Source: Rhodospirillales bacterium (GTDB lineage Bacteria > Pseudomonadota > Alphaproteobacteria > ATCC43930 > CGMCC-115725). From it: 64,000 nt of DNA. Below the pieces are notes generated by a model that was not told where the DNA came from, searched no databases, and saw only the letters and a program-made list of their open reading frames with translations. The DNA is taken from positions 1-64,000 of the forward strand of contig CANJCB010000022.1 in the NCBI GenBank assembly GCA_947473305.1, read 5' to 3'. Below, one piece after another: positions 1 to 64,000 of the stretch; the stretch's first letter is position 1; the number at the start of each line of letters is the position of its first letter. A program made the position numbers and the translations under genes.

Positions 1-140
1 GCGTGCTGGCGATCGGCAAGACCGGCAACCGCCCCATCCGCATGCGCATCGCCGGCGGCCCCCCCGCCGAACTCCAGGAAGGCGCAACCCTCACCGTCGG
101 TTGGGTCCCCGAAGAAGCCCACGCAATTCCGAAAAACTGA
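1..140 (+). CDS. ABC transporter ATP-binding protein, C-terminal TOBE-type end (partial)
   Basis: Only the last 45 codons are present, read in the frame that ends at the TGA at 138-140. The tail contains a short beta-rich stretch and ends with a tryptophan-valine-proline-glutamate-glutamate-alanine-histidine run, the usual ending of the TOBE_2 domain of PotA/FbpC-type ATPases that power polyamine or iron uptake. The ATPase core lies outside the window, so substrate cannot be judged. The insertion sequence begins 20 bases after the stop, so any downstream operon partner has been separated from it. Confidence 0.6.
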   Translation, partial: VLAIGKTGNRPIRMRIAGGPPAELQEGATLTVGWVPEEAHAIPKN

Positions 141-160
141 GGCTTAACCTCTTAAAATCG

Positions 161-179
161 GTCATTGCTGTGTGTGTTC
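161..179 (+). repeat. Left terminal inverted repeat of the IS481-like element
   Basis: Reads gtcattgctgtgtgtgttc and pairs with the reverse complement of 1114-1132, differing only at positions 13 and 14. Confidence 0.7.
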
Positions 180-180
180 A

Positions 181-1119
181 CTAATTCGGTGATCGATCAG
201 GTTTGGTGTTGGCCTGGGTTATTTCGTTAGCGAAGTCCTTTGGGGTCTTTCCGGCGATGGCCTGATGTGGCCTGAGGTTGTTGTAGTAGACGAGGTACTC
301 GAAGAGTTCGTTGGCGAAGTGGTCGATGTTGTCGAAGGTTGCGCCGTCGATGAGGTCGTCGTCGAGGGTTCGCCAGAAGCGTTCGACCTTACCGTTGGTC
401 TGGGGCCGATAGGGCCTTGTGTATCGATGCTTGATGCCGAGTTCGATGAGCATGGCCTCGAAGGGATGTTCTTCTGGGGTTTTGCGGGAGGCGAATTCGG
501 CGCCGTTGTCGGAGAGGATCTCGGCGAACTGGACCCCATAGTGGTGGTTGAGGGTATTGATCATCTTCAGGGCGCGGAACATGACCGGCAGGGCCTTTTT
601 GGAGGTCACCACCTCGGCCCAGGCCAGGCGGGAGCAGCTGTCGACCAGGCTGACGATGAAAGCGGGGCTTGGGGGTGGCGCCAGGAAGATGTCGCGGGAC
701 AGCTGGTGCAGGTCGACATGGCCGAGTTCGCCGATCTTTTCCTTGATGATGCGACGTTTCTCCTCACGCAAGGCCGGGGTGCGGCGGTTCAGCTGGTAGC
801 GTCGCAGCACCCGGTAGATGGTCGTCGGCGAGGGTACCGCATCTCGGCCTTCGCGCAAGGCGGCGTGGATTTCATACCGGTTCATGCCGCGTAGCCGGAA
901 GGCGACCATCTCCGCCTCGATCCCCACCGGGTCGCGACGCTCACGCCACTTCGGACCCCGGCGTTGCGGCAGAAGATCAGCCGCCGCCCCGCTCCGCAGA
1001 TAGCGGTTGTAATACTTCCGGAAGGTCTGCGAGCAGGTCCCGTGATGCTTGTAGAAGTCCCCGACCCGACGGAAGCTCGCCGACCGACCGGCCTTGACCT
1101 CCTCATATTCCGCGAACAT
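181..1119 (-). CDS. IS481-family transposase
   Basis: DDE transposase of about 312 residues that would cut and join the element ends. An N-terminal helix-turn-helix region is followed by an integrase-core domain. The catalytic acids are visible: D in the GHVDLHQL motif, D in ILSDNGAEF, and E in TNGKVERFWR near the C-terminus. An open frame runs 22 codons further upstream to 1185, but those codons lie outside the terminal repeat, so the ATG at 1119 is preferred as the element's own start. That leaves only 13 bases of element before the gene, so the ribosome binding site would lie in flanking DNA. The frame is intact. Confidence 0.85.
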   Translation of the reverse strand: MFAEYEEVKAGRSASFRRVGDFYKHHGTCSQTFRKYYNRYLRSGAAADLLPQRRGPKWRERRDPVGIEAEMVAFRLRGMNRYEIHAALREGRDAVPSPTTIYRVLRRYQLNRRTPALREEKRRIIKEKIGELGHVDLHQLSRDIFLAPPPSPAFIVSLVDSCSRLAWAEVVTSKKALPVMFRALKMINTLNHHYGVQFAEILSDNGAEFASRKTPEEHPFEAMLIELGIKHRYTRPYRPQTNGKVERFWRTLDDDLIDGATFDNIDHFANELFEYLVYYNNLRPHQAIAGKTPKDFANEITQANTKPDRSPN

Positions 1120-1132
1120 GCACAGCAATGAC
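1114..1132 (-). repeat. Right terminal inverted repeat of the IS481-like element
   Basis: Its reverse complement reads gtcattgctgtgcatgttc, 17 of 19 identical to the left repeat. The probable transposase start codon (1117-1119) lies inside this repeat. Confidence 0.7.
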
Positions 1133-1247
1133 GACCGTGCGCAACGAAACCCACCAGTAAGGGAAATATCCCTCATTTCCCCCACTTCCTCCCGTCGCCG
1201 CCTCCCGCTATCTTCGCCCGCGTGAACTTCAGCATCGAGGCGCGATC

Positions 1248-2060
1248 ATGACCGAAGCCGGAACCACCCTCCCCGCCGTCAAGAAGGGCTATGTCGATAC
1301 GCCCGACGGGCAGGTCCATTACCGGACATCCGGCACGGCCGTCGAGGGCAAGGTCCCGCTCTTCTGCTTCCACCAGAGCCCCAATTCGAGCCTCACCTTT
1401 CACGAGATCCTGCCCTATCTGGGGGCGGAGCGGCTGGCCTATGCCACGGACACGCCGGGCTTCGGCGAGAGCTTCCGGCCCCCGCGCCGGCCCCAGATCC
1501 CGGACTATGCCCGCTGGCTGCGCGGGACGGCCAATGCGCTCGGTTACAAGAAGTTCGACATCTGCGGCATCTTCACCGGCGCCGGCATCGCCTCCCATAT
1601 GGCCATGGCCTATCCCGAGGAGGTACGCCGCGTCGTGCTGATCGGCCCGCCCCTTTTCGACGAGAAGTTCCGCAACAAGGACCCCTGGCCGGAACTGCCG
1701 AAGCTCGACGGCTCCCATCTCATGATCGAGTGGAACAAGATGATGGAGACCCTGCCGATCTCCGGCATCAACTTCGAGCGGCAGTTCGAGACCTATCGCG
1801 AACTCTGGCGCGGCGGCGCCCATGCGATCTGGGGCGAGGACGCGGTCAACGCCTATAGCCTGAAAGAGACCCTGCCGAAGATCACCCGGCCCGTGCTGGT
1901 GGTCTATCCCGACGGCATCCGGGCGGACGTGACCTCGGCGATCAAGCTGTTGAAAAATCCCCAGGTGGCCCGGCTGGAGGAGATCCAGGGCTACTTCATG
2001 ATGCAGACGCATCCGAAGCTGGTGGCGGGGGTGATCAACCCATTTTTGGATGGGAAATGA
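1248..2060 (+). CDS. Alpha/beta hydrolase-fold protein with non-canonical nucleophile elbow
   Basis: A 270-residue single-domain alpha/beta-hydrolase fold. The oxyanion/HQSPNS loop near residue 42, the GFGES turn near residue 76 and a C-terminal cap are recognisable. The nucleophile elbow, normally G-x-S-x-G, reads G107-I-F109-T-G111, so the serine position is phenylalanine. Related proteobacterial proteins often have G-Y-H-T-G here, so this is probably a subfamily trait rather than a sequencing error. Hydrolase activity by the usual Ser-His-Asp route is therefore doubtful. It stands alone between the insertion sequence and the convergent ABC operon. Confidence 0.7.
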   Translation: MTEAGTTLPAVKKGYVDTPDGQVHYRTSGTAVEGKVPLFCFHQSPNSSLTFHEILPYLGAERLAYATDTPGFGESFRPPRRPQIPDYARWLRGTANALGYKKFDICGIFTGAGIASHMAMAYPEEVRRVVLIGPPLFDEKFRNKDPWPELPKLDGSHLMIEWNKMMETLPISGINFERQFETYRELWRGGAHAIWGEDAVNAYSLKETLPKITRPVLVVYPDGIRADVTSAIKLLKNPQVARLEEIQGYFMMQTHPKLVAGVINPFLDGK

Positions 2061-2080
2061 TCTCTAGAGAAACCCAATCA

Positions 2081-2245
2081 TCATCCGCGAGCCGCTTTCA
2101 ATAAGCCAGCAAGTTGCTCAATACCGTCGAAGGTGCTCGGAAGTTTTTCAGGATCGGTGGCTAGGCCACTAAAAATTAGCGCTTCAAATTTTTCTAAACG
2201 CTCCGCCTTATTTTCATTGGCGAATTCAACATACTTTTGTATGAA
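2081..2245 (-). pseudogene. AT-rich coding remnant at the end of the ABC operon
   Basis: A 55-codon open stretch ending at the TGA at 2081-2083. It encodes a charged, helical, protein-like sequence with no recognised domain. Base composition is much more AT-rich than all neighbours. Further upstream the same frame is only a shadow of the ABC ATPase gene, so no start codon of its own is visible. It looks like the 3' end of a foreign gene joined to the end of the ATPase gene by deletion or recombination. A short expressed gene cannot be excluded. Confidence 0.3.
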
Positions 2246-3203
2246 TACCCGCAAAATGGCACGCGCTCGCGTGCCCCGGCGCGGTCCGATCCACCAACTC
2301 CGGCACTTCTTCCGCACATCTCGCCTGCGCCTTGAAACATCGCGTCCTAAAGGCGCAACCTGACGGCGGATTGGCTGGGTTCGGGAGATCCCCCTTCAAC
2401 ACGATGCGGCCTCGCGTCTCCCGCCCCTTCGGGTCCGGCACCGGCACCGCCGAGAGCAGCGACTGCGTATAGGGATGGGCGGGCGCGCCGAAGACCTGGT
2501 CGCGCGTTCCCATCTCGACGATCTTGCCGAGATACATGACCGCGACCCGGTGCGAGATATGCCGCACCACGCTCAAGTCATGGGCCACGAAGAGATAGGT
2601 CAGCCCCATCTCCTTCTGCAGCCGCATCAAAAGGTTGATCACCTGGGCCTGGATCGAGACGTCGAGCGCCGAGACGGGCTCGTCGAGGATGATCAGCTCC
2701 GGCCCCAGGGCCAGCGCCCGGGCGATGGCGATGCGCTGGCGCTGCCCGCCGGAGAATTGCGCGGGCTTCTGGTCCGCCATCTCGGGCCTGAGACCGACGC
2801 AATCCAGCATCTCCTTGACCCGCGCTTCGCGGTAGACGCCGTTGATCCTGAGGGGCTCGGCGACGATGTCGTGGACGCTCATCCGGGGGTCGAGCGAGGC
2901 ATAGGGATCCTGGAAGACGACCTGCATCCGGGGCCGCTGTCTTTGCCGCTCCGCCTTGGTCATCGCGAGAAGATCCTTGCCGTCCAGCTCCACCGAGCCG
3001 CTGGTCGGCTTCTGCAAGCCCAGGATCGCGCGGCCGAGGGTCGATTTCCCGCAGCCCGATTCGCCGACCAGCCCCAGGGTCTCGCCCTTGGCGATCGAGA
3101 AGGAGACGCCGTTCACCGCCCGGAGGATCTCCGCCCGCCGCCCGAAGCCGCCGCCCAGCCGGAAATGCTTGTGGAGATCGGTGACGCGCAGCATGTCGGT
3201 CAT
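2226..3203 (-). CDS. Oligopeptide/dipeptide ABC transporter ATPase, OppF/DppF type
   Basis: One of the two ATPases of a peptide-type importer, on the cytoplasmic face of the membrane. Visible are Walker A (GESGCGKST), the ABC signature (FSGGQRQRIAIARA), Walker B (LIILDEP) and the H-loop (VAHDLS), followed by the C-terminal oligopeptide-ABC extension with its cysteine-rich segment (CAFRTRCFKAQARC). The length, 325 residues, is normal. The last eight residues are encoded in AT-rich DNA unlike the rest of the gene, suggesting the original 3' end was replaced. Its start overlaps the stop of the preceding ATPase gene (ATGA). Confidence 0.9.
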   Translation of the reverse strand: MTDMLRVTDLHKHFRLGGGFGRRAEILRAVNGVSFSIAKGETLGLVGESGCGKSTLGRAILGLQKPTSGSVELDGKDLLAMTKAERQRQRPRMQVVFQDPYASLDPRMSVHDIVAEPLRINGVYREARVKEMLDCVGLRPEMADQKPAQFSGGQRQRIAIARALALGPELIILDEPVSALDVSIQAQVINLLMRLQKEMGLTYLFVAHDLSVVRHISHRVAVMYLGKIVEMGTRDQVFGAPAHPYTQSLLSAVPVPDPKGRETRGRIVLKGDLPNPANPPSGCAFRTRCFKAQARCAEEVPELVDRTAPGHASACHFAGIHTKVC

Positions 3204-4237
3204 AGGGCCGCTTCCCGTTTCGCGGCGGCCACTTCGCGGACCCAGTCGCCAACCTCCTCCGAGAAATGGCAGGCGGCGGCATGGGCGGGCGCGACCTCAC
3301 GAAGCGCCGGGACCTCCGTCTCGCAGCGTTCCCTGCCGCGCTTCAGCCCGCAGCGCGGGTTGAAGACGCAGCCCGAGGGCCGCCCGCGCAGGCCCGGCGG
3401 CTGGCCGGGGATCGAATAGAGCTGCTCCGAGGAGGAGGCATCGAGCCGGGGCAGGCTCGCCAGCAAGCCCACGGTATAGGGATGGCGGGGCTCGGCGAAG
3501 ATCTCGTCCACGCCCGCCAGCTCCGCGACCCGCCCGCCATACATCACCGCGACCCGGTCGGCGGTTTCGGCGACGAGGCCAAGGTCATGGGTGATCAGGA
3601 TCATCGCCGCCCCGGTGCGTTCCCGGACCGAGGCGAGAACCTCCATGACCTGCGCCTGGATCGTCACGTCCAGCGCGGTGGTGGGCTCGTCGGCGATCAG
3701 GATCGAGGGGTCGTTGGCGATGGCCATGGCGATCATCGCCCGCTGCCGCATCCCACCGGAGAACTCATGGGGATATTGGTCGAAGCGGCGGCCGGGATTG
3801 GGCACGCCGACGCTGCCCAGAAGCTCCACCGCCCGGTCGCGGATGGCGGAACGGCTGAGGCCCTTCTGGTGAAGCCCGATGGCCTCGGCAATCTGGCTGC
3901 CGATCTTGATGACCGGGTTGAGCGAGGTCATGGGGTCCTGGAAGATCATCGAGAGATGCTTGCCCCGGATCGCCCGCAACCCCTCGGTGTCGAGATCGAG
4001 AAGGCTTTTGCCCCGGAACTTCACCTCGCCTCCGGCGATGCGGGCTTGCCCCTGGGGCAGGAGGCCCATGACCGCCAGCATGGTGACGCTCTTGCCGGAG
4101 CCCGATTCGCCGACGACGCCGAAGACCTCGTGCTCGTGGACGTCGAAGGAGATGTTGTCCACCGCGCGCTTCGGGCCATCCGGCGTCTGAAACTCGACGG
4201 TCAGGTCGCGGACGGAGAGGATCACGTCAGCCATCAT
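3200..4237 (-). CDS. Oligopeptide/dipeptide ABC transporter ATPase, OppD/DppD type
   Basis: Second ATPase of the importer, about 345 residues. Walker A (GESGSGKSV), signature ([14 protein letters not shown]), Walker B (LIADEP) and H-loop (ITHDLG) are all present, with the C-terminal CVFNPRC cysteine motif of the family. Two adjacent ATG codons (4237 and 4234) overlap the stop of the permease gene; a GAAGAAG sequence just upstream could serve either. The open frame continues upstream through the permease gene, but that part is a shadow. It is the third gene of a four-gene operon. Confidence 0.9.
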
Positions 4238-5094
4238 GCGGGCTTCTTCGACCAGCGGGTCGCCATCTTGAGGTCCTGGTCGCCTTCCTTGGTGAAGCGC
4301 TGGCTCAGGAATTGGACGCCCGCCACCAGCATGAAGATGCAGAGCCCGGGGAAGATCGACATCCAGGGATTGATCGCGAGATACTGCTGCCCCTCGGAGA
4401 TCATCAGGCCCCAGCTCGGCAGCGGCGGCTGGACGCCAAGGCCGAGGTAGCTCAAGGAGGCTTCCAAGGTGATGACCTGCCCCAATTCGAAGGAGCCGAC
4501 GATCAGCATCTGAGGCAAGACGTTGGGGAGGAGATGCTTCCACATGTTCCAGAGCGGCGAGGCTCCCTGCGTCACGGCCGAAAGCACGAACTCCCGCTCC
4601 CGCAACGACATCGCCATGGCCCGCGCGACGCGGCCATAGGAAACCCAGCTCGTGACGCCCAACAGGATCGTCAGGTTCAAGACGCTCGATCCCACCACCG
4701 CCGTCACCGCGATCAGCAGCAGCACCCGGGGAATCGACAGCTGAAGATCGGCGAAGCCCATGATGAGGTTTTCCGCGATCCCCCGGAAAAATCCCGCGAC
4801 GAGCCCAAGTGCCACGCCGATGACCAGGCTGATGAAGACAGCCGAAACCGCGATGATCAGCGAGACCCGCCCCGCCAGCGCCAACCGGCTCAAGAGATCG
4901 CGGCCCAGGAAGTCGGTGCCGAGGATCGAGAACTTGTCCCCGTCATGCTCGAAGGGCGCCATCAGCCCATAGGACAGATCCTGGCCATAGGGGTCGTAGA
5001 TCGGCAGCAGCGGCATCACGACGATGAGCAGCATCACGGCGGAGAGCAGAAAGCTCGCCACCCACATGGAGGGTCCAAACCTTTGCCCGCTCAT
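4234..5094 (-). CDS. ABC transporter permease, DppC/OppC type
   Basis: Inner-membrane permease of 286 residues with an N-terminal transmembrane helix, a periplasmic loop containing the LGTDFLGRDLLSRL motif typical of DppC, and five further helices. The EAA loop that contacts the ATPases is seen near residue 190-210. Start and stop overlap the neighbouring genes by a few bases, indicating translational coupling with the other permease and the ATPases. Confidence 0.9.
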   Translation of the reverse strand: MSGQRFGPSMWVASFLLSAVMLLIVVMPLLPIYDPYGQDLSYGLMAPFEHDGDKFSILGTDFLGRDLLSRLALAGRVSLIIAVSAVFISLVIGVALGLVAGFFRGIAENLIMGFADLQLSIPRVLLLIAVTAVVGSSVLNLTILLGVTSWVSYGRVARAMAMSLREREFVLSAVTQGASPLWNMWKHLLPNVLPQMLIVGSFELGQVITLEASLSYLGLGVQPPLPSWGLMISEGQQYLAINPWMSIFPGLCIFMLVAGVQFLSQRFTKEGDQDLKMATRWSKKPA

Positions 5095-6011
5095 CAGGAA
5101 AGCCTTACCCGAGGATCGAGCAACCCATAGATCAGGTCGACCATCAGATTGACGAAGACGAAGATCACCGAGATCACCAAGACCCCCGCAACGATCACCG
5201 GATAATCGCGCTGACTGACCGACTGGACGATGAGCCGTCCTGCTCCCGGCCAGGAGAAGACCGTCTCGGTCACCACGGTCCCGCCCAGGAGCACACCCAG
5301 GTTGATGCCCGCGATGGTGATCAACGGCAAAAGCGCGTTGGGCAGCATGTGCCGAAGCACGATCTTGGTCCGGCTCTGTCCCTTGGCATAGGCGGTTCGG
5401 ACATAGTCCTGCCCCTCCTCCTCCGCCATGGCCGCGTTGAAGAGCCTGAGATAAAGCCCGAGTTCATAGGTCGCGAGCGTGGTCGCCGGCAGGATCAGGT
5501 TGGCGATGCCGCCCCGACCGAGCGACGGCAGCCAGCGCAGGGTGACGGAAAAGAGCAGGATCAGCAGAAGCCCGAACCAGAAGACCGGGATCGCCTGGCG
5601 GATGAAGGCGGCCCAGAGAAGGGTCGTCCTGAGCTTCTGGCTCGACGAAAGGCGCATGAGAAGCCCGATGGCAAAGGCCAGGGCGATCCCCAGGACGAAA
5701 GCGGTCAATGCCAGTTCCAAGGTCGCCGGAAGCCGCTCGATCACCAAGCCCAGCGCCGAGGTCCGGTTGCGCAAGGATTGCCCGAGATCCCCATGGGCCG
5801 CATTCGCAAGGAACTTCAGGTATTGCACCAGCAGCGGCTGATCCAGCCCAAGTTCGGTCCTGAGGCGCGCGATATCCTCGGTCGTTGCTTCTACCGGCAT
5901 CAGCAACGCCGCGGGATCGCCGCTCAACCGCACCAGGAAGAAGACTGCGGTGACGACCCCGAAGACGGTCAGAACTGATTGCAGCACGCGGCGGGTGACG
6001 AACCAGAGCAA
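5094..6011 (-). CDS. ABC transporter permease, DppB/OppB type
   Basis: First gene of the operon, a 305-residue inner-membrane permease. The N-terminal signature with a helix followed by RLSGDPAALL and a GLDQPLLVQY segment is typical of DppB. Six transmembrane helices and an EAA loop are visible. No binding-protein gene lies in this operon or next to it, so the importer must recruit its periplasmic receptor from elsewhere. A plausible promoter lies at 6041-6069. Confidence 0.9.
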   Translation of the reverse strand: MLWFVTRRVLQSVLTVFGVVTAVFFLVRLSGDPAALLMPVEATTEDIARLRTELGLDQPLLVQYLKFLANAAHGDLGQSLRNRTSALGLVIERLPATLELALTAFVLGIALAFAIGLLMRLSSSQKLRTTLLWAAFIRQAIPVFWFGLLLILLFSVTLRWLPSLGRGGIANLILPATTLATYELGLYLRLFNAAMAEEEGQDYVRTAYAKGQSRTKIVLRHMLPNALLPLITIAGINLGVLLGGTVVTETVFSWPGAGRLIVQSVSQRDYPVIVAGVLVISVIFVFVNLMVDLIYGLLDPRVRLS

Positions 6012-6040
6012 AACTCTATCCCTGTCCTAGCGTTTTGAGG

Positions 6041-6070
6041 AGAGTATGAGCCGGCCGGTTGACGGTCAAC
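6041..6070 (-). promoter_or_regulatory. Putative promoter and operator for the ABC operon
   Basis: A perfect inverted repeat, gttgac-g-gtcaac (6058-6070), contains a minus-strand -35-like TTGACC (6064-6069). Seventeen bases on is TACTCT (6041-6046), a weak -10. A start near 6034 would leave a short leader before the permease ATG at 6011. The repeat sits between divergent genes and could bind a GntR-like regulator; this is inference. Confidence 0.35.
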
Positions 6071-6155
6071 AATTCCCAGGCGACAGACAACCTTCGCGGT
6101 GCTAGACGAAATGCGCCCCTGATCGCCGATATCGACCAGCAAAGGAGTTTCAGAC

Positions 6156-7028
6156 TTGTCCGACCATCCGGGAAAAATCCTTCGGGCGAAGATCGCGGAG
6201 CGGCGCGCCCTGATCGCACCCGGCGCCGTCAGCGCGCTCAGCGCCTGGATGATCCAGGATCTAGGGTTCGAGGCGGTCTATATAACCGGCGCCGGCGTCA
6301 CCAACGAGCATTTCGGCCTGCCCGACCACGGCTTCATCGGATTGACCGACGTGGTGCAGCAGACCGCGCTGATCCGCGATGCGGTGGAACTGCCCTTGAT
6401 CGTCGATGTGGATACCGGCTTCGGCAATGCGGTCAACGTCTATCGCACGATCCGGATGCTGGAACGGGCCGGCGCCAACGCGATCCAGCTCGAAGACCAG
6501 GACATGCCCAAGAAATGCGGCCATTTCTCTGGCAAGGAAGTGGTCTCGACGGCCGAAATGGTCGGCAAGATCAAGGCCGCCGCCGACGCGCGCCACAGCG
6601 AGGACTTCCTGATCATCGCCCGCACCGACAGCCGCGCCGTCCACGGCTTCGAGCCCGCCATGGAACGGGCCCAGGCCTTCATCGACGCCGGAGCGGACAT
6701 CACCTTCGTCGAGGCGCCGGAAAGCCTTGAGGAAATCCGCCAGATCCCCAAGCGCCTCTCGGTTCCCCAGGTGCTCAATATCGTGATCGGCGGCAAGACG
6801 CCGGCGATGGACCAGCAGGAGATCGCCGATCTTGGCTTTGGCCTGGTACTTTATGCCAACGCGGCGCTTCAAGGCGCGATGCGCGGGATGGCGCTGGCGC
6901 TCGGTACGCTCAAGGCCAAGGGCCGGCTCGACGAGGATCCCGCGATCGTGACGCCCTTCCAGGAACGCCAACGCCTGGTTCGGAAGCCCTTCTTCGATGC
7001 ATTGGAAAAGAAATACGCGGCGGATTGA
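6156..7028 (+). CDS. Isocitrate lyase/PEP mutase-family C-C lyase (oxaloacetate decarboxylase/dimethylmalate lyase-like)
   Basis: A 290-residue TIM-barrel enzyme of the PEP mutase/isocitrate lyase superfamily, which cleaves or rearranges 2-hydroxy acids with Mg2+. The metal-site DVDTGFG motif (residues 84-90) and the K119-K-C121-G-H loop carrying the catalytic cysteine are intact, as in methylisocitrate, dimethylmalate and 2-methylisocitrate-type lyases. The start is TTG at 6156, chosen because an aaaggag ribosome site lies 8 bases upstream. It is divergent from the ABC operon. The exact substrate cannot be fixed from sequence. Confidence 0.85.
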   Translation: MSDHPGKILRAKIAERRALIAPGAVSALSAWMIQDLGFEAVYITGAGVTNEHFGLPDHGFIGLTDVVQQTALIRDAVELPLIVDVDTGFGNAVNVYRTIRMLERAGANAIQLEDQDMPKKCGHFSGKEVVSTAEMVGKIKAAADARHSEDFLIIARTDSRAVHGFEPAMERAQAFIDAGADITFVEAPESLEEIRQIPKRLSVPQVLNIVIGGKTPAMDQQEIADLGFGLVLYANAALQGAMRGMALALGTLKAKGRLDEDPAIVTPFQERQRLVRKPFFDALEKKYAAD

Positions 7029-7034
7029 TCGTCG

Positions 7035-7059
7035 GCGGACCTGCCGTTAACGGGTCCGC
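7035..7059. terminator. Stem-loop between convergent genes
   Basis: Inverted repeat gcggacc / ggtccgc (7035-7041 and 7053-7059) with a small palindrome in the loop, just after the lyase stop and overlapping the end of the opposite gene. No U-tract follows, so it is only a possible bidirectional terminator. Confidence 0.3.
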
Positions 7060-7271
7060 GCCCGCATCTGCCGCGTCGCGACAAAGCCGCCCAGCAGAGC
7101 CAGGGCGACGGCCAGAACCAAGGGCGGCGCCACGAACCAGCGCCAGACGATGGTTCCGGTAATCTCAGCCGAGGTCAGCAGTGCGCGCTCGCTCAAGCGT
7201 ACGCCGGCGATCACCGTCGACAAGATCGTTCCAAAAAACCAGATCGAGGTCAGCCATCTGATCAAGCTCAC
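7047..7271 (-). CDS. Small two-helix membrane protein, unknown function
   Basis: A predicted 74-residue protein with two hydrophobic helices (roughly residues 6-24 and 43-66) and a short basic C-terminus. The GTG at 7271 is chosen because a GGAGG lies about six bases upstream; an ATG seven codons earlier (7292) has no such site. No family is recognised. It converges with the lyase gene and diverges from bcp. Confidence 0.5.
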   Translation of the reverse strand: MSLIRWLTSIWFFGTILSTVIAGVRLSERALLTSAEITGTIVWRWFVAPPLVLAVALALLGGFVATRQMRARTR

Positions 7272-7461
7272 CCTCGTCCTCCATCGGCCCACCCGGGTGC
7301 GATTGTAGCATTTTTCACGGTGAGCAGGAGCAGTTTGTTACAACCGCCCGGTAGCAATCCCGTGACACTCGCCGATAACAGGCCCAGGGTAGAAAATCCT
7401 TGCCGACCCTCGCCGAAGCGATGAAAGATCGGCCAAGGACAAAGATCCAAAGGAGGACTCT

Positions 7462-7926
7462 ATGACCACGACAGTCGGCAAACCCGCCCCTGACTTCTCG
7501 CTTCCCACCGATGGCAACGGCAAGGTCTCGCTTTCGGGGCTCAAGGGCCGCAACGTGGTCGTCTATTTCTATCCCAAGGACGACACCCCCGGCTGCACCA
7601 AGGAATCCTGCACCTTCCGTGACAATCTCCCGGATTTCTCCAAGATCGACGCGGATATCATCGGGATCTCGAAGGACAGCGTCGCCTCCCACGATGCCTT
7701 CAAGGAGAAGTTCCAGCTCCCCTTCAAGCTGGCCTCCGACGAGGGCGGCGATACCTGCGAGCGCTATGGCGTCTGGGTCGAAAAAAACCGCGACGGCCGG
7801 ACCTATATGGGCATCGACCGCGCCACCTTCCTGATCGACAAGCAGGGCGTGTTGCGCAAGGAATGGCGCGGCGTCCAGGTGCCGGGTCACGTGGAAGAGG
7901 TCCTGCAGGCCGCTCAATCCCTCTAA
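7462..7926 (+). CDS. bcp: Thiol peroxidase of the Bcp/PrxQ type
   Basis: Thioredoxin-dependent peroxidase of 154 residues reducing H2O2 and organic hydroperoxides in the cytoplasm. The peroxidatic cysteine C45 in DDTPGCTKESC and the second cysteine C50 five residues later match the atypical 2-Cys PrxQ arrangement. The thioredoxin fold is complete, including the conserved R-A-T-F-L-I-D segment near residue 118-124. An aaaggagga ribosome site precedes the ATG. The gene ends 11 bases before the kinase gene. Confidence 0.95.
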   Translation: MTTTVGKPAPDFSLPTDGNGKVSLSGLKGRNVVVYFYPKDDTPGCTKESCTFRDNLPDFSKIDADIIGISKDSVASHDAFKEKFQLPFKLASDEGGDTCERYGVWVEKNRDGRTYMGIDRATFLIDKQGVLRKEWRGVQVPGHVEEVLQAAQSL

Positions 7927-7937
7927 GGGGGATCTTC

Positions 7938-8948
7938 TTGACCTCGCCGGTAGATATCGATCGTCTCGCCGCTTTCATCGCCGAACACGTCACCGGTGGG
8001 CGGGTCGAGTCCGTCACCGTCGAGCCGGTCGCGGGCGGACAATCCAATCCGACCTATTTCGTCGAGGCCGGAGCCCGGCGGCTGGTGCTCCGCGCCCAGC
8101 CCCAGGGCGAACTCCTGCCGAGCGCCCATGCGGTCGACCGGGAATTCCGGGTCATGGGCGCCCTGGCGGAGAGCGAGGTGCCGGTCCCGACCGTCCTTTG
8201 CTATAGCGAGGATCGATCCATCACCGGCACGTCCTTCTATCTCATGGAACGGATCGACGGCCGGGTCTTTCGCAACGCCGAGCTTGAGGGGGTCACTCCC
8301 GCCGAACGCCGGCTCATGTATCTTTCCGCCGCCGAAACCCTGGCGAAGCTCCACAGGGTCGATTGGAAAGCCGTCGGGCTCGGCGACTATGGCCGGCCCG
8401 GTGACTATTTCACCCGCCAGCTCAATCGCTGGAGCCGGCAATGGCAGGCCTCAAAGGCCCGGGAGATACCCGCGATCGATCGGCTGATCGCCTGGCTTCC
8501 CGACCATATCCCCCCGAGCGACCGCACCACCATCGCCCATGGCGATTTCCGCATGGGCAACCTGATCTTCCATCCGACCGAGCCCAAGGTGGCGGCCGTG
8601 CTCGACTGGGAACTCTCGACCCTGGGCCATCCCTTGGCGGATCTCGGTTTCTTCTGCATCCCCTATCACACGCTCGCCAAGGAATATGGGGGCGTCATGG
8701 ACCTCGACGCCGAGGCGCTCGGTATTCCGGCCGAGCGGGAGATTGTCGACCGCTACCGCCGCGCCGTGGGCGATGACGAGCCGATGAAGCCTTTCCACGT
8801 CGCCTTCGCCCTCTTCCGCTTCGCCGTGATCTTCGCCGGCATCGAGGCGCGGGCGGCCCATGGAAATGCGGCGGGCGCCAATGCCGCCAGCATCGGTTGG
8901 CTCGCCGACGCCATGGCGACACGCGGCTGCGAAGTCGCGAGGATCTGA
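7938..8948 (+). CDS. APH-fold phosphotransferase (ACAD10/11 kinase-domain-like)
   Basis: A 336-residue kinase with the aminoglycoside-phosphotransferase fold. The catalytic loop H201-G-D203 with N208 and the metal-site D223-W-E are intact. Such proteins beside acyl-CoA dehydrogenases correspond to the N-terminal domain of animal ACAD10/11 and to LvaA of levulinate catabolism, where the 4-hydroxyl of a hydroxyacyl-CoA is phosphorylated. The TTG start at 7938 is preferred because taaggggg lies about six bases upstream. The frame is open further 5', but that part overlaps bcp. It is the first gene of an operon with an SDR and an acyl-CoA dehydrogenase. Confidence 0.85.
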   Translation: MTSPVDIDRLAAFIAEHVTGGRVESVTVEPVAGGQSNPTYFVEAGARRLVLRAQPQGELLPSAHAVDREFRVMGALAESEVPVPTVLCYSEDRSITGTSFYLMERIDGRVFRNAELEGVTPAERRLMYLSAAETLAKLHRVDWKAVGLGDYGRPGDYFTRQLNRWSRQWQASKAREIPAIDRLIAWLPDHIPPSDRTTIAHGDFRMGNLIFHPTEPKVAAVLDWELSTLGHPLADLGFFCIPYHTLAKEYGGVMDLDAEALGIPAEREIVDRYRRAVGDDEPMKPFHVAFALFRFAVIFAGIEARAAHGNAAGANAASIGWLADAMATRGCEVARI

Positions 8949-8949
8949 C

Positions 8950-9720
8950 ATGACCGACGGGCTCTTTTCGCTCAAAGGCACCACCGCGCTGCTGACCGGG
9001 GCGGCAGGCGGCCTCGGCAAGCGCTTCGCCCAGGTCCTGGCCGGCGCGGGCGCCAAGGTCGCGCTCGCCGGGCGGAGCGAAGGTCCCCTCCAAGCGCTGG
9101 CCGAAGATCTGCATACGTCAGGTTATGAGGTGGTCGTCACGCCTCTCGACGTGACAGACGCCGCTGCGATCGAACGTGGCTTGGACGCGGCGGAGAAGGC
9201 GCTGGGACCTGTCACCTTGCTGATCAACAATTCGGGCGTCGCAGCCGCGGGCATGGCTTCCGAAATCCTAGAGGCCGAATGGGATCGTGTCTTGGACACG
9301 AACCTCAAAGGCGCCTGGCTCTGCTCCAGCGCCTTCGCGCGACGCCGGATCGCGGCGCAGGAACCGGGCGTCATCGTTAATATCGCCTCGATCCTGGGGC
9401 TTCGCGCGGCGGGTGGCGTCGCGGCCTACGGCGCGTCGAAGGCGGCGCTCGTCCAACTCACCCAGAACATGGCCTTCGAACTGGCGCGCCACCGTATCCG
9501 GGTCAACGCCCTGGCCCCTGGCTATATCTCCACCGACATCAACCGGGATTTCCTCGAAACCCCGGCAGGGCAGGCGCTGGTGAAGCGGGTGCCGCAGCGA
9601 CGGCTCGGCGATCCTGCCGACCTCGACGGGCCGCTGCTTCTCCTGGCGTCGGACGCCTCCCGCTTCATGACCGGCGCCGTCATTCCCGTGGACGGCGGAC
9701 ATCTGGTGAGCACCCTATGA
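8950..9720 (+). CDS. SDR-family oxidoreductase
   Basis: Classical NAD(P)-dependent short-chain dehydrogenase of 256 residues. The TGAAGGLG nucleotide-binding turn (residues 16-23), NNSG, S147 and Y160-x-x-x-K164 are all present, so it should be active as a secondary alcohol dehydrogenase or ketoreductase, plausibly on a hydroxyacyl-CoA. The start lies one base after the kinase stop, and its own stop overlaps the ATG of the acyl-CoA dehydrogenase gene by four bases, indicating tight coupling. Confidence 0.9.
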   Translation: MTDGLFSLKGTTALLTGAAGGLGKRFAQVLAGAGAKVALAGRSEGPLQALAEDLHTSGYEVVVTPLDVTDAAAIERGLDAAEKALGPVTLLINNSGVAAAGMASEILEAEWDRVLDTNLKGAWLCSSAFARRRIAAQEPGVIVNIASILGLRAAGGVAAYGASKAALVQLTQNMAFELARHRIRVNALAPGYISTDINRDFLETPAGQALVKRVPQRRLGDPADLDGPLLLLASDASRFMTGAVIPVDGGHLVSTL

Positions 9721-10922
9721 GCATCGATTTCCAACCGAGCGAGCGTGTCGAGAGCTTCCGATCCCGCATCGAAGCCTTCGTCGCCGAGCATCTCATGCCC
9801 ATCGAGAACGATACTTCCGTTCGCGACGATCACGAGAACATCCGCCTCGATCTTCTCGATGAGCTGCGCGCCAAGGCCAGGGCCCAGAACCTCTGGTGCC
9901 TGCAACTGCCCGAGCAATTCGGCGGCCAGGGCCTCGACAAGGTCGGGATGACCGTCTGCTACGAGGAGATGAACCGCTCGATCTTCGGCCCGGCCGTCTT
10001 CAATTCCGCCGCTCCCGACGACGGCAATATGCAGGTCCTCGCCAAGGTCGCGCGCCCCGATCAGCAGGAACGCTGGCTGAAGCCTATCGTCGAGGGCAAG
10101 GTGCGCTCATCGATTGTCATGACCGAGCCGATGCCGGGTGCGGGCTCCGATCCTTCCGTCATGCGCACCACGGCCACGCGGCAGGGTGACAAATGGGTCA
10201 TCCATGGCCGGAAATGGTTCATCACCGGCGCGGGCGTGGCCCAGCATTTCATCCTTCTGGCCCGCACCTCCGACGATAAGCGCAAAGGCATCACCGCCTT
10301 CCTCTTCGACCGGGATCAGCCGGGCTGGGAGATCGTCCGCCGTATCCCGATCATGGGACCGGAGGAACATGGCGGTCATTGCGAGTTGCTCTTCGACGGC
10401 CTCGAAATCCCCGATGAGAACCGGCTGATGGGGGTTGGCGACGGGCTCAAGATGGCCCAGATCCGCCTGGGTCCCGCCCGCCTCACCCATTGCATGCGCT
10501 GGCTTGGGCTCGCGCGGCGCTCGCTCGAGATCGCCTCGGCCTATGTCGCGGAGCGCGAGAGCTTCGGATCGAAGCTCGCCGCCCATGAGGGCGTCCAATG
10601 GATGATGGGCGAGGCCGCCATGCAGGTGCAGATGGCCCGGCTCCTGACTCTCCATGCCGCCTGGAAACTCGATCAGGGCGACCGGGCGAAGTCTGAAATC
10701 TCCATGGCCAAGACGGCCGTCGCCGACGCGCTTCACAAGGCGGTGGATACGGCGATCCAGCTCAACGGCGCCCGGGGCTATTCCAAGGACACCGTTCTGG
10801 AATGGATTTACCGCTACGCCCGCCAGGCGCGACTGGTAGACGGCGCGTCGGAAGTCCATAAGATGGTGCTTTCAAGCGCCGTTCTCGCTGAGGGAGCGGC
10901 CTTCTGGCGATGGGGAGCCTAG
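9717..10922 (+). CDS. Acyl-CoA dehydrogenase, ACAD10/11-like
   Basis: A 401-residue FAD-dependent acyl-CoA dehydrogenase with the N-terminal helical domain, the beta-barrel (SIVMTEPMPGAGSDP, then KWFITGAG) and the C-terminal helical domain. The catalytic base position reads D375-G-A-S-E-V-H. Aspartate replaces the usual glutamate, as in the ACAD10/11 clade. Together with the adjacent APH-like kinase this supports a route in which a phosphorylated hydroxyacyl-CoA loses phosphate. The substrate is unknown. Confidence 0.9.
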   Translation: MSIDFQPSERVESFRSRIEAFVAEHLMPIENDTSVRDDHENIRLDLLDELRAKARAQNLWCLQLPEQFGGQGLDKVGMTVCYEEMNRSIFGPAVFNSAAPDDGNMQVLAKVARPDQQERWLKPIVEGKVRSSIVMTEPMPGAGSDPSVMRTTATRQGDKWVIHGRKWFITGAGVAQHFILLARTSDDKRKGITAFLFDRDQPGWEIVRRIPIMGPEEHGGHCELLFDGLEIPDENRLMGVGDGLKMAQIRLGPARLTHCMRWLGLARRSLEIASAYVAERESFGSKLAAHEGVQWMMGEAAMQVQMARLLTLHAAWKLDQGDRAKSEISMAKTAVADALHKAVDTAIQLNGARGYSKDTVLEWIYRYARQARLVDGASEVHKMVLSSAVLAEGAAFWRWGA

Positions 10923-10926
10923 ACCC

Positions 10927-11355
10927 ATGCGATATATCTGCGACGCGCCCGACGGCAAGACCTGGTTCCGCATGGAGACCGAGGCGGAGGCGATCGCCGA
11001 ATCGGAGCTGATGCACCACGCGGTCGAGAAATATTTTCGCCGCGAGACGGAAAAAGCGACGGCGACCTTCAAGCCTTCCCCCGGCGGGGCGGTCTTCGAG
11101 CAGCAGATCGGGCTCAAGGCCCATCTTCAACAGGAAATGCCGCTGTTCCTCACCTTGCGCGACGGCGAGGGCAATGGTCTCGTCACCGCCATGCTGCCGC
11201 CCCAAGGGCAGGACGGCGGTCCCTTCCGACCCATCGTCGTAGGACCGGAGAACAAGGATCCCTACCCCGAGCACGGCGAGGCTATCGCGGCCCTGGGACT
11301 CCATTTCAACATCTCCTTGGGCCGGGACCGCTGTTTCCCCTACCGGCGGGATTGA
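10927..11355 (+). CDS. Hypothetical protein, last gene of the kinase/SDR/ACAD operon
   Basis: A 142-residue soluble protein starting five bases after the dehydrogenase stop, with a ggggagcc ribosome site. The N-terminal half is rich in acidic and alternating charged residues; a short helix with MHHAVEKYF is followed by beta-type sequence. I do not recognise the family. It does not look like the small partner LvaB of the levulinate kinase. Its place in the operon suggests a role in the same pathway, nothing more. Confidence 0.7.
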   Translation: MRYICDAPDGKTWFRMETEAEAIAESELMHHAVEKYFRRETEKATATFKPSPGGAVFEQQIGLKAHLQQEMPLFLTLRDGEGNGLVTAMLPPQGQDGGPFRPIVVGPENKDPYPEHGEAIAALGLHFNISLGRDRCFPYRRD

Positions 11356-11364
11356 CCGACGACG

Positions 11365-12507
11365 TCACGAGGCGCTGACGGCGGCCTCGAACGCATCGAG
11401 GGTGGCGAGCACGCCCTGGTCGCAGAAGGGCGTGACCTGGGTCATGAAGATGCCCGCGACCTGACGCTTCCGGTCGATCCAGAAAAAAGTATTTCCCACC
11501 CCGGCCCAGCCGAGGCTCCCGGCGCTGCGCCGGCCGGGCACCTCCGCTTCGTTGAGCATGAAGCCCAGGCTCCATTTCTTCGGCACGCCGGGAAAGAATT
11601 CGGTGACGGCCGTGGCATGGGGCGCTGCCGACCTCATGAAGCCCGCGTTGAGAGTGCCGATGTGATTCTCGCCCATCAGCGCGACGGTCTCAGGCTTCAG
11701 GAGGCGCTCCCCGCCCAGCGAGCCGCCGTTCATGAACATCCGCAGGAAGGCGGCATAATCACGCCCGCTGGACATGAGCCCGCCGCCGCCCGGCGCGAAT
11801 TCCATCGGCTCGGGGAACTGGCGGGGCATCGGCGTCAGGCCCGCGCCGGCGATGCGGGCATGCATGAGGGCAACCCTTGGAAGCTTCTCCGGCGAGGGCC
11901 GGAAGGATGTATCGACCATGCCGAGCGGGCCGAAGATATGATCCGCGAAATACTGATCGAGCGTCTTGCCGGCAGCGATCTCCACGAGGCGGCCGGCCCA
12001 GTCGATCCCGATGCCGTATTCCCAGCGCTCGCCCGGATCGAACATCATCGGGGTCTCGAAGACCTTCATCTTGCAGGAACGCGGGGGCGGGAGCCCCATG
12101 TCCCGCACATAGCGCAGCGAATCGACCGACTGCGCCTCATAGCAGAAGCCGGAGGTATGGGTGAGAAGCTGGCGCAGGGTCACCGGACGCCGGGCGGGAC
12201 GCAGTCTCGGCTTGCCGGCGGCATCGAAGCCTTCCAGCACCGGGATCTCGGCAAGTTGGGGAGCGATCTCGGCGGCGGGACGGTCGAGATGGAGCTTGCC
12301 CTGTTCCACCAGTTGCATCGCTGCGACCGTCGTCAGCGGCTTGGTCATCGAAGCGATCCAGAAGATCGAATCGAGGCCGACGCCGGGGCCGACGGCGTTC
12401 TCGTAGAAGATCCCTTCTGGCGAGAGCGCCACACCGAGCGCGAAGGGAACCTGGGCGTTCTCCACAGCCCGTTGCAGAACATCGTCGATTTCCGCGCGAT
12501 TTTTCAT
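11365..12507 (-). CDS. Serine hydrolase of the beta-lactamase/esterase family
   Basis: A 380-residue penicillin-binding-protein-like hydrolase (EstB or class C-like fold). The nucleophile motif S53-M-T-K56 is intact and Y164 in WEYG fits the second motif. The LLTHTSGF segment (around residue 115-121) is typical of this esterase family. No signal peptide is seen, so it is probably a cytoplasmic esterase or amidase rather than a beta-lactamase. It is convergent with the preceding operon and lies 18 bases downstream of the amidase gene. Confidence 0.85.
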   Translation of the reverse strand: MKNRAEIDDVLQRAVENAQVPFALGVALSPEGIFYENAVGPGVGLDSIFWIASMTKPLTTVAAMQLVEQGKLHLDRPAAEIAPQLAEIPVLEGFDAAGKPRLRPARRPVTLRQLLTHTSGFCYEAQSVDSLRYVRDMGLPPPRSCKMKVFETPMMFDPGERWEYGIGIDWAGRLVEIAAGKTLDQYFADHIFGPLGMVDTSFRPSPEKLPRVALMHARIAGAGLTPMPRQFPEPMEFAPGGGGLMSSGRDYAAFLRMFMNGGSLGGERLLKPETVALMGENHIGTLNAGFMRSAAPHATAVTEFFPGVPKKWSLGFMLNEAEVPGRRSAGSLGWAGVGNTFFWIDRKRQVAGIFMTQVTPFCDQGVLATLDAFEAAVSAS

Positions 12508-12525
12508 GAACGCTTCCCCCGATCC

Positions 12526-13872
12526 CTAGCCTAGCAGCCGTTCCACGCCGAGCGCGATTTCGAAGAGGCGCCTATCCCCTCCGTTCGCGCGGGCCAGCAT
12601 GAGGCCGACGGGAGCTTCGCCCTCCGCCTGGCACGGCAGGCTGATCGCGCAGCCGTCGACCATGTTGATAAAAGTCGGATTCCGCAGAAGCAGGAGATTG
12701 ACGCGGGTATAAGCCTCGTCATCGTCCAAGTCCGCGATGGGCGGCGCGATCATCGGCACGGTCGGCATGGCGAGAACGTCGTAAGCTTCCAGGCGCTTGG
12801 TGAAGCCGGCGATCAGCGCGCGCCGCGCCTGAAGCAGGTCGATGTAATCGGCCGCCGTCTGGGCGGCACCCCGCTTGATGCGCATCAGCACGCGCGGATC
12901 GTAGAAATCAGCCTTCGCCTCGATCAGCGGCCGGTGCCACGCATAAGATTCCGCCGCCGTCAGTCCGCCCTTGGCATTGATGACCGGAACCTGGGCGAAT
13001 TCAGGAACCGGCAGCCGGACGATCCTGGCTCCCGCAGCGGAGAGCCGCGACAAGGCCGCTTCGAAAGCCTTGGCAACGGCGGGCTCCAGCCCGTCCAGCA
13101 CGAGGGTTTCCGGCACCCCCACCCTAAGACCGCTCAGCGGATAATCATCAAGCCGATCGAGCGGCTCTCCGGACAGCACGGCGTCGACAATCGCGCAGCA
13201 TCGCACCGAATTGGCGAGCGGCCCCACCGAATCGAGGCTGCTGGAGAGTGGCACTGTCCCCTCCGTCGGCACCCGGCGTTGGGTCGGCTTGTAGCCGACG
13301 ATCCCATTGAGCGCGGCCGGGATCCGGCAGGATCCACCCGTGTCGCTGCCAAGCCCCATATAGGCCATGCCGGCCGCGACCGAGACCGCCGCGCCGGAGG
13401 AGGATCCACCGGGAATCCGCGCCACCGCGCGATCCCAGGGCGCGGCAGGCGTTCCGAAATGAGGATTGATGCCGAGGCCCGAAAAGGCGAATTCCGTCAT
13501 ATTCGTGCGGCCCATGACGATGAAGCCGGCCGCCTTGAGACGCGCAACCGAGGGCGCATCCCGTGTGGCCGGCGCCGCATCGCCCAGCACCCGCGAGGCG
13601 GCGCCCGACACCTCGCCCGCGATATCGAACAGATCCTTGATCGAGATCGGGATGCCCGCATAGGGAGAGGGAGCCGCGCCGGCCGCGCGCAGGCGGTCGA
13701 TCCCCTCGGCGGCGGCGAGCGCTTTTTCCCTGGTCACGCTCAAGAAAGTCGTTCGCTGGGGCTCGGCGGCAGCATCGATGGTGGAGAGGCATTCCTCGAC
13801 CAGACGGCGGCTGGTGGTGCGGCCCCCGCCAAGCGCCGAAGCCAGCCCGTCGATCGTCATTTTAGCCGCCAT
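12526..13872 (-). CDS. Amidase-signature-family amidase
   Basis: A 448-residue amidase. The Ser-cisSer-Lys triad is visible: K79 in SIKDLFDIAG, the GGSSSGA loop (157-159) and nucleophile S181 in SDTGGSCR. The start at 13872 follows a GGGAGGGG site, and the ATG overlaps the stop of the MarR gene (TGATG), so the two are probably co-transcribed and coupled. The open frame extends well upstream but there only shadows MarR. Substrate is unknown; indole-acetamide, urea-derived amides and small acyl amides are all possible for this family. Confidence 0.9.
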   Translation of the reverse strand: MAAKMTIDGLASALGGGRTTSRRLVEECLSTIDAAAEPQRTTFLSVTREKALAAAEGIDRLRAAGAAPSPYAGIPISIKDLFDIAGEVSGAASRVLGDAAPATRDAPSVARLKAAGFIVMGRTNMTEFAFSGLGINPHFGTPAAPWDRAVARIPGGSSSGAAVSVAAGMAYMGLGSDTGGSCRIPAALNGIVGYKPTQRRVPTEGTVPLSSSLDSVGPLANSVRCCAIVDAVLSGEPLDRLDDYPLSGLRVGVPETLVLDGLEPAVAKAFEAALSRLSAAGARIVRLPVPEFAQVPVINAKGGLTAAESYAWHRPLIEAKADFYDPRVLMRIKRGAAQTAADYIDLLQARRALIAGFTKRLEAYDVLAMPTVPMIAPPIADLDDDEAYTRVNLLLLRNPTFINMVDGCAISLPCQAEGEAPVGLMLARANGGDRRLFEIALGVERLLG

Positions 13873-14456
13873 CAATCCCCTCCCGCCGCCTGGGCGCGCT
13901 GAAAATCCAGTAATGCCAGGGCCTTGTCGCCGCAGCCGACGAGTTTTCCCATCAGCGTCGACATCAGCTGAAACCCGGCTGCGTCGAGACATCCGAAAAG
14001 CGCATCGTTGGCCGGAGCCTGTATCCCGGTGAGCTTCGCGAGCAACCCCCTCGCCCGCTCCGTCGCGGTCAGCAGCACACGCCGCCGGTCTCCGGGATTG
14101 ACGCGCTTTTCGACGAACCCCGCCGTGACGAGCTTGTTGACCTCGATGGTGACGAAGGCCCCGCTCAGATGCAGGTGTTCCACCACGGCAGCGACCCCCA
14201 CCCCCTCGACGTCCTGCAAATGAGCAATCGAGATCAGGATCGTATATTGGCTGCCGGTCAGGCCGACGAACTCGCCGAACCGATCCCTGATCTCCTCGAT
14301 GCGGGCAGCGAAGGCCAGAGTGTCGTGGACGAACTGCCTGAAACGCCGGTCGGATCCATCTTCCAGAAGAGCTGGACTGGATACCGTGAGATCGGGATCG
14401 TCGGGTGAACGGACCGGGGTCATAGGGCGACAATAGTGGGGTGACAGAGCGATCAC
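13872..14456 (-). CDS. MarR-family transcriptional regulator
   Basis: A winged-helix repressor of up to 194 residues. Helices leading to the recognition region (VVEHLHLSGAFVTIEVNKLVTAGF) and the wing (R-V-N-P-G-D-R-R-R-V-L-L-T) are typical of MarR, which usually senses small phenolic ligands. The start is uncertain: GTG at 14456 or ATG at 14423, neither with a clear ribosome site. It is divergent from the Cys-rich protein and UbiD genes and upstream of the amidase, so it may control either or both. Confidence 0.85.
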   Translation of the reverse strand: MIALSPHYCRPMTPVRSPDDPDLTVSSPALLEDGSDRRFRQFVHDTLAFAARIEEIRDRFGEFVGLTGSQYTILISIAHLQDVEGVGVAAVVEHLHLSGAFVTIEVNKLVTAGFVEKRVNPGDRRRVLLTATERARGLLAKLTGIQAPANDALFGCLDAAGFQLMSTLMGKLVGCGDKALALLDFQRAQAAGGD

Positions 14457-14520
14457 AATAAGCCCAGACTAGGGCCATCGCCGGCTTGATAAAGTAGAGC
14501 CGCCTCTCTATCCGGAAACG

Positions 14521-15180
14521 ATGCAGACCGCGCAACCCTCCTCCGACATATCGCTCGCCGATCTGGCCGCACGGATCTCCGCCCTGGCCGGCGGCGATGC
14601 GGATCGGCGTCAGGATGGGCTCGACCTACTGGCCGTTGCGGCCGGCCTGAAGCCGCTGTGTCTCATCGGCCGGGGAACCGGAGATCCCGGATGGGGGACG
14701 ATCTGGAACGCACCGGTTGTTACAGGCGCGATCTGGGAGCCCGAGGGCGATCTGCCCGCATGGTATCTCGCCGCCACGGCCCGCCGGCGGTCGACATATC
14801 GGGTGACCTATCTCTGCAACGGGCCCGCCACGCAAAAGGCGGCTGAAGCGCTTTGTCGGCTGAGCCGGGTTTCAGCGGAAGCGGAGGCGGCTCTTCTGGG
14901 ATATCCCCTCTGCTGCGTCGCTCATCACCACCGGCAAGTGCTGAGGGCCGAGAAGGAAATCGCCACACGGGCCACCCGTCTTGCCTCGGGCGACGAGCCA
15001 CGCAGGGTCCGGCTGGTCGAAACAGGGGCTTTGTCCGTTCCCTGTCCCCCAATCCGTCCCGCGCCCTGTACCAGCATCAATATGTGCGACGCCTGCGCTC
15101 GCTCCGACGAGAGCCCGGCTGCCCTGCTTTCCAACCGCTACCGGGCGCTTGCCGCCGCGGCAGGCTACGAGGTTCCTTGA
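14521..15180 (+). CDS. Cys/His-rich protein of unknown function upstream of ubiD genes
   Basis: A 219-residue soluble protein. The N-terminal 120 residues are mixed alpha/beta with no recognised motif. The second half contains a GYPLCCVAHHHR cluster (about residues 129-140) and, near the C-terminus, a group of cysteines spaced C-P-P, C-T-S and C-D-A-C, which look able to bind a metal or an Fe-S cluster. A GYP.CC motif also occurs in DUF483-like proteins, but I am not certain of the relation. It lies three bases before the first UbiD gene and shares its promoter region, so it is probably an accessory factor of that pathway. Confidence 0.65.
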   Translation: MQTAQPSSDISLADLAARISALAGGDADRRQDGLDLLAVAAGLKPLCLIGRGTGDPGWGTIWNAPVVTGAIWEPEGDLPAWYLAATARRRSTYRVTYLCNGPATQKAAEALCRLSRVSAEAEAALLGYPLCCVAHHHRQVLRAEKEIATRATRLASGDEPRRVRLVETGALSVPCPPIRPAPCTSINMCDACARSDESPAALLSNRYRALAAAAGYEVP

Positions 15181-15183
15181 GCG

Positions 15184-16587
15184 ATGCGTGACCAATCGAT
15201 CCGCACCCATATCCAGAACCTGGAACAGCAGGGCGAACTCCTCCGCTTTATCGCCGAGATCGATCCCGACGAGAACATGTCGGCGGTCGGCTGGAAGGCC
15301 TATGCCGAATTGGGCAAGAGCTGCCTCTATACCAATATCAAGGGCTATCCCGATTGGACGGCGGTCTCCCAGATCGTGGCGAACCGCAAGAAATGGGGCG
15401 TGGCGCTGGGGGTTTCCGAGGCCGAGGTCGTTCCCACCCTCAACGAGCGGATCGCGCAACCGATCCCCACCGTGGACGTCGACCGCGGCGAGGCCCCCTG
15501 CAAGCAGGTCGTCATGATCGGCGACGAGGTCGATCTCAACAAGATCCCGGCGATGTGGACCTCCGAAAAAGATCCGAGCCGCTACATCGCTTCGGGCATG
15601 TGCATCATCAAGGATCCCGAAACCGGCATCCGCAACATGTCCTTCCACCGCGCCCAGGTCGTGGGGCCGGATCGGACAGGGTTCCTCATCTGCCCCCGGC
15701 AGGCTCTGAAGATCTATCAGATGTACGGGAAACTCGGGCGCCCCATGGAAGTGGCCATGGTGATCGGCGCGCATCCGCTGATCGGCTTTGCCGCCGGCTT
15801 CGTGGCGCCTTACGGGATGGACGAAATGACCATCGCCGGCGGCCTCCTGGGCGACGCCATCCGCATGGTCAAATGCGAGACCATCGACATCGAGGTCCCG
15901 GCCGATGCCGAGCTCATTCTGGAAGGCGAGCTTTGGCCGGGCGAGATGACCCCCGAAGGCCCTTTCGGTGAGGTCACCGGCACCTATGCCCAGGAAGGCT
16001 CGACCCCGATGTTCCGGATCAAAGCGATCACCCATCGCCGGGACCCGATCTTCTACGCGATGCAATGCGGCCTTGCGCCCAGCGAAGCTCATTCGATCAT
16101 CTGCACGACCATCGAGATGAAGCTCTGGGAGCACCTGAAAGGAATCGATGGCGGTGAACTCGACCTTCTGGACGTGCGCTGCATCGGCGCGATGAGCCCG
16201 CTGATGGTCGTGCTGCAGGTCCGCCAGCATCATGCGGGCCAGGGACGGACGGCTGCCTTGGCCGCCTTGTCGAGTCCCTACCTCCACCCGAAGTTCGCCG
16301 TCGTGGTGGACGAGGACATCGACCCCACCGACGTGGGGCAGGTCATGTGGGCCATTGCGACCCGCACCCATGCGACGCGCGACGTGCAGCGGGTGAATTC
16401 GACCCGCGTCTTCACCCTCGACAACGCCTCCCCTATCGAGCCCGGCATGAGCGCCATGTACCGGGTCGGGACCAAGATGGTAATCGACGCCACGAAACCA
16501 TCCCCCGGCAAGCCCAAGGAGCGCGCGCGTTTCGACCGGGCGTTGCCGCCCAACTACGCCAATATCGATCTGAAGGATTACCTCTGA
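15184..16587 (+). CDS. UbiD-family prenylated-FMN (de)carboxylase
   Basis: A 467-residue UbiD-family enzyme, which reversibly decarboxylates aromatic or alpha,beta-unsaturated acids using prenyl-FMN. The catalytic residues that correspond to Arg173, Glu277 and Glu282 of yeast Fdc1 are present: R156 in FHRAQ, and E258 and E263 in P-E-G-P-F-G-E. The cofactor maker UbiX is encoded at 24406. Its stop overlaps the start of a second UbiD-like gene (TGATG). It is very likely the catalytic member of the pair. Substrate is unknown. Confidence 0.9.
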   Translation: MRDQSIRTHIQNLEQQGELLRFIAEIDPDENMSAVGWKAYAELGKSCLYTNIKGYPDWTAVSQIVANRKKWGVALGVSEAEVVPTLNERIAQPIPTVDVDRGEAPCKQVVMIGDEVDLNKIPAMWTSEKDPSRYIASGMCIIKDPETGIRNMSFHRAQVVGPDRTGFLICPRQALKIYQMYGKLGRPMEVAMVIGAHPLIGFAAGFVAPYGMDEMTIAGGLLGDAIRMVKCETIDIEVPADAELILEGELWPGEMTPEGPFGEVTGTYAQEGSTPMFRIKAITHRRDPIFYAMQCGLAPSEAHSIICTTIEMKLWEHLKGIDGGELDLLDVRCIGAMSPLMVVLQVRQHHAGQGRTAALAALSSPYLHPKFAVVVDEDIDPTDVGQVMWAIATRTHATRDVQRVNSTRVFTLDNASPIEPGMSAMYRVGTKMVIDATKPSPGKPKERARFDRALPPNYANIDLKDYL

Positions 16588-17963
16588 TGAGCGGCGCCGA
16601 CCAATCGCTCCGCCCCCTGCTCGCCCAATTGAAGGCGGCGGAACGGCTCGCCACCGTCCGGGAACCGGTCGATCCGATGACCGACCTCGCAGCCGTCGCG
16701 CTGAAGATCCGCGAGGAACGCGGCCGGGCGAGCTTGTTCGAGAATGTGAAAGACGCCGAGGGCTGGCGCGTCGCTGCACAATGCCTGGCCGACCGTGCCG
16801 GCTGGAGCCTGGCGCTCGGTCATTCTGCTGCATCCCTGCTACCGACTTTGTGCGGACGCCTCGGCAAGATCGAACAGATCGAGATCGCCCGCGCCACCGC
16901 ACCCGCCGCCTCGCAAAATCTCGGCCTGGACCTGCCGATCCCCCATGCGGCCGAGCGCGACAGCGGCCCCCAGATGGTTGCCGTCGCCATCGCCCAGGAC
17001 CCCGTCACGGGACGCGACTGCCTGGGCCTCACCCGGCACCGCTGGCTCAGCGACGGGCATTTCAGCGTCCAGAACCTCTGCCCCTCGCTTCAGAAGATCC
17101 GGCAGGCCCATCGCACGGCCGGCACGCCCATGCCGCTGGCGCTCGTCTCGGGCGTCCATCCAGCCGTGTTGTTGGCGGCAGCCCTCGGGACCTGGATGCC
17201 GACGGACCTTGCCCTGGCGGGGAGCCTGATGGGAGAACCCGTCCGGGTCTTTAGGGGCGCCCATGACCTCCTGTTGCCGGCCGATGCGGAATTCGTATTG
17301 GAAGGCGATATCTCGGCCTATGAGACTTGCGATCCGGGGCTTCTCGGCACGGTCTTCGGCACCTATCAGGAAGAGCACCGGTCGCCGGTTTTCGTTCAGC
17401 ACAACAGTTCGCAGCGGGCCGATCCGATCTTCCATGCCCTGCATTTGGGCGGCCCCGGAGATTATGCGGGGGCGCTTTGTCTCGCGGCGGAAATCCTGAT
17501 GGCCCAGCACATCCGCAACATCGAGGGCGGGATCGATTTCATCGACATCAGCTGCCTGCCCGAAACGGGCGGCCTCGTGGTGGTGCTGAAACTCCGGGCG
17601 AGGATGGAGGGCCAGGCAAAGACCGCGCTCATGGGCGCGCTGTCGGGCATCGCCAATTGGGCGAAGTTCGCTATCGCCGTGGACGAGGACGTCGATATCC
17701 AGGACCTTCGCGACGTCTTCTGGTCATCGGCCAGCCGCACCCATGCGGAAAAGGACGTCGGGATGATCGATGGGTTGCGCGCGCTCGTCTCGGACCTCGC
17801 CTCGCCGCTCGACACGGAAAGCGGCGAACGGCTGGCGACCCGCTGGTTCATCGATTCGACCATGCCGCCCTTGTCCCAGGCAAAGGCGCGGGAGGATTTC
17901 GCCCGGGCCATTCCGAAGAATCTGTCCGAAACGGATTTGGCGGACTTCCTCCCCAAGGCTTAA
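16587..17963 (+). CDS. UbiD-like protein lacking the catalytic glutamates
   Basis: A 458-residue UbiD-fold paralogue translated from an ATG that overlaps the stop of the first. It aligns with it across the cofactor region: LEGD..., then GTYQEEHRSP. The arginine equivalent is kept (R150), but the motif P-E-G-P-F-G-E has become P250-x-x-x-x-T255 (D-P-G-L-L-G-T), so both glutamates essential for protonation and decarboxylation are absent. It may be a structural partner in a hetero-oligomer, a cofactor-binding regulator, or an enzyme with another chemistry. The frame is intact and its codon use matches the neighbours, so it is not a decaying gene. Confidence 0.85.
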   Translation: MSGADQSLRPLLAQLKAAERLATVREPVDPMTDLAAVALKIREERGRASLFENVKDAEGWRVAAQCLADRAGWSLALGHSAASLLPTLCGRLGKIEQIEIARATAPAASQNLGLDLPIPHAAERDSGPQMVAVAIAQDPVTGRDCLGLTRHRWLSDGHFSVQNLCPSLQKIRQAHRTAGTPMPLALVSGVHPAVLLAAALGTWMPTDLALAGSLMGEPVRVFRGAHDLLLPADAEFVLEGDISAYETCDPGLLGTVFGTYQEEHRSPVFVQHNSSQRADPIFHALHLGGPGDYAGALCLAAEILMAQHIRNIEGGIDFIDISCLPETGGLVVVLKLRARMEGQAKTALMGALSGIANWAKFAIAVDEDVDIQDLRDVFWSSASRTHAEKDVGMIDGLRALVSDLASPLDTESGERLATRWFIDSTMPPLSQAKAREDFARAIPKNLSETDLADFLPKA

Positions 17964-18022
17964 ATCGGGAATCGCAATCTCCCAGCCTCGTTCCAGCAGC
18001 CTAAACCCGGAGAGGATCGGCC

Positions 18023-18226
18023 ATGGCGCAACGCCCCGATGGAACACTCGAGATCGTCGAGACCGGCCCGCGTAAATTCACGCTGACCGTCCTTTACGAC
18101 GGCCAGCGTTTCGACTGCGGAACCTACCTCGACCGGGGCAGCGCCCTGCAGGCCGGAAAGCTTTTCCTGGTCCGCAAGGAAGGCGAGGCCGAGGGCCGCA
18201 AGAAGCGGCCCCGGAAAAAAGAATGA
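18023..18226 (+). CDS. Small basic-tailed protein, unknown function
   Basis: A 67-residue protein with a clear ribosome site (ggagagg) nine bases before the ATG. The first 40 residues look like a small beta-sheet domain; the last 20 are strongly basic and unstructured. It follows the UbiD pair in the same orientation after 59 bases. No family is recognised. Confidence 0.55.
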   Translation: MAQRPDGTLEIVETGPRKFTLTVLYDGQRFDCGTYLDRGSALQAGKLFLVRKEGEAEGRKKRPRKKE

Positions 18227-18241
18227 AGTCCTAAGCCGATC

Positions 18242-18622
18242 CTACGCGGGATCGAAATAGTGGATTTCCAGCAGCAGGCAGCCCTTCTCGGACTTGAAGG
18301 GACCATGGGCGGCGCCCGGGGGCCGGCAGGCATAGGTGTTGGGATTGAAGGATTCGCCGCCCTTGCCCTGGGCGTCGTTCCCGACGGTGAGATCGCCGCT
18401 CACCTGATAGACCTCTTCCCAATATTCATGGACGAAGGGCGCCGTGGTGAAGACGCCCGGCGCGAAGCGCAGGAAGCGGGTGCGGCTGCCGCGCTTGTTC
18501 ACCTCGTCGAGACCGCCGGACAAGATCTTTTGCTCGATGCCGGGGGGATAGCCTTCCGGGCGCTCCCAGCCGGTGCTCATGTCGATGGCATGGAATTCGT
18601 CGTGCAGCTTGTTCACGGCCAT
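18242..18622 (-). CDS. Cupin-domain protein (possible dioxygenase or isomerase)
   Basis: A 126-residue single cupin. The metal motif is visible as H-E-Y-W-E-E-V-Y (about residues 65-72), with a later histidine in P-G-A-A-H-G-P-F. Such small cupins include ring-cleaving or diketone-cleaving dioxygenases and sugar or lactone binding proteins. The start is the ATG at 18622; the frame continues upstream into the monooxygenase gene but only as a shadow. It follows the monooxygenase gene by 10 bases in the same direction, so co-transcription is likely. Confidence 0.8.
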   Translation of the reverse strand: MAVNKLHDEFHAIDMSTGWERPEGYPPGIEQKILSGGLDEVNKRGSRTRFLRFAPGVFTTAPFVHEYWEEVYQVSGDLTVGNDAQGKGGESFNPNTYACRPPGAAHGPFKSEKGCLLLEIHYFDPA

Positions 18623-18632
18623 GGATCTGTCC

Positions 18633-20111
18633 TCACATTGTCGTCGAAGCGCCGGTCTCGCCTTCCAGATCGTAGGAGGCGAGCATCCGGTCAAGCAGGC
18701 CTTGGGCTTCATCCCAGTCATAGGTCCGGAAGGAATGGCCCTTGGTCACGAAGGTCGCGCCCGCATAGAACATCTCATACTGCTGATGGCGCGATCCGAA
18801 TTCCGAGCCCACAGCATCCCAGGCGAGCTTGTAGAATTTCACCTTGTCCTCGGCGCTCGCCAGGGGTGACTGCTGGGTCTTGCCGATGAGATCGGCGATC
18901 TCGGGATTGGCGAAATCCTTGACCGAAGACGGCAGCATGATCATCCCGCCCCCCGCCAGTTCCCGCAGCGCCGTAACGAAGCGTGGATAAAGCTGCTGGG
19001 TCAGGACCTGGGCGGTATAGAGCGTGTGGCGATCGGGCACGAAATAGGGACCATGCATCCGGCCCTTGACCTCCATGGCGGCGACCAACGCATCGACCAT
19101 AGAGGCCTCGGCCGCAAGCTGCCCCAGCATCTCCCGGACCTGGGGAAAACCGATGACGCCGTTCATATCGGCCGTCCGCCGCGCGATCCCGATCAGGAAC
19201 TTGAGCTTCACCGACAGCCGGACCATGGACTGGTAGTTCTGATAGACATGGGCCGGCGTGGCGTGGAACTGCTTCTGGCACATGACGATGTCATTGGCGA
19301 TGAAGACCCGGTCCCAGGGCACCTTCACCTCGTCGAAATAGAGGACGGCGTCGTTCTCGTCGTAGCGGCTCGACAAGGGATTGTCGAAGACCGAGGGCGA
19401 CTGCGCCTCGTAGGATTTCCACGACAGGATCTTCAGGCCCTTCGCATTGAGCGGAATCACGAAGGACACCGCGTATTTCTCATCGCCCGGCTGTAGCGGC
19501 TGGATGCAGGTGACGAAAACTTCATGGGCCATGATGCTGCCGGTGGCGAGCATCTTGGCGCCCCGGATCGTCAATCCCTCCGCATCCTGATCGACCACGC
19601 CCGCCGTGAAATACTCCCCCGATTGCTGGCTCGCGGGCTTGGACCGGTCCGCCTGGGGATTGATGATCACATAGGTCAGATAAAGGCTGTTGTCGCGGGC
19701 GTAGCGATAATAGTCGGCCAGTGCCCCCGCGCGCTTTGGGTCATAGGCCTCAAAGACGTCGAGCCCCATATAGAGGCCGGAGATGCAGGAGGCCACATGG
19801 TCCGGCCCCCGCCCGATGAAGCCGCAATGGAGCTTGGACCAGGCTTCGAGCGCCTGGCGTCTCGTCACCAGCTCCTGATATGAGCGCGGCGTCTGCCAGA
19901 TCCGGTTGACCGGTTTCCCGGTCTCCGGAGCCTTGAAGGTCATCAGCTGGGCATTCGCCGGGTCTGCCTGGAAATCGTAGAGCTTGGCGACCGAAGCCAC
20001 CGTGCGGCGGAAAGCCGGATGCGTCGTCACATCCCGCACCAATTCGCCATCGAGATAGACGGCGCGGCCGTCGTTCAGAGAAGCGATATGCTGCTGGCCG
20101 TTCGGAAGCAT
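18633..20111 (-). CDS. 4-Hydroxyphenylacetate 3-hydroxylase (HpaB)-family FADH2-dependent monooxygenase
   Basis: A 492-residue flavin-dependent monooxygenase of the HpaB family, with the N-terminal helical domain, central beta-barrel and C-terminal four-helix bundle. The YVIINPQADRSK segment (around residue 148-159) and ATGSIMAHEVFVTC (around 197-210) are characteristic. HpaB-type enzymes hydroxylate phenols using FADH2 made by a separate reductase, encoded immediately upstream at 20195. The related 4-hydroxybutyryl-CoA dehydratase has a similar fold but needs Fe-S cysteines that I do not see. The substrate is probably a phenolic compound. Confidence 0.85.
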   Translation of the reverse strand: MLPNGQQHIASLNDGRAVYLDGELVRDVTTHPAFRRTVASVAKLYDFQADPANAQLMTFKAPETGKPVNRIWQTPRSYQELVTRRQALEAWSKLHCGFIGRGPDHVASCISGLYMGLDVFEAYDPKRAGALADYYRYARDNSLYLTYVIINPQADRSKPASQQSGEYFTAGVVDQDAEGLTIRGAKMLATGSIMAHEVFVTCIQPLQPGDEKYAVSFVIPLNAKGLKILSWKSYEAQSPSVFDNPLSSRYDENDAVLYFDEVKVPWDRVFIANDIVMCQKQFHATPAHVYQNYQSMVRLSVKLKFLIGIARRTADMNGVIGFPQVREMLGQLAAEASMVDALVAAMEVKGRMHGPYFVPDRHTLYTAQVLTQQLYPRFVTALRELAGGGMIMLPSSVKDFANPEIADLIGKTQQSPLASAEDKVKFYKLAWDAVGSEFGSRHQQYEMFYAGATFVTKGHSFRTYDWDEAQGLLDRMLASYDLEGETGASTTM

Positions 20112-20194
20112 CCGTCTGTCTCCGGGTCTAGCCTCTTACCCGCGCTGGTTGGGCAAGGGCCATTCCTTCGGAGCCGGATGCTCCTCCGCCTTTT

Positions 20195-20683
20195 TCAGGG
20201 TCTGTATTTGCCCCGGAAGAACAGCAGCGGCTCGCCATCGGCATGGGTGCTGAATTGCACGACCTCGCCGACGAAGATGACATGGTCGCCGCCATCGTAG
20301 TGGGCGTAGGGCTTGCATTCGAAATGCGCGATCGCTCCCTTGAGAAGCGGCGCCTCCTCATAGCCCAGGTCATGCTCGACATCCGCGAACTTGCCCGAGA
20401 GCTGCTTTGAAAAGAGGTTGGAAATCTCCTCCTGGGACCGGGCCAGGATGTTCACCGCGTAGCCCTTCGCCTGGAGCATTCCGTCGAGGCTGCGCCCCTT
20501 GCGGTCCACGCTGAACAGCACGAGCGGCGGCTCGATCGAGACGGAATTGAAGGAGCTCATCGTCATGCCGATGGTCTCGCCCAAGGGGTTCTTGGCCGTG
20601 ATGATGGCTACGCCCGTGGCGAACATGCCGAAGGCGCTGCGCAATTCCTTCTGATCGAAGCGCGAAGCCTGTTCCGTCATCAC
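20195..20683 (-). CDS. Flavin reductase, HpaC-like small component
   Basis: A 162-residue FMN/FAD reductase of the split-barrel family. The ATGVAIIT segment (residues 22-29), MTMSSFNSVSIEPPLVLFSV and a GDHVIFVGEV stretch near the C-terminus are diagnostic. It uses NAD(P)H to make reduced flavin for the oxygenase encoded 84 bases downstream, forming a two-component monooxygenase. A gaggggggag ribosome site precedes the ATG. It is divergent from the nitronate-monooxygenase-like genes. Confidence 0.9.
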   Translation of the reverse strand: MMTEQASRFDQKELRSAFGMFATGVAIITAKNPLGETIGMTMSSFNSVSIEPPLVLFSVDRKGRSLDGMLQAKGYAVNILARSQEEISNLFSKQLSGKFADVEHDLGYEEAPLLKGAIAHFECKPYAHYDGGDHVIFVGEVVQFSTHADGEPLLFFRGKYRP

Positions 20684-20705
20684 TCCCCCCTCGAATAAAC
20701 TTTAG

Positions 20706-20732
20706 TCAATAGCTTTACTCCAAAGCTGTCAA
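20706..20732 (-). promoter_or_regulatory. Putative promoter and operator of the two-component monooxygenase
   Basis: A perfect inverted repeat AGCTTT-ACTCC-AAAGCT occupies 20711-20727 in the divergent intergenic region. On the minus strand TTGACA (20727-20732) flanks it, with a weak -10-like TATTGA at 20706-20711 (15-base spacer). The placement between -35 and -10 would suit a repressor such as the nearby MarR; this is inferred. Confidence 0.35.
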
Positions 20733-20815
20733 TCGCCGTTCGAAAGGAATTGTATCGCTTCCGAAAGGCTGGTCCAATCCCCAAGCAAATTCCCTTTCAT
20801 GGAACGAAATCGCCC

Positions 20816-21766
20816 ATGCCCTTGCCCGCATTGCTCGAAGGACGCCTGAAGCTTCCGGTGATCGCAGCCCCGATGTTCATCGTTTCGGGACCCGACTTGG
20901 TCATCGCTGCCTGCAAGGCCGGCATCGTCGGTGCTTTCCCTGCTTTGAACGCCCGGCCGGAAGAAGTCTTTCCCCAATGGCTCGACCGAATCGAGGAGGA
21001 ACTGGCAGGCGCTCCAGACGCCGCGCCCTATGCGGTGAATCTCATCGTCAACCAGACCAACAAGCGGCTCGACCAGGATCTCGCCGTCTGCGTGGCGCAT
21101 AAGGTGCCGGTCGTCATCACCAGCATGCGGCCGCCCGAGGAGGTCGTCCCGGCGGTCCATGCCTATGGCGGCGTCGTGCTGCACGACGTGATCAGCGCGC
21201 GTCATGCGGAAAAGGCCATCGAACAGGGCGTGGACGGAATCATCGCGGTCTGCGCCGGCGCCGGGGGCCATACCGGCTCGCTCAATCCCTTCGCGCTGGT
21301 GGCCGAGATCCGCCGGATGTGGAAAGGCCCGCTGATCCTGTCCGGAGCCCTGGCGACCGGCCGTTCGGTTTTGGGGGCGCTGGCGATGGGTGCGGACCTC
21401 GCCTATATGGGCACTCGCTTCATCGCCACCGAAGAGGCCAATGCCAATCCGGCGCATAAGCAGATGATCGTGGAGACAATGGCCAAGGACGTGCTCTGCA
21501 CCTCCTTCTTTTCCGGCCTTCAGGCCAATTACCTGAAGCCCAGCATCGCCGCCTCCGGCCTCGATCCCGACGCCCTGCCGGACAAGCAGGCGAGCTATAC
21601 CGGCCGCCGGGCCACGGATGCCAATGCCCGGCCCTGGCGCGATGTCTGGGGCGGCGGGCATGGGGTCGGATTGATCGACGACGTCCCAAGCGTCGCCCAA
21701 TGCGTGGCCAAGCTGAAAATCGAATACGACGAGGCCAGGGCCGATTTCCTCAAGGCTTTCGCATGA
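20816..21766 (+). CDS. Nitronate monooxygenase-family flavoprotein, paralogue 1
   Basis: An FMN-binding TIM-barrel protein of 316 residues in the nitronate monooxygenase/enoyl-ACP reductase II family. The PVIAAPMF start motif, the CAGAGGHTG segment carrying the active-site histidine, and the phosphate-binding GADLAYMGTRF are all present. It is first of three tandem paralogues. The start at 20816 is chosen because the similarity to the other two copies begins there. Its stop overlaps the next start (ATGA). Possible reactions include nitronate oxidation, enoate reduction or a quinone reductase role. Confidence 0.85.
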   Translation: MPLPALLEGRLKLPVIAAPMFIVSGPDLVIAACKAGIVGAFPALNARPEEVFPQWLDRIEEELAGAPDAAPYAVNLIVNQTNKRLDQDLAVCVAHKVPVVITSMRPPEEVVPAVHAYGGVVLHDVISARHAEKAIEQGVDGIIAVCAGAGGHTGSLNPFALVAEIRRMWKGPLILSGALATGRSVLGALAMGADLAYMGTRFIATEEANANPAHKQMIVETMAKDVLCTSFFSGLQANYLKPSIAASGLDPDALPDKQASYTGRRATDANARPWRDVWGGGHGVGLIDDVPSVAQCVAKLKIEYDEARADFLKAFA

Positions 21767-22704
21767 CCCTCCCCGCTCTTCTCCAAGGCCGCCTCGCGCT
21801 GCCGGTGATCGCCGCGCCGATGTTCCTGGTGTCGGGGCCGGATCTGGTGATCGCCGCCTGCAAGGCCGGTATCGTCGGAGCCGTCCCCGCCGGCAATGCC
21901 CGTCCCGAGGCGATGCTCGACGATTGGCTGAAACAAATCGACGAGGCGCTGAAGGACGATCCCCAGGCGGCTCCCTATGCGGTGGGTATCAACGTCCATC
22001 CCAACAACACCCGCCTGGACGAAGACCTGGCGGCCTGCGTCCGCTATCGCGTACCCATCGTCATCACGAGCCTCAGGCCACCGACCGAGGTGGCTCCGGC
22101 CGTCCATGCCTATGGCGGGATCGTCATGCATGACGTGGTCAGCCTGCGCCACGCGGAAAAGGCCATCGAGGCGGGGGTGGACGGGCTGATCGCCGTCTGT
22201 GCCGGCGCCGGCGGTCATACGGGCTCGATCAACCCCTTCGCGCTGGTGGCCGAAATCCGGCAAATCTGGGACGGCCTGCTGGTACTTGCGGGAGCTATCG
22301 GGACTGGACAGGGAGTTCTCGGGGCTCAGGCCATGGGAGCGGATCTTGCCTATATGGGCACTCGCTTCATCGCGACCGAGGAGGCTAGCGCCTCCCAGGG
22401 CTATAAGGAGATGATCGTCGGGACGAGCGCCAAGGATGTCCTGACATCCCCCTTCTTCTCGGGCATCGCTGCGACCTATCTGAAGCCCAGCGTCGCCGCG
22501 GGCGGTTTCGATCCCGACGCCCTTCCCGAAGGCCGTTACAACGGATCGCCGGACGATCCGATCAGGCCCTGGCGCGATATCTGGAGCGCGGGTCAGGGCG
22601 TAGGCCAGATCGACGATATCCCGAGCGTCAAGGACTGCGTCGCCCGGATCAAGGCCGACTACGAAGCCGCGAAAGCCGATTTCCTGAAAGGACTCATATC
22701 GTGA
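21763..22704 (+). CDS. Nitronate monooxygenase-family flavoprotein, paralogue 2
   Basis: A 313-residue paralogue of the preceding gene with the same motifs in the same order (PVIAAPMF, CAGAGGHTG, GADLAYMGTRF). It differs most near the C-terminal loop, where an EGRYNGSPDDP stretch replaces the corresponding segment of paralogue 1. ATG overlaps the upstream stop, and its own stop overlaps the next GTG. All three copies keep the active-site histidine, so each could be active. Confidence 0.85.
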   Translation: MTLPALLQGRLALPVIAAPMFLVSGPDLVIAACKAGIVGAVPAGNARPEAMLDDWLKQIDEALKDDPQAAPYAVGINVHPNNTRLDEDLAACVRYRVPIVITSLRPPTEVAPAVHAYGGIVMHDVVSLRHAEKAIEAGVDGLIAVCAGAGGHTGSINPFALVAEIRQIWDGLLVLAGAIGTGQGVLGAQAMGADLAYMGTRFIATEEASASQGYKEMIVGTSAKDVLTSPFFSGIAATYLKPSVAAGGFDPDALPEGRYNGSPDDPIRPWRDIWSAGQGVGQIDDIPSVKDCVARIKADYEAAKADFLKGLIS

Positions 22705-23645
22705 CGATGCCCGCCTCGCTTGTCGGGCGCCTGACGCTGCCCGTCATTGCGGCCCCCATGTATATCGCCTCAGGCCCCGATCTGGTGATTGCAGCCTGCA
22801 AGGCCGGCATCGTGGGGTCATTCCCCGCGCTCAACGCGCGCCCTCAGGAGATGCTGACGGAATGGCTCGCCCGTATCCGCGACGAGGTCGGGGATGCGCC
22901 CTATGCGGTGAACCTCATCGTTCACAGTTCGAACACGCGGCTCGATCGCGATCTCGCCACCTGCGTCGCGCATCGGGTGCCGATCGTCATCACGAGCCTG
23001 CGCCCACCTTCGGAGGTGATCGCGGCCGTCCATGGCTATGGCGGGATCGTCTTCCACGATGTGGTCAGCCTCCGCCACGCGGAAAAGGCCATCGAGCAAG
23101 GCGTTGACGGGTTGATCGCGGTCTGCGCGGGCGCCGGCGGCCATGCGGGAACCTTGAGCCCCTTCGCCCTGCTCTCGGAAATGCGAGGGATATGGCAGGG
23201 ACCGCTCGTGCTGTCGGGCGCCATCGTGACCGGCCGCTCGATCCTCGCGGCCCAGGCGATGGGGGCGGACCTCGCCTATATGGGCACCCGCTTCATCGCC
23301 ACGCGGGAATCGAGCGCTTCTCTCGCGCATAAGGAAATGATCGTGGCGAGCGCCGCCAAGGACGTGGTTTACACGCCCTTCTTTTCAGGCGTTCACGCAA
23401 ATTACCTGAGGCCGAGCATCGTCGCGGCCGGCCTCGACCCAGAGGCCCTTCCCACAGTCGATAAAAGCAAGATGAACTACGGCGGGCGGGACAAGGAGCC
23501 TCAGGCCAAGGCCTGGCGCGATATCTGGGGCGCAGGGCAAGGCGTCGGCCAGATCGAAGACATTCCCACGGTCGGGGAATGCGTCGCCCGGCTCAAATCG
23601 GAATATGACGCCGCATCGGAAGAGCTGACGCGGCGGCGGTTCTAA
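22701..23645 (+). CDS. Nitronate monooxygenase-family flavoprotein, paralogue 3
   Basis: Third tandem copy, 314 residues, starting at GTG 22701 in a GTGA overlap with the second copy (an ATG at 22707 is an alternative). PVIAAPMY, CAGAGGHAG and GADLAYMGTRF are present. The C-terminal loop again differs, with a KSKMNYGGRDKE insertion. It ends by overlapping the convergent DUF2848 gene by four bases. Confidence 0.85.
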   Translation: MTMPASLVGRLTLPVIAAPMYIASGPDLVIAACKAGIVGSFPALNARPQEMLTEWLARIRDEVGDAPYAVNLIVHSSNTRLDRDLATCVAHRVPIVITSLRPPSEVIAAVHGYGGIVFHDVVSLRHAEKAIEQGVDGLIAVCAGAGGHAGTLSPFALLSEMRGIWQGPLVLSGAIVTGRSILAAQAMGADLAYMGTRFIATRESSASLAHKEMIVASAAKDVVYTPFFSGVHANYLRPSIVAAGLDPEALPTVDKSKMNYGGRDKEPQAKAWRDIWGAGQGVGQIEDIPTVGECVARLKSEYDAASEELTRRRF

Positions 23646-24334
23646 CCCAGCACGGGGAGGGTCGTCACGCTGTAGCCGTGCTTCACGCTGCGCCCCAGCA
23701 CCGGGTCGTGCAGCTCAAGCTCCAGCCGCTCGGAGGGGCGGATGCCGCCATGGGCGGCGAGCGTCCCGAAGAACATCAGCGTGCCATCGGGCAATCCCTT
23801 GCCTTGGGTATAACGGCCTATGAGATCCAAGGGATCGAGCATTGCCGTCACGGGGCCTTCCTGGTAGAGCGCCCGCTTGCCGCCGTCCACGGTATGGGAG
23901 CGGAGGATCAGCTTATCCCAATGATCCTTGACCGCGTCGAAAGGCCAAAAATCCTGGCCGATGGGCTTGTCGCACATCTGCTTGGAAACGGTGACGCCAT
24001 AAGTCTCGACTTGCCGGTCCGTATGATCCGAACCGACGCCGAGCCAGAGCTTGCCGGCCCATTTCAGCATGACGAACTCGACTTCGCCGGATGACTCTTC
24101 ACCCGTTGCCTCGATCTCGTCGTCGGTCGTCAGGCGCGAGGCGGAGACGCGATAGAAGATCGGCGTGGTTGCGGGACGCTTCACGCCCAAGGCTTCCAGC
24201 TCTTTGACGTGCTTCTCGACCGCGGCGGTGTCGCGACCAGTCCAGCCGGCGATGACGGCCTGGGAAACCGTGACCGAAGTCTCGGCGGCGCCCTCGGGCC
24301 CGTGGAACACGAGGTTCAATTGACGACCGGACAT
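23642..24334 (-). CDS. DUF2848-family protein
   Basis: A 230-residue soluble protein that resembles the DUF2848 family, found beside catabolic genes and distantly similar to the fumarylacetoacetate hydrolase fold. Visible features are an early AGWTGRD stretch, PIFYRVSASRL, and GVGSDHTDRQVE (around residue 101-112), the best conserved block. Biochemical function is not known. It is transcribed divergently from ubiX and convergently with the third flavoprotein gene. Confidence 0.7.
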   Translation of the reverse strand: MSGRQLNLVFHGPEGAAETSVTVSQAVIAGWTGRDTAAVEKHVKELEALGVKRPATTPIFYRVSASRLTTDDEIEATGEESSGEVEFVMLKWAGKLWLGVGSDHTDRQVETYGVTVSKQMCDKPIGQDFWPFDAVKDHWDKLILRSHTVDGGKRALYQEGPVTAMLDPLDLIGRYTQGKGLPDGTLMFFGTLAAHGGIRPSERLELELHDPVLGRSVKHGYSVTTLPVLG

Positions 24335-24364
24335 GGCTTCTCCCTGGCTTCGAGGCCGGCAGGA

Positions 24365-24370
24365 TATAAT
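24365..24370 (+). promoter_or_regulatory. -10 element upstream of ubiX
   Basis: A consensus TATAAT lies in the divergent DUF2848/ubiX region. It would start transcription near 24377, so the ATG at 24373 would fall outside the transcript; this supports the start at 24406. No good -35 is visible. The surrounding atataatatat is symmetrical and could also serve the opposite gene. Confidence 0.4.
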
Positions 24371-24405
24371 ATATGGTCCTGAGACGGGACAGGAGTTTCG
24401 AAGGC

Positions 24406-24978
24406 ATGGGAGGAACGGCCGGCAAACGGCGGTTGATCGTCGGGATTTCCGGCGCTTCGGGTGTCACCTATGGGGTGACGCTGCTCAGAATGCTGCGGTC
24501 CTGGAAGGTTGAGACCCATCTCGTGATGAGCCGCTCGGCCCAGGTAACGCTGGCCCATGAGACGGATCTTAAGGTTGCCGATGTGACCGCTTTAGCCGAT
24601 TTCACCTATCCCAACGAGGATATCGGCGCGGCCATCTCCAGCGGATCGTTCCATACCCATGGGATGGTGGTCGCCCCCTGCTCCATCCGAACCTTGTCGG
24701 AGATCGCCAGCGGCATCACCTCCTCGCTCCTGAGTCGGGCGGCGGATGTGGTTCTGAAAGAGCGCCGGAAGCTCGTGCTCATGGTCCGCGAAACCCCGCT
24801 CCACCTCGGGCATATCAGGTCGATGGCAGCCGCGACCGAGATCGGCGCGGTGGTCATGCCGCCGGCTCCCGATTTCACGGCGCAACCCCAGAATCTCGAC
24901 GAGATGGTCGAAAACTCATTGAGACAGGTTCTCGATATGGTGGCCCTCTCCAACCCCGTGGAGAACCGCCCGAGCTAA
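24406..24978 (+). CDS. ubiX: UbiX-family flavin prenyltransferase
   Basis: A 190-residue flavin prenyltransferase that attaches dimethylallyl to FMN to make prenyl-FMN, the cofactor of UbiD decarboxylases. The GISGASGVTYG flavin-binding turn at the N-terminus, the H-T-H-G-M-V-V-A-P-C-S loop and the E-R-R-K-L-V-L-M-V-R-E-T-P-L-H-L motif are diagnostic. ATG 24406 is preferred over 24373 because an aggag lies ten bases upstream and the length then matches known UbiX proteins. It is followed 23 bases later by an acyl-CoA ligase gene. Confidence 0.9.
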   Translation: MGGTAGKRRLIVGISGASGVTYGVTLLRMLRSWKVETHLVMSRSAQVTLAHETDLKVADVTALADFTYPNEDIGAAISSGSFHTHGMVVAPCSIRTLSEIASGITSSLLSRAADVVLKERRKLVLMVRETPLHLGHIRSMAAATEIGAVVMPPAPDFTAQPQNLDEMVENSLRQVLDMVALSNPVENRPS

Positions 24979-25001
24979 ACAAAAACAGCCGAGGGAACGC
25001 C

Positions 25002-26633
25002 ATGCCGGAGAGCATCTACGACGCGCCGCATCTCCAAAGGTCCAAGGCGAATTTCACGCCGCTCACGCCGATCAGCTTCCTCGAGCGGGTCGGAGCGGTT
25101 TATCCCGACAAGGTGGCAGTCATCCACGGCGACCGCCGCTATACCTACGCCGAGTTCCGCGACCGCTGCCGCGGGTTGGCGGATGCCCTGCGCAAGGCCG
25201 GCGTAGAGCGGAACGACACTGTCGCAGTCATGGCGCCCAATGTGCCGGCGGCGCTCGAAGCCCATTTCGGCGTGCCCATGGCGGGGGCGGTCCTCAACGC
25301 GCTCAATTTCCGGCTCGATGCACCGACCATCGCCTTCATCCTGGAGCATGGCGAGGCCAAGGTGCTGATCACCGACCGGGAGTTTTCCACCACGATCAAG
25401 GCGGCTCTCAGCCAAGTGAAACGCCCGATCCTGGTGATCGATATCGACGATCCGCTTTACGAAGGCGGCGAGTTGCTGGGCCGGATGGACTATGAGGCCT
25501 TCCTCGCGACGGGCGACGCCTCGGCACTTGCCACCCTGCCCGAGGACGAGTGGCAGGCGATCAGCCTCAATTATACCTCGGGCACGACCGGCAATCCCAA
25601 GGGGGTCGTCTATCACCATCGCGGCGCTTATCTGAACTCGCTTGCCTCGGTCATGAGTTTCGGGCTCTCGGAGAAGTCCATCTATCTCTGGACCTTGCCG
25701 ATGTTCCATTGCAACGGCTGGAACCTGACCTGGGCGGTGACGGCGACGGCCGGAACCCATGTCTGCCTGCGCCGGGTCGATCCGGCCGTTATCTTTCCGG
25801 CGATCGACGAGCATCGGGTGACGCATCTCAGCGGCGCGCCCATCGTCTTGAATTTCCTGGTCCATGCCCCGGCCGAGGTACAGCGCCGCTTCGATCGCAC
25901 GATCGAGGTCGCCACTGGAGGCGCGGCACCTCCTTCGGCGATCATCGCAAATATGGAAAGGATGGGTTTCCACATCACCCATCTCTATGGCCTCACCGAA
26001 AGCTATGGCCCGGCGACCATCTGCGCCTGGCAGGAGGGTTGGGAAGGGCTGCCGCTCGATGAGCGGGCCCGAAAAATCTCCCGCCAGGGCGTCCCCCATC
26101 CCTCGCTGGAGGGGATGCGGGTCGTCGATCCCGAGACCATGGATGATATGCCCTCGGATGGCGCGGCCATCGGCGAGTTGATGCTGCGCGGCAACAACAT
26201 CATGAAAGGCTATCTCAAGAACCCGAAGGCGACCGAGGAGGCCTTCGCCGGCGGCTGGTTCCATACGGGCGACTTGGCGGTGCTCCATCCCGATGGCTAT
26301 GCGGAGATCAAGGACCGCTCGAAGGACATCATCATCTCAGGCGGCGAAAACATCTCGTCGCTGGAGGTCGAGGAAGCGCTCTACAAGCATCCCGCCGTGA
26401 TGGAAGCCGCGGTGGTCGCCCGGCCGGACGAGAAATGGGGCGAGACACCCTGCGCCTTCATCACGCTCAAACCAAATGCGGGCGCGGTGACGGAGACCGA
26501 GATCATCGACTGGTGCCGCGACCGCATGGCGCATTTCAAGCTCCCCCGCTCGGTGGTTTTTGGCCCCCTGCCAAAGACCTCCACCGGCAAGATCCAGAAA
26601 TACGCGCTCCGGGATCGGGCGAAGGCGCTCTAG
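25002..26633 (+). CDS. AMP-forming acyl-CoA synthetase (fatty or aromatic acid CoA ligase)
   Basis: A 543-residue ANL-superfamily ligase that adenylates a carboxylic acid and transfers it to CoA. The P-loop YTSGTTGNPKGV (residues 186-197), the YGLTES core, the GWFHTGD hinge region and the C-terminal lysine in P-K-T-S-T-G-K are intact. Overall it is like medium-chain or 3-methylmercaptopropionyl-type CoA ligases. Downstream of ubiX with a short gap, it could activate the product or substrate of the UbiD step. It overlaps the convergent SDR gene by four bases. Confidence 0.9.
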   Translation: MPESIYDAPHLQRSKANFTPLTPISFLERVGAVYPDKVAVIHGDRRYTYAEFRDRCRGLADALRKAGVERNDTVAVMAPNVPAALEAHFGVPMAGAVLNALNFRLDAPTIAFILEHGEAKVLITDREFSTTIKAALSQVKRPILVIDIDDPLYEGGELLGRMDYEAFLATGDASALATLPEDEWQAISLNYTSGTTGNPKGVVYHHRGAYLNSLASVMSFGLSEKSIYLWTLPMFHCNGWNLTWAVTATAGTHVCLRRVDPAVIFPAIDEHRVTHLSGAPIVLNFLVHAPAEVQRRFDRTIEVATGGAAPPSAIIANMERMGFHITHLYGLTESYGPATICAWQEGWEGLPLDERARKISRQGVPHPSLEGMRVVDPETMDDMPSDGAAIGELMLRGNNIMKGYLKNPKATEEAFAGGWFHTGDLAVLHPDGYAEIKDRSKDIIISGGENISSLEVEEALYKHPAVMEAAVVARPDEKWGETPCAFITLKPNAGAVTETEIIDWCRDRMAHFKLPRSVVFGPLPKTSTGKIQKYALRDRAKAL

Positions 26634-27406
26634 ACCACAACCGGCGTTGAACCGCCGTCCATGTTGATATTGACGGCGGTGATATAGCTTGCCTTGGAGG
26701 AAGCCAGGAAAAGCACGGCGTTGGCGATCTCCTCCGGTGTCGCGATGCGGCCGAGCGGTATGCGGGCCACATTCTTTTGCCGGGCCTCCTCGGGAGAAAG
26801 ACCGGTCATCCGCGACTCGGCTTTCATCCCGTCCGCCACCCTCTCGGTATCGGTCAGGCCGGGGTTGATCCCGACGACCCGCACGCCCTTTCCCGCATAG
26901 GCATTGCCGAGGCCCGCCGTCACCAGCATCAAGGCCGCATTGGCCGCGCCACCGCCGAGATGGGTGGGCGAGGCCACCTTGCCGCCCGCGCCGATGACAT
27001 TGACGATGACGCCCGAGCCGCGCTTGGCCATGAGCTTCACCACCGGGTCCATCACGTTGATATAGGTGAAGAACTTGGCGTCGAGCGAGGCCCGCCAATG
27101 GGCCGGATTCAATTCATCGGGGGGCACACGTTTGGCGGCACCGGCGGAATTCACCAGGATATCGATGGGTCCCAGCGCCTTCTCCATGGCCGCCACCATG
27201 GCGGCAGCCTGATCCGCGTCCACGAGGTCCGCCGCATGACCGAAAAGCGCGGGAAGTTCCGCTTTCGCCCGGTCGATATTCGCCTGATCGCGCGAGGTGA
27301 TCCCGACCTTGGCCCCCTCTCCCAGGAAAAGCCGCGCGCAGGCCAGGCCGATGCCCTTGGAGCCACCCGTGACGACGACCGTCTTGCCCTTCAATCCCAG
27401 ATCCAT
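26630..27406 (-). CDS. SDR-fold protein without the catalytic Tyr-Lys pair
   Basis: A 258-residue short-chain dehydrogenase fold. The TGGSKGIG cofactor turn (13-20) and NSAG (86-89) are normal. In the active site, however, the usual Ser, Tyr and Lys positions align with G139, G152 and N156 (segment GGGAANAAL where YGASKAAL is expected). NAD(P) binding is likely; classical alcohol dehydrogenase chemistry is not. Related SDRs with a conserved Asn here exist, so this may be a subfamily. It is divergent from the decarboxylase-like gene at 27458. Confidence 0.85.
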   Translation of the reverse strand: MDLGLKGKTVVVTGGSKGIGLACARLFLGEGAKVGITSRDQANIDRAKAELPALFGHAADLVDADQAAAMVAAMEKALGPIDILVNSAGAAKRVPPDELNPAHWRASLDAKFFTYINVMDPVVKLMAKRGSGVIVNVIGAGGKVASPTHLGGGAANAALMLVTAGLGNAYAGKGVRVVGINPGLTDTERVADGMKAESRMTGLSPEEARQKNVARIPLGRIATPEEIANAVLFLASSKASYITAVNINMDGGSTPVVV

Positions 27407-27457
27407 GATCTCGCCCTTACCCGTTGCCTGTGCCTCGCCACTCTGTAAGATGCCGCT

Positions 27458-27982
27458 ATGGCTCGTCTACCCTATGCCGACATCACGCGGCCCGATATCG
27501 CCCCCCTCGCCCAGCAGATCGCGGCCGAACGGGGATCCGTGCTCCATCTCTACCGGATGCTGCTCAACAGCCCGCCGGTGGCCCAGGGCTGGCTCAATTT
27601 CCTCACCGCGATCCGGCAGAAATCCTCGCTCAACGGCGCGATCCGCGAGATGGTGATCATGCGGGTGGCGGCGGTCAACGGCGCGCCCTACGAGGCCGAG
27701 CAGCATGCGCCCATCGCCATCCAGGAAGGCATGACCCGCGAGCAGGTCGACGCGCTGGCCAATTGGGAAACCTCGGATCTTTTCGACGCCACCCAGCGGG
27801 CAGTCCTCGCCTACTCCGATTCGATGACCCGCCAGATCCATGTGCCGGACGAGGTCTTCACCGCGGCAAGCGACCATTTCAACGAACGCGAGATGGTGGA
27901 GCTGACCGCGACCATCGCCGCCTACAACATGGTCTCGCGTTTCCTCGAGGCCACCCATATCGATTCGAGGGACCCGGTATAG
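27458..27982 (+). CDS. Carboxymuconolactone decarboxylase-family protein
   Basis: A 174-residue all-helical protein of the CMD/AhpD-like family. The core helix motif R-E-M-V-I-M-R-V-A-A-V-N-G-x-x-Y-E-x-x-Q-H (about residues 64-84) is clear. The cysteine often found just after N-G is alanine here and no CxxC is present, so peroxidase activity of the AhpD kind is not expected. It may act as a gamma-carboxymuconolactone decarboxylase-like enzyme; the substrate is unknown. Confidence 0.8.
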   Translation: MARLPYADITRPDIAPLAQQIAAERGSVLHLYRMLLNSPPVAQGWLNFLTAIRQKSSLNGAIREMVIMRVAAVNGAPYEAEQHAPIAIQEGMTREQVDALANWETSDLFDATQRAVLAYSDSMTRQIHVPDEVFTAASDHFNEREMVELTATIAAYNMVSRFLEATHIDSRDPV

Positions 27983-28058
27983 TCCCCTGGATCCCTCGCG
28001 GCGGCCGTGCCTATACTGGCCGAAAAGCCGTGATAAACAATCCAGGGGGTTTCATGCG

Positions 28059-29066
28059 ATGGGCGTTCTCGGCCGGTTAGCCGCCGTTATCGGTTTTGCT
28101 CTTCCGCTTCTTGCCGCACCGGCGAGCGCGCAGCAGAAGATCACCATCAAGTTCGTCCATTCGACGCCGCCGACGACCTATTTCCTGCCCTACCTCGTGC
28201 CGGTGGATCAGGGCTGGTACGAGCAGAACGGCATCCATATCGAAGAGATCTTCGTCAATGGCGGCGCCACCGCGCTGCGGACCTTTCTCTCCTCGAAAGA
28301 GGATGAGCTGACCCTGACCAGCGTCGGTCCTTCGATCATCTTCAACGCCATCATCCAGGGCGCCAAGATCAAGTCCATCGGCTCCTGGCAGCCGACGGTG
28401 GACTATCACATCGTCGCCGCCAAATCGGTCGGCACGACCCTGAAAGACCTCCAAGGCAAAATCTTCGCTTCGGCGGATTCATCGGACAATACGGCGGCGC
28501 TGCCGCCTATGATCCTGAAGAAGCATGGGATCGACACCAGCGGCATCCGCTTCGTCCAGGTCGGCGGTCATCCCCAAAGACTCCAGGCGGTCGAGGCGGG
28601 CAAAGCCCAGGCGACCATCATCAATACCCTCACGATGCTGATCGGTCAGAGCCATGGCGCGATCAATGTCGTCGGCAGGGTGGCGGACGACTTCCCCTCG
28701 ATCGCCTATATCACCACGGTGGTGAAGGACAGCGACCTGGCGGACGCCAACAAGCGCAAGGCTCTGGAGATTTTCCTCAAGGGCAACATCATCGGCGCCC
28801 GCTATGTGATGGATCACCCGGACGAGGCCGCAGCGCTGCTCCAAAAGCGGGTTCCGGATCTCGATCCCACCCTCACAAAGGAAGTCGTCCGCCAGCTCAA
28901 CGCCCAGAACATCTGGGGCGTCAACGGCGGCAACAATGCCGATGTCTATCGCTTCACCTCCGAGATCGGCAAGCAGTTGGGCGTCATCGAACGCGAGGTG
29001 ACCGTGGCGGAGGTCATGGACAATTCGCTCGCCGACAAGATCGTGGCGGAAATCGGCAAGCGTTGA
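28059..29066 (+). CDS. ABC transporter substrate-binding protein, nitrate/sulfonate/taurine type
   Basis: A 335-residue periplasmic receptor with a clear Sec signal peptide ending in A-S-A-Q (cleavage near residue 25). It has the SsuA/TauA/NMT1-like fold; the G-W-Y-E-Q-N-G-I motif near residue 52 and the GGATALRTFLSS segment are characteristic. It is the first gene of a complete importer with ATPase and permease downstream. Ligands of this class include sulfonates, nitrate, thiamine precursors and phthalate-like aromatics; the ligand is not predictable here. Confidence 0.9.
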   Translation: MGVLGRLAAVIGFALPLLAAPASAQQKITIKFVHSTPPTTYFLPYLVPVDQGWYEQNGIHIEEIFVNGGATALRTFLSSKEDELTLTSVGPSIIFNAIIQGAKIKSIGSWQPTVDYHIVAAKSVGTTLKDLQGKIFASADSSDNTAALPPMILKKHGIDTSGIRFVQVGGHPQRLQAVEAGKAQATIINTLTMLIGQSHGAINVVGRVADDFPSIAYITTVVKDSDLADANKRKALEIFLKGNIIGARYVMDHPDEAAALLQKRVPDLDPTLTKEVVRQLNAQNIWGVNGGNNADVYRFTSEIGKQLGVIEREVTVAEVMDNSLADKIVAEIGKR

Positions 29067-29144
29067 GGGGGCATTTACAAGCGGCGAGGCAGCACGGATT
29101 ATTCCGAGGCGGGCCTGCGGGGCTCCAGGGGGAGGTCGTTCATT

Positions 29145-29987
29145 TTGCGTAATCTGGCGGACAATGCCGTGGCGGAACAGACCGGGGCTTCGACCCGGGC
29201 GATGATCACCGTTGAAGGGGTCCATAAGGGGTTCAACGTCCGTGCGACGGGCGGGGATGACGGTGGCGGCGGTTATATGACCGTGCTCCAGGATGTCAGT
29301 TTCGACGTGAAGGAAGGCGAGCTTGTCAGCCTGCTGGGCGCCAGCGGCTGCGGCAAAACCACCCTCCTGCGCATGGCGGCCGGCCTCATCAAGCCCGATC
29401 AGGGTTCCATTTCCATCAAAGGCACGCGCCTGCAGGGACCTCGCAAAGACCTATGCATGGTCTTCCAGAATTTCAGCCTGCTCCCCTGGCGGCCGGTGCT
29501 GTCCAACGTGGCATTCCCGCTGGAACTCGACGGCATGGGCAAGGCGGAGCGGGAGGATGTCGCCCGCCACTATATCGAGATCGTCGGCCTCCAGGGTTTC
29601 GAGCGGCATTTCCCGCACGAGCTTTCAGGCGGCATGCAACAGCGCGTCGGCATCGCCCGGGCGCTGACCCGGAAGCCGCTGGTTCTTTTGATGGACGAGC
29701 CTTTCGGCGCGCTCGACGCCCAGACCCGGGAAACCCTGCAAGAAGATTTCATCAAGATCTGGGCGCAGCTCAAAACCACCGTCGTCTTCGTCACCCATAG
29801 CATCGACGAAGCGCTGATGCTGTCGGACCGCATCATCGTCTTCAGCTCACGCCCCGGCCGCATCAAGCGGACGATAGCCCCGCCCTTCGCGGCGCTTCGC
29901 GGCCAGGAAGACGTGCGCGTGAAGCCCGAATTCGGATCATATGCCCAGGAAATCCGCGATCTCCTGAGGGTGGAGAGAACCCCATGA
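29145..29987 (+). CDS. ABC transporter ATPase, nitrate/sulfonate/taurine type
   Basis: A 280-residue ATPase. Walker A (GASGCGKTT), Q-loop (VFQNFSLLPW), signature (LSGGMQQRVGIARA), Walker B (VLLMDEP) and H-loop (VTHSIDEA) are present; the LLPWRPVLSNV stretch is typical of SsuB/TauB/NrtD. The start is TTG at 29145, supported by a gggggagg site about nine bases upstream; an internal ATG at residue 20 is possible. Its stop overlaps the permease ATG. Confidence 0.9.
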   Translation: MRNLADNAVAEQTGASTRAMITVEGVHKGFNVRATGGDDGGGGYMTVLQDVSFDVKEGELVSLLGASGCGKTTLLRMAAGLIKPDQGSISIKGTRLQGPRKDLCMVFQNFSLLPWRPVLSNVAFPLELDGMGKAEREDVARHYIEIVGLQGFERHFPHELSGGMQQRVGIARALTRKPLVLLMDEPFGALDAQTRETLQEDFIKIWAQLKTTVVFVTHSIDEALMLSDRIIVFSSRPGRIKRTIAPPFAALRGQEDVRVKPEFGSYAQEIRDLLRVERTP

Positions 29988-30820
29988 ACGACGCTTCCAT
30001 GACGGAGCCCCGGGCAACGGACATGCGTCCGCAGGAAAAACCAAGCGTCCTCGAATGGCTCAAGGCGCGGCCCAACGTCTTGCGCGTCAGCGCCGTTGTG
30101 ATCTTCTTCATCTGGTGGGAATTGGTCGGGCGGGACGTCAACCCGCTGTTCATGACCTACCCCTCCGCCATCTTCAGGGCGGCCTGGATCATGACCCAGT
30201 CGGGCGAGTTGCCCAAGGCACTGGTCGCGAGTTCCCTGCCTTTCGCCATCGGACTCAGCATCTCGATTTTCGGCGGCATCGTCATCGGCATCCTGATCGG
30301 GACCTTCTGGTTCCTTGAATACAGCCTCGATCCCTTTCTCAATGCGCTCTATGCGATCCCCCGCGTGGCGCTGGTGCCCTTGATCATTCTCTGGGCCGGC
30401 CTTGAAACCACGGGCAAGGTCACGATCATCATATCGCTCGCGATTTTCCCGGTGATCATCAACACCTATTCGGGCATCAAGGACGTGCGCGGCAGTCTCA
30501 TAGAGATCGGTCGGGCCTATGGCGCGACCGAGATCCAGATCTTCCAGAAGATCGTCCTGCCGGCCTGCGTACCCTATATCATGGCGGGAATCCGCTTGGC
30601 GGTGGGCTTCGGCATCATCGGCATCATCGTCGCCGAGTTCTTCACGGCGATCACCGGCCTCGGGGGGCTGATCGTCTTCTATTCGAACAATTTCGCCACG
30701 GCGAAGCTCTTCGTGCCGGTGATCGTCATCGGCATCCTCGGCATCGCCATGACACAGCTCGTCGCGATGCTGGAAAAGCGGCTCTCAGGCTGGCGGATTT
30801 CGGAGCGGGAGCGGTTCTAG
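29984..30820 (+). CDS. ABC transporter permease, nitrate/sulfonate/taurine type
   Basis: A 278-residue inner-membrane permease with six predicted helices after a hydrophilic N-terminus of about 30 residues. The EAA loop (E-I-G-R-A-Y-G-A-T-E, near residue 171-180) contacts the ATPase, as in SsuC/TauC. It overlaps the ATPase gene by four bases and converges on the ArsR gene with a four-base overlap. Confidence 0.9.
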   Translation: MNDASMTEPRATDMRPQEKPSVLEWLKARPNVLRVSAVVIFFIWWELVGRDVNPLFMTYPSAIFRAAWIMTQSGELPKALVASSLPFAIGLSISIFGGIVIGILIGTFWFLEYSLDPFLNALYAIPRVALVPLIILWAGLETTGKVTIIISLAIFPVIINTYSGIKDVRGSLIEIGRAYGATEIQIFQKIVLPACVPYIMAGIRLAVGFGIIGIIVAEFFTAITGLGGLIVFYSNNFATAKLFVPVIVIGILGIAMTQLVAMLEKRLSGWRISERERF

Positions 30821-31155
30821 CTCCCCTCCAAACCCTCCACATGCGCCTTCAAGCGACCTAGGGCATCGTCCCAGCGGCGGGATATCTCGGCGAGATAGTC
30901 CCGCACGTCTTCAAGCGGCTTCGGCTGCAATTGGTAGCGACTTTCCCGGCCGATGCGCATGCTGTGCACCATGCCGGCGTCGGAGAGCACACGCAGGTGC
31001 TTCGTCACCGCCTGCCGAGTGAGACGGGTGCCGGCGGTCAGCCGCGAGATCGACTGGGGATCGCCCTCGCAGAGACGCGCCAGCACTGCCAGCCGCGTCT
31101 CGTCCCCCAGCGCAGCGAAGACCCGCGCATGGGACGCCTCAAGCTGCATGGACAT
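30817..31155 (-). CDS. ArsR-family winged-helix regulator
   Basis: A 112-residue regulator. The helix-turn-helix reads Q-S-I-S-R-L-T-A-G-T-R-L-T-R-Q-A-V-T-K-H and is followed by the L-R-V-L-S-D-A-G-M-V wing. No metal-binding cysteine motif is present, so it is of the type paired with SRPBCC/AHSA1 proteins rather than a metal sensor. Its start (31155, or 31149) lies inside the end of the SRPBCC gene, with a 17-base overlap, so the two are co-translated. It probably autoregulates through the region near 31635-31664. Confidence 0.85.
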   Translation of the reverse strand: MSMQLEASHARVFAALGDETRLAVLARLCEGDPQSISRLTAGTRLTRQAVTKHLRVLSDAGMVHSMRIGRESRYQLQPKPLEDVRDYLAEISRRWDDALGRLKAHVEGLEGS

Positions 31156-31594
31156 GTTTGGCGATGTTCTCCATCTGCGCCACCCAGCCATTCTCGTGCT
31201 TCGGGAAGGCTTCGAGGCGTCGTTCCGGCGGCAGCTTGTCGAAGCCGGACTCGACCACCCGCACGAGGGTGCCGGTTGCCGTCGGCTGCAACGTGAACTC
31301 AACCAGCGTCTGCGTCTCATCGGAAAAGTCGCGCTTTGGGTCGATAGCGAAAGGATGCCAGGTAAAGGCGAAAATCCGTTCAGGCTCCATTCTCACCACG
31401 GTCGTTTTCCATGGGACGTTCTCATAGCCCTCGCAGGGGTTAATCTTCCGGCCGCTACTAGCCTTTCCCACCACAAAGGGTCCGTCGAGCTTGACGCCGA
31501 ACCAAGCGCCGAACTCGGTGTGATCGGTCAGCGCGCGCCAAACGCGCGAGACAGTGGCTTTGACCTCAATGGATTTTTCAATACGATCCGACAT
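31139..31594 (-). CDS. SRPBCC/AHSA1-like protein
   Basis: A 151-residue START-like domain protein with a hydrophobic ligand cavity. The N-terminal V-W-R-A-L-T-D motif and the F-A-F-T-W-H-P region are typical of AHSA1-like SRPBCC proteins encoded with ArsR partners. The start at 31594 follows a perfect aggagg at six bases. Ligand unknown; such pairs may sense and bind hydrophobic molecules. Confidence 0.85.
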   Translation of the reverse strand: MSDRIEKSIEVKATVSRVWRALTDHTEFGAWFGVKLDGPFVVGKASSGRKINPCEGYENVPWKTTVVRMEPERIFAFTWHPFAIDPKRDFSDETQTLVEFTLQPTATGTLVRVVESGFDKLPPERRLEAFPKHENGWVAQMENIAKHVHAA

Positions 31595-31634
31595 CCGCAA
31601 CCTCCTAGTTGCGGATTGTTTAAAACAGCCCCGC

Positions 31635-31664
31635 AGAAAAGGCAACTATTTTGTTGCCTTTTCT
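31635..31664. terminator. Perfect 12-bp hairpin between the RidA-like and SRPBCC/ArsR genes
   Basis: Arms agaaaaggcaac (31635-31646) and gttgccttttct (31653-31664) pair perfectly around a six-base AT loop. It lies 18 bases beyond the RidA-like stop and could terminate that transcript. It also lies just upstream of the SRPBCC/ArsR leader, with a TTGCCT ... TAAACA (17-base spacer) promoter-like pair overlapping it, so an ArsR operator is an equal possibility. Confidence 0.5.
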
Positions 31665-31681
31665 TTCATGGGCCAAATGGG

Positions 31682-32098
31682 CTAGGCGGGGACCGCGACG
31701 ATGGCTTCGAGCTCGATGATGAACTCTTCTTTCACCAGCCGGTCGACCATGAGCAACGTGTTCGGCGGATACATCGAGGTCTTGAAGAGCTTCGGGAAGA
31801 GCTCGGCCCGGCACTTCATGAACTTCTTGATGTCCTGGGAATGGACCAGATAGGTCGTGAACTTCAGCACCGAATTGTAATCGACGCCCATGCCCTTCAG
31901 CACATCGCCCAGGTTGTCGAAGATCTGCTGGAATTGGGCTTCAAAATCGTGCTCGCCGACGATTTCGCCCTTGGCGCCCACGGAGAGCTGGCCCGCCACG
32001 AAGGCGATGGAAGCGTTGCCGCTGTAGCGGCCGACATGGGAATAAAGGCCCTGCGCGGGCGCCGTGCCTTCCGGATTTTCGTACCAGACCTTGACCAA
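31682..32098 (-). CDS. RidA/YjgF-family protein lacking the catalytic arginine
   Basis: A 138-residue protein of the Rid family, whose archetype hydrolyses reactive enamine/imine intermediates. The fold and the C-terminal E-x-E-A-I-V-A strand are clear, but the position of the essential Arg105 of RidA, in the P-x-R-S motif, is N113 (P-P-N-T). It therefore belongs to the Rid subfamilies without deaminase activity. A strong aggagg precedes the ATG. It is divergent from the alpha/beta hydrolase gene. Confidence 0.8.
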   Translation of the reverse strand: MVKVWYENPEGTAPAQGLYSHVGRYSGNASIAFVAGQLSVGAKGEIVGEHDFEAQFQQIFDNLGDVLKGMGVDYNSVLKFTTYLVHSQDIKKFMKCRAELFPKLFKTSMYPPNTLLMVDRLVKEEFIIELEAIVAVPA

Positions 32099-32219
32099 GA
32101 TAATCCTCCTGCGGTTGGAAATTTCTCTTGTGTCAAAGGCCGGGAGAGGGCCGAAAAGTCAATGGCAAAACCGCCCCTCCCCGCTTAACCTGGGCTCAGC
32201 AATGGGAGGATAACGAACT

Positions 32220-33062
32220 ATGAGAATCAGCTTCGCCAATATCGATGGGGTCAAGACCCGTTATCTCCACGCGGGCGAAGGCCATCCCATTTTCCTGCTC
32301 CACGGAGTAGGGATCTCGGGCGACTGCTTCATGCGCAACATGGATGTGCTGGGCGAGCATTTCCACGCCATTGCCCCGGACATGCTGGGCCATGGCTTCA
32401 CCGACTATGTGGATTTCCAGGGTGGCCCGCCGCAGCCCCATGTGGTGAAGCACCTGGGCCGGCTGGCCGATCATCTGGGTTTCGACAAATACAGCGTCGC
32501 AGGATCGTCCTACGGCGGCTTGATCGCGGCGCTCATGGCCTGCGACCGGCCGGCACGGGTCGAGAACCTCATCGTGATCGGCAGCGGCTCGGTTTTCCAT
32601 CCGGCCGACGATCAGGTCTCCGCCCTGAAGGCCGCTTTCGCCAATGCCTCCCAGGCAATGGGCGATCCGACGCTCGAATCCTGCCGGAAGCGGATGGCGA
32701 ATATCTGCTTCGATCCCGCGTCGGTGGACGAGCGCATGCTGCCGGTGCAGCTCACGAGCTATGCCGACCCAAGCCGCTTCGAGGCCTATAAGGCGACCAT
32801 CAACGGTTTGATCGGCGCGGCGGAATCGCCGGTCCACCGGGTCTATTCGCGATTGGAAGAGATAAAGACCCGCACCCTCATCATCACCGGCCGAGAAGAC
32901 ATCCGCGCCCAGGTGAAGCTCCATGAGGAAGGGCGGCACCGGATGCCCAATGCCCGCATCGTCGTCTTCGACAAATGCAGCCATATGCCGATGATGGAAT
33001 ATCCGGAGCGCTTCAATACCCTGGTGACGGACTTCCTGCAGGGAAAGACCGTCGGGGATTAA
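32220..33062 (+). CDS. Alpha/beta hydrolase
   Basis: A 280-residue alpha/beta hydrolase with canonical parts: HG oxyanion loop (L-H-G-V-G), nucleophile elbow G-S-S-Y-G-G near residue 97-102, acid D/E after TLIITGRED, and a C-terminal K-C-S-H-M-P catalytic histidine. It resembles meta-cleavage product and carboxylic ester hydrolases. A gggagga site precedes the ATG. It converges on the Rieske gene with a four-base overlap. Confidence 0.85.
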   Translation: MRISFANIDGVKTRYLHAGEGHPIFLLHGVGISGDCFMRNMDVLGEHFHAIAPDMLGHGFTDYVDFQGGPPQPHVVKHLGRLADHLGFDKYSVAGSSYGGLIAALMACDRPARVENLIVIGSGSVFHPADDQVSALKAAFANASQAMGDPTLESCRKRMANICFDPASVDERMLPVQLTSYADPSRFEAYKATINGLIGAAESPVHRVYSRLEEIKTRTLIITGREDIRAQVKLHEEGRHRMPNARIVVFDKCSHMPMMEYPERFNTLVTDFLQGKTVGD

Positions 33063-33364
33063 GCGTCCGGGACCATGATCTTCACCTCGTCGCCTTCGAC
33101 GGCGACGGGGTAGGTCGCGATCTTCTTCCCGGCATGGCCCAGGCCCTGCCAGACATCGACCGGATAGAAATGCAAGGGGCAGCAGGCGATGGTCCCGTCG
33201 AAGGGACCCTCACCGAAGGAGCCGCCCGCATGCGGGCAATTGTCCGCGATGGCGGCCACCCGATCACCGACCCGGAAGACGGCGATGCGGAAGTGGTCCC
33301 GCACGGGAACCGCCATTCCGCCGCCGTCCGGGATCTCGCCCAGGCTTAGCCGGATCTCAGGCAT
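33059..33364 (-). CDS. Rieske-type [2Fe-2S] ferredoxin
   Basis: A 101-residue Rieske protein. The cluster ligands are C-P-H (about residues 43-45) and C-C-P-L-H (about 60-64), matching the C-x-H ... C-x-x-H pattern. It is small and soluble, like ferredoxins of ring-hydroxylating dioxygenases or NirD-like proteins. Its ATG overlaps the RND pump stop (TGATG), so it seems to be the last gene of the efflux operon, an unusual partnership. No oxygenase alpha subunit or reductase is nearby. Confidence 0.85.
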   Translation of the reverse strand: MPEIRLSLGEIPDGGGMAVPVRDHFRIAVFRVGDRVAAIADNCPHAGGSFGEGPFDGTIACCPLHFYPVDVWQGLGHAGKKIATYPVAVEGDEVKIMVPDA

Positions 33365-36300
33365 CAGGCGTGATGCGGCGTGGCCTCGGCAAGGGCCGCT
33401 TCGCTTTCCCGCTCCTTCGAATGATCGGTCGCGATCATGAGATAAGCGGCCGGCACGATGAAGAGGGTGAAGAAGGTGCCGATCGCGATACCGGTCGAGA
33501 TCACCAGCCCCATGTCGAAACGTGACACCGCACCCGCGCCCGTCGCCATAACCAGGGGCAGCACGCCCAGAACCATGGCGGCGGTCGTCATCAGAATGGG
33601 CCTGAGCCGGATGCCGGCGGCGAGCGTGATCGCCTCGCGCTTCGACTTGCCTTCGAGTTGCTGGGCATTGGCAAACTCCACCAGCAGGATGCCGTGCTTG
33701 CTGATCAGGCCGATCAGGGTCACGAGCCCGACCTCGGTATAGATATTGAGCGTCGCCCCACCTACCCCGAAGGCGATGAAGAAGAGCGCGCCCGCGATCG
33801 ACATCGGCACCGACAGCAGGATGATGAAGGGATCGCGGAAACTCTCGAAGAGAGCGGCCAGCGCCAGGAAGATGATGATCAGCGCGAAGCCGATGGTGAC
33901 AAGGAAGCCGCTCGATTCCTGAACGAATTGGCGCAATGGTCCGCCGTAGTCGACGGTATAGCCCTGCGGCAGGAGCTTGGCGGCCAGTTCCTTCAAGTAT
34001 TCCAGCGCATCGCCCTGGGTCACGCCGATGCCGGGCACACCCTGGATGATCGCTGCGTTGAGCTGCTGAAAGTGGTTGAGGGATTCCGGCACCACCTTGG
34101 TGGTGATCTTCACCACGGTCGAAAGCGGCACCGGCGTCCCGTCCGCAGTCTTGATGTAGTAATTCATCAATTGGTCGACATTGAGCCTATGGCTCTGTTC
34201 GACCTGCGGGATCACCTTGTAGGACCGGTCATAGAAGCTGAAATAATTGACGTAGCCGCCGCCCAGGATCGAGGCGAGCGAGTTGCCGATATCGCTCATC
34301 TTGAGACCGAGCTGGGCGGCCTTGTCACGGTCGATGACGACCGTCGATTGCGGCTGGTCGATCTTGAGATCGCTGTCGAGGAACATGAACTTGCCGCTCG
34401 CCTGCGCTTCCTGGAGGAATTGCTGCGAGAGATCGTTCAGCCGCTCGAAGGGCTCGGTGGTGAGGATCCCGAACTGAATGGGCAACCCTTGGGCACCCGG
34501 CAGAGACGGAAGCTGGAAAGCCACGACACGGACGCCCGCGATGTCATTGACCTCGCGGCTGATGATCGGCTGAAGTTGGTTGGAGGTCAGCACACGCTGA
34601 TCCCAGGGCTTCAGCACCAAGCCGGCCAGCGACAGGCCCGGCGCATCGATCTGGAAGACGTGAGCCGTCTCCGGATGTTTCATGAAAAGGTCGAAGACCT
34701 GGCGCGAGTAGACGAGACGCTGCTGGAGCGTCGCGTTGGGCGCGGAGAAATTGCGCGTTATGACGATGCCCTGGTCTTCCTGAGGCGCAAGCTCGGTGCG
34801 GGCGGCGGTGAAGAGCATGTAGATGCTGGCCCAGACGACCAGCATGAAGACCACCGTGATCGCGAGATAGTTGAGGCTGCGGACCAGGAACCACATGTAG
34901 AAGCGGCGGATCCTCTCGAAGACCCAATCGATGCCGTCGACCAGACGATCCTGGATCCCCCGCCGATTGGGATCGCGCGGCTTCAGCATCCGCGAGCACA
35001 TCATCGGCGACAGCGTGAGCGCCACAACGGCGGAAACCGTGATCGCGCCCACCAGTGTAAAGGCGAATTCCGTGAAAAGCGCGCCGGTCAGACCGCCCTG
35101 AAAACCAATGGGCACATAGACCGCTATCAGCACCACCGTCATCGCGATGATCGGCCCGCCCAGTTCTCGAGCCGCAACGAGCGCAGCCGGGATGGGTTTC
35201 AGCCCTTCCTCAAGGTGACGGTTGACGTTTTCCACCACGATGATCGCGTCGTCGACGACGAGGCCGATCGCCAGCACGAGGGCCAGAAGGGTCAATAGGT
35301 TGATCGAGAATCCGAGCGCCAGCATGATCGCGAAGGTGCCGACCAGCGACAGGGGGATTGCGATCACCGGGATGAAGACCGACCGGAGTGACCCCAGGAA
35401 CAGGAACACCACGAGCGTCACGATGAGGAGCGCTTCGACGAAGGTCCGGACCACCTCGACAATCGAGCTGTTCACGAATTCCGTCGCGTCGTAGACGATC
35501 TCGCCCCGGATCCCCTCGGGCAGGCCTGCAACGATATCCGGGAAGACCGCGCGCACGCCCTTGATGACATCGAGCAGGTTCGCGGCGGGCGCTACCTGGA
35601 TGCCGATATAGACCGCGCGCTTGCCGTCGAAGCCGACCTGGGATTCGTAGTTGTCGGCACCGAGGCTCACCCTGGCCACATCCTTCAGGCGCACGATCGC
35701 GCCGTTGGTTTGTTTCAGGACGAGTTCCTCGAATTCCTTGGCCGTATTGAGCCCCGTGGACGCGGTCAGATTCACCTGGACCCATTGGCCCTTGGTCGTG
35801 CCAAGGCCGGAGATGAAATCGTTCTGCGCGAGCGCCGTATTGATATCGGTGCCCGTCAAACCATAGGCCGCCATCTTCGCGGGATCGAGCCAGGCGCGCA
35901 GGGCGAAATTCTGACCGCCCAGGATCTCGGCGGTCTGGACACCGGTCACCGCCTGCAGCTTCGGTTGGACGATGCGGACGAGGTAGTCGGTGATCTGGTT
36001 GGGTGCGAGAACCTCGCTGCCGAAGCCCATATACATGGCGTCGATGGTCTGTCCGACCTGCACCGTCAGCACAGGCTGCTGCGAGCCCGTGGGCAATTGG
36101 TTCAGGACGGAGGCGATCTTGGTGTTGATCTCGGTCAGCGCCTTGTCGGCCTCGTAGTTGAGCCGCAGGTTCACGGTGATCGTGCTGACGCTGCTCTGCG
36201 AGGTCGAGGTCATATAGTCGATACCGTTCGCCTGGGCGATGGCGGTTTCGAGCGGGGTGGTGATGAAGCCCGCGATGACGCTGGGATCGGCGCCGTAGAA

Positions 36301-36450
36301 AGTCGTGGTGACGGTCACCACCGCGTTCTCGGTGCGCGGATACTGCAGGATAGGCAAGGTGCTTTCGGACCGTAGCCCCAGCACTAGGATCATCAGGCTG
36401 ACGACCGTCGCAAGGACCGGCCGGCGGATGAAAATATCTGTGAAGTTCAT
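33364..36450 (-). CDS. RND-family efflux pump, inner-membrane permease (HAE1-like)
   Basis: A 1028-residue proton-driven efflux permease that would form a trimer in the inner membrane. Twelve transmembrane segments and two large periplasmic loops are evident. The proton-relay motif in TM4 is intact (G-L-V-V-D-D-A-I-I-V-V-E-N-V), as is the N-terminal FIRRPVLA. It works with the adaptor (36467) and outer membrane factor (37674) encoded upstream. Similar to MexF/MdtB-like multidrug exporters. A local TetR gene heads the operon. Confidence 0.92.
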   Translation of the reverse strand: MNFTDIFIRRPVLATVVSLMILVLGLRSESTLPILQYPRTENAVVTVTTTFYGADPSVIAGFITTPLETAIAQANGIDYMTSTSQSSVSTITVNLRLNYEADKALTEINTKIASVLNQLPTGSQQPVLTVQVGQTIDAMYMGFGSEVLAPNQITDYLVRIVQPKLQAVTGVQTAEILGGQNFALRAWLDPAKMAAYGLTGTDINTALAQNDFISGLGTTKGQWVQVNLTASTGLNTAKEFEELVLKQTNGAIVRLKDVARVSLGADNYESQVGFDGKRAVYIGIQVAPAANLLDVIKGVRAVFPDIVAGLPEGIRGEIVYDATEFVNSSIVEVVRTFVEALLIVTLVVFLFLGSLRSVFIPVIAIPLSLVGTFAIMLALGFSINLLTLLALVLAIGLVVDDAIIVVENVNRHLEEGLKPIPAALVAARELGGPIIAMTVVLIAVYVPIGFQGGLTGALFTEFAFTLVGAITVSAVVALTLSPMMCSRMLKPRDPNRRGIQDRLVDGIDWVFERIRRFYMWFLVRSLNYLAITVVFMLVVWASIYMLFTAARTELAPQEDQGIVITRNFSAPNATLQQRLVYSRQVFDLFMKHPETAHVFQIDAPGLSLAGLVLKPWDQRVLTSNQLQPIISREVNDIAGVRVVAFQLPSLPGAQGLPIQFGILTTEPFERLNDLSQQFLQEAQASGKFMFLDSDLKIDQPQSTVVIDRDKAAQLGLKMSDIGNSLASILGGGYVNYFSFYDRSYKVIPQVEQSHRLNVDQLMNYYIKTADGTPVPLSTVVKITTKVVPESLNHFQQLNAAIIQGVPGIGVTQGDALEYLKELAAKLLPQGYTVDYGGPLRQFVQESSGFLVTIGFALIIIFLALAALFESFRDPFIILLSVPMSIAGALFFIAFGVGGATLNIYTEVGLVTLIGLISKHGILLVEFANAQQLEGKSKREAITLAAGIRLRPILMTTAAMVLGVLPLVMATGAGAVSRFDMGLVISTGIAIGTFFTLFIVPAAYLMIATDHSKERESEAALAEATPHHA

Positions 36451-36466
36451 CTGATGCGCCCCGGCC

Positions 36467-37624
36467 TTACTGTTCCTGGATCTTGGGCTTAGCGTCGGCC
36501 TTCGGCGCCTGGTCGTTGTTGATCGTCACATTGACGCCGTTGCGCAGCTTCAACTGACCGGCGACGACGACCGTCTCGCCTTCCTTGACACCCTTGAGGA
36601 TCGCGATCAGATCGCCCTTGGCCGTACCCGTCGTCACGAAGCTCTGCCGCGCGACGAGATTGGGCTTGCCGTCCGGCGTCTTGCCCTTGTCGTCGACGAC
36701 ATAAACCGTGTCGCCATAGGGATTATAGGAGATGGCCGTCTGCGGCAGGGTCACGAGCTTCTCGGGCGTGCCCACCGCGATATGCACATTGGCGAACATG
36801 CCCGGCACGAGCTTCTTCTCGGGATTGGGGAAAGATGCCCGCACGAGCACATTTCGGGTGGCCGCATCGACCTTCGGGTTGATCGCCGAGATCTTGCCCA
36901 TGAAGTTCTGGCCGGGGAAGGTATCGATATTGGCGGTCACCACCTGGTCGATCTTCAGCCGGTCCAGCGCCTGCTGCGGCAGATAGAAGTCCACATAGAC
37001 AAGATCGAGTTCCTGCAGTGTCACCACGGAAGCGCCGGCGGCGACATATTGCCCGAGATCGACCTGGCGGATGCCGAGCCTGCCGTCGAAGGGCGCCCGG
37101 ATCGACTTATAGGAGAGGAGCGCTTCCTGCTGCGCCACCTGGGCCTCGGCGCTCTTCAGGTTCTGAGCATCGGTATCGACCTGCTGCTGGCTGATCGCCT
37201 GGGCCTGAAGCTGGCGCTGGTCGCGGTCGAGGGTGAGCTTGGCAAGCGCTGCGGCTGCCTTGAGCGACTGGAGCCGGGCGGCATCGTCAGCCGACTGGAG
37301 TTCCAGCAGCAATGTCCCCGCCTTCACGTCGGCGCCAGATTCGAAGCGGATGGCCGAGACGATGCCCGCTACCTGGGTGGCAAGATCGGCGCCCTTGGCA
37401 GCCCTGACATTGCCTACCGCGCTGAGCTCGGGCTGCCAGGGCTCCATCGTCGCCGAAGCCGTCGAGACCGTTGGCGGCGGCGGCGCGAATTGCGCCATCA
37501 CTTCCTTGATCTTGGCGGCTTTGAAGGCCTCGAACTTGGGATAGCCCCAGAAGCCCACGAGCACGCCGAGCACGATTCCGAAGAAGGCGACACCGATCGC
37601 CGTCAGAATACCCCGTCCCGTCAT
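36467..37624 (-). CDS. RND efflux periplasmic adaptor (membrane fusion protein)
   Basis: A 385-residue adaptor anchored by an N-terminal transmembrane helix (around residues 7-27). The lipoyl half-motifs, a helical hairpin rich in Ala and Gln (about residues 95-165) and the beta-barrel are recognisable; G-R-L-G-I-R-Q-V-D-L-G-Q-Y-V is typical. ATG 37624 is chosen over 37639 because GGAGG lies eight bases upstream. It lies between the outer membrane factor and permease genes of the same operon. Confidence 0.9.
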   Translation of the reverse strand: MTGRGILTAIGVAFFGIVLGVLVGFWGYPKFEAFKAAKIKEVMAQFAPPPPTVSTASATMEPWQPELSAVGNVRAAKGADLATQVAGIVSAIRFESGADVKAGTLLLELQSADDAARLQSLKAAAALAKLTLDRDQRQLQAQAISQQQVDTDAQNLKSAEAQVAQQEALLSYKSIRAPFDGRLGIRQVDLGQYVAAGASVVTLQELDLVYVDFYLPQQALDRLKIDQVVTANIDTFPGQNFMGKISAINPKVDAATRNVLVRASFPNPEKKLVPGMFANVHIAVGTPEKLVTLPQTAISYNPYGDTVYVVDDKGKTPDGKPNLVARQSFVTTGTAKGDLIAILKGVKEGETVVVAGQLKLRNGVNVTINNDQAPKADAKPKIQEQ

Positions 37625-37673
37625 ATCGCCAGCCTCCATAGGGCTTTGCCAATCGGCATAAAGTTCAGATCAA

Positions 37674-39200
37674 TCATTGCTTCTTTTCCGTTCCCGCCAT
37701 TTCGGCGGGCATCTTGGGGGGCGGCAGAGGCCTGCCATTTTCGCCCAGCGCCACATCCATCCGGTTCCACCAGCCGCCGCCCAGCGCCTGGAAGAGCGCG
37801 GCGGTATCAGAAAAGCGGCTGGCCTGGGCCTGAATAAGGGCGATGCGAGCCTGCTGATAGGTCTGCTCCGCCGTCAGCAGCGAGAGATAGCTCACGGCGC
37901 CGAGCTTGAATTGATCGCGGGCGAGTTCGAGGCTCGCGGCCGCGGCCCTTTCCGCCGCAACCTGGGCGGCCAGAGCCTCGGCGTCGTGCTGTAGCGCGCG
38001 CAGAGCGTCAGCCACATTCTGGAAGGCCGCGATCACCGTGGCGCGGTATTGGGCGGCAGCCTGGTCTCGGGCAGCAATGGCGGAGCGGCGCTGATGCTCC
38101 AGCATGCCACCATTGAAGATCGGCTGAACCAGGCCCGCCCCGATGCTCCAGACACCGCTGCCCGGCTGGAAAAGGCTGCTGAAATCCGAAGCGGTCCGCC
38201 CGATGCTGGCGGTCAGGGAAAACTGCGGAAGCTTGGCTGCGGTGGCAACGCCGATCTGGGCATTCGCCGCGTGCAGCAAGGCTTCGGTCGCACGAATATC
38301 CGGCCGCTGATCGACAAGCTGCGAGGGCAGGCTGACGGGCAGATCGACCGGAAGCTGAAGCCCCGCGAGATCGAATTTTGCCGCCACCTCCTCGCTCGGG
38401 AAACGCCCCGCGAGCGCCGCCAGCAGATTGCGCTGCTGGGCGAGTTGCTTTTGAAGCGCCGGCAGAGCGGCCTGCGTCTGGGCGAGGTTCGCCTGCTGGG
38501 CAAGCACCGCCGCCTTCGACGAACCACCCAGGTCGAACTGCCGCTGCAAAACCTCGAGCTGCGACTTTTCGGCCTCGATGATCTGCTCATAGGCCGCAAC
38601 CTGCGCCCGGAGCGACGCCTCGACGATCGCCGCGGTGACCACGTTCGAGGTGAGGGTCAGGTAGGAAGCTTCCACCTGGAAGCGTTGATAATCCACCCGG
38701 GCATCGAGGGCTTCGACGCCGCGACGCGTCCCGCCGAAGACATCCGGCGCATAGGAAACATCGAGCCCGGCTGTATTGAGCGTGAAGAGGGAACCGCCCG
38801 GCGCACCGAAGGCGGCGTTGCTGGATTTTTGGCGAGTCACGCCGAATTTGCCCGTCACGGTCGGGAGGAAAGCGCCCCGTTGGGCCTCAGAATTCTCCTG
38901 AGCGACCCGCAAGGCGGCCTGAGCCGCCTGCAGATTGGGGTTGGCCTTCAGGGCTTCCTCGATAAGGGCGTTCAGCGGCTCCGACCGGAACAGCGTCCAC
39001 CATTGGCCGGGGATATCGAGATCCTTGACGAAGCGCTGCGCCTCGCCGCCCGGGACTGAAGCGGAGGTCGTCTGCGCTGCCAGCGGTTCCGGTGTGTAGC
39101 CTGCAACCTCGGGCGAGGCAGGACGGCTGAAGTCCGGCCCTACGGTGCAGCCCGCCAGCACGGAAAGCAGCAGGGAATATCCCAGGCGACGCACGGTCAT
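37674..39200 (-). CDS. Outer membrane factor lipoprotein, NodT/OprM family
   Basis: A 508-residue TolC-like channel subunit. The signal ends in the lipobox L-A-G-C (cysteine about residue 18), so it is a lipoprotein. Two OEP repeats with long alanine-rich coiled coils are visible, with P-D-I-R-A-T-E in the middle. The start overlaps the TetR stop (ATGA). The frame open upstream of 39200 is only a shadow of tetR. It provides the exit duct for the RND pump encoded downstream. Confidence 0.9.
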   Translation of the reverse strand: MTVRRLGYSLLLSVLAGCTVGPDFSRPASPEVAGYTPEPLAAQTTSASVPGGEAQRFVKDLDIPGQWWTLFRSEPLNALIEEALKANPNLQAAQAALRVAQENSEAQRGAFLPTVTGKFGVTRQKSSNAAFGAPGGSLFTLNTAGLDVSYAPDVFGGTRRGVEALDARVDYQRFQVEASYLTLTSNVVTAAIVEASLRAQVAAYEQIIEAEKSQLEVLQRQFDLGGSSKAAVLAQQANLAQTQAALPALQKQLAQQRNLLAALAGRFPSEEVAAKFDLAGLQLPVDLPVSLPSQLVDQRPDIRATEALLHAANAQIGVATAAKLPQFSLTASIGRTASDFSSLFQPGSGVWSIGAGLVQPIFNGGMLEHQRRSAIAARDQAAAQYRATVIAAFQNVADALRALQHDAEALAAQVAAERAAAASLELARDQFKLGAVSYLSLLTAEQTYQQARIALIQAQASRFSDTAALFQALGGGWWNRMDVALGENGRPLPPPKMPAEMAGTEKKQ

Positions 39201-39895
39201 TGGCGTCGCTCCATGGCCACGCGGATGATCGCGTCGGTCTGTTCCCGGACCAGCGCTTTCACCGCCGATACTCTCTCTTCGCCAATGTCGTTCCAATCGA
39301 GCGCGCATCGCGCCCCCTTATTGCAAAAGATCGTGATCTGTCCGAGGACAAGCACCGTGCGCAGCATGACGGCCTCGTCCACCTCGTCGCGCCCCAGGAG
39401 CCGCGCGATCAGCGCGGCGCAGGGACCGACGGTTTCTTCCATCATCGCCTTGTGGAGCGTGTCGAGGGCTTCCGATCCCTCAAGCTCGCCCCGGCCGATG
39501 AAGCGCTTGCGGCTTTCCGAATGCTCGCCGCCCACCATCAAGGTGACCAAAGACGCGAGCATCGCGTGAAGCAAAGTGATGAGTTCATCCGGGGCAACTT
39601 CGGGACGAGCCAGAGCGGCCCTGGCGTCGGCAGCCGCCGCCCCCATGCAACTGCGCATTTCCGCGACGATATGCTCGATCGCGGCGCGATAGAGGCCTTC
39701 CTTGCTGCCGAAATAATATTGGATGGCCGGAAGGTTGATCCCCGCCCGCTGGGCCAGCACACGAGTGCTTGCGCCCTCATAACCGTCACGGGCGAAAATC
39801 TCGATCGCCGTTTCCAGGATGCGGCGACGGGTATCCTCGCCCCGCTGCTGGATGCCGGGCCTGTAATGCTGGGTGGATGAAGCGCTCACAGTCAT
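39197..39895 (-). CDS. TetR-family regulator of the RND efflux operon
   Basis: A 232-residue repressor. The N-terminal helix-turn-helix (G-A-S-T-R-V-L-A-Q-R-A-G-I-N-L-P-A-I-Q-Y) and the Y-Y-F-G-S-K-E-G-L-Y TetR hallmark are present; the C-terminal domain matches the CerR/YbiH-type. The ATG at 39895 is preferred to a TTG at 39910 that would lie inside the operator. It is the first gene of the operon, so it is probably autoregulated through 39910-39950. Confidence 0.9.
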   Translation of the reverse strand: MTVSASSTQHYRPGIQQRGEDTRRRILETAIEIFARDGYEGASTRVLAQRAGINLPAIQYYFGSKEGLYRAAIEHIVAEMRSCMGAAAADARAALARPEVAPDELITLLHAMLASLVTLMVGGEHSESRKRFIGRGELEGSEALDTLHKAMMEETVGPCAALIARLLGRDEVDEAVMLRTVLVLGQITIFCNKGARCALDWNDIGEERVSAVKALVREQTDAIIRVAMERRQ

Positions 39896-39907
39896 GGTGC
39901 GGCGCAG

Positions 39908-39950
39908 CAAATATATCGTTCGAAAGACTATGTCAATCGAACGATATATT
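39908..39950 (-). promoter_or_regulatory. Operator and promoter of the tetR-RND operon
   Basis: A perfect inverted repeat of 14 bases per arm, aatatatcgttcga (39910-39923) and tcgaacgatatatt (39937-39950), separated by 13 bases. A minus-strand TTGACA (39931-39936) lies in the spacer, and TATTTG (39908-39913) follows at 17 bases, so a sigma-70 promoter sits inside the operator. A dimer pair of the adjacent TetR protein would block it. Confidence 0.75.
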
Positions 39951-39999
39951 CTTCTAGAGCATGGCTGTCCGCTCGAAAGCGGCGGGGCTTAGCCGGATC

Positions 40000-41601
40000 C
40001 TACTGTTCCAACCAGGCCTCGGACCACAGCCCGGCCGTGCTTTGCATCTTGCCCCAGACGCCATGGAGGCGCTTGGAGGCCGCATCGATGAATACATATT
40101 GGCGCAACTGCAGGCTCGGCAATTCATCCGCGAGGATCGCCTGGGCCTGCTTATAGAAGACGCCGCGCTCGTCGAAGCTCGTGCCCCGCTTACCCTTCTC
40201 GAACAACTCGTCGAGCTTCGGATTGGAATAGCCCATCGGATTGCCGAATTGGTCGCCTTGCGAAGAGGTCGCCCAGGTCCGCGCTATGCCCAGGGCCGGA
40301 TCGTAGAAACTGCCGTAGACCTGCATGGTGATGTCGTAATCGTATTCCTTGAAGACCTTCTGGATGAAGGCCGTGCGCTCCAGCCCCTCGATCTGCATAT
40401 CGACACCCACGGCCTGCCACATGCTCTTCATGGCGATGGCCGCCTGTTGCATCTCAGGATAGTCGAAGCCGAAGGTCAGCATCTTTAAGGTCATGCGCTT
40501 GCCGTCCGCCCCGCGCTTCGCACCGGCCGCATCAAGGAGCGCATTCGCCTTCGCGATGTCATAGGGATACATCTTCCGGTAATCGACATCGGGATTGGAC
40601 AGCCAGGGGATGTCCGTGGTCATCGGCTGCGTTCCGATAGTCCCGACATTGAAGAAGACGTTCTTCATCAGATAGTCGCGGTCGGTCGCAATGAAGAGCG
40701 CCTGCCGCACCCGCTTGTCGTCCAAGGGCTTACGCCGTTGGTTGTACATCATGATGCCCGACTGGGAGCTGGTGTCGCTGTTGAGGACTTTCAGCTTCGG
40801 GTTTGCGTTGATGGCCGCGATGTCATTGGCCGCGATGTTGGAGACGATATCGACTTCGCCACCCTGCAGCGCCTGGATGCGCGCGCCGGTCTGGGTAATG
40901 ATCTTGCCGATCACCGCGTCGAGATAAGGCTTGCCCGGTATGAAATAGTCCGTGTTCTTCACGACCTTCACATATTCGCCGCGCTTCCACTCGCCGAGCT
41001 TGAACGCGCCCGTGCCGATGGGCGTCGCCGTCGTCGCCGGGTTCTTGGGAATTTCCGTCCCGCGAAAGACATGGGCCGGCAGGATCGCGCCGCCCTGGGA
41101 ACAGGCGAGAGACAGAAGGAAAGGCCCGAAGGTCTGCTTCAGCTTGAAGATCACCTTGTCCGGCGCAGGGGTCTCGATGGACTCGATTTCCTTCCCGGCA
41201 GCGGCGAAGACCGTCCCGTATTTCACGCTGCCTTCGAGGATCGAATATTTGACGTCATCGGAAGTAAAGGGCTTGCCGTCGTGCCAATTCGCCTTGTTGA
41301 GCTCGAAGGTATAGGTGAGCCCATCCGGCGAAATCGTATAGGACTTGGCCAGCACGGGCTGGATCTTGTACTCAGGCGTCACCTGGATCAGCGGTTCGTA
41401 AAGAATACAGCCCATGGTCCGGTCGGGAACGCCCGAGGTGATCACGGGATTGAGGGTGGGGGGCTCCTGGGTCAGAGTGAGGATCGCCGTGCCGCCTCGC
41501 TGTATCGGCGGCTCGGCCTGCGCGAAGGCGGCGCCGCTTGCGGACAAGGCAGCTATCGCCGCAAAGCTCAGGACCGAAAACTGACCCTTCGTCATCCCCA
41601 T
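40000..41601 (-). CDS. ABC transporter substrate-binding protein, family 5 (peptide/nickel type)
   Basis: A 533-residue periplasmic binding protein with a Sec signal peptide ending in A-A-F-A-Q-A (cleavage near residue 28). The SBP_bac_5 signature S-Y-T-I-S-P-D-G-L-T-Y-T-F-E-L and W-H-D-G-K-P-F-T-S-D-D-V are clear. No permease or ATPase gene is adjacent. It could serve the binding-protein-less importer at 2226-6011, although nothing in the sequence proves this. Confidence 0.9.
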   Translation of the reverse strand: MGMTKGQFSVLSFAAIAALSASGAAFAQAEPPIQRGGTAILTLTQEPPTLNPVITSGVPDRTMGCILYEPLIQVTPEYKIQPVLAKSYTISPDGLTYTFELNKANWHDGKPFTSDDVKYSILEGSVKYGTVFAAAGKEIESIETPAPDKVIFKLKQTFGPFLLSLACSQGGAILPAHVFRGTEIPKNPATTATPIGTGAFKLGEWKRGEYVKVVKNTDYFIPGKPYLDAVIGKIITQTGARIQALQGGEVDIVSNIAANDIAAINANPKLKVLNSDTSSQSGIMMYNQRRKPLDDKRVRQALFIATDRDYLMKNVFFNVGTIGTQPMTTDIPWLSNPDVDYRKMYPYDIAKANALLDAAGAKRGADGKRMTLKMLTFGFDYPEMQQAAIAMKSMWQAVGVDMQIEGLERTAFIQKVFKEYDYDITMQVYGSFYDPALGIARTWATSSQGDQFGNPMGYSNPKLDELFEKGKRGTSFDERGVFYKQAQAILADELPSLQLRQYVFIDAASKRLHGVWGKMQSTAGLWSEAWLEQ

Positions 41602-41713
41602 TATCCCCTTTTATGCGTTGGAACGGGCATCCATGGTCATATGTGCCGGTCGTCCTAAAGTTAAGCCCAGTCGCTGGAACAGCGTCAATGTAAATTTGGG
41701 AAAGCCACCTCAA

Positions 41714-41742
41714 TTGACCATCGGTGCGGAGGAGCGATAGGG
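41714..41742 (+). promoter_or_regulatory. Possible promoter of the isochorismatase-like gene
   Basis: TTGACC (41714-41719) and ATAGGG (41737-41742) are separated by 17 bases, 30 bases before the start codon. The -10 match is weak. Confidence 0.3.
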
Positions 41743-41771
41743 TCGCTAAAAATAAAGGGAGGCCTAGGTTC

Positions 41772-42446
41772 ATGCATAAGAGCGCAATTCCCGATTACCT
41801 CATCGAGCGGGTGAAGGCCCGGCGCGGCAAGGTCGATCTCTTCGAGCGTCTCGACGGCAAAAAGACCGCCCTGCTCGTCGTCGATCTGCAGAACGCCTTC
41901 ATGCTGCCCGGCATGACCGACGAGGTTCCGATCGCCCGGGAAATCGTGCCCAACGTCAACCGGCTTGCCGCCGCCACGCGGAAAGCGGGCGGGCTTGTCG
42001 TCTGGATCAAGATGACGCTCGGCGGCAACAAGGATCGCTGGGACGTGTTTCTCGACAATTTCTCCTCGCCCGCCATCGCCGCGGCCGCGCAGAAGGCGCT
42101 GACGCCCGGCGATCCAGGCCATGAGCTTCACGCCGCTCTAGACGTGCAGGACGGCGATCTGACCATCGAAAAAACGAGATTCAGCGCATTCATTCAGGGA
42201 TCGTCAGGGCTCGACAGCATCTTGCGGGCGAAGGGGATCGACACGGTGGTGATCACCGGCACGGTCACCAATACCTGCTGCGAATGCACGGCGCGGGACG
42301 CGATGATGCTCAATTACCGGATGATCTTCGTCTCCGACGCCAATGCCGGGCGCACCGACGAGGAGCACAACGCGACCCTGGGCAACATCCTTCGGATCTT
42401 CGGGGATGTCGCCTCTACCGATGAAGTGGTGAAGCGGCTCGGCTGA
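41772..42446 (+). CDS. Isochorismatase-family cysteine hydrolase
   Basis: A 224-residue amidohydrolase of the isochorismatase-like family. The catalytic triad is seen as D38 (V-V-D-L-Q-N-A-F), K134 (I-E-K-T-R-F) and C169 (T-N-T-C-C-E-C-T-A-R-D). Such enzymes hydrolyse amides such as N-carbamoylsarcosine, nicotinamide, biuret or ureidoacrylate. The ATG at 41772 follows an aaagggagg site. It is divergent from the binding-protein gene and convergent with the MmgE/PrpD gene. Confidence 0.88.
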   Translation: MHKSAIPDYLIERVKARRGKVDLFERLDGKKTALLVVDLQNAFMLPGMTDEVPIAREIVPNVNRLAAATRKAGGLVVWIKMTLGGNKDRWDVFLDNFSSPAIAAAAQKALTPGDPGHELHAALDVQDGDLTIEKTRFSAFIQGSSGLDSILRAKGIDTVVITGTVTNTCCECTARDAMMLNYRMIFVSDANAGRTDEEHNATLGNILRIFGDVASTDEVVKRLG

Positions 42447-42456
42447 GCCGCCTCCC

Positions 42457-43824
42457 TCACGACGGCTGCAGCATCCGGGTCAGGCTGCGGAAGTCCGCCA
42501 GCTTTTCCAGATTCCAGACCGTGTCGACGATCTCGCGGTAGCGGGCGCTGCCGAGCACCGGAACGATCAGCGTCTCGGCCTTGTCCTTCAGTTCCTGATC
42601 CGTCACCGGGTTCTGCGGCGCGCCCTTGGCGAAGGGAGTCTGATGCTTGAACTGCCGGCCATCGGCAAGCGTCACTTCGACGATGGCGTTCTCGCGCGGC
42701 TTCAGCGATGAATCGATCACGAGTTCGGTGCGATCCATCAGACGGTCCACCATCGGCTCGCCCCGGCGTATCGGGATGTATTGGTCGAGCGTCGCCCTTC
42801 CGCTGGTCGCCGCGACCGCCATGCCGTAGGGCATGCTGAACTGGGCGTCGAGGAGGTTGTCGGTGCGATGGCTGCCGACCATGCGCATGTTGCCAGCATT
42901 GCAGCGCACGAAGACCTTCTCGATGGCCTCGGGCTTGAATTTGCCCTCTTCCATGATCGCGAAGATCGCATCGACGCCCGCATGCACGCCTCGGCAAGAG
43001 GCATAGGGCTTGATGCCTGAATCGAGGATCCTGAACTCGACCCCGAGCTTGTCGAGGGTCACCTCCGGCTTCGCGAGGTCGCCGGTATAGGTCGCGTAGA
43101 AGCCGCCGTAATCGGCCTCAAGCAGATACCGCGGCCCCGTGAGCCCCGCCTGGGCGAGGAAGGCGGCATAGGTGCCCGTCTCGGCCGCCTTGCCGGGGTG
43201 GAAGCGCTTGGTCATGGCGCCATCCACCGCATAGGCCCAGATGCCGCCGGTGAAGGAGCCTGAAATCCCCAGCGCCATAGTGAAGAGCTCGGCATCGAGT
43301 CCCATGGTCCGCGCGGCTCCGGCACTCGCCGCGATGCTGCCGATGGTGCCGGTCCCATGCCATCCCTTATCGACAGGAACCTGATAACCACCACTGCCGT
43401 CGGTGATGCGCTGGGAGAGATCATAGCCCGCCGCCATGGCGACGATCACGTTCTTGCCGGTGGCGCCTGCGGAATCCGCTACTGCGCAGATCGCCGGCAC
43501 GACCACCGCACCGGAATGGCCGCAACCGCCAAAATCGTCGAGTTCCCGGGAATGGGCAGAGGTGCCGTTAACCGTCGCGGCCTGCACAGCGGGGAGCTTC
43601 TGCCGGGAGCCCCAAACCACCGCCGGGCCCGAGGCGCCATTGACAGAAGCGCTCACTCCTTTAAGAACGGCCGTCGTTTCTTCGGTATCAATGCCGGCGG
43701 TGCCGGCGGCTAGCGTATCCAGCAGGAAGCGCTTCGCCGCATGGGTCACATCGGATGGCAGATCCTCATAGCGGCAGGCGCTCCAATAAGCGGCGAGTTC
43801 CGAGGTCAGCGACTTCTTTCCCAT
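42457..43824 (-). CDS. MmgE/PrpD-family protein
   Basis: A 455-residue protein of the MmgE/PrpD family, which includes 2-methylcitrate dehydratase, cis-aconitate decarboxylase and iminodisuccinate epimerase. The R-F-L-L-D-T-L-A-A-G helix near residue 32, G-A-V-V-V-P-A-I, and H-P-G-K-A-A-E-T-G are typical. The ATG at 43824 has ggtggagtaggg upstream; the longer frame only overlaps the amidohydrolase gene. The gene begins five bases after the amidohydrolase stop, so they are co-transcribed. Confidence 0.88.
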   Translation of the reverse strand: MGKKSLTSELAAYWSACRYEDLPSDVTHAAKRFLLDTLAAGTAGIDTEETTAVLKGVSASVNGASGPAVVWGSRQKLPAVQAATVNGTSAHSRELDDFGGCGHSGAVVVPAICAVADSAGATGKNVIVAMAAGYDLSQRITDGSGGYQVPVDKGWHGTGTIGSIAASAGAARTMGLDAELFTMALGISGSFTGGIWAYAVDGAMTKRFHPGKAAETGTYAAFLAQAGLTGPRYLLEADYGGFYATYTGDLAKPEVTLDKLGVEFRILDSGIKPYASCRGVHAGVDAIFAIMEEGKFKPEAIEKVFVRCNAGNMRMVGSHRTDNLLDAQFSMPYGMAVAATSGRATLDQYIPIRRGEPMVDRLMDRTELVIDSSLKPRENAIVEVTLADGRQFKHQTPFAKGAPQNPVTDQELKDKAETLIVPVLGSARYREIVDTVWNLEKLADFRSLTRMLQPS

Positions 43825-43829
43825 CGTCC

Positions 43830-45194
43830 CTACTCCACCAGATAGCCCTTTCGGGTCTTCGGATCGTATTTGAGCTTCGCGTTCAGGAAGATCTTGTGAT
43901 GCTCGAAGAACCATTCCTGGCGGGGTGCGGGCGGGGTCTGGTCGACTGCCTTGCCACCCTTGAAGATATAGTCGAACTTCGACTTGTCTTGGAGGATGAC
44001 GATATCCTTCGTGGGATCGCCGTCGACCACGAGGATGTCGGCATAACGGCCCGGCTCCAGGAGCCCGATCTCATGGCCGAAGCGCTTGAAGCACTTGGCC
44101 GCCGCACCCGTCGCCGTGTGGATCGCCTCGATCGTGCTGAGCCCCATGTCCTCGACGAAGGTTTGTATTTCCCGCGCATGCCAGTCGCCATAGGGAACAG
44201 GCGACCATCCGCATTCAGAGCCCGAAACCAGCGGCACGCCGGCGCGATAGGCCTTCGGGATATTCGTCAGCGCAGCATCGATCTCGCGCTGGGTGGCGCC
44301 GGATGAAGAGGCACCCGCCTGGGCCTTACCGGCCGCGACGATGTTCGTGAGGAGTGTCAGCGTCGGATTGATGATGCAATTGTTCTTCAACGCCCATTCG
44401 ATGCCCTCTTCGTCGATATTGGAGGCATGGAAGAGGATGTCGAAACCCGCCATGGCCGTATGCAGGACCGAATCCCGGGATCGCGCATGAACGGTGCACA
44501 TCTTGCCGAGGCGATGCACTTCCTTGGCGATGAGCTGGTATTCCTCCAGCGTGAAGGCCGAACCATCGAGGCTGTCCGGCGTGATGAGACTATCGTTGGA
44601 GCCCGAGACCTTCACCGCGTCGACCCGGTCCTTCACCTGGTAGCGGATCTGCTCGATGATATCGTCGTTGCTCTTGACCAGCACGCCCGCCTGCCCGACC
44701 GGATAGGGCACAGAGTTGGGGAAGCTGTCCTCCAACCCCTGATGGGTGGTGAGCTGCTTGCCCGAGACCGCGAAGCGCGGCCCTTCGAACATGCCGGCAT
44801 CGATGGCGTCGCGCACGGCCTGCGCTACGTCATAGGTGGTGGCCGCGTCGAAAGCGCTGGTGACGCCAGCTTGAAGAACCTTCTTGGCGTTCCAGATCGC
44901 CTTCAGGGTCCGGAATTCGACCGGCGTATAGAGCGCCAGTTCCTCTTCGGACCGCGCCTCGCCGAAGGAGATATGCGTATGCCCGTCGATCAGGCCCGGC
45001 ATGACGCTGCGGCCGGGCAGGTCGATCTTCTCGAAATTCGGATCCTCGCGGTATTTGCCCGGAAGGTCGTCACGCTTGCCGACCCAGCGGATACGGTCGG
45101 CCTCGAAGACCACGGCACCGCGTTCGATCGGCTGGTCGAGCGAGCCGTCGATCACCTTGCCGTAGACGATGGTGCCGGTTGTGGGAGCGGGCAT
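43830..45194 (-). CDS. Amidohydrolase-family metal-dependent hydrolase
   Basis: A 454-residue metal-dependent hydrolase, similar to imidazolonepropionase and Xaa-Pro dipeptidase-like amidohydrolases. The N-terminal metal site D-G-H-T-H, a later lysine (V-K-V-S-G-S) and histidines in V-H-A-R-S and F-H-A-S-N are present. The final metal-site aspartate, usually in G-T-D, appears as E327 in V-S-G-S-E-C-G-W, which is unusual. No signal peptide. It lies between an alpha/beta hydrolase and MmgE/PrpD in the same operon. Confidence 0.85.
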   Translation of the reverse strand: MPAPTTGTIVYGKVIDGSLDQPIERGAVVFEADRIRWVGKRDDLPGKYREDPNFEKIDLPGRSVMPGLIDGHTHISFGEARSEEELALYTPVEFRTLKAIWNAKKVLQAGVTSAFDAATTYDVAQAVRDAIDAGMFEGPRFAVSGKQLTTHQGLEDSFPNSVPYPVGQAGVLVKSNDDIIEQIRYQVKDRVDAVKVSGSNDSLITPDSLDGSAFTLEEYQLIAKEVHRLGKMCTVHARSRDSVLHTAMAGFDILFHASNIDEEGIEWALKNNCIINPTLTLLTNIVAAGKAQAGASSSGATQREIDAALTNIPKAYRAGVPLVSGSECGWSPVPYGDWHAREIQTFVEDMGLSTIEAIHTATGAAAKCFKRFGHEIGLLEPGRYADILVVDGDPTKDIVILQDKSKFDYIFKGGKAVDQTPPAPRQEWFFEHHKIFLNAKLKYDPKTRKGYLVE

Positions 45195-45204
45195 GAGCGG
45201 TCTC

Positions 45205-46014
45205 CTAGGAAAAGAGCAGGTTGGCGGCAGCGATGAGCTTTTGCGGATGCTCCATCGCGATGGAATGGGAGCAACGGCCGATGAGCGTCACATCCGCCTG
45301 GGGCAGCGACTTGGCGACGGTCAGCGTGAGTTCCGGCGGAAAGCCCCGGTCATCGCGTCCATGGAGCATCGTCACCGGGCATTTGATCCGTGACAGTTCG
45401 TCGGGGCTGAGCACGGCAGCCTCGATGAAGCGGCGCTTGTCGCCTCCGAACATCGACGAGAAATAGGTCTCGTAGTCGCCCTGGAAGAGGACCTTCTCGC
45501 GGTTCGAGATATAAGTCTCGTCGATCAGGGTATGATCGGCGATCAGGCTCTGCGCCGCCTTCAAAAGCTCGTCCCGGTTCTTCGGGAAGGTCCAGGTCCG
45601 GACCGTATGCTCGTTGGGCTCGAAGGTGGCGCCCATGGTCCCGGTGGTCATGACCTTGGCCACGCGGGGCTCGGAAGCCGCGAGCTTCAGAGCCAGGGAA
45701 CCCGAGAGCGAATGACCGATGACGCCGACACGATCGCCCGGGATCTGGCCGATCATCGCCTTGCATTGGCGCAGCCAGAGGTCGAGATCGAAATAGGGCG
45801 GCGCCGGTTTCCGGCCCGAAAGCCCGAAGCCGACGAGATCCATGGCATGGATGTGAAACCGCTCGGCCAGGGGATCGAGCACAAGACGCCAGTTTCCAAG
45901 CGTCGAAGCGCCGGGGCCCGAGCCATGGATCATCAGGATCGGAAACCCCCGCCCGCCCTCGCGATAGTGAACCGGGATACCCTCGAAATTGAATTGCCGT
46001 TCGGTATAAGCCAT
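45205..46014 (-). CDS. Alpha/beta hydrolase
   Basis: A 269-residue hydrolase with a canonical nucleophile elbow G-H-S-L-S-G near residue 98-103, the H-G-S-G-P-G oxyanion loop near residue 30-35 and a C-terminal H in G-R-C-S-H-S. The fold is like meta-cleavage C-C bond hydrolases and carboxylesterases. It is the first gene of an operon with an amidohydrolase (gap of 10 bases) and MmgE/PrpD. GntR-like operator candidates lie upstream at 46082-46091 and 46142-46153. Confidence 0.85.
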   Translation of the reverse strand: MAYTERQFNFEGIPVHYREGGRGFPILMIHGSGPGASTLGNWRLVLDPLAERFHIHAMDLVGFGLSGRKPAPPYFDLDLWLRQCKAMIGQIPGDRVGVIGHSLSGSLALKLAASEPRVAKVMTTGTMGATFEPNEHTVRTWTFPKNRDELLKAAQSLIADHTLIDETYISNREKVLFQGDYETYFSSMFGGDKRRFIEAAVLSPDELSRIKCPVTMLHGRDDRGFPPELTLTVAKSLPQADVTLIGRCSHSIAMEHPQKLIAAANLLFS

Positions 46015-46081
46015 CGAACCCTCGTGCTGAACGCCCGAACCTTAGCGGCAATCGACGAGCCGGGCCAAGCAAAAGCTCAAA

Positions 46082-46091
46082 CTGTATTCAA
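46082..46091. promoter_or_regulatory. GntR-like operator candidate 1
   Basis: ctgtattcaa, one of three sites matching YTGYATNCAW, in the divergent region between the alpha/beta hydrolase and TauD-like genes. Confidence 0.3.
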
Positions 46092-46141
46092 AAGCGTTGT
46101 GCGACCAACAGGGCATCGACTTCGCGGGGCGCGTGCATTAA

Positions 46142-46153
46142 ATTGCATGCAAT
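46142..46153. promoter_or_regulatory. GntR-like operator candidate 2 (perfect palindrome)
   Basis: attgcatgcaat is a perfect 12-base palindrome 63 bases upstream of the TauD-like start. Its core ttgcatgcaa fits the same YTGYATNCAW pattern and starts 61 bases from site 1, about six helical turns. Confidence 0.4.
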
Positions 46154-46215
46154 GACCGGCGCGGACGGCATATTGGCTCGCCTCGCCCGGAGTTGGCCTT
46201 GTATGGAGTGATCCC

Positions 46216-47277
46216 ATGACCGTAATGCCCATGATCCGGCACCAGATCAACAATCAAGGCGCCTGGAAAGGCAGCGACTTCAAGAACGGCAAGAGCGATA
46301 TTGCCTTCGAATTCACGCCGGCGCACATCAAGGCTTTCGACGAGATCCTGGCTAAGATCCAGGCGGAAAAGCTGACGCTCAACGATCTTGAACTGAAGCA
46401 TTTCGATCATCCGGCGCTCAACGCCGATCTCAAGAAGGTGTTTACGGAAATCCAGGATGGCCGTGGCATCGTCATCATGCGGCCCTTCCCCGTCGACAAA
46501 TACTCCGAGGAAGAGATCGGCTTCCTCTACTGGGGCATCGGCACCCACTTCGGCTACGGCGTCTCGCAAAGCGTGCTCGGCGACCGGCTGGGCCATGTGC
46601 AGGATCATACCAAGACCGATCCCAACGCCCGCGCCTATCGCGCCAACCGGGAATTGACGCTCCATACCGACATGTCGGATATCGTCTCGCTCTGCTCGCT
46701 GCAGAAGTCGAAGAGCGGCGGCTTCAGCCGTTTCGCGAGCGCGATCACCATCCACAACGAGATGCTGCGGGATTGCCCCGATCTGCTGGAAGCCCTTTAC
46801 GAGGGCTATCCCTATCATCGCCACGGCGAACAGAAGGCCGGCGACGCGCCGATCACGCCCCACAATGTCCCGCTCTTCTCGCAGCGGGAAGGCTATCTGA
46901 CCGTGCGTTATGTGCGGACCTATATGACCTCGGCCGCCAAGGAGATGGGCAAGGAACTGCCGCCGAAGCTGCTCGAGGCGCTCGATTATTTCGACGCCAT
47001 GGCCTGCCGCCCCGACATCATGCTGGAATTCATGCTGGAGCCCGGCGAGGCGGTCTTCGTGAACAATCACACCGTCATGCATGCCCGTACCGGCTTCAAG
47101 GATGGCGATCTGCCCCATGAGCGCCGCCACCTGCTGCGCCTCTGGCTGGACGTTGAGAATGGCCGCCCGGTGGTGCCCGAAATCGACATCTACGGCACGG
47201 CGGGCATGGGCCGCGGCGGCATCGGCGCCCAGGACGGGAAGACCCCCTCCTTCAACCAGGAAACCCTTCAATATTGA
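46216..47277 (+). CDS. TauD/TfdA-family 2-oxoglutarate/Fe(II) dioxygenase
   Basis: A 353-residue dioxygenase. The iron ligands H150-x-D152 and H289 and the 2-oxoglutarate arginine near R304-R308 (R-H-L-L-R-L-W) are in place. The family hydroxylates or cleaves sulfonates, phenoxy acids, trimethyllysine and others. The N-terminal 60 residues are longer than in TauD, as in gamma-butyrobetaine or TfdA-like relatives. It is followed seven bases later by the molybdopterin-binding subunit gene. Confidence 0.9.
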   Translation: MTVMPMIRHQINNQGAWKGSDFKNGKSDIAFEFTPAHIKAFDEILAKIQAEKLTLNDLELKHFDHPALNADLKKVFTEIQDGRGIVIMRPFPVDKYSEEEIGFLYWGIGTHFGYGVSQSVLGDRLGHVQDHTKTDPNARAYRANRELTLHTDMSDIVSLCSLQKSKSGGFSRFASAITIHNEMLRDCPDLLEALYEGYPYHRHGEQKAGDAPITPHNVPLFSQREGYLTVRYVRTYMTSAAKEMGKELPPKLLEALDYFDAMACRPDIMLEFMLEPGEAVFVNNHTVMHARTGFKDGDLPHERRHLLRLWLDVENGRPVVPEIDIYGTAGMGRGGIGAQDGKTPSFNQETLQY

Positions 47278-47284
47278 CCTGGAA

Positions 47285-49624
47285 ATGGTAGCGCTTGGCC
47301 AGACGGCCAAGCGCGAAGGGGGAGCGGCGAAGGGACTTATCGGCACGTCCCTTCCGCGCGCGGAAGACGGACGGCTCCTGACTGGCAGGGGTCGTTTTAT
47401 TGATGACCTCTCCTTTCCCCGCATGGTCCATGCGGTGGCAGTGCGTAGCCCTGCCGCCCATGGCCTCATCCGCAAGATCGATCTGAGCGAAGCGCTCGCG
47501 CTGCCAGGCGTCCTCGCCGCCATTTCCTTCGCCGATGTCGCCGACTATGTGAAAGTGATCCCGATCCGCATCGGCGGAATGCCGGGCTTCGAGCATTTCC
47601 TGCAATTTCCGCTGGCGCGCGACCGGGTGCGCTTCGTGGGTGAGCCGGTGGCGATGGTGGTCGCCGAGACCCGCTATATCGCCGAGGACGCGGCAAACCT
47701 TGTCACCGTGGACATCGAGGAATTGCCGGCCATCGTCACCCTGGCCGGTGCCGAACGCGGCGACCCGCTGATCCATCCCACCGCGGGCACCAATCTTTCG
47801 CGATATAGCGTTTCACGCGGCGATGCGGATGCGGCTTTCGCAAGGGCGCCCTATCGCCGAAAGGAATTCTTCTCAGTCCAGCGCCATGCCGCCAGCCCGA
47901 TGGAAACGCGAGGCCTGATCGCGGTCTGGGAAAATAGCCATATGACGGTTTGGGGGGCTACCAAGATCCCCTTTTTCAACCGAAAAATCCTCTCCAGCAT
48001 GCTGAAATTGCCGGAGAGCGATATCGACCTCATGACCACGGATGTCGGCGGCGGCTTCGGGGTGCGCGGCGAGTTCTATCCCGAGGACTTCCTCGTCCCA
48101 TTCCTGGCGAAGAAGCTGGGGCGACCCGTCAAATGGATCGAAGACCGGCGTGAGCATCTCATCGCCACCAACCATGCCCGTGAAATCTCCTGCGAGTTGG
48201 AGATCGCCTGCGAAAAGGACGGGACGATCCTCGGTCTTAGGGGCCAGCTCGTGGTCGATATCGGGGCTTATGCGCGGGGTACAGGCGGGACGGCGCCGTC
48301 CCGGGCGGGCCAGTTCCTGCCCGGACCCTATCGCATCGCGGATTACGCCTGCGAGGTCGTGGCTCACGTCAGCAACAAGACACCGACCGGCTCCTATCGA
48401 GGTCCAGGCCGTTTCGAGGCCAATTTCTTCCGCGAGCGCCTGATGGACATGGCCGCCCAAGATCTTGGGGTGAGCCCCGTGGAAATGCGCCGCCGAAACC
48501 TCGTCCCCGCGAGCGACATGCCCTATGGCATCGGAAAGCTGGTCACCTACGAGGAAGCGGGCGACTACGACAGCGGCGATTTCCACATCCCTTTGGAGCT
48601 GGTTCTGCAAAAGCTCGATTGGGCGGAAAAGCAGAAGCTCCAGGGCATCGAGATCAACGGCTGGCGCCAGGGGTTTGGCCTCTGCTGTTTTGTCGAAAGC
48701 GGGGGCGGCGGGGGACGAGAGAACGCGAGAATTCGTGTTGACCCGGACGGTCGGATCGCCCTCTCCGTGGGATCGACCCCTATGGGGCAAGGACATGAGA
48801 CCGTGCTGGCCCAGATCTGCGGCGAGGCTCTGGACCTGCCTCTTGATCGCATCCGGGTAATCCACGGATCGACAAACGCTCTCAGTGAAGGCTTCGGCAC
48901 CTGGCATGGTCGCACGATCATCATGGGAGGCAGTGCCATTCTCGCAACGGCCCAGGCGTTTCTGGATCGAGCGACCTCCCTGGCGGCGGATTATCTAGGC
49001 CACCCCAATGTCGAGATCCAATGGCGCGGCGGTCGCTTCGTCCGCAGCGACGAGGGCGCCGAGGTAGACTTGGCGACGCTCGCGGCCTTTGCCGGGGGAC
49101 GCGGCGAGATCATCGACGTGGAAGGCACCTTCGTTCAGAGCAACAAAGCCTTCAGCTATGGGACCCACGGCGCCCATGTGGCGGTCAACGTCAGGACCGG
49201 CCAGGTGCGTCTCATGGACTATGTGGCGACGGAGGATATTGGTCGCGCCATCAACCCGGCCATCGTCCATGGTCAGGTGTTGGGCGGCGTTGTTCAGGGC
49301 TTGGGTGGCACCTTCCTGGAACATCTCGCTTATGACGAAACTGGCCAGCTTCTGACCGGATCCCTGGCCGACTACCTGCTGCCAGGCGCCACCGATTTCG
49401 CTAACATCCGTTGCTTCGGCCTGGAACTGGCGCTGGCGCGAGACAATCCACTCGGGGCAAAGGGTGCCGGCGAGGGCGGCACGGTGGCCGTCAGCGCAGC
49501 GATCGGCAATGCCGTGGCCGCGGCGCTGCGCGGGATCGCCTCGGAAGTGCGGGCCCTTCCGCTTACCCCGCCGCGCGTCTGGGCTCTCATGAACCCCAAA
49601 GAAAAACAACAGGCCCGGGGGTAA
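47285..49624 (+). CDS. Xanthine dehydrogenase-family molybdopterin-binding subunit (solitary)
   Basis: A 779-residue large subunit of the molybdenum hydroxylase family (CoxL/XdhB-like). The N-terminal R-A-E-D-G-R-L-L-T-G-R-G-R-F-I-D-D segment, the molybdopterin-binding V-G-G-G-F-G-V-R-G stretch and the catalytic E730 in G-A-K-G-A-G-E-G-G are present. No FAD subunit or [2Fe-2S] subunit gene lies in the window, so partners must be encoded elsewhere or are absent. The ATG at 47285 is assumed; the ribosome site is weak. Frame upstream of it overlaps the dioxygenase gene. Confidence 0.88.
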   Translation: MVALGQTAKREGGAAKGLIGTSLPRAEDGRLLTGRGRFIDDLSFPRMVHAVAVRSPAAHGLIRKIDLSEALALPGVLAAISFADVADYVKVIPIRIGGMPGFEHFLQFPLARDRVRFVGEPVAMVVAETRYIAEDAANLVTVDIEELPAIVTLAGAERGDPLIHPTAGTNLSRYSVSRGDADAAFARAPYRRKEFFSVQRHAASPMETRGLIAVWENSHMTVWGATKIPFFNRKILSSMLKLPESDIDLMTTDVGGGFGVRGEFYPEDFLVPFLAKKLGRPVKWIEDRREHLIATNHAREISCELEIACEKDGTILGLRGQLVVDIGAYARGTGGTAPSRAGQFLPGPYRIADYACEVVAHVSNKTPTGSYRGPGRFEANFFRERLMDMAAQDLGVSPVEMRRRNLVPASDMPYGIGKLVTYEEAGDYDSGDFHIPLELVLQKLDWAEKQKLQGIEINGWRQGFGLCCFVESGGGGGRENARIRVDPDGRIALSVGSTPMGQGHETVLAQICGEALDLPLDRIRVIHGSTNALSEGFGTWHGRTIIMGGSAILATAQAFLDRATSLAADYLGHPNVEIQWRGGRFVRSDEGAEVDLATLAAFAGGRGEIIDVEGTFVQSNKAFSYGTHGAHVAVNVRTGQVRLMDYVATEDIGRAINPAIVHGQVLGGVVQGLGGTFLEHLAYDETGQLLTGSLADYLLPGATDFANIRCFGLELALARDNPLGAKGAGEGGTVAVSAAIGNAVAAALRGIASEVRALPLTPPRVWALMNPKEKQQARG

Positions 49625-49643
49625 TTCGAAACTAACGGGGCGC

Positions 49644-50714
49644 TTAACCGGCGATCCACTGAGCCCAGCGCTCGTTGATCTTCGCGAGATTGGGCGCCAG
49701 ATAGTCGTCATCCGGCGTGAAGGTCACCTTCAAATGCTCCGGCGCGCTCGGCATCTTATCGACCTCCTGCGGAGTCATATATTTGAATGAGTCGGGGTTC
49801 GAGGGCCCGTAGAACATCCGCTTGCCGAACTCCGCCATGGGCTGCGCCTGAGAAGCGAATTCGATATATTTCCAGGCGAGCTTCGCCCGCGGCGTTCCCT
49901 TGGGCACGAAGCGTTGGGAATAGGTCACCTGTGTCCCGTTCCAGACGATCTGCAAGGGCTCACCCTTCTCGATCAATCCTTGAGCACGGCCGTTCCACAT
50001 GGACATCATCACGACTTCGCCCGACCGGATCAGCTCTTCTGATTGAGCGCCCTGTTTCCACCATACCTTGATATGCGGCTTGATCTCGTTGAGCTTCTTG
50101 AAAGCACGATCGAGATCGAAGGGATAGAGCTTGTCTCTCGGCACGCCATCGGCCAGCAACGCGAAGGCGATGACAGTATAAGCCTGATCGATGAGTGAAC
50201 GATCGCCCGGAAATTTCTTTACGTCCCAGAAATCGGCCCAGCTCTGTGGCCCGCCATTGGGGAACTTGTCCTTGCGATAGACGAGGCCGCTGCCGATCGA
50301 TGTGGAAGCAACGCTGTAGTCCTTGTAGATCGTGCCGGGCGTAATCTTGCTCTTGTCGAGGACCGAGTAGTCGATCTTCTCGAGCAGATTTTCTTCGATC
50401 ATCTGACGGGCCTCGCCCATCGAAATCTCGGTCACATCCCAGTCGTAAGTGTTGGACTGGACCTGTGCCTTGAGTTTCGCCATCGAAACAGGCGCAACAG
50501 GACGAACCTGGATACCCGTCTTCTCGGTAAAGGGCTTGAAGAGAGACACCTGCTCGGCCTCGGTGAAAGTCCCACCCCAGGTATTGACGTAAAGCACGTC
50601 CTCGGCCATCGCGGGCCGCGTGATGATCGCCGGCGTCGCAAGCACCACCGCCGACGCCGCGCCGCTCTGCAGGAGCGTCCTGCGGCTGATCCCCTGACCC
50701 AGATGTTTCTTCAT
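49644..50714 (-). CDS. Extracellular solute-binding protein, PotD/spermidine-type
   Basis: A 356-residue periplasmic protein with a Tat-type signal (S-R-R-T-L-L-Q near residue 10, cleavage after A-M-A). The SBP_bac_8 fold is indicated by Y-V-N-T-W-G-G-T-F and G-L-V-Y-R-K-D. It fits polyamine or related organic amine transporters. No permease or ATPase is adjacent; the partial PotA-like ATPase at 1-140 is too far away to be linked. The ATG at 50714 follows a gggagagcgggg site. Confidence 0.88.
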   Translation of the reverse strand: MKKHLGQGISRRTLLQSGAASAVVLATPAIITRPAMAEDVLYVNTWGGTFTEAEQVSLFKPFTEKTGIQVRPVAPVSMAKLKAQVQSNTYDWDVTEISMGEARQMIEENLLEKIDYSVLDKSKITPGTIYKDYSVASTSIGSGLVYRKDKFPNGGPQSWADFWDVKKFPGDRSLIDQAYTVIAFALLADGVPRDKLYPFDLDRAFKKLNEIKPHIKVWWKQGAQSEELIRSGEVVMMSMWNGRAQGLIEKGEPLQIVWNGTQVTYSQRFVPKGTPRAKLAWKYIEFASQAQPMAEFGKRMFYGPSNPDSFKYMTPQEVDKMPSAPEHLKVTFTPDDDYLAPNLAKINERWAQWIAG

Positions 50715-50819
50715 CCCCGCTCTCCCTCTTTCCGTCAAACGCCTGACCGAATGGTCAAGACCTGATGGCGCCCGAGAGATAGCGGGCAAAGCCCACGCGC
50801 GTCAATGGAAAAGCCCAAA

Positions 50820-50829
50820 TTGTATCCAT
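50820..50829. promoter_or_regulatory. GntR-like operator candidate 3
   Basis: ttgtatccat lies upstream of the PotD-like gene and fits the YTGYATNCAW pattern. The longer caaattgtatcca (50816-50828) matches caaactgtattca (46078-46090) at 11 of 13 positions. Confidence 0.3.
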
Positions 50830-50957
50830 TTTTGACCGCAATGTTGAGAGGCTACAGCCTATGGATGAAACAAGTCGAAATCTTGAACTGACGAGGTTTC
50901 CCTCCGAAAACCTGCCGATCACCGCCGTACGCGATTCCCAATTTTCAGGCCTCGCTC

Positions 50958-51830
50958 CTAGCGTCTTTTGGGATCGAGCGCGTCCCTCAAGCCGTCTCCG
51001 AAGATGTTGACCGCCAGCACCACGGCGAAGATCGCCACGCCGGGCCAGATCGCGATCCAGGGCGCGGCGGCAAGATAGCGCTGACCCGCATTGAGCATGC
51101 TGCCCCAAGAGGGTGCGGGGGGCGCCTGCCCCAATCCCAGGAACGAAAGACTGGCTTCGGCGATGATCGCGGCAGCGACCGTGATGCAGGCCTGCACCAG
51201 AAGCGGCGGCACCATATTCGGCAGGATGTGCCGCCAGGCGATGCGAAAAGGTGAATTCCCGATGGCGCGGGCCGCTTCCACATAATCCTCGCTCTTGAGC
51301 GACAGGACCGCCCCTCGCGCCAGCCGCACGAAAGTCGGCAGGGCCGCGATACCGATGGCGATCATCGCATTGCCGAGGCTCGGCCCCAGAAAGGCGGTCA
51401 GAGCGATCGCGACGATCAGAAAGGGGATCGCCAGCATGGCATCCGCCACGCGCATGATGACGCTATCGATCCATCCGCCCGCATATCCGGAGAGCAGCCC
51501 GAGAGGGATGCTGAACCCAAGCGCAATGCAGACCGGGATGACCCCCGCCAGCAACGAGGCCCTGGCCCCCCAGATAAGCCGGGCCAGCACGTCGCGCCCC
51601 ACCTCGTCGGTGCCAAGCCAGTGGAGGGCGGAAGGCGGCTTCCGCACCAGGAGGAAATTGGTCGCGATGGGGTTGTAGGGCGAGATCAGGGGCGCCGCGA
51701 GCGCGATAACGATAAAAAGCAGGAGGACGATCCCAGCCGCCACGGCGCTGCGCCGACGCAGAAAGCGCCGGAGAGCCCGATTTCTCGACCGTCGCTCCAA
51801 GGTCTCTTCGCCTGCTGTCGTCACACTCAT
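50958..51830 (-). CDS. ABC transporter permease, DppC/OppC type (second cluster)
   Basis: A 290-residue inner-membrane permease. L-G-T-D-E-V-G-R-D-V-L-A-R-L after the first helix is the DppC hallmark, and the EAA loop is near residue 190-205. The start (ATG 51830) overlaps the stop of the DppB-type gene by four bases. The frame further upstream only shadows that gene. No ATPase genes follow; the next gene downstream is the unrelated PotD-like gene. Confidence 0.9.
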   Translation of the reverse strand: MSVTTAGEETLERRSRNRALRRFLRRRSAVAAGIVLLLFIVIALAAPLISPYNPIATNFLLVRKPPSALHWLGTDEVGRDVLARLIWGARASLLAGVIPVCIALGFSIPLGLLSGYAGGWIDSVIMRVADAMLAIPFLIVAIALTAFLGPSLGNAMIAIGIAALPTFVRLARGAVLSLKSEDYVEAARAIGNSPFRIAWRHILPNMVPPLLVQACITVAAAIIAEASLSFLGLGQAPPAPSWGSMLNAGQRYLAAAPWIAIWPGVAIFAVVLAVNIFGDGLRDALDPKRR

Positions 51831-52774
51831 GCCCGCATCCTCGGGCTTACGACGAAATAGAGGAGGTCGCCGACCAGGTTCATCATGATATAAAGCGTGG
51901 CGGCAATCAGGACGACGCCCTGCACGACCGCATAATCGCGGTTGAAAACGGCGTCCACGATGAGCTTGCCCATCCCCGGGATGGAGAAGATCTGCTCGGT
52001 CAGAACCGCGCCCGAAAGCAGATAGCCGAATTCGATGGTCGCCAGCGTGATGACCGGCACCAAAGCGTTGCGCAGCGCGTGCTTGGTCACGACGCGCCAT
52101 TGCGGCAGTCCCTTGGCATGGGCGGTGCGGATGTAGTCGGACTGCAGGATCTCGAGCATCGCCGACCGGGTGTGCCGCATCAGCACGGCCGCAACCCGCG
52201 TGCCCAGCACGATCGCCGGCATGATCAGCGTGATAAGGTTGCGGCCCAGGTCCTCCCAGGGCGGCACATAGCCCGAAGCCGGCAGCCAGCCCAAATCCAC
52301 CGAGAAGAGCAGGATCATCATGATCCCGAGCCAGAAATGCGGCACCGAGAGGCCGGACAAGGAAATCACATTGACCAGGGTCCCGCCTGCCCGCCTGTCC
52401 CGGACCGCGGCGATCACGCCAGCGGGAATACCCGTGACGAGAGCCAGCAGCATCGCGAGCACCGCCAGTTCCATCGTCACCGGCAGGGTCGAGGCGATGA
52501 GCTTGGTGACCGGCGCCCGGGTTCGATAAGATTCGCCGAGGTCGCCCAGCACCGCCTTCCCGATCCAATTCGCGTATTGCACCGGCAAGGGCTTGTCGAA
52601 GCCGTATCTCTGGCGGATCTGTTCGATGACTTCAGGCGTGCGCTCATCCCCCGCGAGCGCCAGCGCCGGATCGCCAGGCAGCAATTGCTGCAGCAGGAAA
52701 ATCAGCACCGACACCGCGAAGAGCGTCGGCACGATCGTACCGATCCTTCGCAGAGCAAAGCCGAGCAAGTCCAT
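51827..52774 (-). CDS. ABC transporter permease, DppB/OppB type (second cluster)
   Basis: A 315-residue permease with the N-terminal L-L-P-G-D-P-A-L-A-L motif and Y-G-F-D-K-P-L-P-V-Q-Y, as expected for DppB, and six helices. It lies 27 bases downstream of the binding-protein gene. Together with DppC it would form the channel of a second oligopeptide-type importer. Confidence 0.9.
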   Translation of the reverse strand: MDLLGFALRRIGTIVPTLFAVSVLIFLLQQLLPGDPALALAGDERTPEVIEQIRQRYGFDKPLPVQYANWIGKAVLGDLGESYRTRAPVTKLIASTLPVTMELAVLAMLLALVTGIPAGVIAAVRDRRAGGTLVNVISLSGLSVPHFWLGIMMILLFSVDLGWLPASGYVPPWEDLGRNLITLIMPAIVLGTRVAAVLMRHTRSAMLEILQSDYIRTAHAKGLPQWRVVTKHALRNALVPVITLATIEFGYLLSGAVLTEQIFSIPGMGKLIVDAVFNRDYAVVQGVVLIAATLYIMMNLVGDLLYFVVSPRMRA

Positions 52775-52801
52775 CCGCCCGCGTCCCCTGCGGGACAGAG
52801 G

Positions 52802-54307
52802 TTAGGGTGCCAGCTTCAGGCCCGTAACACGGATGATCCCATCGGGATGCGGCGTGAAACCCTGCACCCGCGTCGAATGGGCAATGAAGACATTGCGGTA
52901 GAAGAGCGACAGCAGCGGCCGGTCCTTGAGCCAGATCGCGGCGGCCTCGTCGTAATCCTTCTTGCGCTGCGCGGGATCGGTCACGACCCGGGCATGATCG
53001 AGCAGCTTGTCGACCGCCGGATTGCAATAAGCCGAGGGGTTCTGAGACCCCTTGCAGGTGAAGAAGGTATAGATATTCCCGTCGGGATCGACGCGACCGC
53101 TCCAGAAGGAGAGATAGGCATCGAACTCGCCCTTGATGCCCGCGGCGAGCATGGCGACGTTTTCCTGCGTATCGATCTTGATGGTGATGCCCGCCTCAGC
53201 CGCCATCGCCTGGAAGACCTGCGCCATTTCCTGGCGGTCGCGCTCCGGGGGGACGATCAGGGAGAAGGTGAGGTTCGGCTGCCCCGCTTCCGCCAACAGC
53301 TTCTTCGCCCGGGCGATATCCGCCTTCGGCACCGGCAGGCTCTTGTTGAAATATTCGCTGGAGGGCGCGACCCACTGATTGCCCGCGATATATTCACTGT
53401 CAAAGACGACCTTGACCATGGTCTCTCGATCCAGCGACAGATCCAGCGCTTCGCGGACCCGAGGATCGGCGAAGGTCTTGGCACGAGGGCCATTCGCCAC
53501 GTTCAGCTGCATATAGGCGTAGCCGATATCCGGTGCTCCCACGACCTTCAGCTTGGGATTGGCGCGGATCTGCTTCAGGTCCGAGGGCGAGACGCGCTCG
53601 ATCATGTCGAGTTGGCCTGCCGCGAGGTTCGAGAGCCGCACCGTCGAATCAAGTATGGGGTGGAATTCCAGCCGGTCGATATGGATGTTGGCGGCGTTCC
53701 AATAGTTGGGGTTCTTCTGGAAGACGATGCGACCCTGGGGCACGCGCTCGACGAAAGTATAGGGACCGGCGCAAACCGGCTTGGTGCCGAGCCGATCGCC
53801 CAACTCCTTGGACGCCTTGGGCGACATCATGGTGCCGGCGCGATCGGAGATTGTCGCAACGAGCGGCGACATGGCCTCGTTCAGATTGATGCGCACCGTA
53901 AGAGGATCGACCGCATCGATCGACTTGATCGAGGTGAGTTCCGCCTTCCGGAAGGAGGCGGGCAGCGTCATGCTGCGCTCCAGATTGTATTTGACCGATT
54001 CCGCGTCGAAGGGCTCGCCGTCGGAATATTTCACATTGGGCCGCAGCTTCAGAGTCAGTGTGAGACCGTCGCCCGACAACTCATAGCCCGTGGCCAATTG
54101 CGGGACGATCTTGAGATCTGGGGTCACGTCGAAAAGCTTGTCGCAGGTGGCGGTCAGCACAAGGCGCGCGACATAGGCTCGGCTCGGCGCCGGATCGAGC
54201 ATGTCGGGATCGTCGTTGAGGCCGATCCGCAGAACCGACTGGGCCATCGCCGACCCACTCGCCAGGAAAAGACCCGCCGCTACCACTGCAAAAAGCTTCC
54301 GCGCCAT
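52802..54307 (-). CDS. ABC transporter substrate-binding protein, family 5 (second cluster)
   Basis: A 501-residue periplasmic binding protein. The Sec signal ends in G-S-A-M-A-Q (cleavage near residue 23). The SBP_bac_5 domain shows G-Y-E-L-S-G-D-G-L-T-L-T-L-K-L and Y-S-D-G-E-P-F-D-A-E-S-V. ATG 54307 is chosen because gggggaataac is placed correctly upstream. It heads the SBP-DppB-DppC operon and may be co-transcribed with the enoyl-CoA hydratase gene 72 bases upstream. Confidence 0.9.
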   Translation of the reverse strand: MARKLFAVVAAGLFLASGSAMAQSVLRIGLNDDPDMLDPAPSRAYVARLVLTATCDKLFDVTPDLKIVPQLATGYELSGDGLTLTLKLRPNVKYSDGEPFDAESVKYNLERSMTLPASFRKAELTSIKSIDAVDPLTVRINLNEAMSPLVATISDRAGTMMSPKASKELGDRLGTKPVCAGPYTFVERVPQGRIVFQKNPNYWNAANIHIDRLEFHPILDSTVRLSNLAAGQLDMIERVSPSDLKQIRANPKLKVVGAPDIGYAYMQLNVANGPRAKTFADPRVREALDLSLDRETMVKVVFDSEYIAGNQWVAPSSEYFNKSLPVPKADIARAKKLLAEAGQPNLTFSLIVPPERDRQEMAQVFQAMAAEAGITIKIDTQENVAMLAAGIKGEFDAYLSFWSGRVDPDGNIYTFFTCKGSQNPSAYCNPAVDKLLDHARVVTDPAQRKKDYDEAAAIWLKDRPLLSLFYRNVFIAHSTRVQGFTPHPDGIIRVTGLKLAP

Positions 54308-54379
54308 CGTTATTCCCCCAAATTCAGCCGCCCTGAGAAAGCATGACACACTTGCCATTAGAGTCGAGAGACCTGCACT

Positions 54380-55159
54380 TTAAAGCCCCTTGAAGACCGG
54401 CGCGCGGCGTTCGCGGAAGGCGGCCTTGCCCTCGGCAAAATCCTGGGACGCCGCTCCGATATCGGCCCAGCGCTGTTCGATCTCCTGGGCTTCGGGAGCC
54501 GATTGCCAATATTGCGCGCGGGTCGCTTCCTTGATCGCCTTGAAGCTGATCGGGGCGCCGCCGGAAACGCGGGCGGCGATCTTCGCCACCTCCGCGTCGA
54601 AGGTCTCTTCCGGAAGGACGCGGGTCACGAGGCCCATTTCCTTGGCCCCCGCCGCATCGAGATCCTCGCCCAGGATCAACATGTCGAGGGACCGGTTGCG
54701 CCCGATGAAATGAACGAGGCGGCTGAGGCTCATGCCCCAGGCCGGCACCACGCCAATATAGGCGTCGCCCGTGCGGAATTTGGCGGTGGTCGAGGCGAGC
54801 CTCACATCGCAAGCCATGCCGAGCGCGAAGCCGCCACCGATGCACCAGCCGCGGATTGCCGAAATCACCGGCTTTGGAATCGTCTCCAGCCGGTCGAGGG
54901 CAGTCCGGCCGAGATCCCGGAAGCGGCCTTCGGAGCCTGGCTCCGTCGCCTTGCCGGAAAGATCCGCGCCCGCACAGAAGGCCTTGGTGCCCGCTCCCGT
55001 CAGCACGATGCAGCGGGTCTCGTCCCGCGCCTCCAAAACGTTCAACGCTTCGTGGAGTTCTTCCAGAAGCTCGAGCGAGACCGCATTGACCGGCGGCCGG
55101 TCCAGCACGATACGCGAAACCTTTTCGACATGTTCAACCCGGATCGCGCTATAGGCCAT
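54380..55159 (-). CDS. Enoyl-CoA hydratase/isomerase-family protein
   Basis: A 259-residue crotonase-fold protein. The oxyanion-hole segments L-T-G-A-G-T-K-A-F-C-A-G-A-D-L (about residues 53-67) and G-W-C-I-G-G-G-F-A-L (about 104-113) are clear. The glutamate pair of typical hydratases is only partly matched in the helix that follows, so hydratase, isomerase or ring-opening activity are all possible. It lies between the IPNS-like gene and the second ABC operon. Confidence 0.85.
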   Translation of the reverse strand: MAYSAIRVEHVEKVSRIVLDRPPVNAVSLELLEELHEALNVLEARDETRCIVLTGAGTKAFCAGADLSGKATEPGSEGRFRDLGRTALDRLETIPKPVISAIRGWCIGGGFALGMACDVRLASTTAKFRTGDAYIGVVPAWGMSLSRLVHFIGRNRSLDMLILGEDLDAAGAKEMGLVTRVLPEETFDAEVAKIAARVSGGAPISFKAIKEATRAQYWQSAPEAQEIEQRWADIGAASQDFAEGKAAFRERRAPVFKGL

Positions 55160-55249
55160 TCCTCGTTTCCCTCTCGGCAGCCCCGGTCCCGCCGGGCAAG
55201 AGAGGGATTATCATCCCATCTTTGGGACGACCGCAAGGAGGGTCGAGAC

Positions 55250-56275
55250 TTAAGCCTTGATATGAGTACCCGGCATCCTGCGCTCCCAGGCGCGGGGCTT
55301 ATTCAACGGCGTTTCTTCGTATTCGCTGCTGAAGAAGAACCAGTCCTGAAGATCCTTGTAGGTGATCGGATCGTATTGCGGAGGGTTCTCGGCATTGGCG
55401 CAGGTCGGCAGGCATTCCAGCACCGCGTCGAGATCGGTCCCCAGGAAGAAGGGGATCGAATAGCGCGGTTGCTCGCTGATGTTGATGACCCGATGCTTGG
55501 TCGACAGAAAACGGCCGTTGGTCCAGCGGGTCATCGTGTTGCCGCTGTTGATCATGAAGGCGCCGGGCATCACATCCGCCACCCGCCAGCGACCCGACGG
55601 CATGCGTACCGCGAGGCCGGGCACGTCATGCTGAGCCAGCACCGTCATGACCGTATTGTCAGTATGGGGCCGGACCCCATAGATCCCATTCCCCACCACT
55701 TTCTGCGGCGGATAATAGATCAGGCTCAACGCCAGATAGGGATCGTTGAAGAAGCGCGCGAAATAGTCCGCCGGTAGCTCCAGCGCCTCGGCCCAGAGCG
55801 GCATCATGGCGAGGGCCATCTTCTCGACATCGGCGTAATAGGCCAGGATCGCATCCCGGAAGCCCGGCAAGTTGTCTGGCCAGCTATTGGTCAGGCGATA
55901 GGGATTTTCCGGATCGAGCCGCGGGTCGTCAGGCTCCATCTCGCGATAGAGCACATAGCTCGACCGGAGGCCCGCCTTCTTCTCCTCGTGAGCCGTATAG
56001 CCGCCGCGCTTGCGCTTCGGCATCCGGCTGCGGATCTCATACGGCTGCTCATGGAAACGCTTCGACTGGGCGAAGGCCTCGTCGATCAGCTTCTGCGGCA
56101 CTCCATGGCCCTTCAAGTAGAAGAAACCGATAGTCTCGGAAATCTCTCGAAGCTCGGCGCCGATCCGTTGAAGCGAGCCCGGCTCCCCGGCCAGAAAGGG
56201 AGCGATATCGAGGATCGGAATATCCTCGGTGGAATCCGCGATATCGATCAGCCGGTATTCTTCCGATCCATCCAT
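55250..56275 (-). CDS. Isopenicillin N synthase-like 2-oxoglutarate/Fe(II) dioxygenase
   Basis: A 341-residue double-stranded beta-helix dioxygenase. The iron ligands H204-x-D206 and H261 and the R271-x-S273 motif for 2-oxoglutarate are intact, and the N-terminal domain has I-P-I-L-D-I-A-P-F. Such enzymes hydroxylate or desaturate small molecules. A GntR-like inverted repeat lies upstream at 56346-56359. Substrate unknown. Confidence 0.88.
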   Translation of the reverse strand: MDGSEEYRLIDIADSTEDIPILDIAPFLAGEPGSLQRIGAELREISETIGFFYLKGHGVPQKLIDEAFAQSKRFHEQPYEIRSRMPKRKRGGYTAHEEKKAGLRSSYVLYREMEPDDPRLDPENPYRLTNSWPDNLPGFRDAILAYYADVEKMALAMMPLWAEALELPADYFARFFNDPYLALSLIYYPPQKVVGNGIYGVRPHTDNTVMTVLAQHDVPGLAVRMPSGRWRVADVMPGAFMINSGNTMTRWTNGRFLSTKHRVINISEQPRYSIPFFLGTDLDAVLECLPTCANAENPPQYDPITYKDLQDWFFFSSEYEETPLNKPRAWERRMPGTHIKA

Positions 56276-56345
56276 GATCCACTCCCTAGGCAGGCAAGAG
56301 CGATCATGCCGCCCGGGGCCGGATCAAGGCAAGATCATTCCGTAT

Positions 56346-56359
56346 GATTGTCAACAATC
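56346..56359. promoter_or_regulatory. Inverted repeat upstream of the IPNS-like gene
   Basis: gattgt-ca-acaatc is a perfect 6+6 inverted repeat in the 89-base gap before the gene. Its centre contains a minus-strand TTGACA (56349-56354), a consensus -35, so a bound repressor could occlude polymerase. No good -10 is visible at the right distance. Confidence 0.35.
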
Positions 56360-56364
56360 CCTGC

Positions 56365-57141
56365 TCATGCGGCAGGCTTCGTCGCTTGAAAAAATGCTGC
56401 CTCCAAATCGAAGCTACCATCCGGTCCGACCGCGAAGTGACGCTCGACCTTGTCGGACAGAGTGGCCTGCAGAGCGCGGATGGCATCCACCAGCACCTGT
56501 GGCGTGCGCATGCGCGCCACCCAGGAGGCAAATTCGATCCGCAGGGTAAAGGGAGCGACAGCGCCCAATTTAAACCCGGCACGCCCGATCGCCGCATCCC
56601 ATTCGGCGCGGGTGTAATTCCTGACATGGGACGGATCGCGCAGCAGTTCGATCGTTTGAAGGTGGGTATCGAGCAGCGGGGAGCCCGGCGTCACCGTATC
56701 GGTGAAGCCCACGGTTCCTCCGGGCTTCAGCACCCGTGCCGCCTCCCGCAGCGCTGCCTCGAAATCCTGCCAGTGATGGGCGCTGAAGCGGGTCAGCACG
56801 CAGTCGAAGCTGGCGTCCTCGAAAGGCAACCGCTCCACCACGCCCTGGCGCGTGGAGATGTTCGAATACCCCCTGTCGGCAGCGGCTTTCGCGACCACGC
56901 CGAGCATCTCGGAAGAAAGGTCGTAGGCGACCACCTCCGAAGCATGGGGCGCGACGTTGAAGCTGACATGCCCCGCACCACAACCAAGGTCGAGCACGCG
57001 GGGACGGTCGAGGCCGGCGACCAGTGATGCCAGCATCGCAAGGTCCGCCCCCTGGGCGTGAACCGCGCTGCTGAGATAGGCTTCGGCCGTCGTGCCGAAC
57101 TGCCGGCCGACCAATCCCTCATGGGTCTGTTTTTCCGTCAT
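56365..57141 (-). CDS. Class I SAM-dependent methyltransferase
   Basis: A 258-residue methyltransferase of the UbiE/COQ5-like type. Motif I V-L-D-L-G-C-G-A-G-H (about residues 49-58), motif II V-V-A-Y-D-L-S and motif IV near F-D-C-V-L-T-R-F-S-A-H-H are intact. The target is unknown: quinone-like or small acid methylation is usual. The start is ATG 57141; the frame continues upstream in the regulator region but without gene-like features. It is divergent from the XRE regulator. Confidence 0.88.
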   Translation of the reverse strand: MTEKQTHEGLVGRQFGTTAEAYLSSAVHAQGADLAMLASLVAGLDRPRVLDLGCGAGHVSFNVAPHASEVVAYDLSSEMLGVVAKAAADRGYSNISTRQGVVERLPFEDASFDCVLTRFSAHHWQDFEAALREAARVLKPGGTVGFTDTVTPGSPLLDTHLQTIELLRDPSHVRNYTRAEWDAAIGRAGFKLGAVAPFTLRIEFASWVARMRTPQVLVDAIRALQATLSDKVERHFAVGPDGSFDLEAAFFQATKPAA

Positions 57142-57172
57142 GGCTTCCACTCCGTTTCGACGATGAGGGATT

Positions 57173-57193
57173 GGTATCATCAAGACTGATACC
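57173..57193. promoter_or_regulatory. XRE operator candidate 1
   Basis: Perfect inverted repeat ggtatca-N7-tgatacc between the divergent methyltransferase and XRE genes. Its centre is about 41 bases (four helical turns) from the second site. Confidence 0.5.
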
Positions 57194-57215
57194 GGTTTAA
57201 GATGGAATTTTATCC

Positions 57216-57232
57216 TGGTATAAATTCTACCA
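57216..57232. promoter_or_regulatory. XRE operator candidate 2 overlapping the -10 of the regulator gene
   Basis: tggta-N7-tacca shares the ggta half-site and seven-base spacing with site 1. A TATAAA (57219-57224) lies within it, only 10 bases before the ATG, so the transcript could be almost leaderless and directly autorepressed. Confidence 0.45.
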
Positions 57233-57234
57233 TA

Positions 57235-58044
57235 ATGCCGAAGGACCTGACACAGAGAGAAGAACTCGGGGAATTCATCCGAGCCCATCGGGAGCGTTTG
57301 ACGCCGGGCGCATTGGGACTGGCGAGCGGATCGCGCCGCCGCACGCCCGGCTTGCGGCGGGAAGAAGTGGCGCAACTCGCCGGCCTCAGCACAACCTGGT
57401 ACAGCTGGATCGAGCAGGGTCGAGAGGTCTCAGCCTCGCCGACGGCGCTCGCCCGCCTCGCCAGGGTCTTGAAGCTCGGACGCGCGGAACGGGCCTATCT
57501 GTTCGAGCTGGCGGGAAAGCGCGACCCCGATCAGGGCGATATGGGGGCGGAAGAGATTCCACCGGCGGCGCTGGCCTGCGTCGAAACCATCGCCGCCCCT
57601 GCCTATATTCTCGACCGCTCCTGGAATGCGCTGCGATGGAACGCGGCGGCTGAACATCTCTTCACCGGCTGGCTCGACCGGCCGGAGCAGCGCAACCTCT
57701 TGCGCTTCATCTTCCTGGAACCCGGATCGCGGTCGCTGATCAGCGGATGGGAAGAGCGCGCGAGACGGGTCGCGGCGGAATTCCGCGCCGTGGCCGGAAC
57801 CCACCTCGACGATCCGACGCTGCGACGGATCATCGACGACCTGCTGCAAAACAGCCCGGACTTCGCCACCTTCTGGACCGAGCATCAGGTTATCGGCCGC
57901 GAGGGCGGCGAGCGGACCTTCAATCATCCGCGGGACGGCTTCCTGCGCTATGAACAGGCGACCTTCGATCTCTCCGGACGGCCGGACCTCAAGCTGACGA
58001 TCTTGGTCCCTGCCCCTAGTCCCCCGCCGCGCAGATCACGTTGA
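57235..58044 (+). CDS. XRE-family regulator with MmyB-like sensor domain
   Basis: A 269-residue regulator. The N-terminal XRE domain includes T-P-G-L-R-R-E-E-V-A-Q-L-A-G-L-S-T-T-W-Y and W-I-E-Q-G-R; the rest is an MmyB-like ligand-binding domain (A-Y-I-L-D-R-S-W-N-A-L-R-W-N) that can bind fatty-acid-like molecules in relatives. ATG 57235 is used rather than 57202, which would run through the operator. It likely controls the divergent methyltransferase gene and itself. The last 29 bases overlap the convergent ThDP enzyme gene. Confidence 0.88.
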   Translation: MPKDLTQREELGEFIRAHRERLTPGALGLASGSRRRTPGLRREEVAQLAGLSTTWYSWIEQGREVSASPTALARLARVLKLGRAERAYLFELAGKRDPDQGDMGAEEIPPAALACVETIAAPAYILDRSWNALRWNAAAEHLFTGWLDRPEQRNLLRFIFLEPGSRSLISGWEERARRVAAEFRAVAGTHLDDPTLRRIIDDLLQNSPDFATFWTEHQVIGREGGERTFNHPRDGFLRYEQATFDLSGRPDLKLTILVPAPSPPPRRSR

Positions 58045-59713
58045 GGAGCGCTTGGCGGCCCTCCTTGATTGCGGCCATCGCCCGTTCCAGGGCCGCCGGC
58101 AGGGCGTCAGGACTTTCGACCCGCTCGCCGTAACCTCCCGCGGCTGCACAGACTTCCTCGAAAGCCGGGAGTTCGGCCAGATGGATGAAGGGCGGCGCAT
58201 TGTTGCTTTGGGAGGCCTCGCCTTGAGGATACATGCCCGTAGTGGCGCGGCGGACGGCGTTCCACATGTTGTTGTTCATGACGATGAACAACACGGGAAG
58301 CTTGTGCATCGCGGCCGCGTGATGGACGACCACCGGATTGCTGAACATATAGGCGCCATCGCCCAACACGGCGACGACGGACTGGTCCGGAGCCGCGAGT
58401 TTCGCGCCGAGCGCGGCACCCGCTCCCCAGCCGAGCCCCGAGGCCGAGCTCGATCCGAAATAGAGCCCTGCTTCCTCGAAGCCGCATTGCTCCATGACCA
58501 GGGTATATTCATTGATGACGATGGTTCTGGGATCCTTCGCCTGGTTGAGGCAATGGCTAACCCAGACGGGAGAGATCGGTGCGCGGTGCGCAGCCGCGTC
58601 TCGAGCCGCCGCCCAGCCCTTCGCGAGGCCGGATCGCTTCTCCTCGACCTTGGCGCGACGGGCAGCGATGGCAGCCCCGTCCATCCGTGTCTCGAGCGCC
58701 GCCGACAAGGCCTTGAGGGTCGCCGTCGAGCCACCCGTGATACTCAGATCGGAGGAGAAGCCGCGGATCGGAATATGCGAGTAAATCGGGTCATAGCCGC
58801 ATTGGATGACCTTGCAGTCCTCCGCCGGCTTGACCTTGCCGGGAAGCCAGGGCACATCGCTTTCAAGGACGAGGATGACATCGGCCTGGGGCACCCCGAC
58901 GCCGGGCTCATAGCCCAGGTTCATCGGATGGGAGGACGGCAGGCACAGATAACGCGGCCGGTGCTGCAGGACGGGGATCGCGAAGCGCAGGGCAAAAGCC
59001 GATAGCGCGTCGAAACCGCCCGGATCGCGACCGACATTCGCCGCCACGATGAGCGGTGACTTCGCCGACGCCAGCATCTTCGCCGCCATCTCGACCGCCG
59101 CCGCATCGGGCGATGCGGGCGACGCCGGCTGGAGACGGTTCGTGGCCTGCCGGGCGCCCTCCGGCATCGGCATCGCCAGCACTTCGCGCGGCAGGCTCAA
59201 ATAGACGGGACCCTTGGGCTCGGAGTCCGCGATGGACAGCGCCCGGTCCACGACCGTGCCGACCTGCTCGGGCAGGCGCAGCTCGTAATCCCATTTCACG
59301 AACTCGCGCACCAGGCCAGCTTGATCGTACATTTCCTGCGCCCAGTGGATATAGCCGTCGCGGGAGCCATGCATCCCCGTCTCGGTAATGGGAGAGCGGC
59401 CGGCGCTCAGCAGGATCGGAACGTTCTCGCGAGAGGCGTTCATCGCCGCGCAGATCGTATTGGCGGTGCCGACGCTCACATGAACCATGACCGCCGGGAT
59501 GCGGCGGGACACCACCCCATAGCCATGCGCCATGGAGACGGCGAGGTTCTCATGGGCCGCCAGGATGGGCGTGGGGACACGGGCGCCCCTTTGGTTCGCC
59601 GAAGCATAAGCTTCGATAAGCGGAGCGAAGTCGGTACCGGCGTTGCCGAAGAGGTAATCGACCCCTCGATCCGCCAACAGCGAAAGATAGGCCTCGGCGA
59701 CGCTCTCGCTCAT
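58016..59713 (-). CDS. ThDP-dependent enzyme, acetolactate synthase/2-oxoacid decarboxylase-like
   Basis: A 565-residue three-domain thiamine-diphosphate enzyme. The catalytic glutamate E55 (A-A-H-E-N-L-A), the central cofactor-like domain (around 190-330) and the ThDP-Mg motif G-D-G-A-Y-M-F-S-N-P ... N-N-N (about residues 435-470) are present. It resembles benzoylformate, sulfopyruvate or phosphonopyruvate-type decarboxylases as much as acetolactate synthase. No small regulatory subunit is nearby. It is preceded by the glyoxalase-like gene with a 10-base gap. Confidence 0.85.
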   Translation of the reverse strand: MSESVAEAYLSLLADRGVDYLFGNAGTDFAPLIEAYASANQRGARVPTPILAAHENLAVSMAHGYGVVSRRIPAVMVHVSVGTANTICAAMNASRENVPILLSAGRSPITETGMHGSRDGYIHWAQEMYDQAGLVREFVKWDYELRLPEQVGTVVDRALSIADSEPKGPVYLSLPREVLAMPMPEGARQATNRLQPASPASPDAAAVEMAAKMLASAKSPLIVAANVGRDPGGFDALSAFALRFAIPVLQHRPRYLCLPSSHPMNLGYEPGVGVPQADVILVLESDVPWLPGKVKPAEDCKVIQCGYDPIYSHIPIRGFSSDLSITGGSTATLKALSAALETRMDGAAIAARRAKVEEKRSGLAKGWAAARDAAAHRAPISPVWVSHCLNQAKDPRTIVINEYTLVMEQCGFEEAGLYFGSSSASGLGWGAGAALGAKLAAPDQSVVAVLGDGAYMFSNPVVVHHAAAMHKLPVLFIVMNNNMWNAVRRATTGMYPQGEASQSNNAPPFIHLAELPAFEEVCAAAGGYGERVESPDALPAALERAMAAIKEGRQALLNVICAAGD

Positions 59714-59723
59714 TGCGCTCCCC

Positions 59724-60158
59724 CTACCAGTTGCCGGTGTTCTTCATCGATATCCAAGGTTCCTGCGGCGGCAAGGCTTCGCCGGCCTGAAGCAGTTCGA
59801 TCGAGATGTTATCGGGCGAACGAACGAAGGCCATGCGCCCGTCGCGCGGCGGTCGGAGAATGGTCACGCCCCCGGCCTGCAGCCGGGCGCAAACCGCATA
59901 GATGTCTTCGACCTCATAGGCGAGATGGCCGAAGTTCCGGCCGCCCGAATAGGCTTCGGGGTCCCAATTGTAGGTGAGCTCCACCATGGGCGCCCGCTCG
60001 CCGTCACTCTTGTCCCCTGGCGCCGCCAGGAAGATCAGCGAAAAGCGGCCTTTCTCGTCGTCCCGCCGCCGGATCTGCTCAAGCCCCAGCTTGTTGCAAT
60101 AGAAGTCGAGGGACTTATCGACGTCGGCGACGCGCACCATCGTATGGAGGTATCTCAT
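59724..60158 (-). CDS. gloA: Glyoxalase I-like VOC-family protein
   Basis: A 144-residue VOC protein closely following glyoxalase I, which isomerises the glutathione adduct of methylglyoxal. Metal ligands H5, E60, H78 and E121 correspond to H5, E56, H74 and E122 of the E. coli enzyme, and the E-L-T-Y-N-W motif is conserved. It is placed upstream of the ThDP enzyme gene, so a different substrate made by that enzyme is possible. Confidence 0.8.
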
Positions 60159-60262
60159 AGGGTGGCCTCTCCAACCTCTGTTAACGACAGAAGAAGAATG
60201 GCACAGGCCCCGAAAGAAGCGCCAGGAGGAACTCGTATCCTCCCGCCACTCCGGAAGACGAG

Positions 60263-61369
60263 TTAGCGGCGGCGCGCTGGCACCGTCGTCACGCGGCCAC
60301 CATCGGTGACATCCTCGGGCAGATTGACCGCTATGATGTCGCCGACTTTGAGGCCTTCCGCGATATCGATGGCGCGACCGTCGGTTGAGGCGACCCGCAC
60401 CGGCCGGAACTTCAGCACCTCGTTCTCGATACCGGCGACGAAGGAATCCGACCCCCGCATCACCAGGGAATTCGTCGGAATACGCGGGTAGCTCTGGATC
60501 GGCACATGCAACACGATCTGCACGAAGCTGCCCGGCACGAAAAAGCCGGCGTGATTGTCGTAATCGAACTCCACATAGAGCGTCCGGGTCCGGGGATCGA
60601 GCGAGCCCGAGGTCCGGCTGAGCTTGGCGACGACCTTGCGATCCGGATTGGTGGAATCGGAGATATCCGCCTCCATGCCGATCTTGGCGAAAGGCGCATC
60701 CCGCTGTTCGACATAGGCAGCGATGCGGACCCGGGAACCGTCCGAGATTGTCACCACGGGAAGCGAACTGGACTGATTGGTCGCCGCGTTCTGGATAAGC
60801 GCGCCCGGATCGGCGAAACGGGCCGTCACCGTGCCCGCAAAGGGTGCGCGAAGAACCTCGTAGGACTTCAAGGTGCCGAGCTGCTTCACATTGGCTTCCG
60901 CCATGCGGAGGTCGGTTTCGGTCTGGTCGGCGGCCTGGGCCGAGATATGGCCTTTCTGAATGAGTTCGCGGCTGCGGGCAGCCTTCTGACGCTTGTTTTC
61001 GAGATCCGCTGTGGCGCTGGCGAACTGCATGTCGGTTTCGGCGGAGTCGATTTCCGCAAGGACTTGCCCGGCTTGAACCTTATCGCCGCGGTCCACCGTT
61101 ACGGCTTTCAGGTAGCCGCTGACTTTCCCGTAAAGCGTGGTCGATTGGAAAGGCCTGACGTCCCCCAGGAGCGAGATGTCGCGCCGTTCAGGTCCGGCTG
61201 CGACGGTGATGACTTCCACCCGGGCCCCTTGTTCGGCGGTGCTCGCCTTGGCGTCCCGCGCGGCGGCAAGCGCCGATTCCCGACCCTGGGTAATATAGAA
61301 GGCTCCATAGGCTGCTACAGCGACCAGAACCACGCCGCCGAAATAAAGCGGAATTCCACCCTTAGCCAT
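60263..61369 (-). CDS. RND efflux periplasmic adaptor (second pump)
   Basis: A 368-residue membrane fusion protein with an N-terminal membrane anchor (about residues 8-25), lipoyl-like half-domains, a helical hairpin (about 90-145) and beta-barrel. ATG 61369 is chosen because aaggagg lies nine bases upstream inside the permease gene. The permease stop lies 8 bases inside this gene. The gene follows its permease, the reverse of the usual adaptor-first order. Confidence 0.88.
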
Positions 61370-64000
61370 GCGTTGCACCCTCCTTGTCAAGGCTGCCGGC
61401 GGCTTCGGCTTCGAAGCGACGGTCAAGTTCATAAAGCGTCGGCGGCTGCCGTCGCAACAATGTGTAGATCACGGGAACGAGGAAGAGCGTCGCCACGGTC
61501 GCCATTGCCAGCCCGCCGATGACCGCGCGGCCCAGGGGGGCGTTCTGCTCGCCCGCCTCACCGGCGCCCAAGGCCATGGGGATCATGCCGATGATCATCG
61601 CCAGCGCGGTCATCAGGATGGGCCGCAGCCGGGTTTTCGCCGCTTCAAGCGCCGCGGCGCGCGGCGTGAGGTTGTCGCGCACCCGGATCTGATTGGCAAA
61701 GCTCACGACCAGGATGGAGTTCGAGACCGAGATGCCGACCGTCATGATCGTTCCCATGAGCGATTCGACGTTGATGGTGGTGTGGGTGAGCGTCAGCATC
61801 CAAAGAATGCCAATAAGCGCGCCCGGCACCGCCATCATGATGATGAAAGGATCGACCCAGGACTGGAACAGCACGACCAGCAGCGCATAGACCAGGATAA
61901 TCGCGAGGATCAGTCCCAGGCCCAGGCTTCGGAAAGCGGCGGTCATCACCTCGTTCTGGCCGCGGATCGTGACGTTCATGGTCAGCGGCATGTCAGGCTT
62001 CAACTCGTCGATGACCTTCTGGATGTCGCCGGCGACACCGCCCAGGTCCCGACCATCGATATTCGCCGCCACATCGACGACGCGCTGCACCGTGTAGTGG
62101 TTGAGGGATTGCGCGCCGACCTTCGGTTTCAGCGACGAGATATCGGAGAGCCGCGTGACCGGAGAAGACGGCAGATCGGTGATCGTGGTCGTCGTCGCCG
62201 CCTGCAGGATGCCCAGGCTCGGCTGGCTCACCGGGATATCCATGAGTTCGGAAACGCTCGATACCTTGTCGATCGGGGTCTGGACGGCGACCGTATAATT
62301 GACGCCGTTCTCCGGGTTGATGAAATAAGAGGAAGCAACCAGGGCGCTCGACGACAGCGAGATCAGGAGATTGTTGGAAACGTCACGTTGGGTGATCCCC
62401 AAACGAGCCGCGCGCAACCGGTCCACGTCGATCTGGAATCCGGGATAGTCGAAGACCTGGACGATATGCGGATCGGCGACGCCAGGGATCTTCTGCATCC
62501 CTTGGAGGATGCGCTGGCTCATCCGGCGAGCCCGGTCGAAGTTGGAATCGGCGACCTGGACGTCGATCGGCGAGGAAGCGCCGAAATTAAGCACCTGGCT
62601 GACGATATCCGCGTTCTGGAAATAGAAAAGACAGTCCGGGAAAGCGGTCGGCAGTTGCGCGCGCATCGCGCGGATGTAATCGATGCTCGGCCGATGGGGC
62701 GTATTGAGGGAGATCAGGATCTCCGCATCCATATCGCCCACGTTGTCCATGGGAACGAAAGCCAAGTTGATCGAGGGCGGAACACCATCCACGTCGTTGA
62801 TGGTCCTGAGTTCGGCCGCCGGAATGATCTCACGGATCTTGTCCTCGACCAGGAGAACGAGCTTCTCCGTCTCCTCGAGCCGCAAACCGTGGGGACCTCG
62901 CATATGGAGCTTGATGATGCCCACGTCGGCGGTCGGGAAGAAATCGGTTCCGATCGAACTGCCCAATGCCAGTGCGCTGAGGAGGAGCGCGACCGAGGTC
63001 ACAAGCGTGAAGATGCGGTGGTCCAGCACCCTTTCGAGCATCCGGCCATAGATTTCCTTGATACCGTCGAAAACACGCTCGACCAATATGGTGAAGCGGC
63101 CGGGCTTGTGATGGCCGTCTCCCCCTTGCGCCAGGACATAGCGGGTCAAGGCCGGAAGCACGGTGAAGGAGAGAACATAGGAAGCCAGCATCGCCAGCAC
63201 GACGGTGAGCGCCAACGGAATGAAAAGGAACCGCGCCGGCCCCTGGAGCAGGAGCACCGGGCAGAAGACGATGCAGATCGCGAGCGTCGCCACAGTCAGC
63301 GGCTGGATAACCTCGCTGCAACCATCGAGAATCGCAACCGTCAGCGGTTTGCCGAGCGACTGGTTGCGGTGGATATTTTCGATCGTCACCGTGGCATTAT
63401 CGACGAGCAGACCGATCGCCAGCGCGAGACCGCCCAAGGTCATGAGGTTGATCGACTGCCCAGCCAGGAACAGGCCCGCCAATCCGGCAAAAATCGACAA
63501 GGGAATCGAGATCGAGACGATCAGCGTATTCCGCCAGCTTCCCAGAAACAGCAGGATCATCAGCGAGACGAGAACGGAGGAGATCATCGCCTCATGGACG
63601 ACGTTCTCGACCGCGCTGCTCACGAAGACCGATTGATCGAAATCGAGCTTCACCTCCAGGCCTTCGGGCGCGGCCGCCCGGATCATGGGCAAAGCGTCCT
63701 TGGTCGCCTGCACGACCGCCAAGGTCGAGGCGTCCGCATGGCGGAGGATTGCGAGATAGATCGCCCGTTGTCCGTTCACATGGACAATGTTCGTCTGGTT
63801 CGAGAACCCATCAGAGACTTTCGAGACGTCCCCCATGAGGACGGGAATGCCGTTCCGAATGCCCAGTGGCAGCCGATTGAATTGATCGACGGCCGTTGGG
63901 CTGGAATTAAGGGCGACCTGAAAATTCGTATCCCCGATGCGGGCATTGCCCGCCGGGATGATCACATTGGACGTCTGCAGCGCCTGGACCACATCATTCG
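61362..64000 (-). CDS. RND-family efflux permease (partial, 5' end outside the window)
   Basis: At least 879 codons of an RND permease, running off the right edge; the N-terminal approximately 150 residues are missing. Many transmembrane segments and the second periplasmic loop are visible. The TM4 proton-relay motif reads G-L-L-V-D-N-A-T-V-T-I-E-N-I, with one aspartate and an asparagine where drug pumps such as AcrB carry two aspartates. It differs from the pump at 33364. With its adaptor it makes a second efflux unit; the outer membrane factor gene is not in the window. Confidence 0.88.
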   Translation of the reverse strand, partial: NDVVQALQTSNVIIPAGNARIGDTNFQVALNSSPTAVDQFNRLPLGIRNGIPVLMGDVSKVSDGFSNQTNIVHVNGQRAIYLAILRHADASTLAVVQATKDALPMIRAAAPEGLEVKLDFDQSVFVSSAVENVVHEAMISSVLVSLMILLFLGSWRNTLIVSISIPLSIFAGLAGLFLAGQSINLMTLGGLALAIGLLVDNATVTIENIHRNQSLGKPLTVAILDGCSEVIQPLTVATLAICIVFCPVLLLQGPARFLFIPLALTVVLAMLASYVLSFTVLPALTRYVLAQGGDGHHKPGRFTILVERVFDGIKEIYGRMLERVLDHRIFTLVTSVALLLSALALGSSIGTDFFPTADVGIIKLHMRGPHGLRLEETEKLVLLVEDKIREIIPAAELRTINDVDGVPPSINLAFVPMDNVGDMDAEILISLNTPHRPSIDYIRAMRAQLPTAFPDCLFYFQNADIVSQVLNFGASSPIDVQVADSNFDRARRMSQRILQGMQKIPGVADPHIVQVFDYPGFQIDVDRLRAARLGITQRDVSNNLLISLSSSALVASSYFINPENGVNYTVAVQTPIDKVSSVSELMDIPVSQPSLGILQAATTTTITDLPSSPVTRLSDISSLKPKVGAQSLNHYTVQRVVDVAANIDGRDLGGVAGDIQKVIDELKPDMPLTMNVTIRGQNEVMTAAFRSLGLGLILAIILVYALLVVLFQSWVDPFIIMMAVPGALIGILWMLTLTHTTINVESLMGTIMTVGISVSNSILVVSFANQIRVRDNLTPRAAALEAAKTRLRPILMTALAMIIGMIPMALGAGEAGEQNAPLGRAVIGGLAMATVATLFLVPVIYTLLRRQPPTLYELDRRFEAEAAGSLDKEGATHG

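Follow-up and report, generated by a model that had tools for sequence, protein, structure and literature searches.

In T. aromatica, phenylphosphate carboxylase reportedly needs two UbiD-like subunits (PMC7500099), two such subunits of D. anilini are reported to be 52% identical, and VdcC is described as having no activity when isolated (PMC10865409). Residues 334-465 of E. coli UbiD have served as a hexameric core made up of oligomerisation domains (PMC8379154), and the C-terminal helix of UbiD is described as associating with the prenyl-FMN (prFMN) domain of the adjacent monomer (PMC8988006). As to catalytic residues, very low activity only is reported for the Fdc1 variant E277Q and none for E282Q, and the Fdc1 arginine is tied to cofactor maturation (PMC5818171).

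Here we analyse a locus that encodes two UbiD proteins, P0001 and P0002, from overlapping genes. P0002 is a UbiD relative of P0001's own lineage and lacks both catalytic glutamates and the metal-site residues.

Results

Gene layout

The window, by which we mean the whole stretch of DNA analysed, comprises bases 1-64000 of contig C22 (64,800 bases) in a draft genome of 4.7 Mb that holds eight UbiD-domain matches. It contains the following features:

13872..14456, - strand: MarR-type regulator (domain match), divergent and possibly regulating this operon
14521..15180, + strand: P0003, Cys-rich DUF483-like protein of 219 aa (weak Pfam DUF483 matches of homologues, invariant Cys)
15184..16587, + strand: P0001, catalytic UbiD (alpha) of 467 aa, with R156, E258, E263, N151 and E214 all present
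16587..17963, + strand: P0002, pseudo-UbiD (beta) of 458 aa, UbiD domains present and catalytic residues lost
16929..17456, + strand: degenerate prFMN-binding (Rift) domain of P0002, residues 115-290 (Pfam PF01977; C145, P250, T255, gap at E214)
17334..17351, + strand: codons P250 to T255 of P0002, the lost Glu sites by alignment
17472..17954, + strand: residues 296-456 of P0002, oligomerisation domain and C-terminal tail, the sole part surviving in fused relatives
18633..20111, - strand: HpaB-type flavin-dependent monooxygenase (domain match), a possible pathway neighbour
20195..20683, - strand: flavin reductase (domain match), a possible pathway neighbour
24373..24978, + strand: UbiX flavin prenyltransferase, likely the prFMN source (NF004685, 240.2 bits vs a cut-off of 188)

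P0003, P0001 and P0002 follow one another in this order as three closely spaced genes on the + strand. The P0003 stop and the P0001 start are separated by a 3-base gap, and the second UbiD gene has the overlapping start given in the preliminary description, an ATGA in which the A of the P0002 ATG is also the last base of the P0001 TGA. The HpaB-type monooxygenase and the flavin reductase are situated between P0002 and UbiX, and the gene neighbourhood points to the breakdown of some aromatic or heteroaromatic compound; going by family, the substrate of P0001/P0002 may likewise be an aromatic or heteroaromatic acid.

Catalytic and metal-site residues

All three Pfam UbiD domains (N-terminal, Rift and C-terminal) score above their cut-offs in both P0001 (PF01977 222.8, PF20696 81.5 and PF20695 40.5 bits) and P0002 (103.7, 61.0 and 45.1 bits), and HmfF (6h6v) is the closest solved relative of each by sequence. 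The two proteins are 33-34% identical to each other (about 66% divergence), and TIGR00148 (cut-off 244.85) places P0001 above the cut-off (299.8) and P0002 below it (174.8). In addition to the three domains, P0001 has the Arg-Glu-Glu network of a UbiD, read from the frame at 15184-16587 just as previously noted (R156; E258, GAA at 15955-15957; E263, GAG at 15970-15972), together with the metal-site Asn and Glu. By its three domains P0002 is a UbiD homologue, but both catalytic acidic residues and the metal-site Asn/Glu that mark an active UbiD are missing: the frame at 16587-17963 and the alignment described below bear out the earlier assignment of a retained R150 with P250 (CCG, 17334-17336) and T255 (ACG, 17349-17351) in place of the glutamates.

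We aligned P0002 using MAFFT with 50 other UbiD rows, some of them near-duplicates (P0001, HmfF, residues 127-470 of E. coli UbiD, 5 UbiDs from the same genome, 39 from other loci and 3 N-parts of the fusions described below), having dropped rows whose aligned part was shorter than 380 residues or which another row already contained. At position 258 there is E in 50/50 of these rows; position 263 holds E in 45 rows and D in the other 5, and the R156 position is R in 50/50. The N151 position holds N in 48/50 rows and C (C145) in P0002, the E214 position holds E in 48/50 and a gap in P0002, and the L412 position holds L in 37/50 and S in P0002. N151 and E214 of P0001 correspond in the alignment to N175 and E241 of E. 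coli UbiD, which we take to be metal ligands. No other acidic residue of P0002 falls at either glutamate position, the nearest being D249, one before the first site, and E262, seven after the second.

The P0002 frame is intact, as had been claimed, with 458 aa, three Pfam domains and an alignment with HmfF that runs nearly end to end, and this alignment rules out a frameshift as the cause of the Glu loss. Since Fdc1 E282Q is reported as inactive and E277Q as nearly so (PMC5818171), we do not expect P0002 to decarboxylate alone. Read in the order N151, R156, E214, E258, E263, the five sites are N-R-E-E-D in all of 11 further distinct, intact UbiDs that the length filter had removed from the alignment. 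Four new proteins were obtained from two tandem UbiD clusters; two of them read H-R-E-Q-E, and the one of these that was tested is a relative of phthaloyl-CoA decarboxylase.

Spread of the loss over the domains of P0002

The cofactor domain of P0002 has lost more conserved columns than that of any of the 50 rows compared. Counting columns that are at least 85% conserved in the other rows (leave-one-out for the 50 others), P0002 retains 16/23 in the prFMN domain, where the worst of the other 50 rows retains 18/23; in the oligomerisation domain it retains 11/13, inside the range of the others (down to 10/15). With four intact members of the lineage P0002 shares 30-34% identity over its prFMN domain, as against 37-43% over its oligomerisation domain; of these two the prFMN domain is the less similar in 4/4 comparisons, and it is the lowest of all three domains in 2/4. 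The opposite holds for P0001, whose prFMN domain is the most similar domain in 5/5 comparisons (prFMN/oligomerisation identity 79/62% with the fused orthologue, then 63/52, 57/45 and 44/33, and 39/31 with HmfF). New prenyl-FMN chemistry in P0002, one of three roles put forward in the preliminary description, thus finds no support in the domain comparison. The inversion is absent when P0002 is compared with HmfF (prFMN 29%, oligomerisation 24%), and for the intact pair L058/L045 identity is a little higher over the oligomerisation domain (59%) than over the prFMN domain (56%).

An AlphaFold2 model of P0002 from a 5-row alignment was poor (mean pLDDT 44.9) and gave no interface; Foldseek with this model ranked HmfF top (E 8.8e-14), but at a TM of about 0.26, so that it speaks for the fold family only.

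Fused relatives in genus g249

A search of 385 genomes of the class (source genome included) with P0002 led to G354, a member of genus g249, in which the match is part of one long frame. The same fusion is present in 3/3 g249 genomes (G354, G429 and G430), among 23 genomes of that family, and encodes a protein of 610 aa in which a P0001 orthologue is followed directly by about 160 residues of P0002-like C-terminus. The N-part of the G354 fusion is 69% identical to P0001 over 438 residues, and the fused C-part matches P0002 residues 296-456 at 48-49%. By BLAST the fused C-domain of G354 is 48% identical to P0002 vs 35% to P0001; that of G429, in the multiple alignment, shows the small margin of 45% to P0002 and 41% to P0001. 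Because these last identities are nearly equal, the grouping of P0002 with the fused C-domains rests on BLAST together with a tree of 54 oligomerisation domains (ultrafast bootstrap, SH-aLRT and 200 bootstrap trees). In this tree P0002 clusters with the three fused C-domains (ultrafast bootstrap 99, SH-aLRT 98), with one change for P0002/fused C-domain in 100% of the 200 bootstrap trees, although the tree program flags P0002 as a long branch, which makes its placement less sure. P0001 groups with the fused N-parts at weaker support (94/69).

Selection on the fused C-domain is strongly purifying: comparing the three g249 species in pairs gives dN/dS values of 0.041-0.065 for this domain and 0.043-0.083 for the catalytic part. 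The oligomerisation domain and tail of P0002 therefore have a counterpart in g249 that is fused to an active enzyme and kept by purifying selection, the selection having been measured on this fused piece and the full-length P0002 having been found in one genome only. Because the fusion retains only the C-terminal end, and under selection, the cofactor domain of the second protein is dispensable in g249 and the ring-forming end is not. Among the three roles proposed at the outset, that of a partner, possibly an obligate one, is accordingly the best supported.

In 3/3 fusions the tail of the alpha half is absent and that of the beta half is present. A single polypeptide thus comprises one cofactor domain and two ring domains, and its only tail is that of beta; the kept piece starts at a position that aligns with about residue 331 of E. 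coli UbiD, near the beginning of the core fragment 334-465 mentioned above. This make-up is compatible with docking of the beta tail on alpha within a ring. That the alpha tail and the cofactor domain of beta were lost independently we rejected as a separate argument: a single in-frame deletion in a gene pair like the present one would remove both, and since one such deletion suffices, the two absences are counted as one event.

The fusion bears on two other readings of P0002. One is that the protein still binds prFMN or FMN, for some other chemistry or as a cofactor store or maturase for P0001, which agrees with the retained R150, with the 16 conserved prFMN-domain columns still in place and with the link of the Fdc1 arginine to cofactor maturation reported in PMC5818171; because R150 is retained and the protein is still full length here, there is room for a role of its upper domains. 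The metal-site N and E are missing, however, and the whole prFMN domain is absent from the fused relatives, so that we regard this reading, other prFMN chemistry included, as unlikely, and with it the regulatory cofactor-binding subunit of the preliminary description. In the other reading P0002 would be an assembly chaperone or a regulator bound to P0001 transiently, and not a stoichiometric subunit. Small helpers are described for other UbiDs, for example LpdD (PMC10865409), and a helper could equally be encoded by a gene overlapping that of P0001, but a covalent 1:1 fusion in three species better suits a permanent subunit, and we consider a transient helper quite unlikely.

Occurrence of P0002-type and P0001-lineage proteins

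We searched overlapping draws of 99 near, 43 order, 385 class, 398 phylum and 27 other-order genomes, each including the source genome where it belongs, and among the matches read found no full-length P0002-type protein beyond the source genome; further cases may exist among the weaker matches. The other order, that of G250, has P0001-lineage UbiDs (E 1e-60 or better) in 24/27 genomes. At the 52 listed places that were read there (8 + 44), Glu loss was seen in 0/52, and every P0001-type frame of the 44 further loci reads N-R-E-E-E. The flanks of these 44 loci were followed for up to about 3 kb either way, contig ends permitting (36 loci), or for up to 1.5 kb (8 loci), and a second UbiD frame was found nearby in 0/44, a suspected frameshift and a short piece aside. 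These two exceptions are one locus with an overlapping second frame, which we take to be a frameshift, and one locus with a short extra piece.

A scan of contigs with named records yielded no P0002 orthologues, just 3 loci at 24-27% identity. Plasmid searches with P0002 matched 395 records, the best 40 of the 395 being 26-31% identical, and a search of viral contigs with P0001 gave no match.

The restriction of the full-length form to one genome, the lost catalytic residues and the fact that the best P0002 matches are UbiDs of its neighbour's lineage would all be expected if P0002 were a functionless tandem duplicate of P0001 turning into a pseudogene. Such a duplicate would hardly have kept 458 codons open despite about 66% divergence from P0001, or 11 of 13 conserved oligomerisation-domain columns, and the related piece in g249 is under purifying selection; we judge decay into a pseudogene to be highly improbable.

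The third gene, P0003

Among eight P0003 homologues 25 positions are invariant, including four Cys, C131 and C132 in a YPxCC (YPxCCV) motif and C189 and C192 in a CxxC motif. Seven of the eight match DUF483 (PF04467) weakly (best E 0.0024), and P0003 itself does not match it even at E 5. The homologue profile gave nothing significant against solved structures (best E 1.1), and P0003 matches no NCBIfam family.

The P0003 profile matches 5/372 class genomes (G000, G145, G250, G339 and G354), and all five have a P0001-lineage UbiD. It also matches 26/27 genomes in the order of G250, including 24/24 of those with a P0001-lineage UbiD; G812 and G814 (at most 71% complete) have P0003 but no UbiD of that lineage, and in G818 (67% complete) both are absent. 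The P0003 and UbiD genes are adjacent in G000 and in the fusion genus, where a P0003 homologue is encoded 5 to 7 bases upstream of the fusion in 3/3 genomes, and lie 4.3-4.7 kb apart in L058-L061. Close linkage is not a general rule: 0/44 other-order loci have P0003 in the flanks read, though the genomes have it, and in the order of G250 the two genes are often on different contigs. Taken together, P0003 probably belongs to the P0001/P0002 system, as an accessory protein of the same enzyme.

Discussion

We consider it likely that P0001, as the catalytic subunit, and P0002, as a pseudo-enzyme subunit, together make up one hetero-oligomeric UbiD (de)carboxylase. Their hetero-oligomerisation is what we infer from the fusion and from the conservation of the oligomerisation domain. 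P0002 would pair with P0001 via the oligomerisation domains, probably in an alternating ring that would be alpha3-beta3 if the usual hexamer applies, and its C-terminal tail would dock on the prFMN domain of a neighbouring P0001, like the tails of adjacent monomers in known UbiDs. Half of the potential active sites of the ring would then be silent, and decarboxylation would be carried out by P0001 alone with prFMN from the nearby UbiX. Because distant relatives retain only its ring-building end, fused to an active enzyme, the comparison suggests that P0002 serves as a structural partner rather than as another enzyme.

A bolder version of this proposal, which we offer as a tentative possibility, is an alternating alpha3-beta3 UbiD ring with one half of its sites silenced by design. 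The tail of the pseudo-subunit would cap the active domain next to it and modulate how that domain opens and closes, and the four-Cys DUF483-like protein would be a third subunit that supports the active site; the g249 fusion would be the natural minimal form, with three active domains on a six-lobed core.

If the hetero-oligomer exists, it would represent a natural separation of two tasks of the UbiD ring, holding the cofactor and making the moving ring. The fusion would be a natural minimal construct bearing on the independence of the active sites of the hexamer and also on whether domain closure depends on the C-terminal tail of a neighbour. Furthermore, a DUF483-like protein would be placed beside a UbiD enzyme.

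Comparison with known systems

HmfF, presumably a furan-dicarboxylate decarboxylase, has six chains in the crystal (6h6v) and, unlike P0001/P0002, a single subunit type with intact E-R-E.

The preliminary description regarded the arrangement as the strongest candidate in the window for an undescribed one. Paired UbiD-like subunits as such are already known (PMC7500099); a UbiD pseudo-enzyme with both glutamates lost, and a relative with the oligomerisation domain only, were not found in the open-licence papers searched. No link between a DUF483-like protein and a UbiD enzyme was found there either.

Phthaloyl-CoA decarboxylase (Pcd), a solved UbiD, has a close relative at L078 (974 bits), which, with a similar protein at L077, aligns with Q at the first Glu site, so this site alone can vary. 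In both proteins the second site and position 214 still hold E, whereas P0002 has lost both glutamates and E214. The naphthalene carboxylase of culture N47 resembles the present locus in its multiplicity, with four UbiD-like genes in a single cluster and a proposed complex of ~750 kDa (PMC12016498), but it is an anaerobic hydrocarbon carboxylase and is compared here at the level of the gene cluster.

In the vanillate decarboxylase VdcCD a small four-Cys partner is bound close to the active site of a catalytic UbiD hexamer (PMC8379154). This partner, VdcD, is described as the four-Cys zinc protein of active VdcCD (PMC8379154, PMC10865409) and provides a precedent for a partner like P0003; P0003 also has four invariant Cys, a likeness that is functional guesswork. 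P0003 differs in being DUF483-like and not a recognised zinc ribbon, and no mention of a pseudo-UbiD partner for VdcCD was found in PMC8379154 or PMC10865409. P0001 (270.1) and P0002 (139.0) both score below the VdcC cut-off (NF041204, 650).

A parallel in subunit make-up exists with phenylphosphate carboxylase (Ppc) and its aniline counterpart, phenylphosphoamidate carboxylase, in which, as proposed here, two UbiD-like subunits are described as cooperating (PMC7500099, PMC6114531). The sequences are unlike: against TIGR02723/TIGR02724 cut-offs of 564.6/468.95, P0001 scores 144.8/156.0 and P0002 48.5/67.4, and with scores this far under the family cut-offs we rejected P0002 as a known Ppc or Vdc subunit. 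TIGR02724 at E 1e-100 matched 0/398 phylum genomes, and likewise 0 of the control genomes, so that this count does not bear on whether a Ppc subunit is also degenerate. If P0002 is indeed a pseudo-enzyme partner of P0001, the pair may bear on why Ppc-type carboxylases have more than one UbiD subunit.

Conserved pairing of P0001-lineage UbiDs with the DUF483-like Cys protein

Nearly every genome in the order of G250, one of the relatives' genomes, carries one DUF483-like Cys protein (a homologue of P0003) together with one to three UbiDs that group with the catalytic UbiD P0001, and the pairing of the two across this order is almost universal. One UbiD of this lineage in G250 (L054, 7784-9319) is extended at its N-terminus, and the start motif (GLRGF... 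/ GLRGYL...) is present twice in the extension, which looks like a partial duplication of the N-terminal end.

Gene neighbourhoods

In locus L060 (7222-11284), the P0001 orthologue is followed by genes that, judged by eye, encode a putative MarR-type regulator, a putative bicupin (e.g., a gentisate dioxygenase), and a putative dihydrodipicolinate-synthase-like aldolase, giving a hint of aromatic ring catabolism. The window itself contains the following genes, the last group of which is possibly part of the same catabolic island as the window's UbiD genes:

20750-23645, + strand: three tandem genes, alike in appearance, the first a nitronate monooxygenase-type flavoprotein (Pfam) and the last overlapping the opposite-strand gene below
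23642-24334, - strand: DUF2848 gene
28059-33364: genes for a RidA-type protein, an alpha/beta hydrolase, and a Rieske protein, near an NMT1/THI5-type binding protein

Tandem UbiD pairs with a substituted first glutamate

UbiD pairs in tandem are found in two genomes of the same family (L077, G010 contig C93; L078, G018 contig C37), and one UbiD of each pair has Q aligned at the first glutamate site (E258 of P0001). The Q-bearing UbiD of L078 is a relative of phthaloyl-CoA decarboxylase (974 bits to 8pmk).
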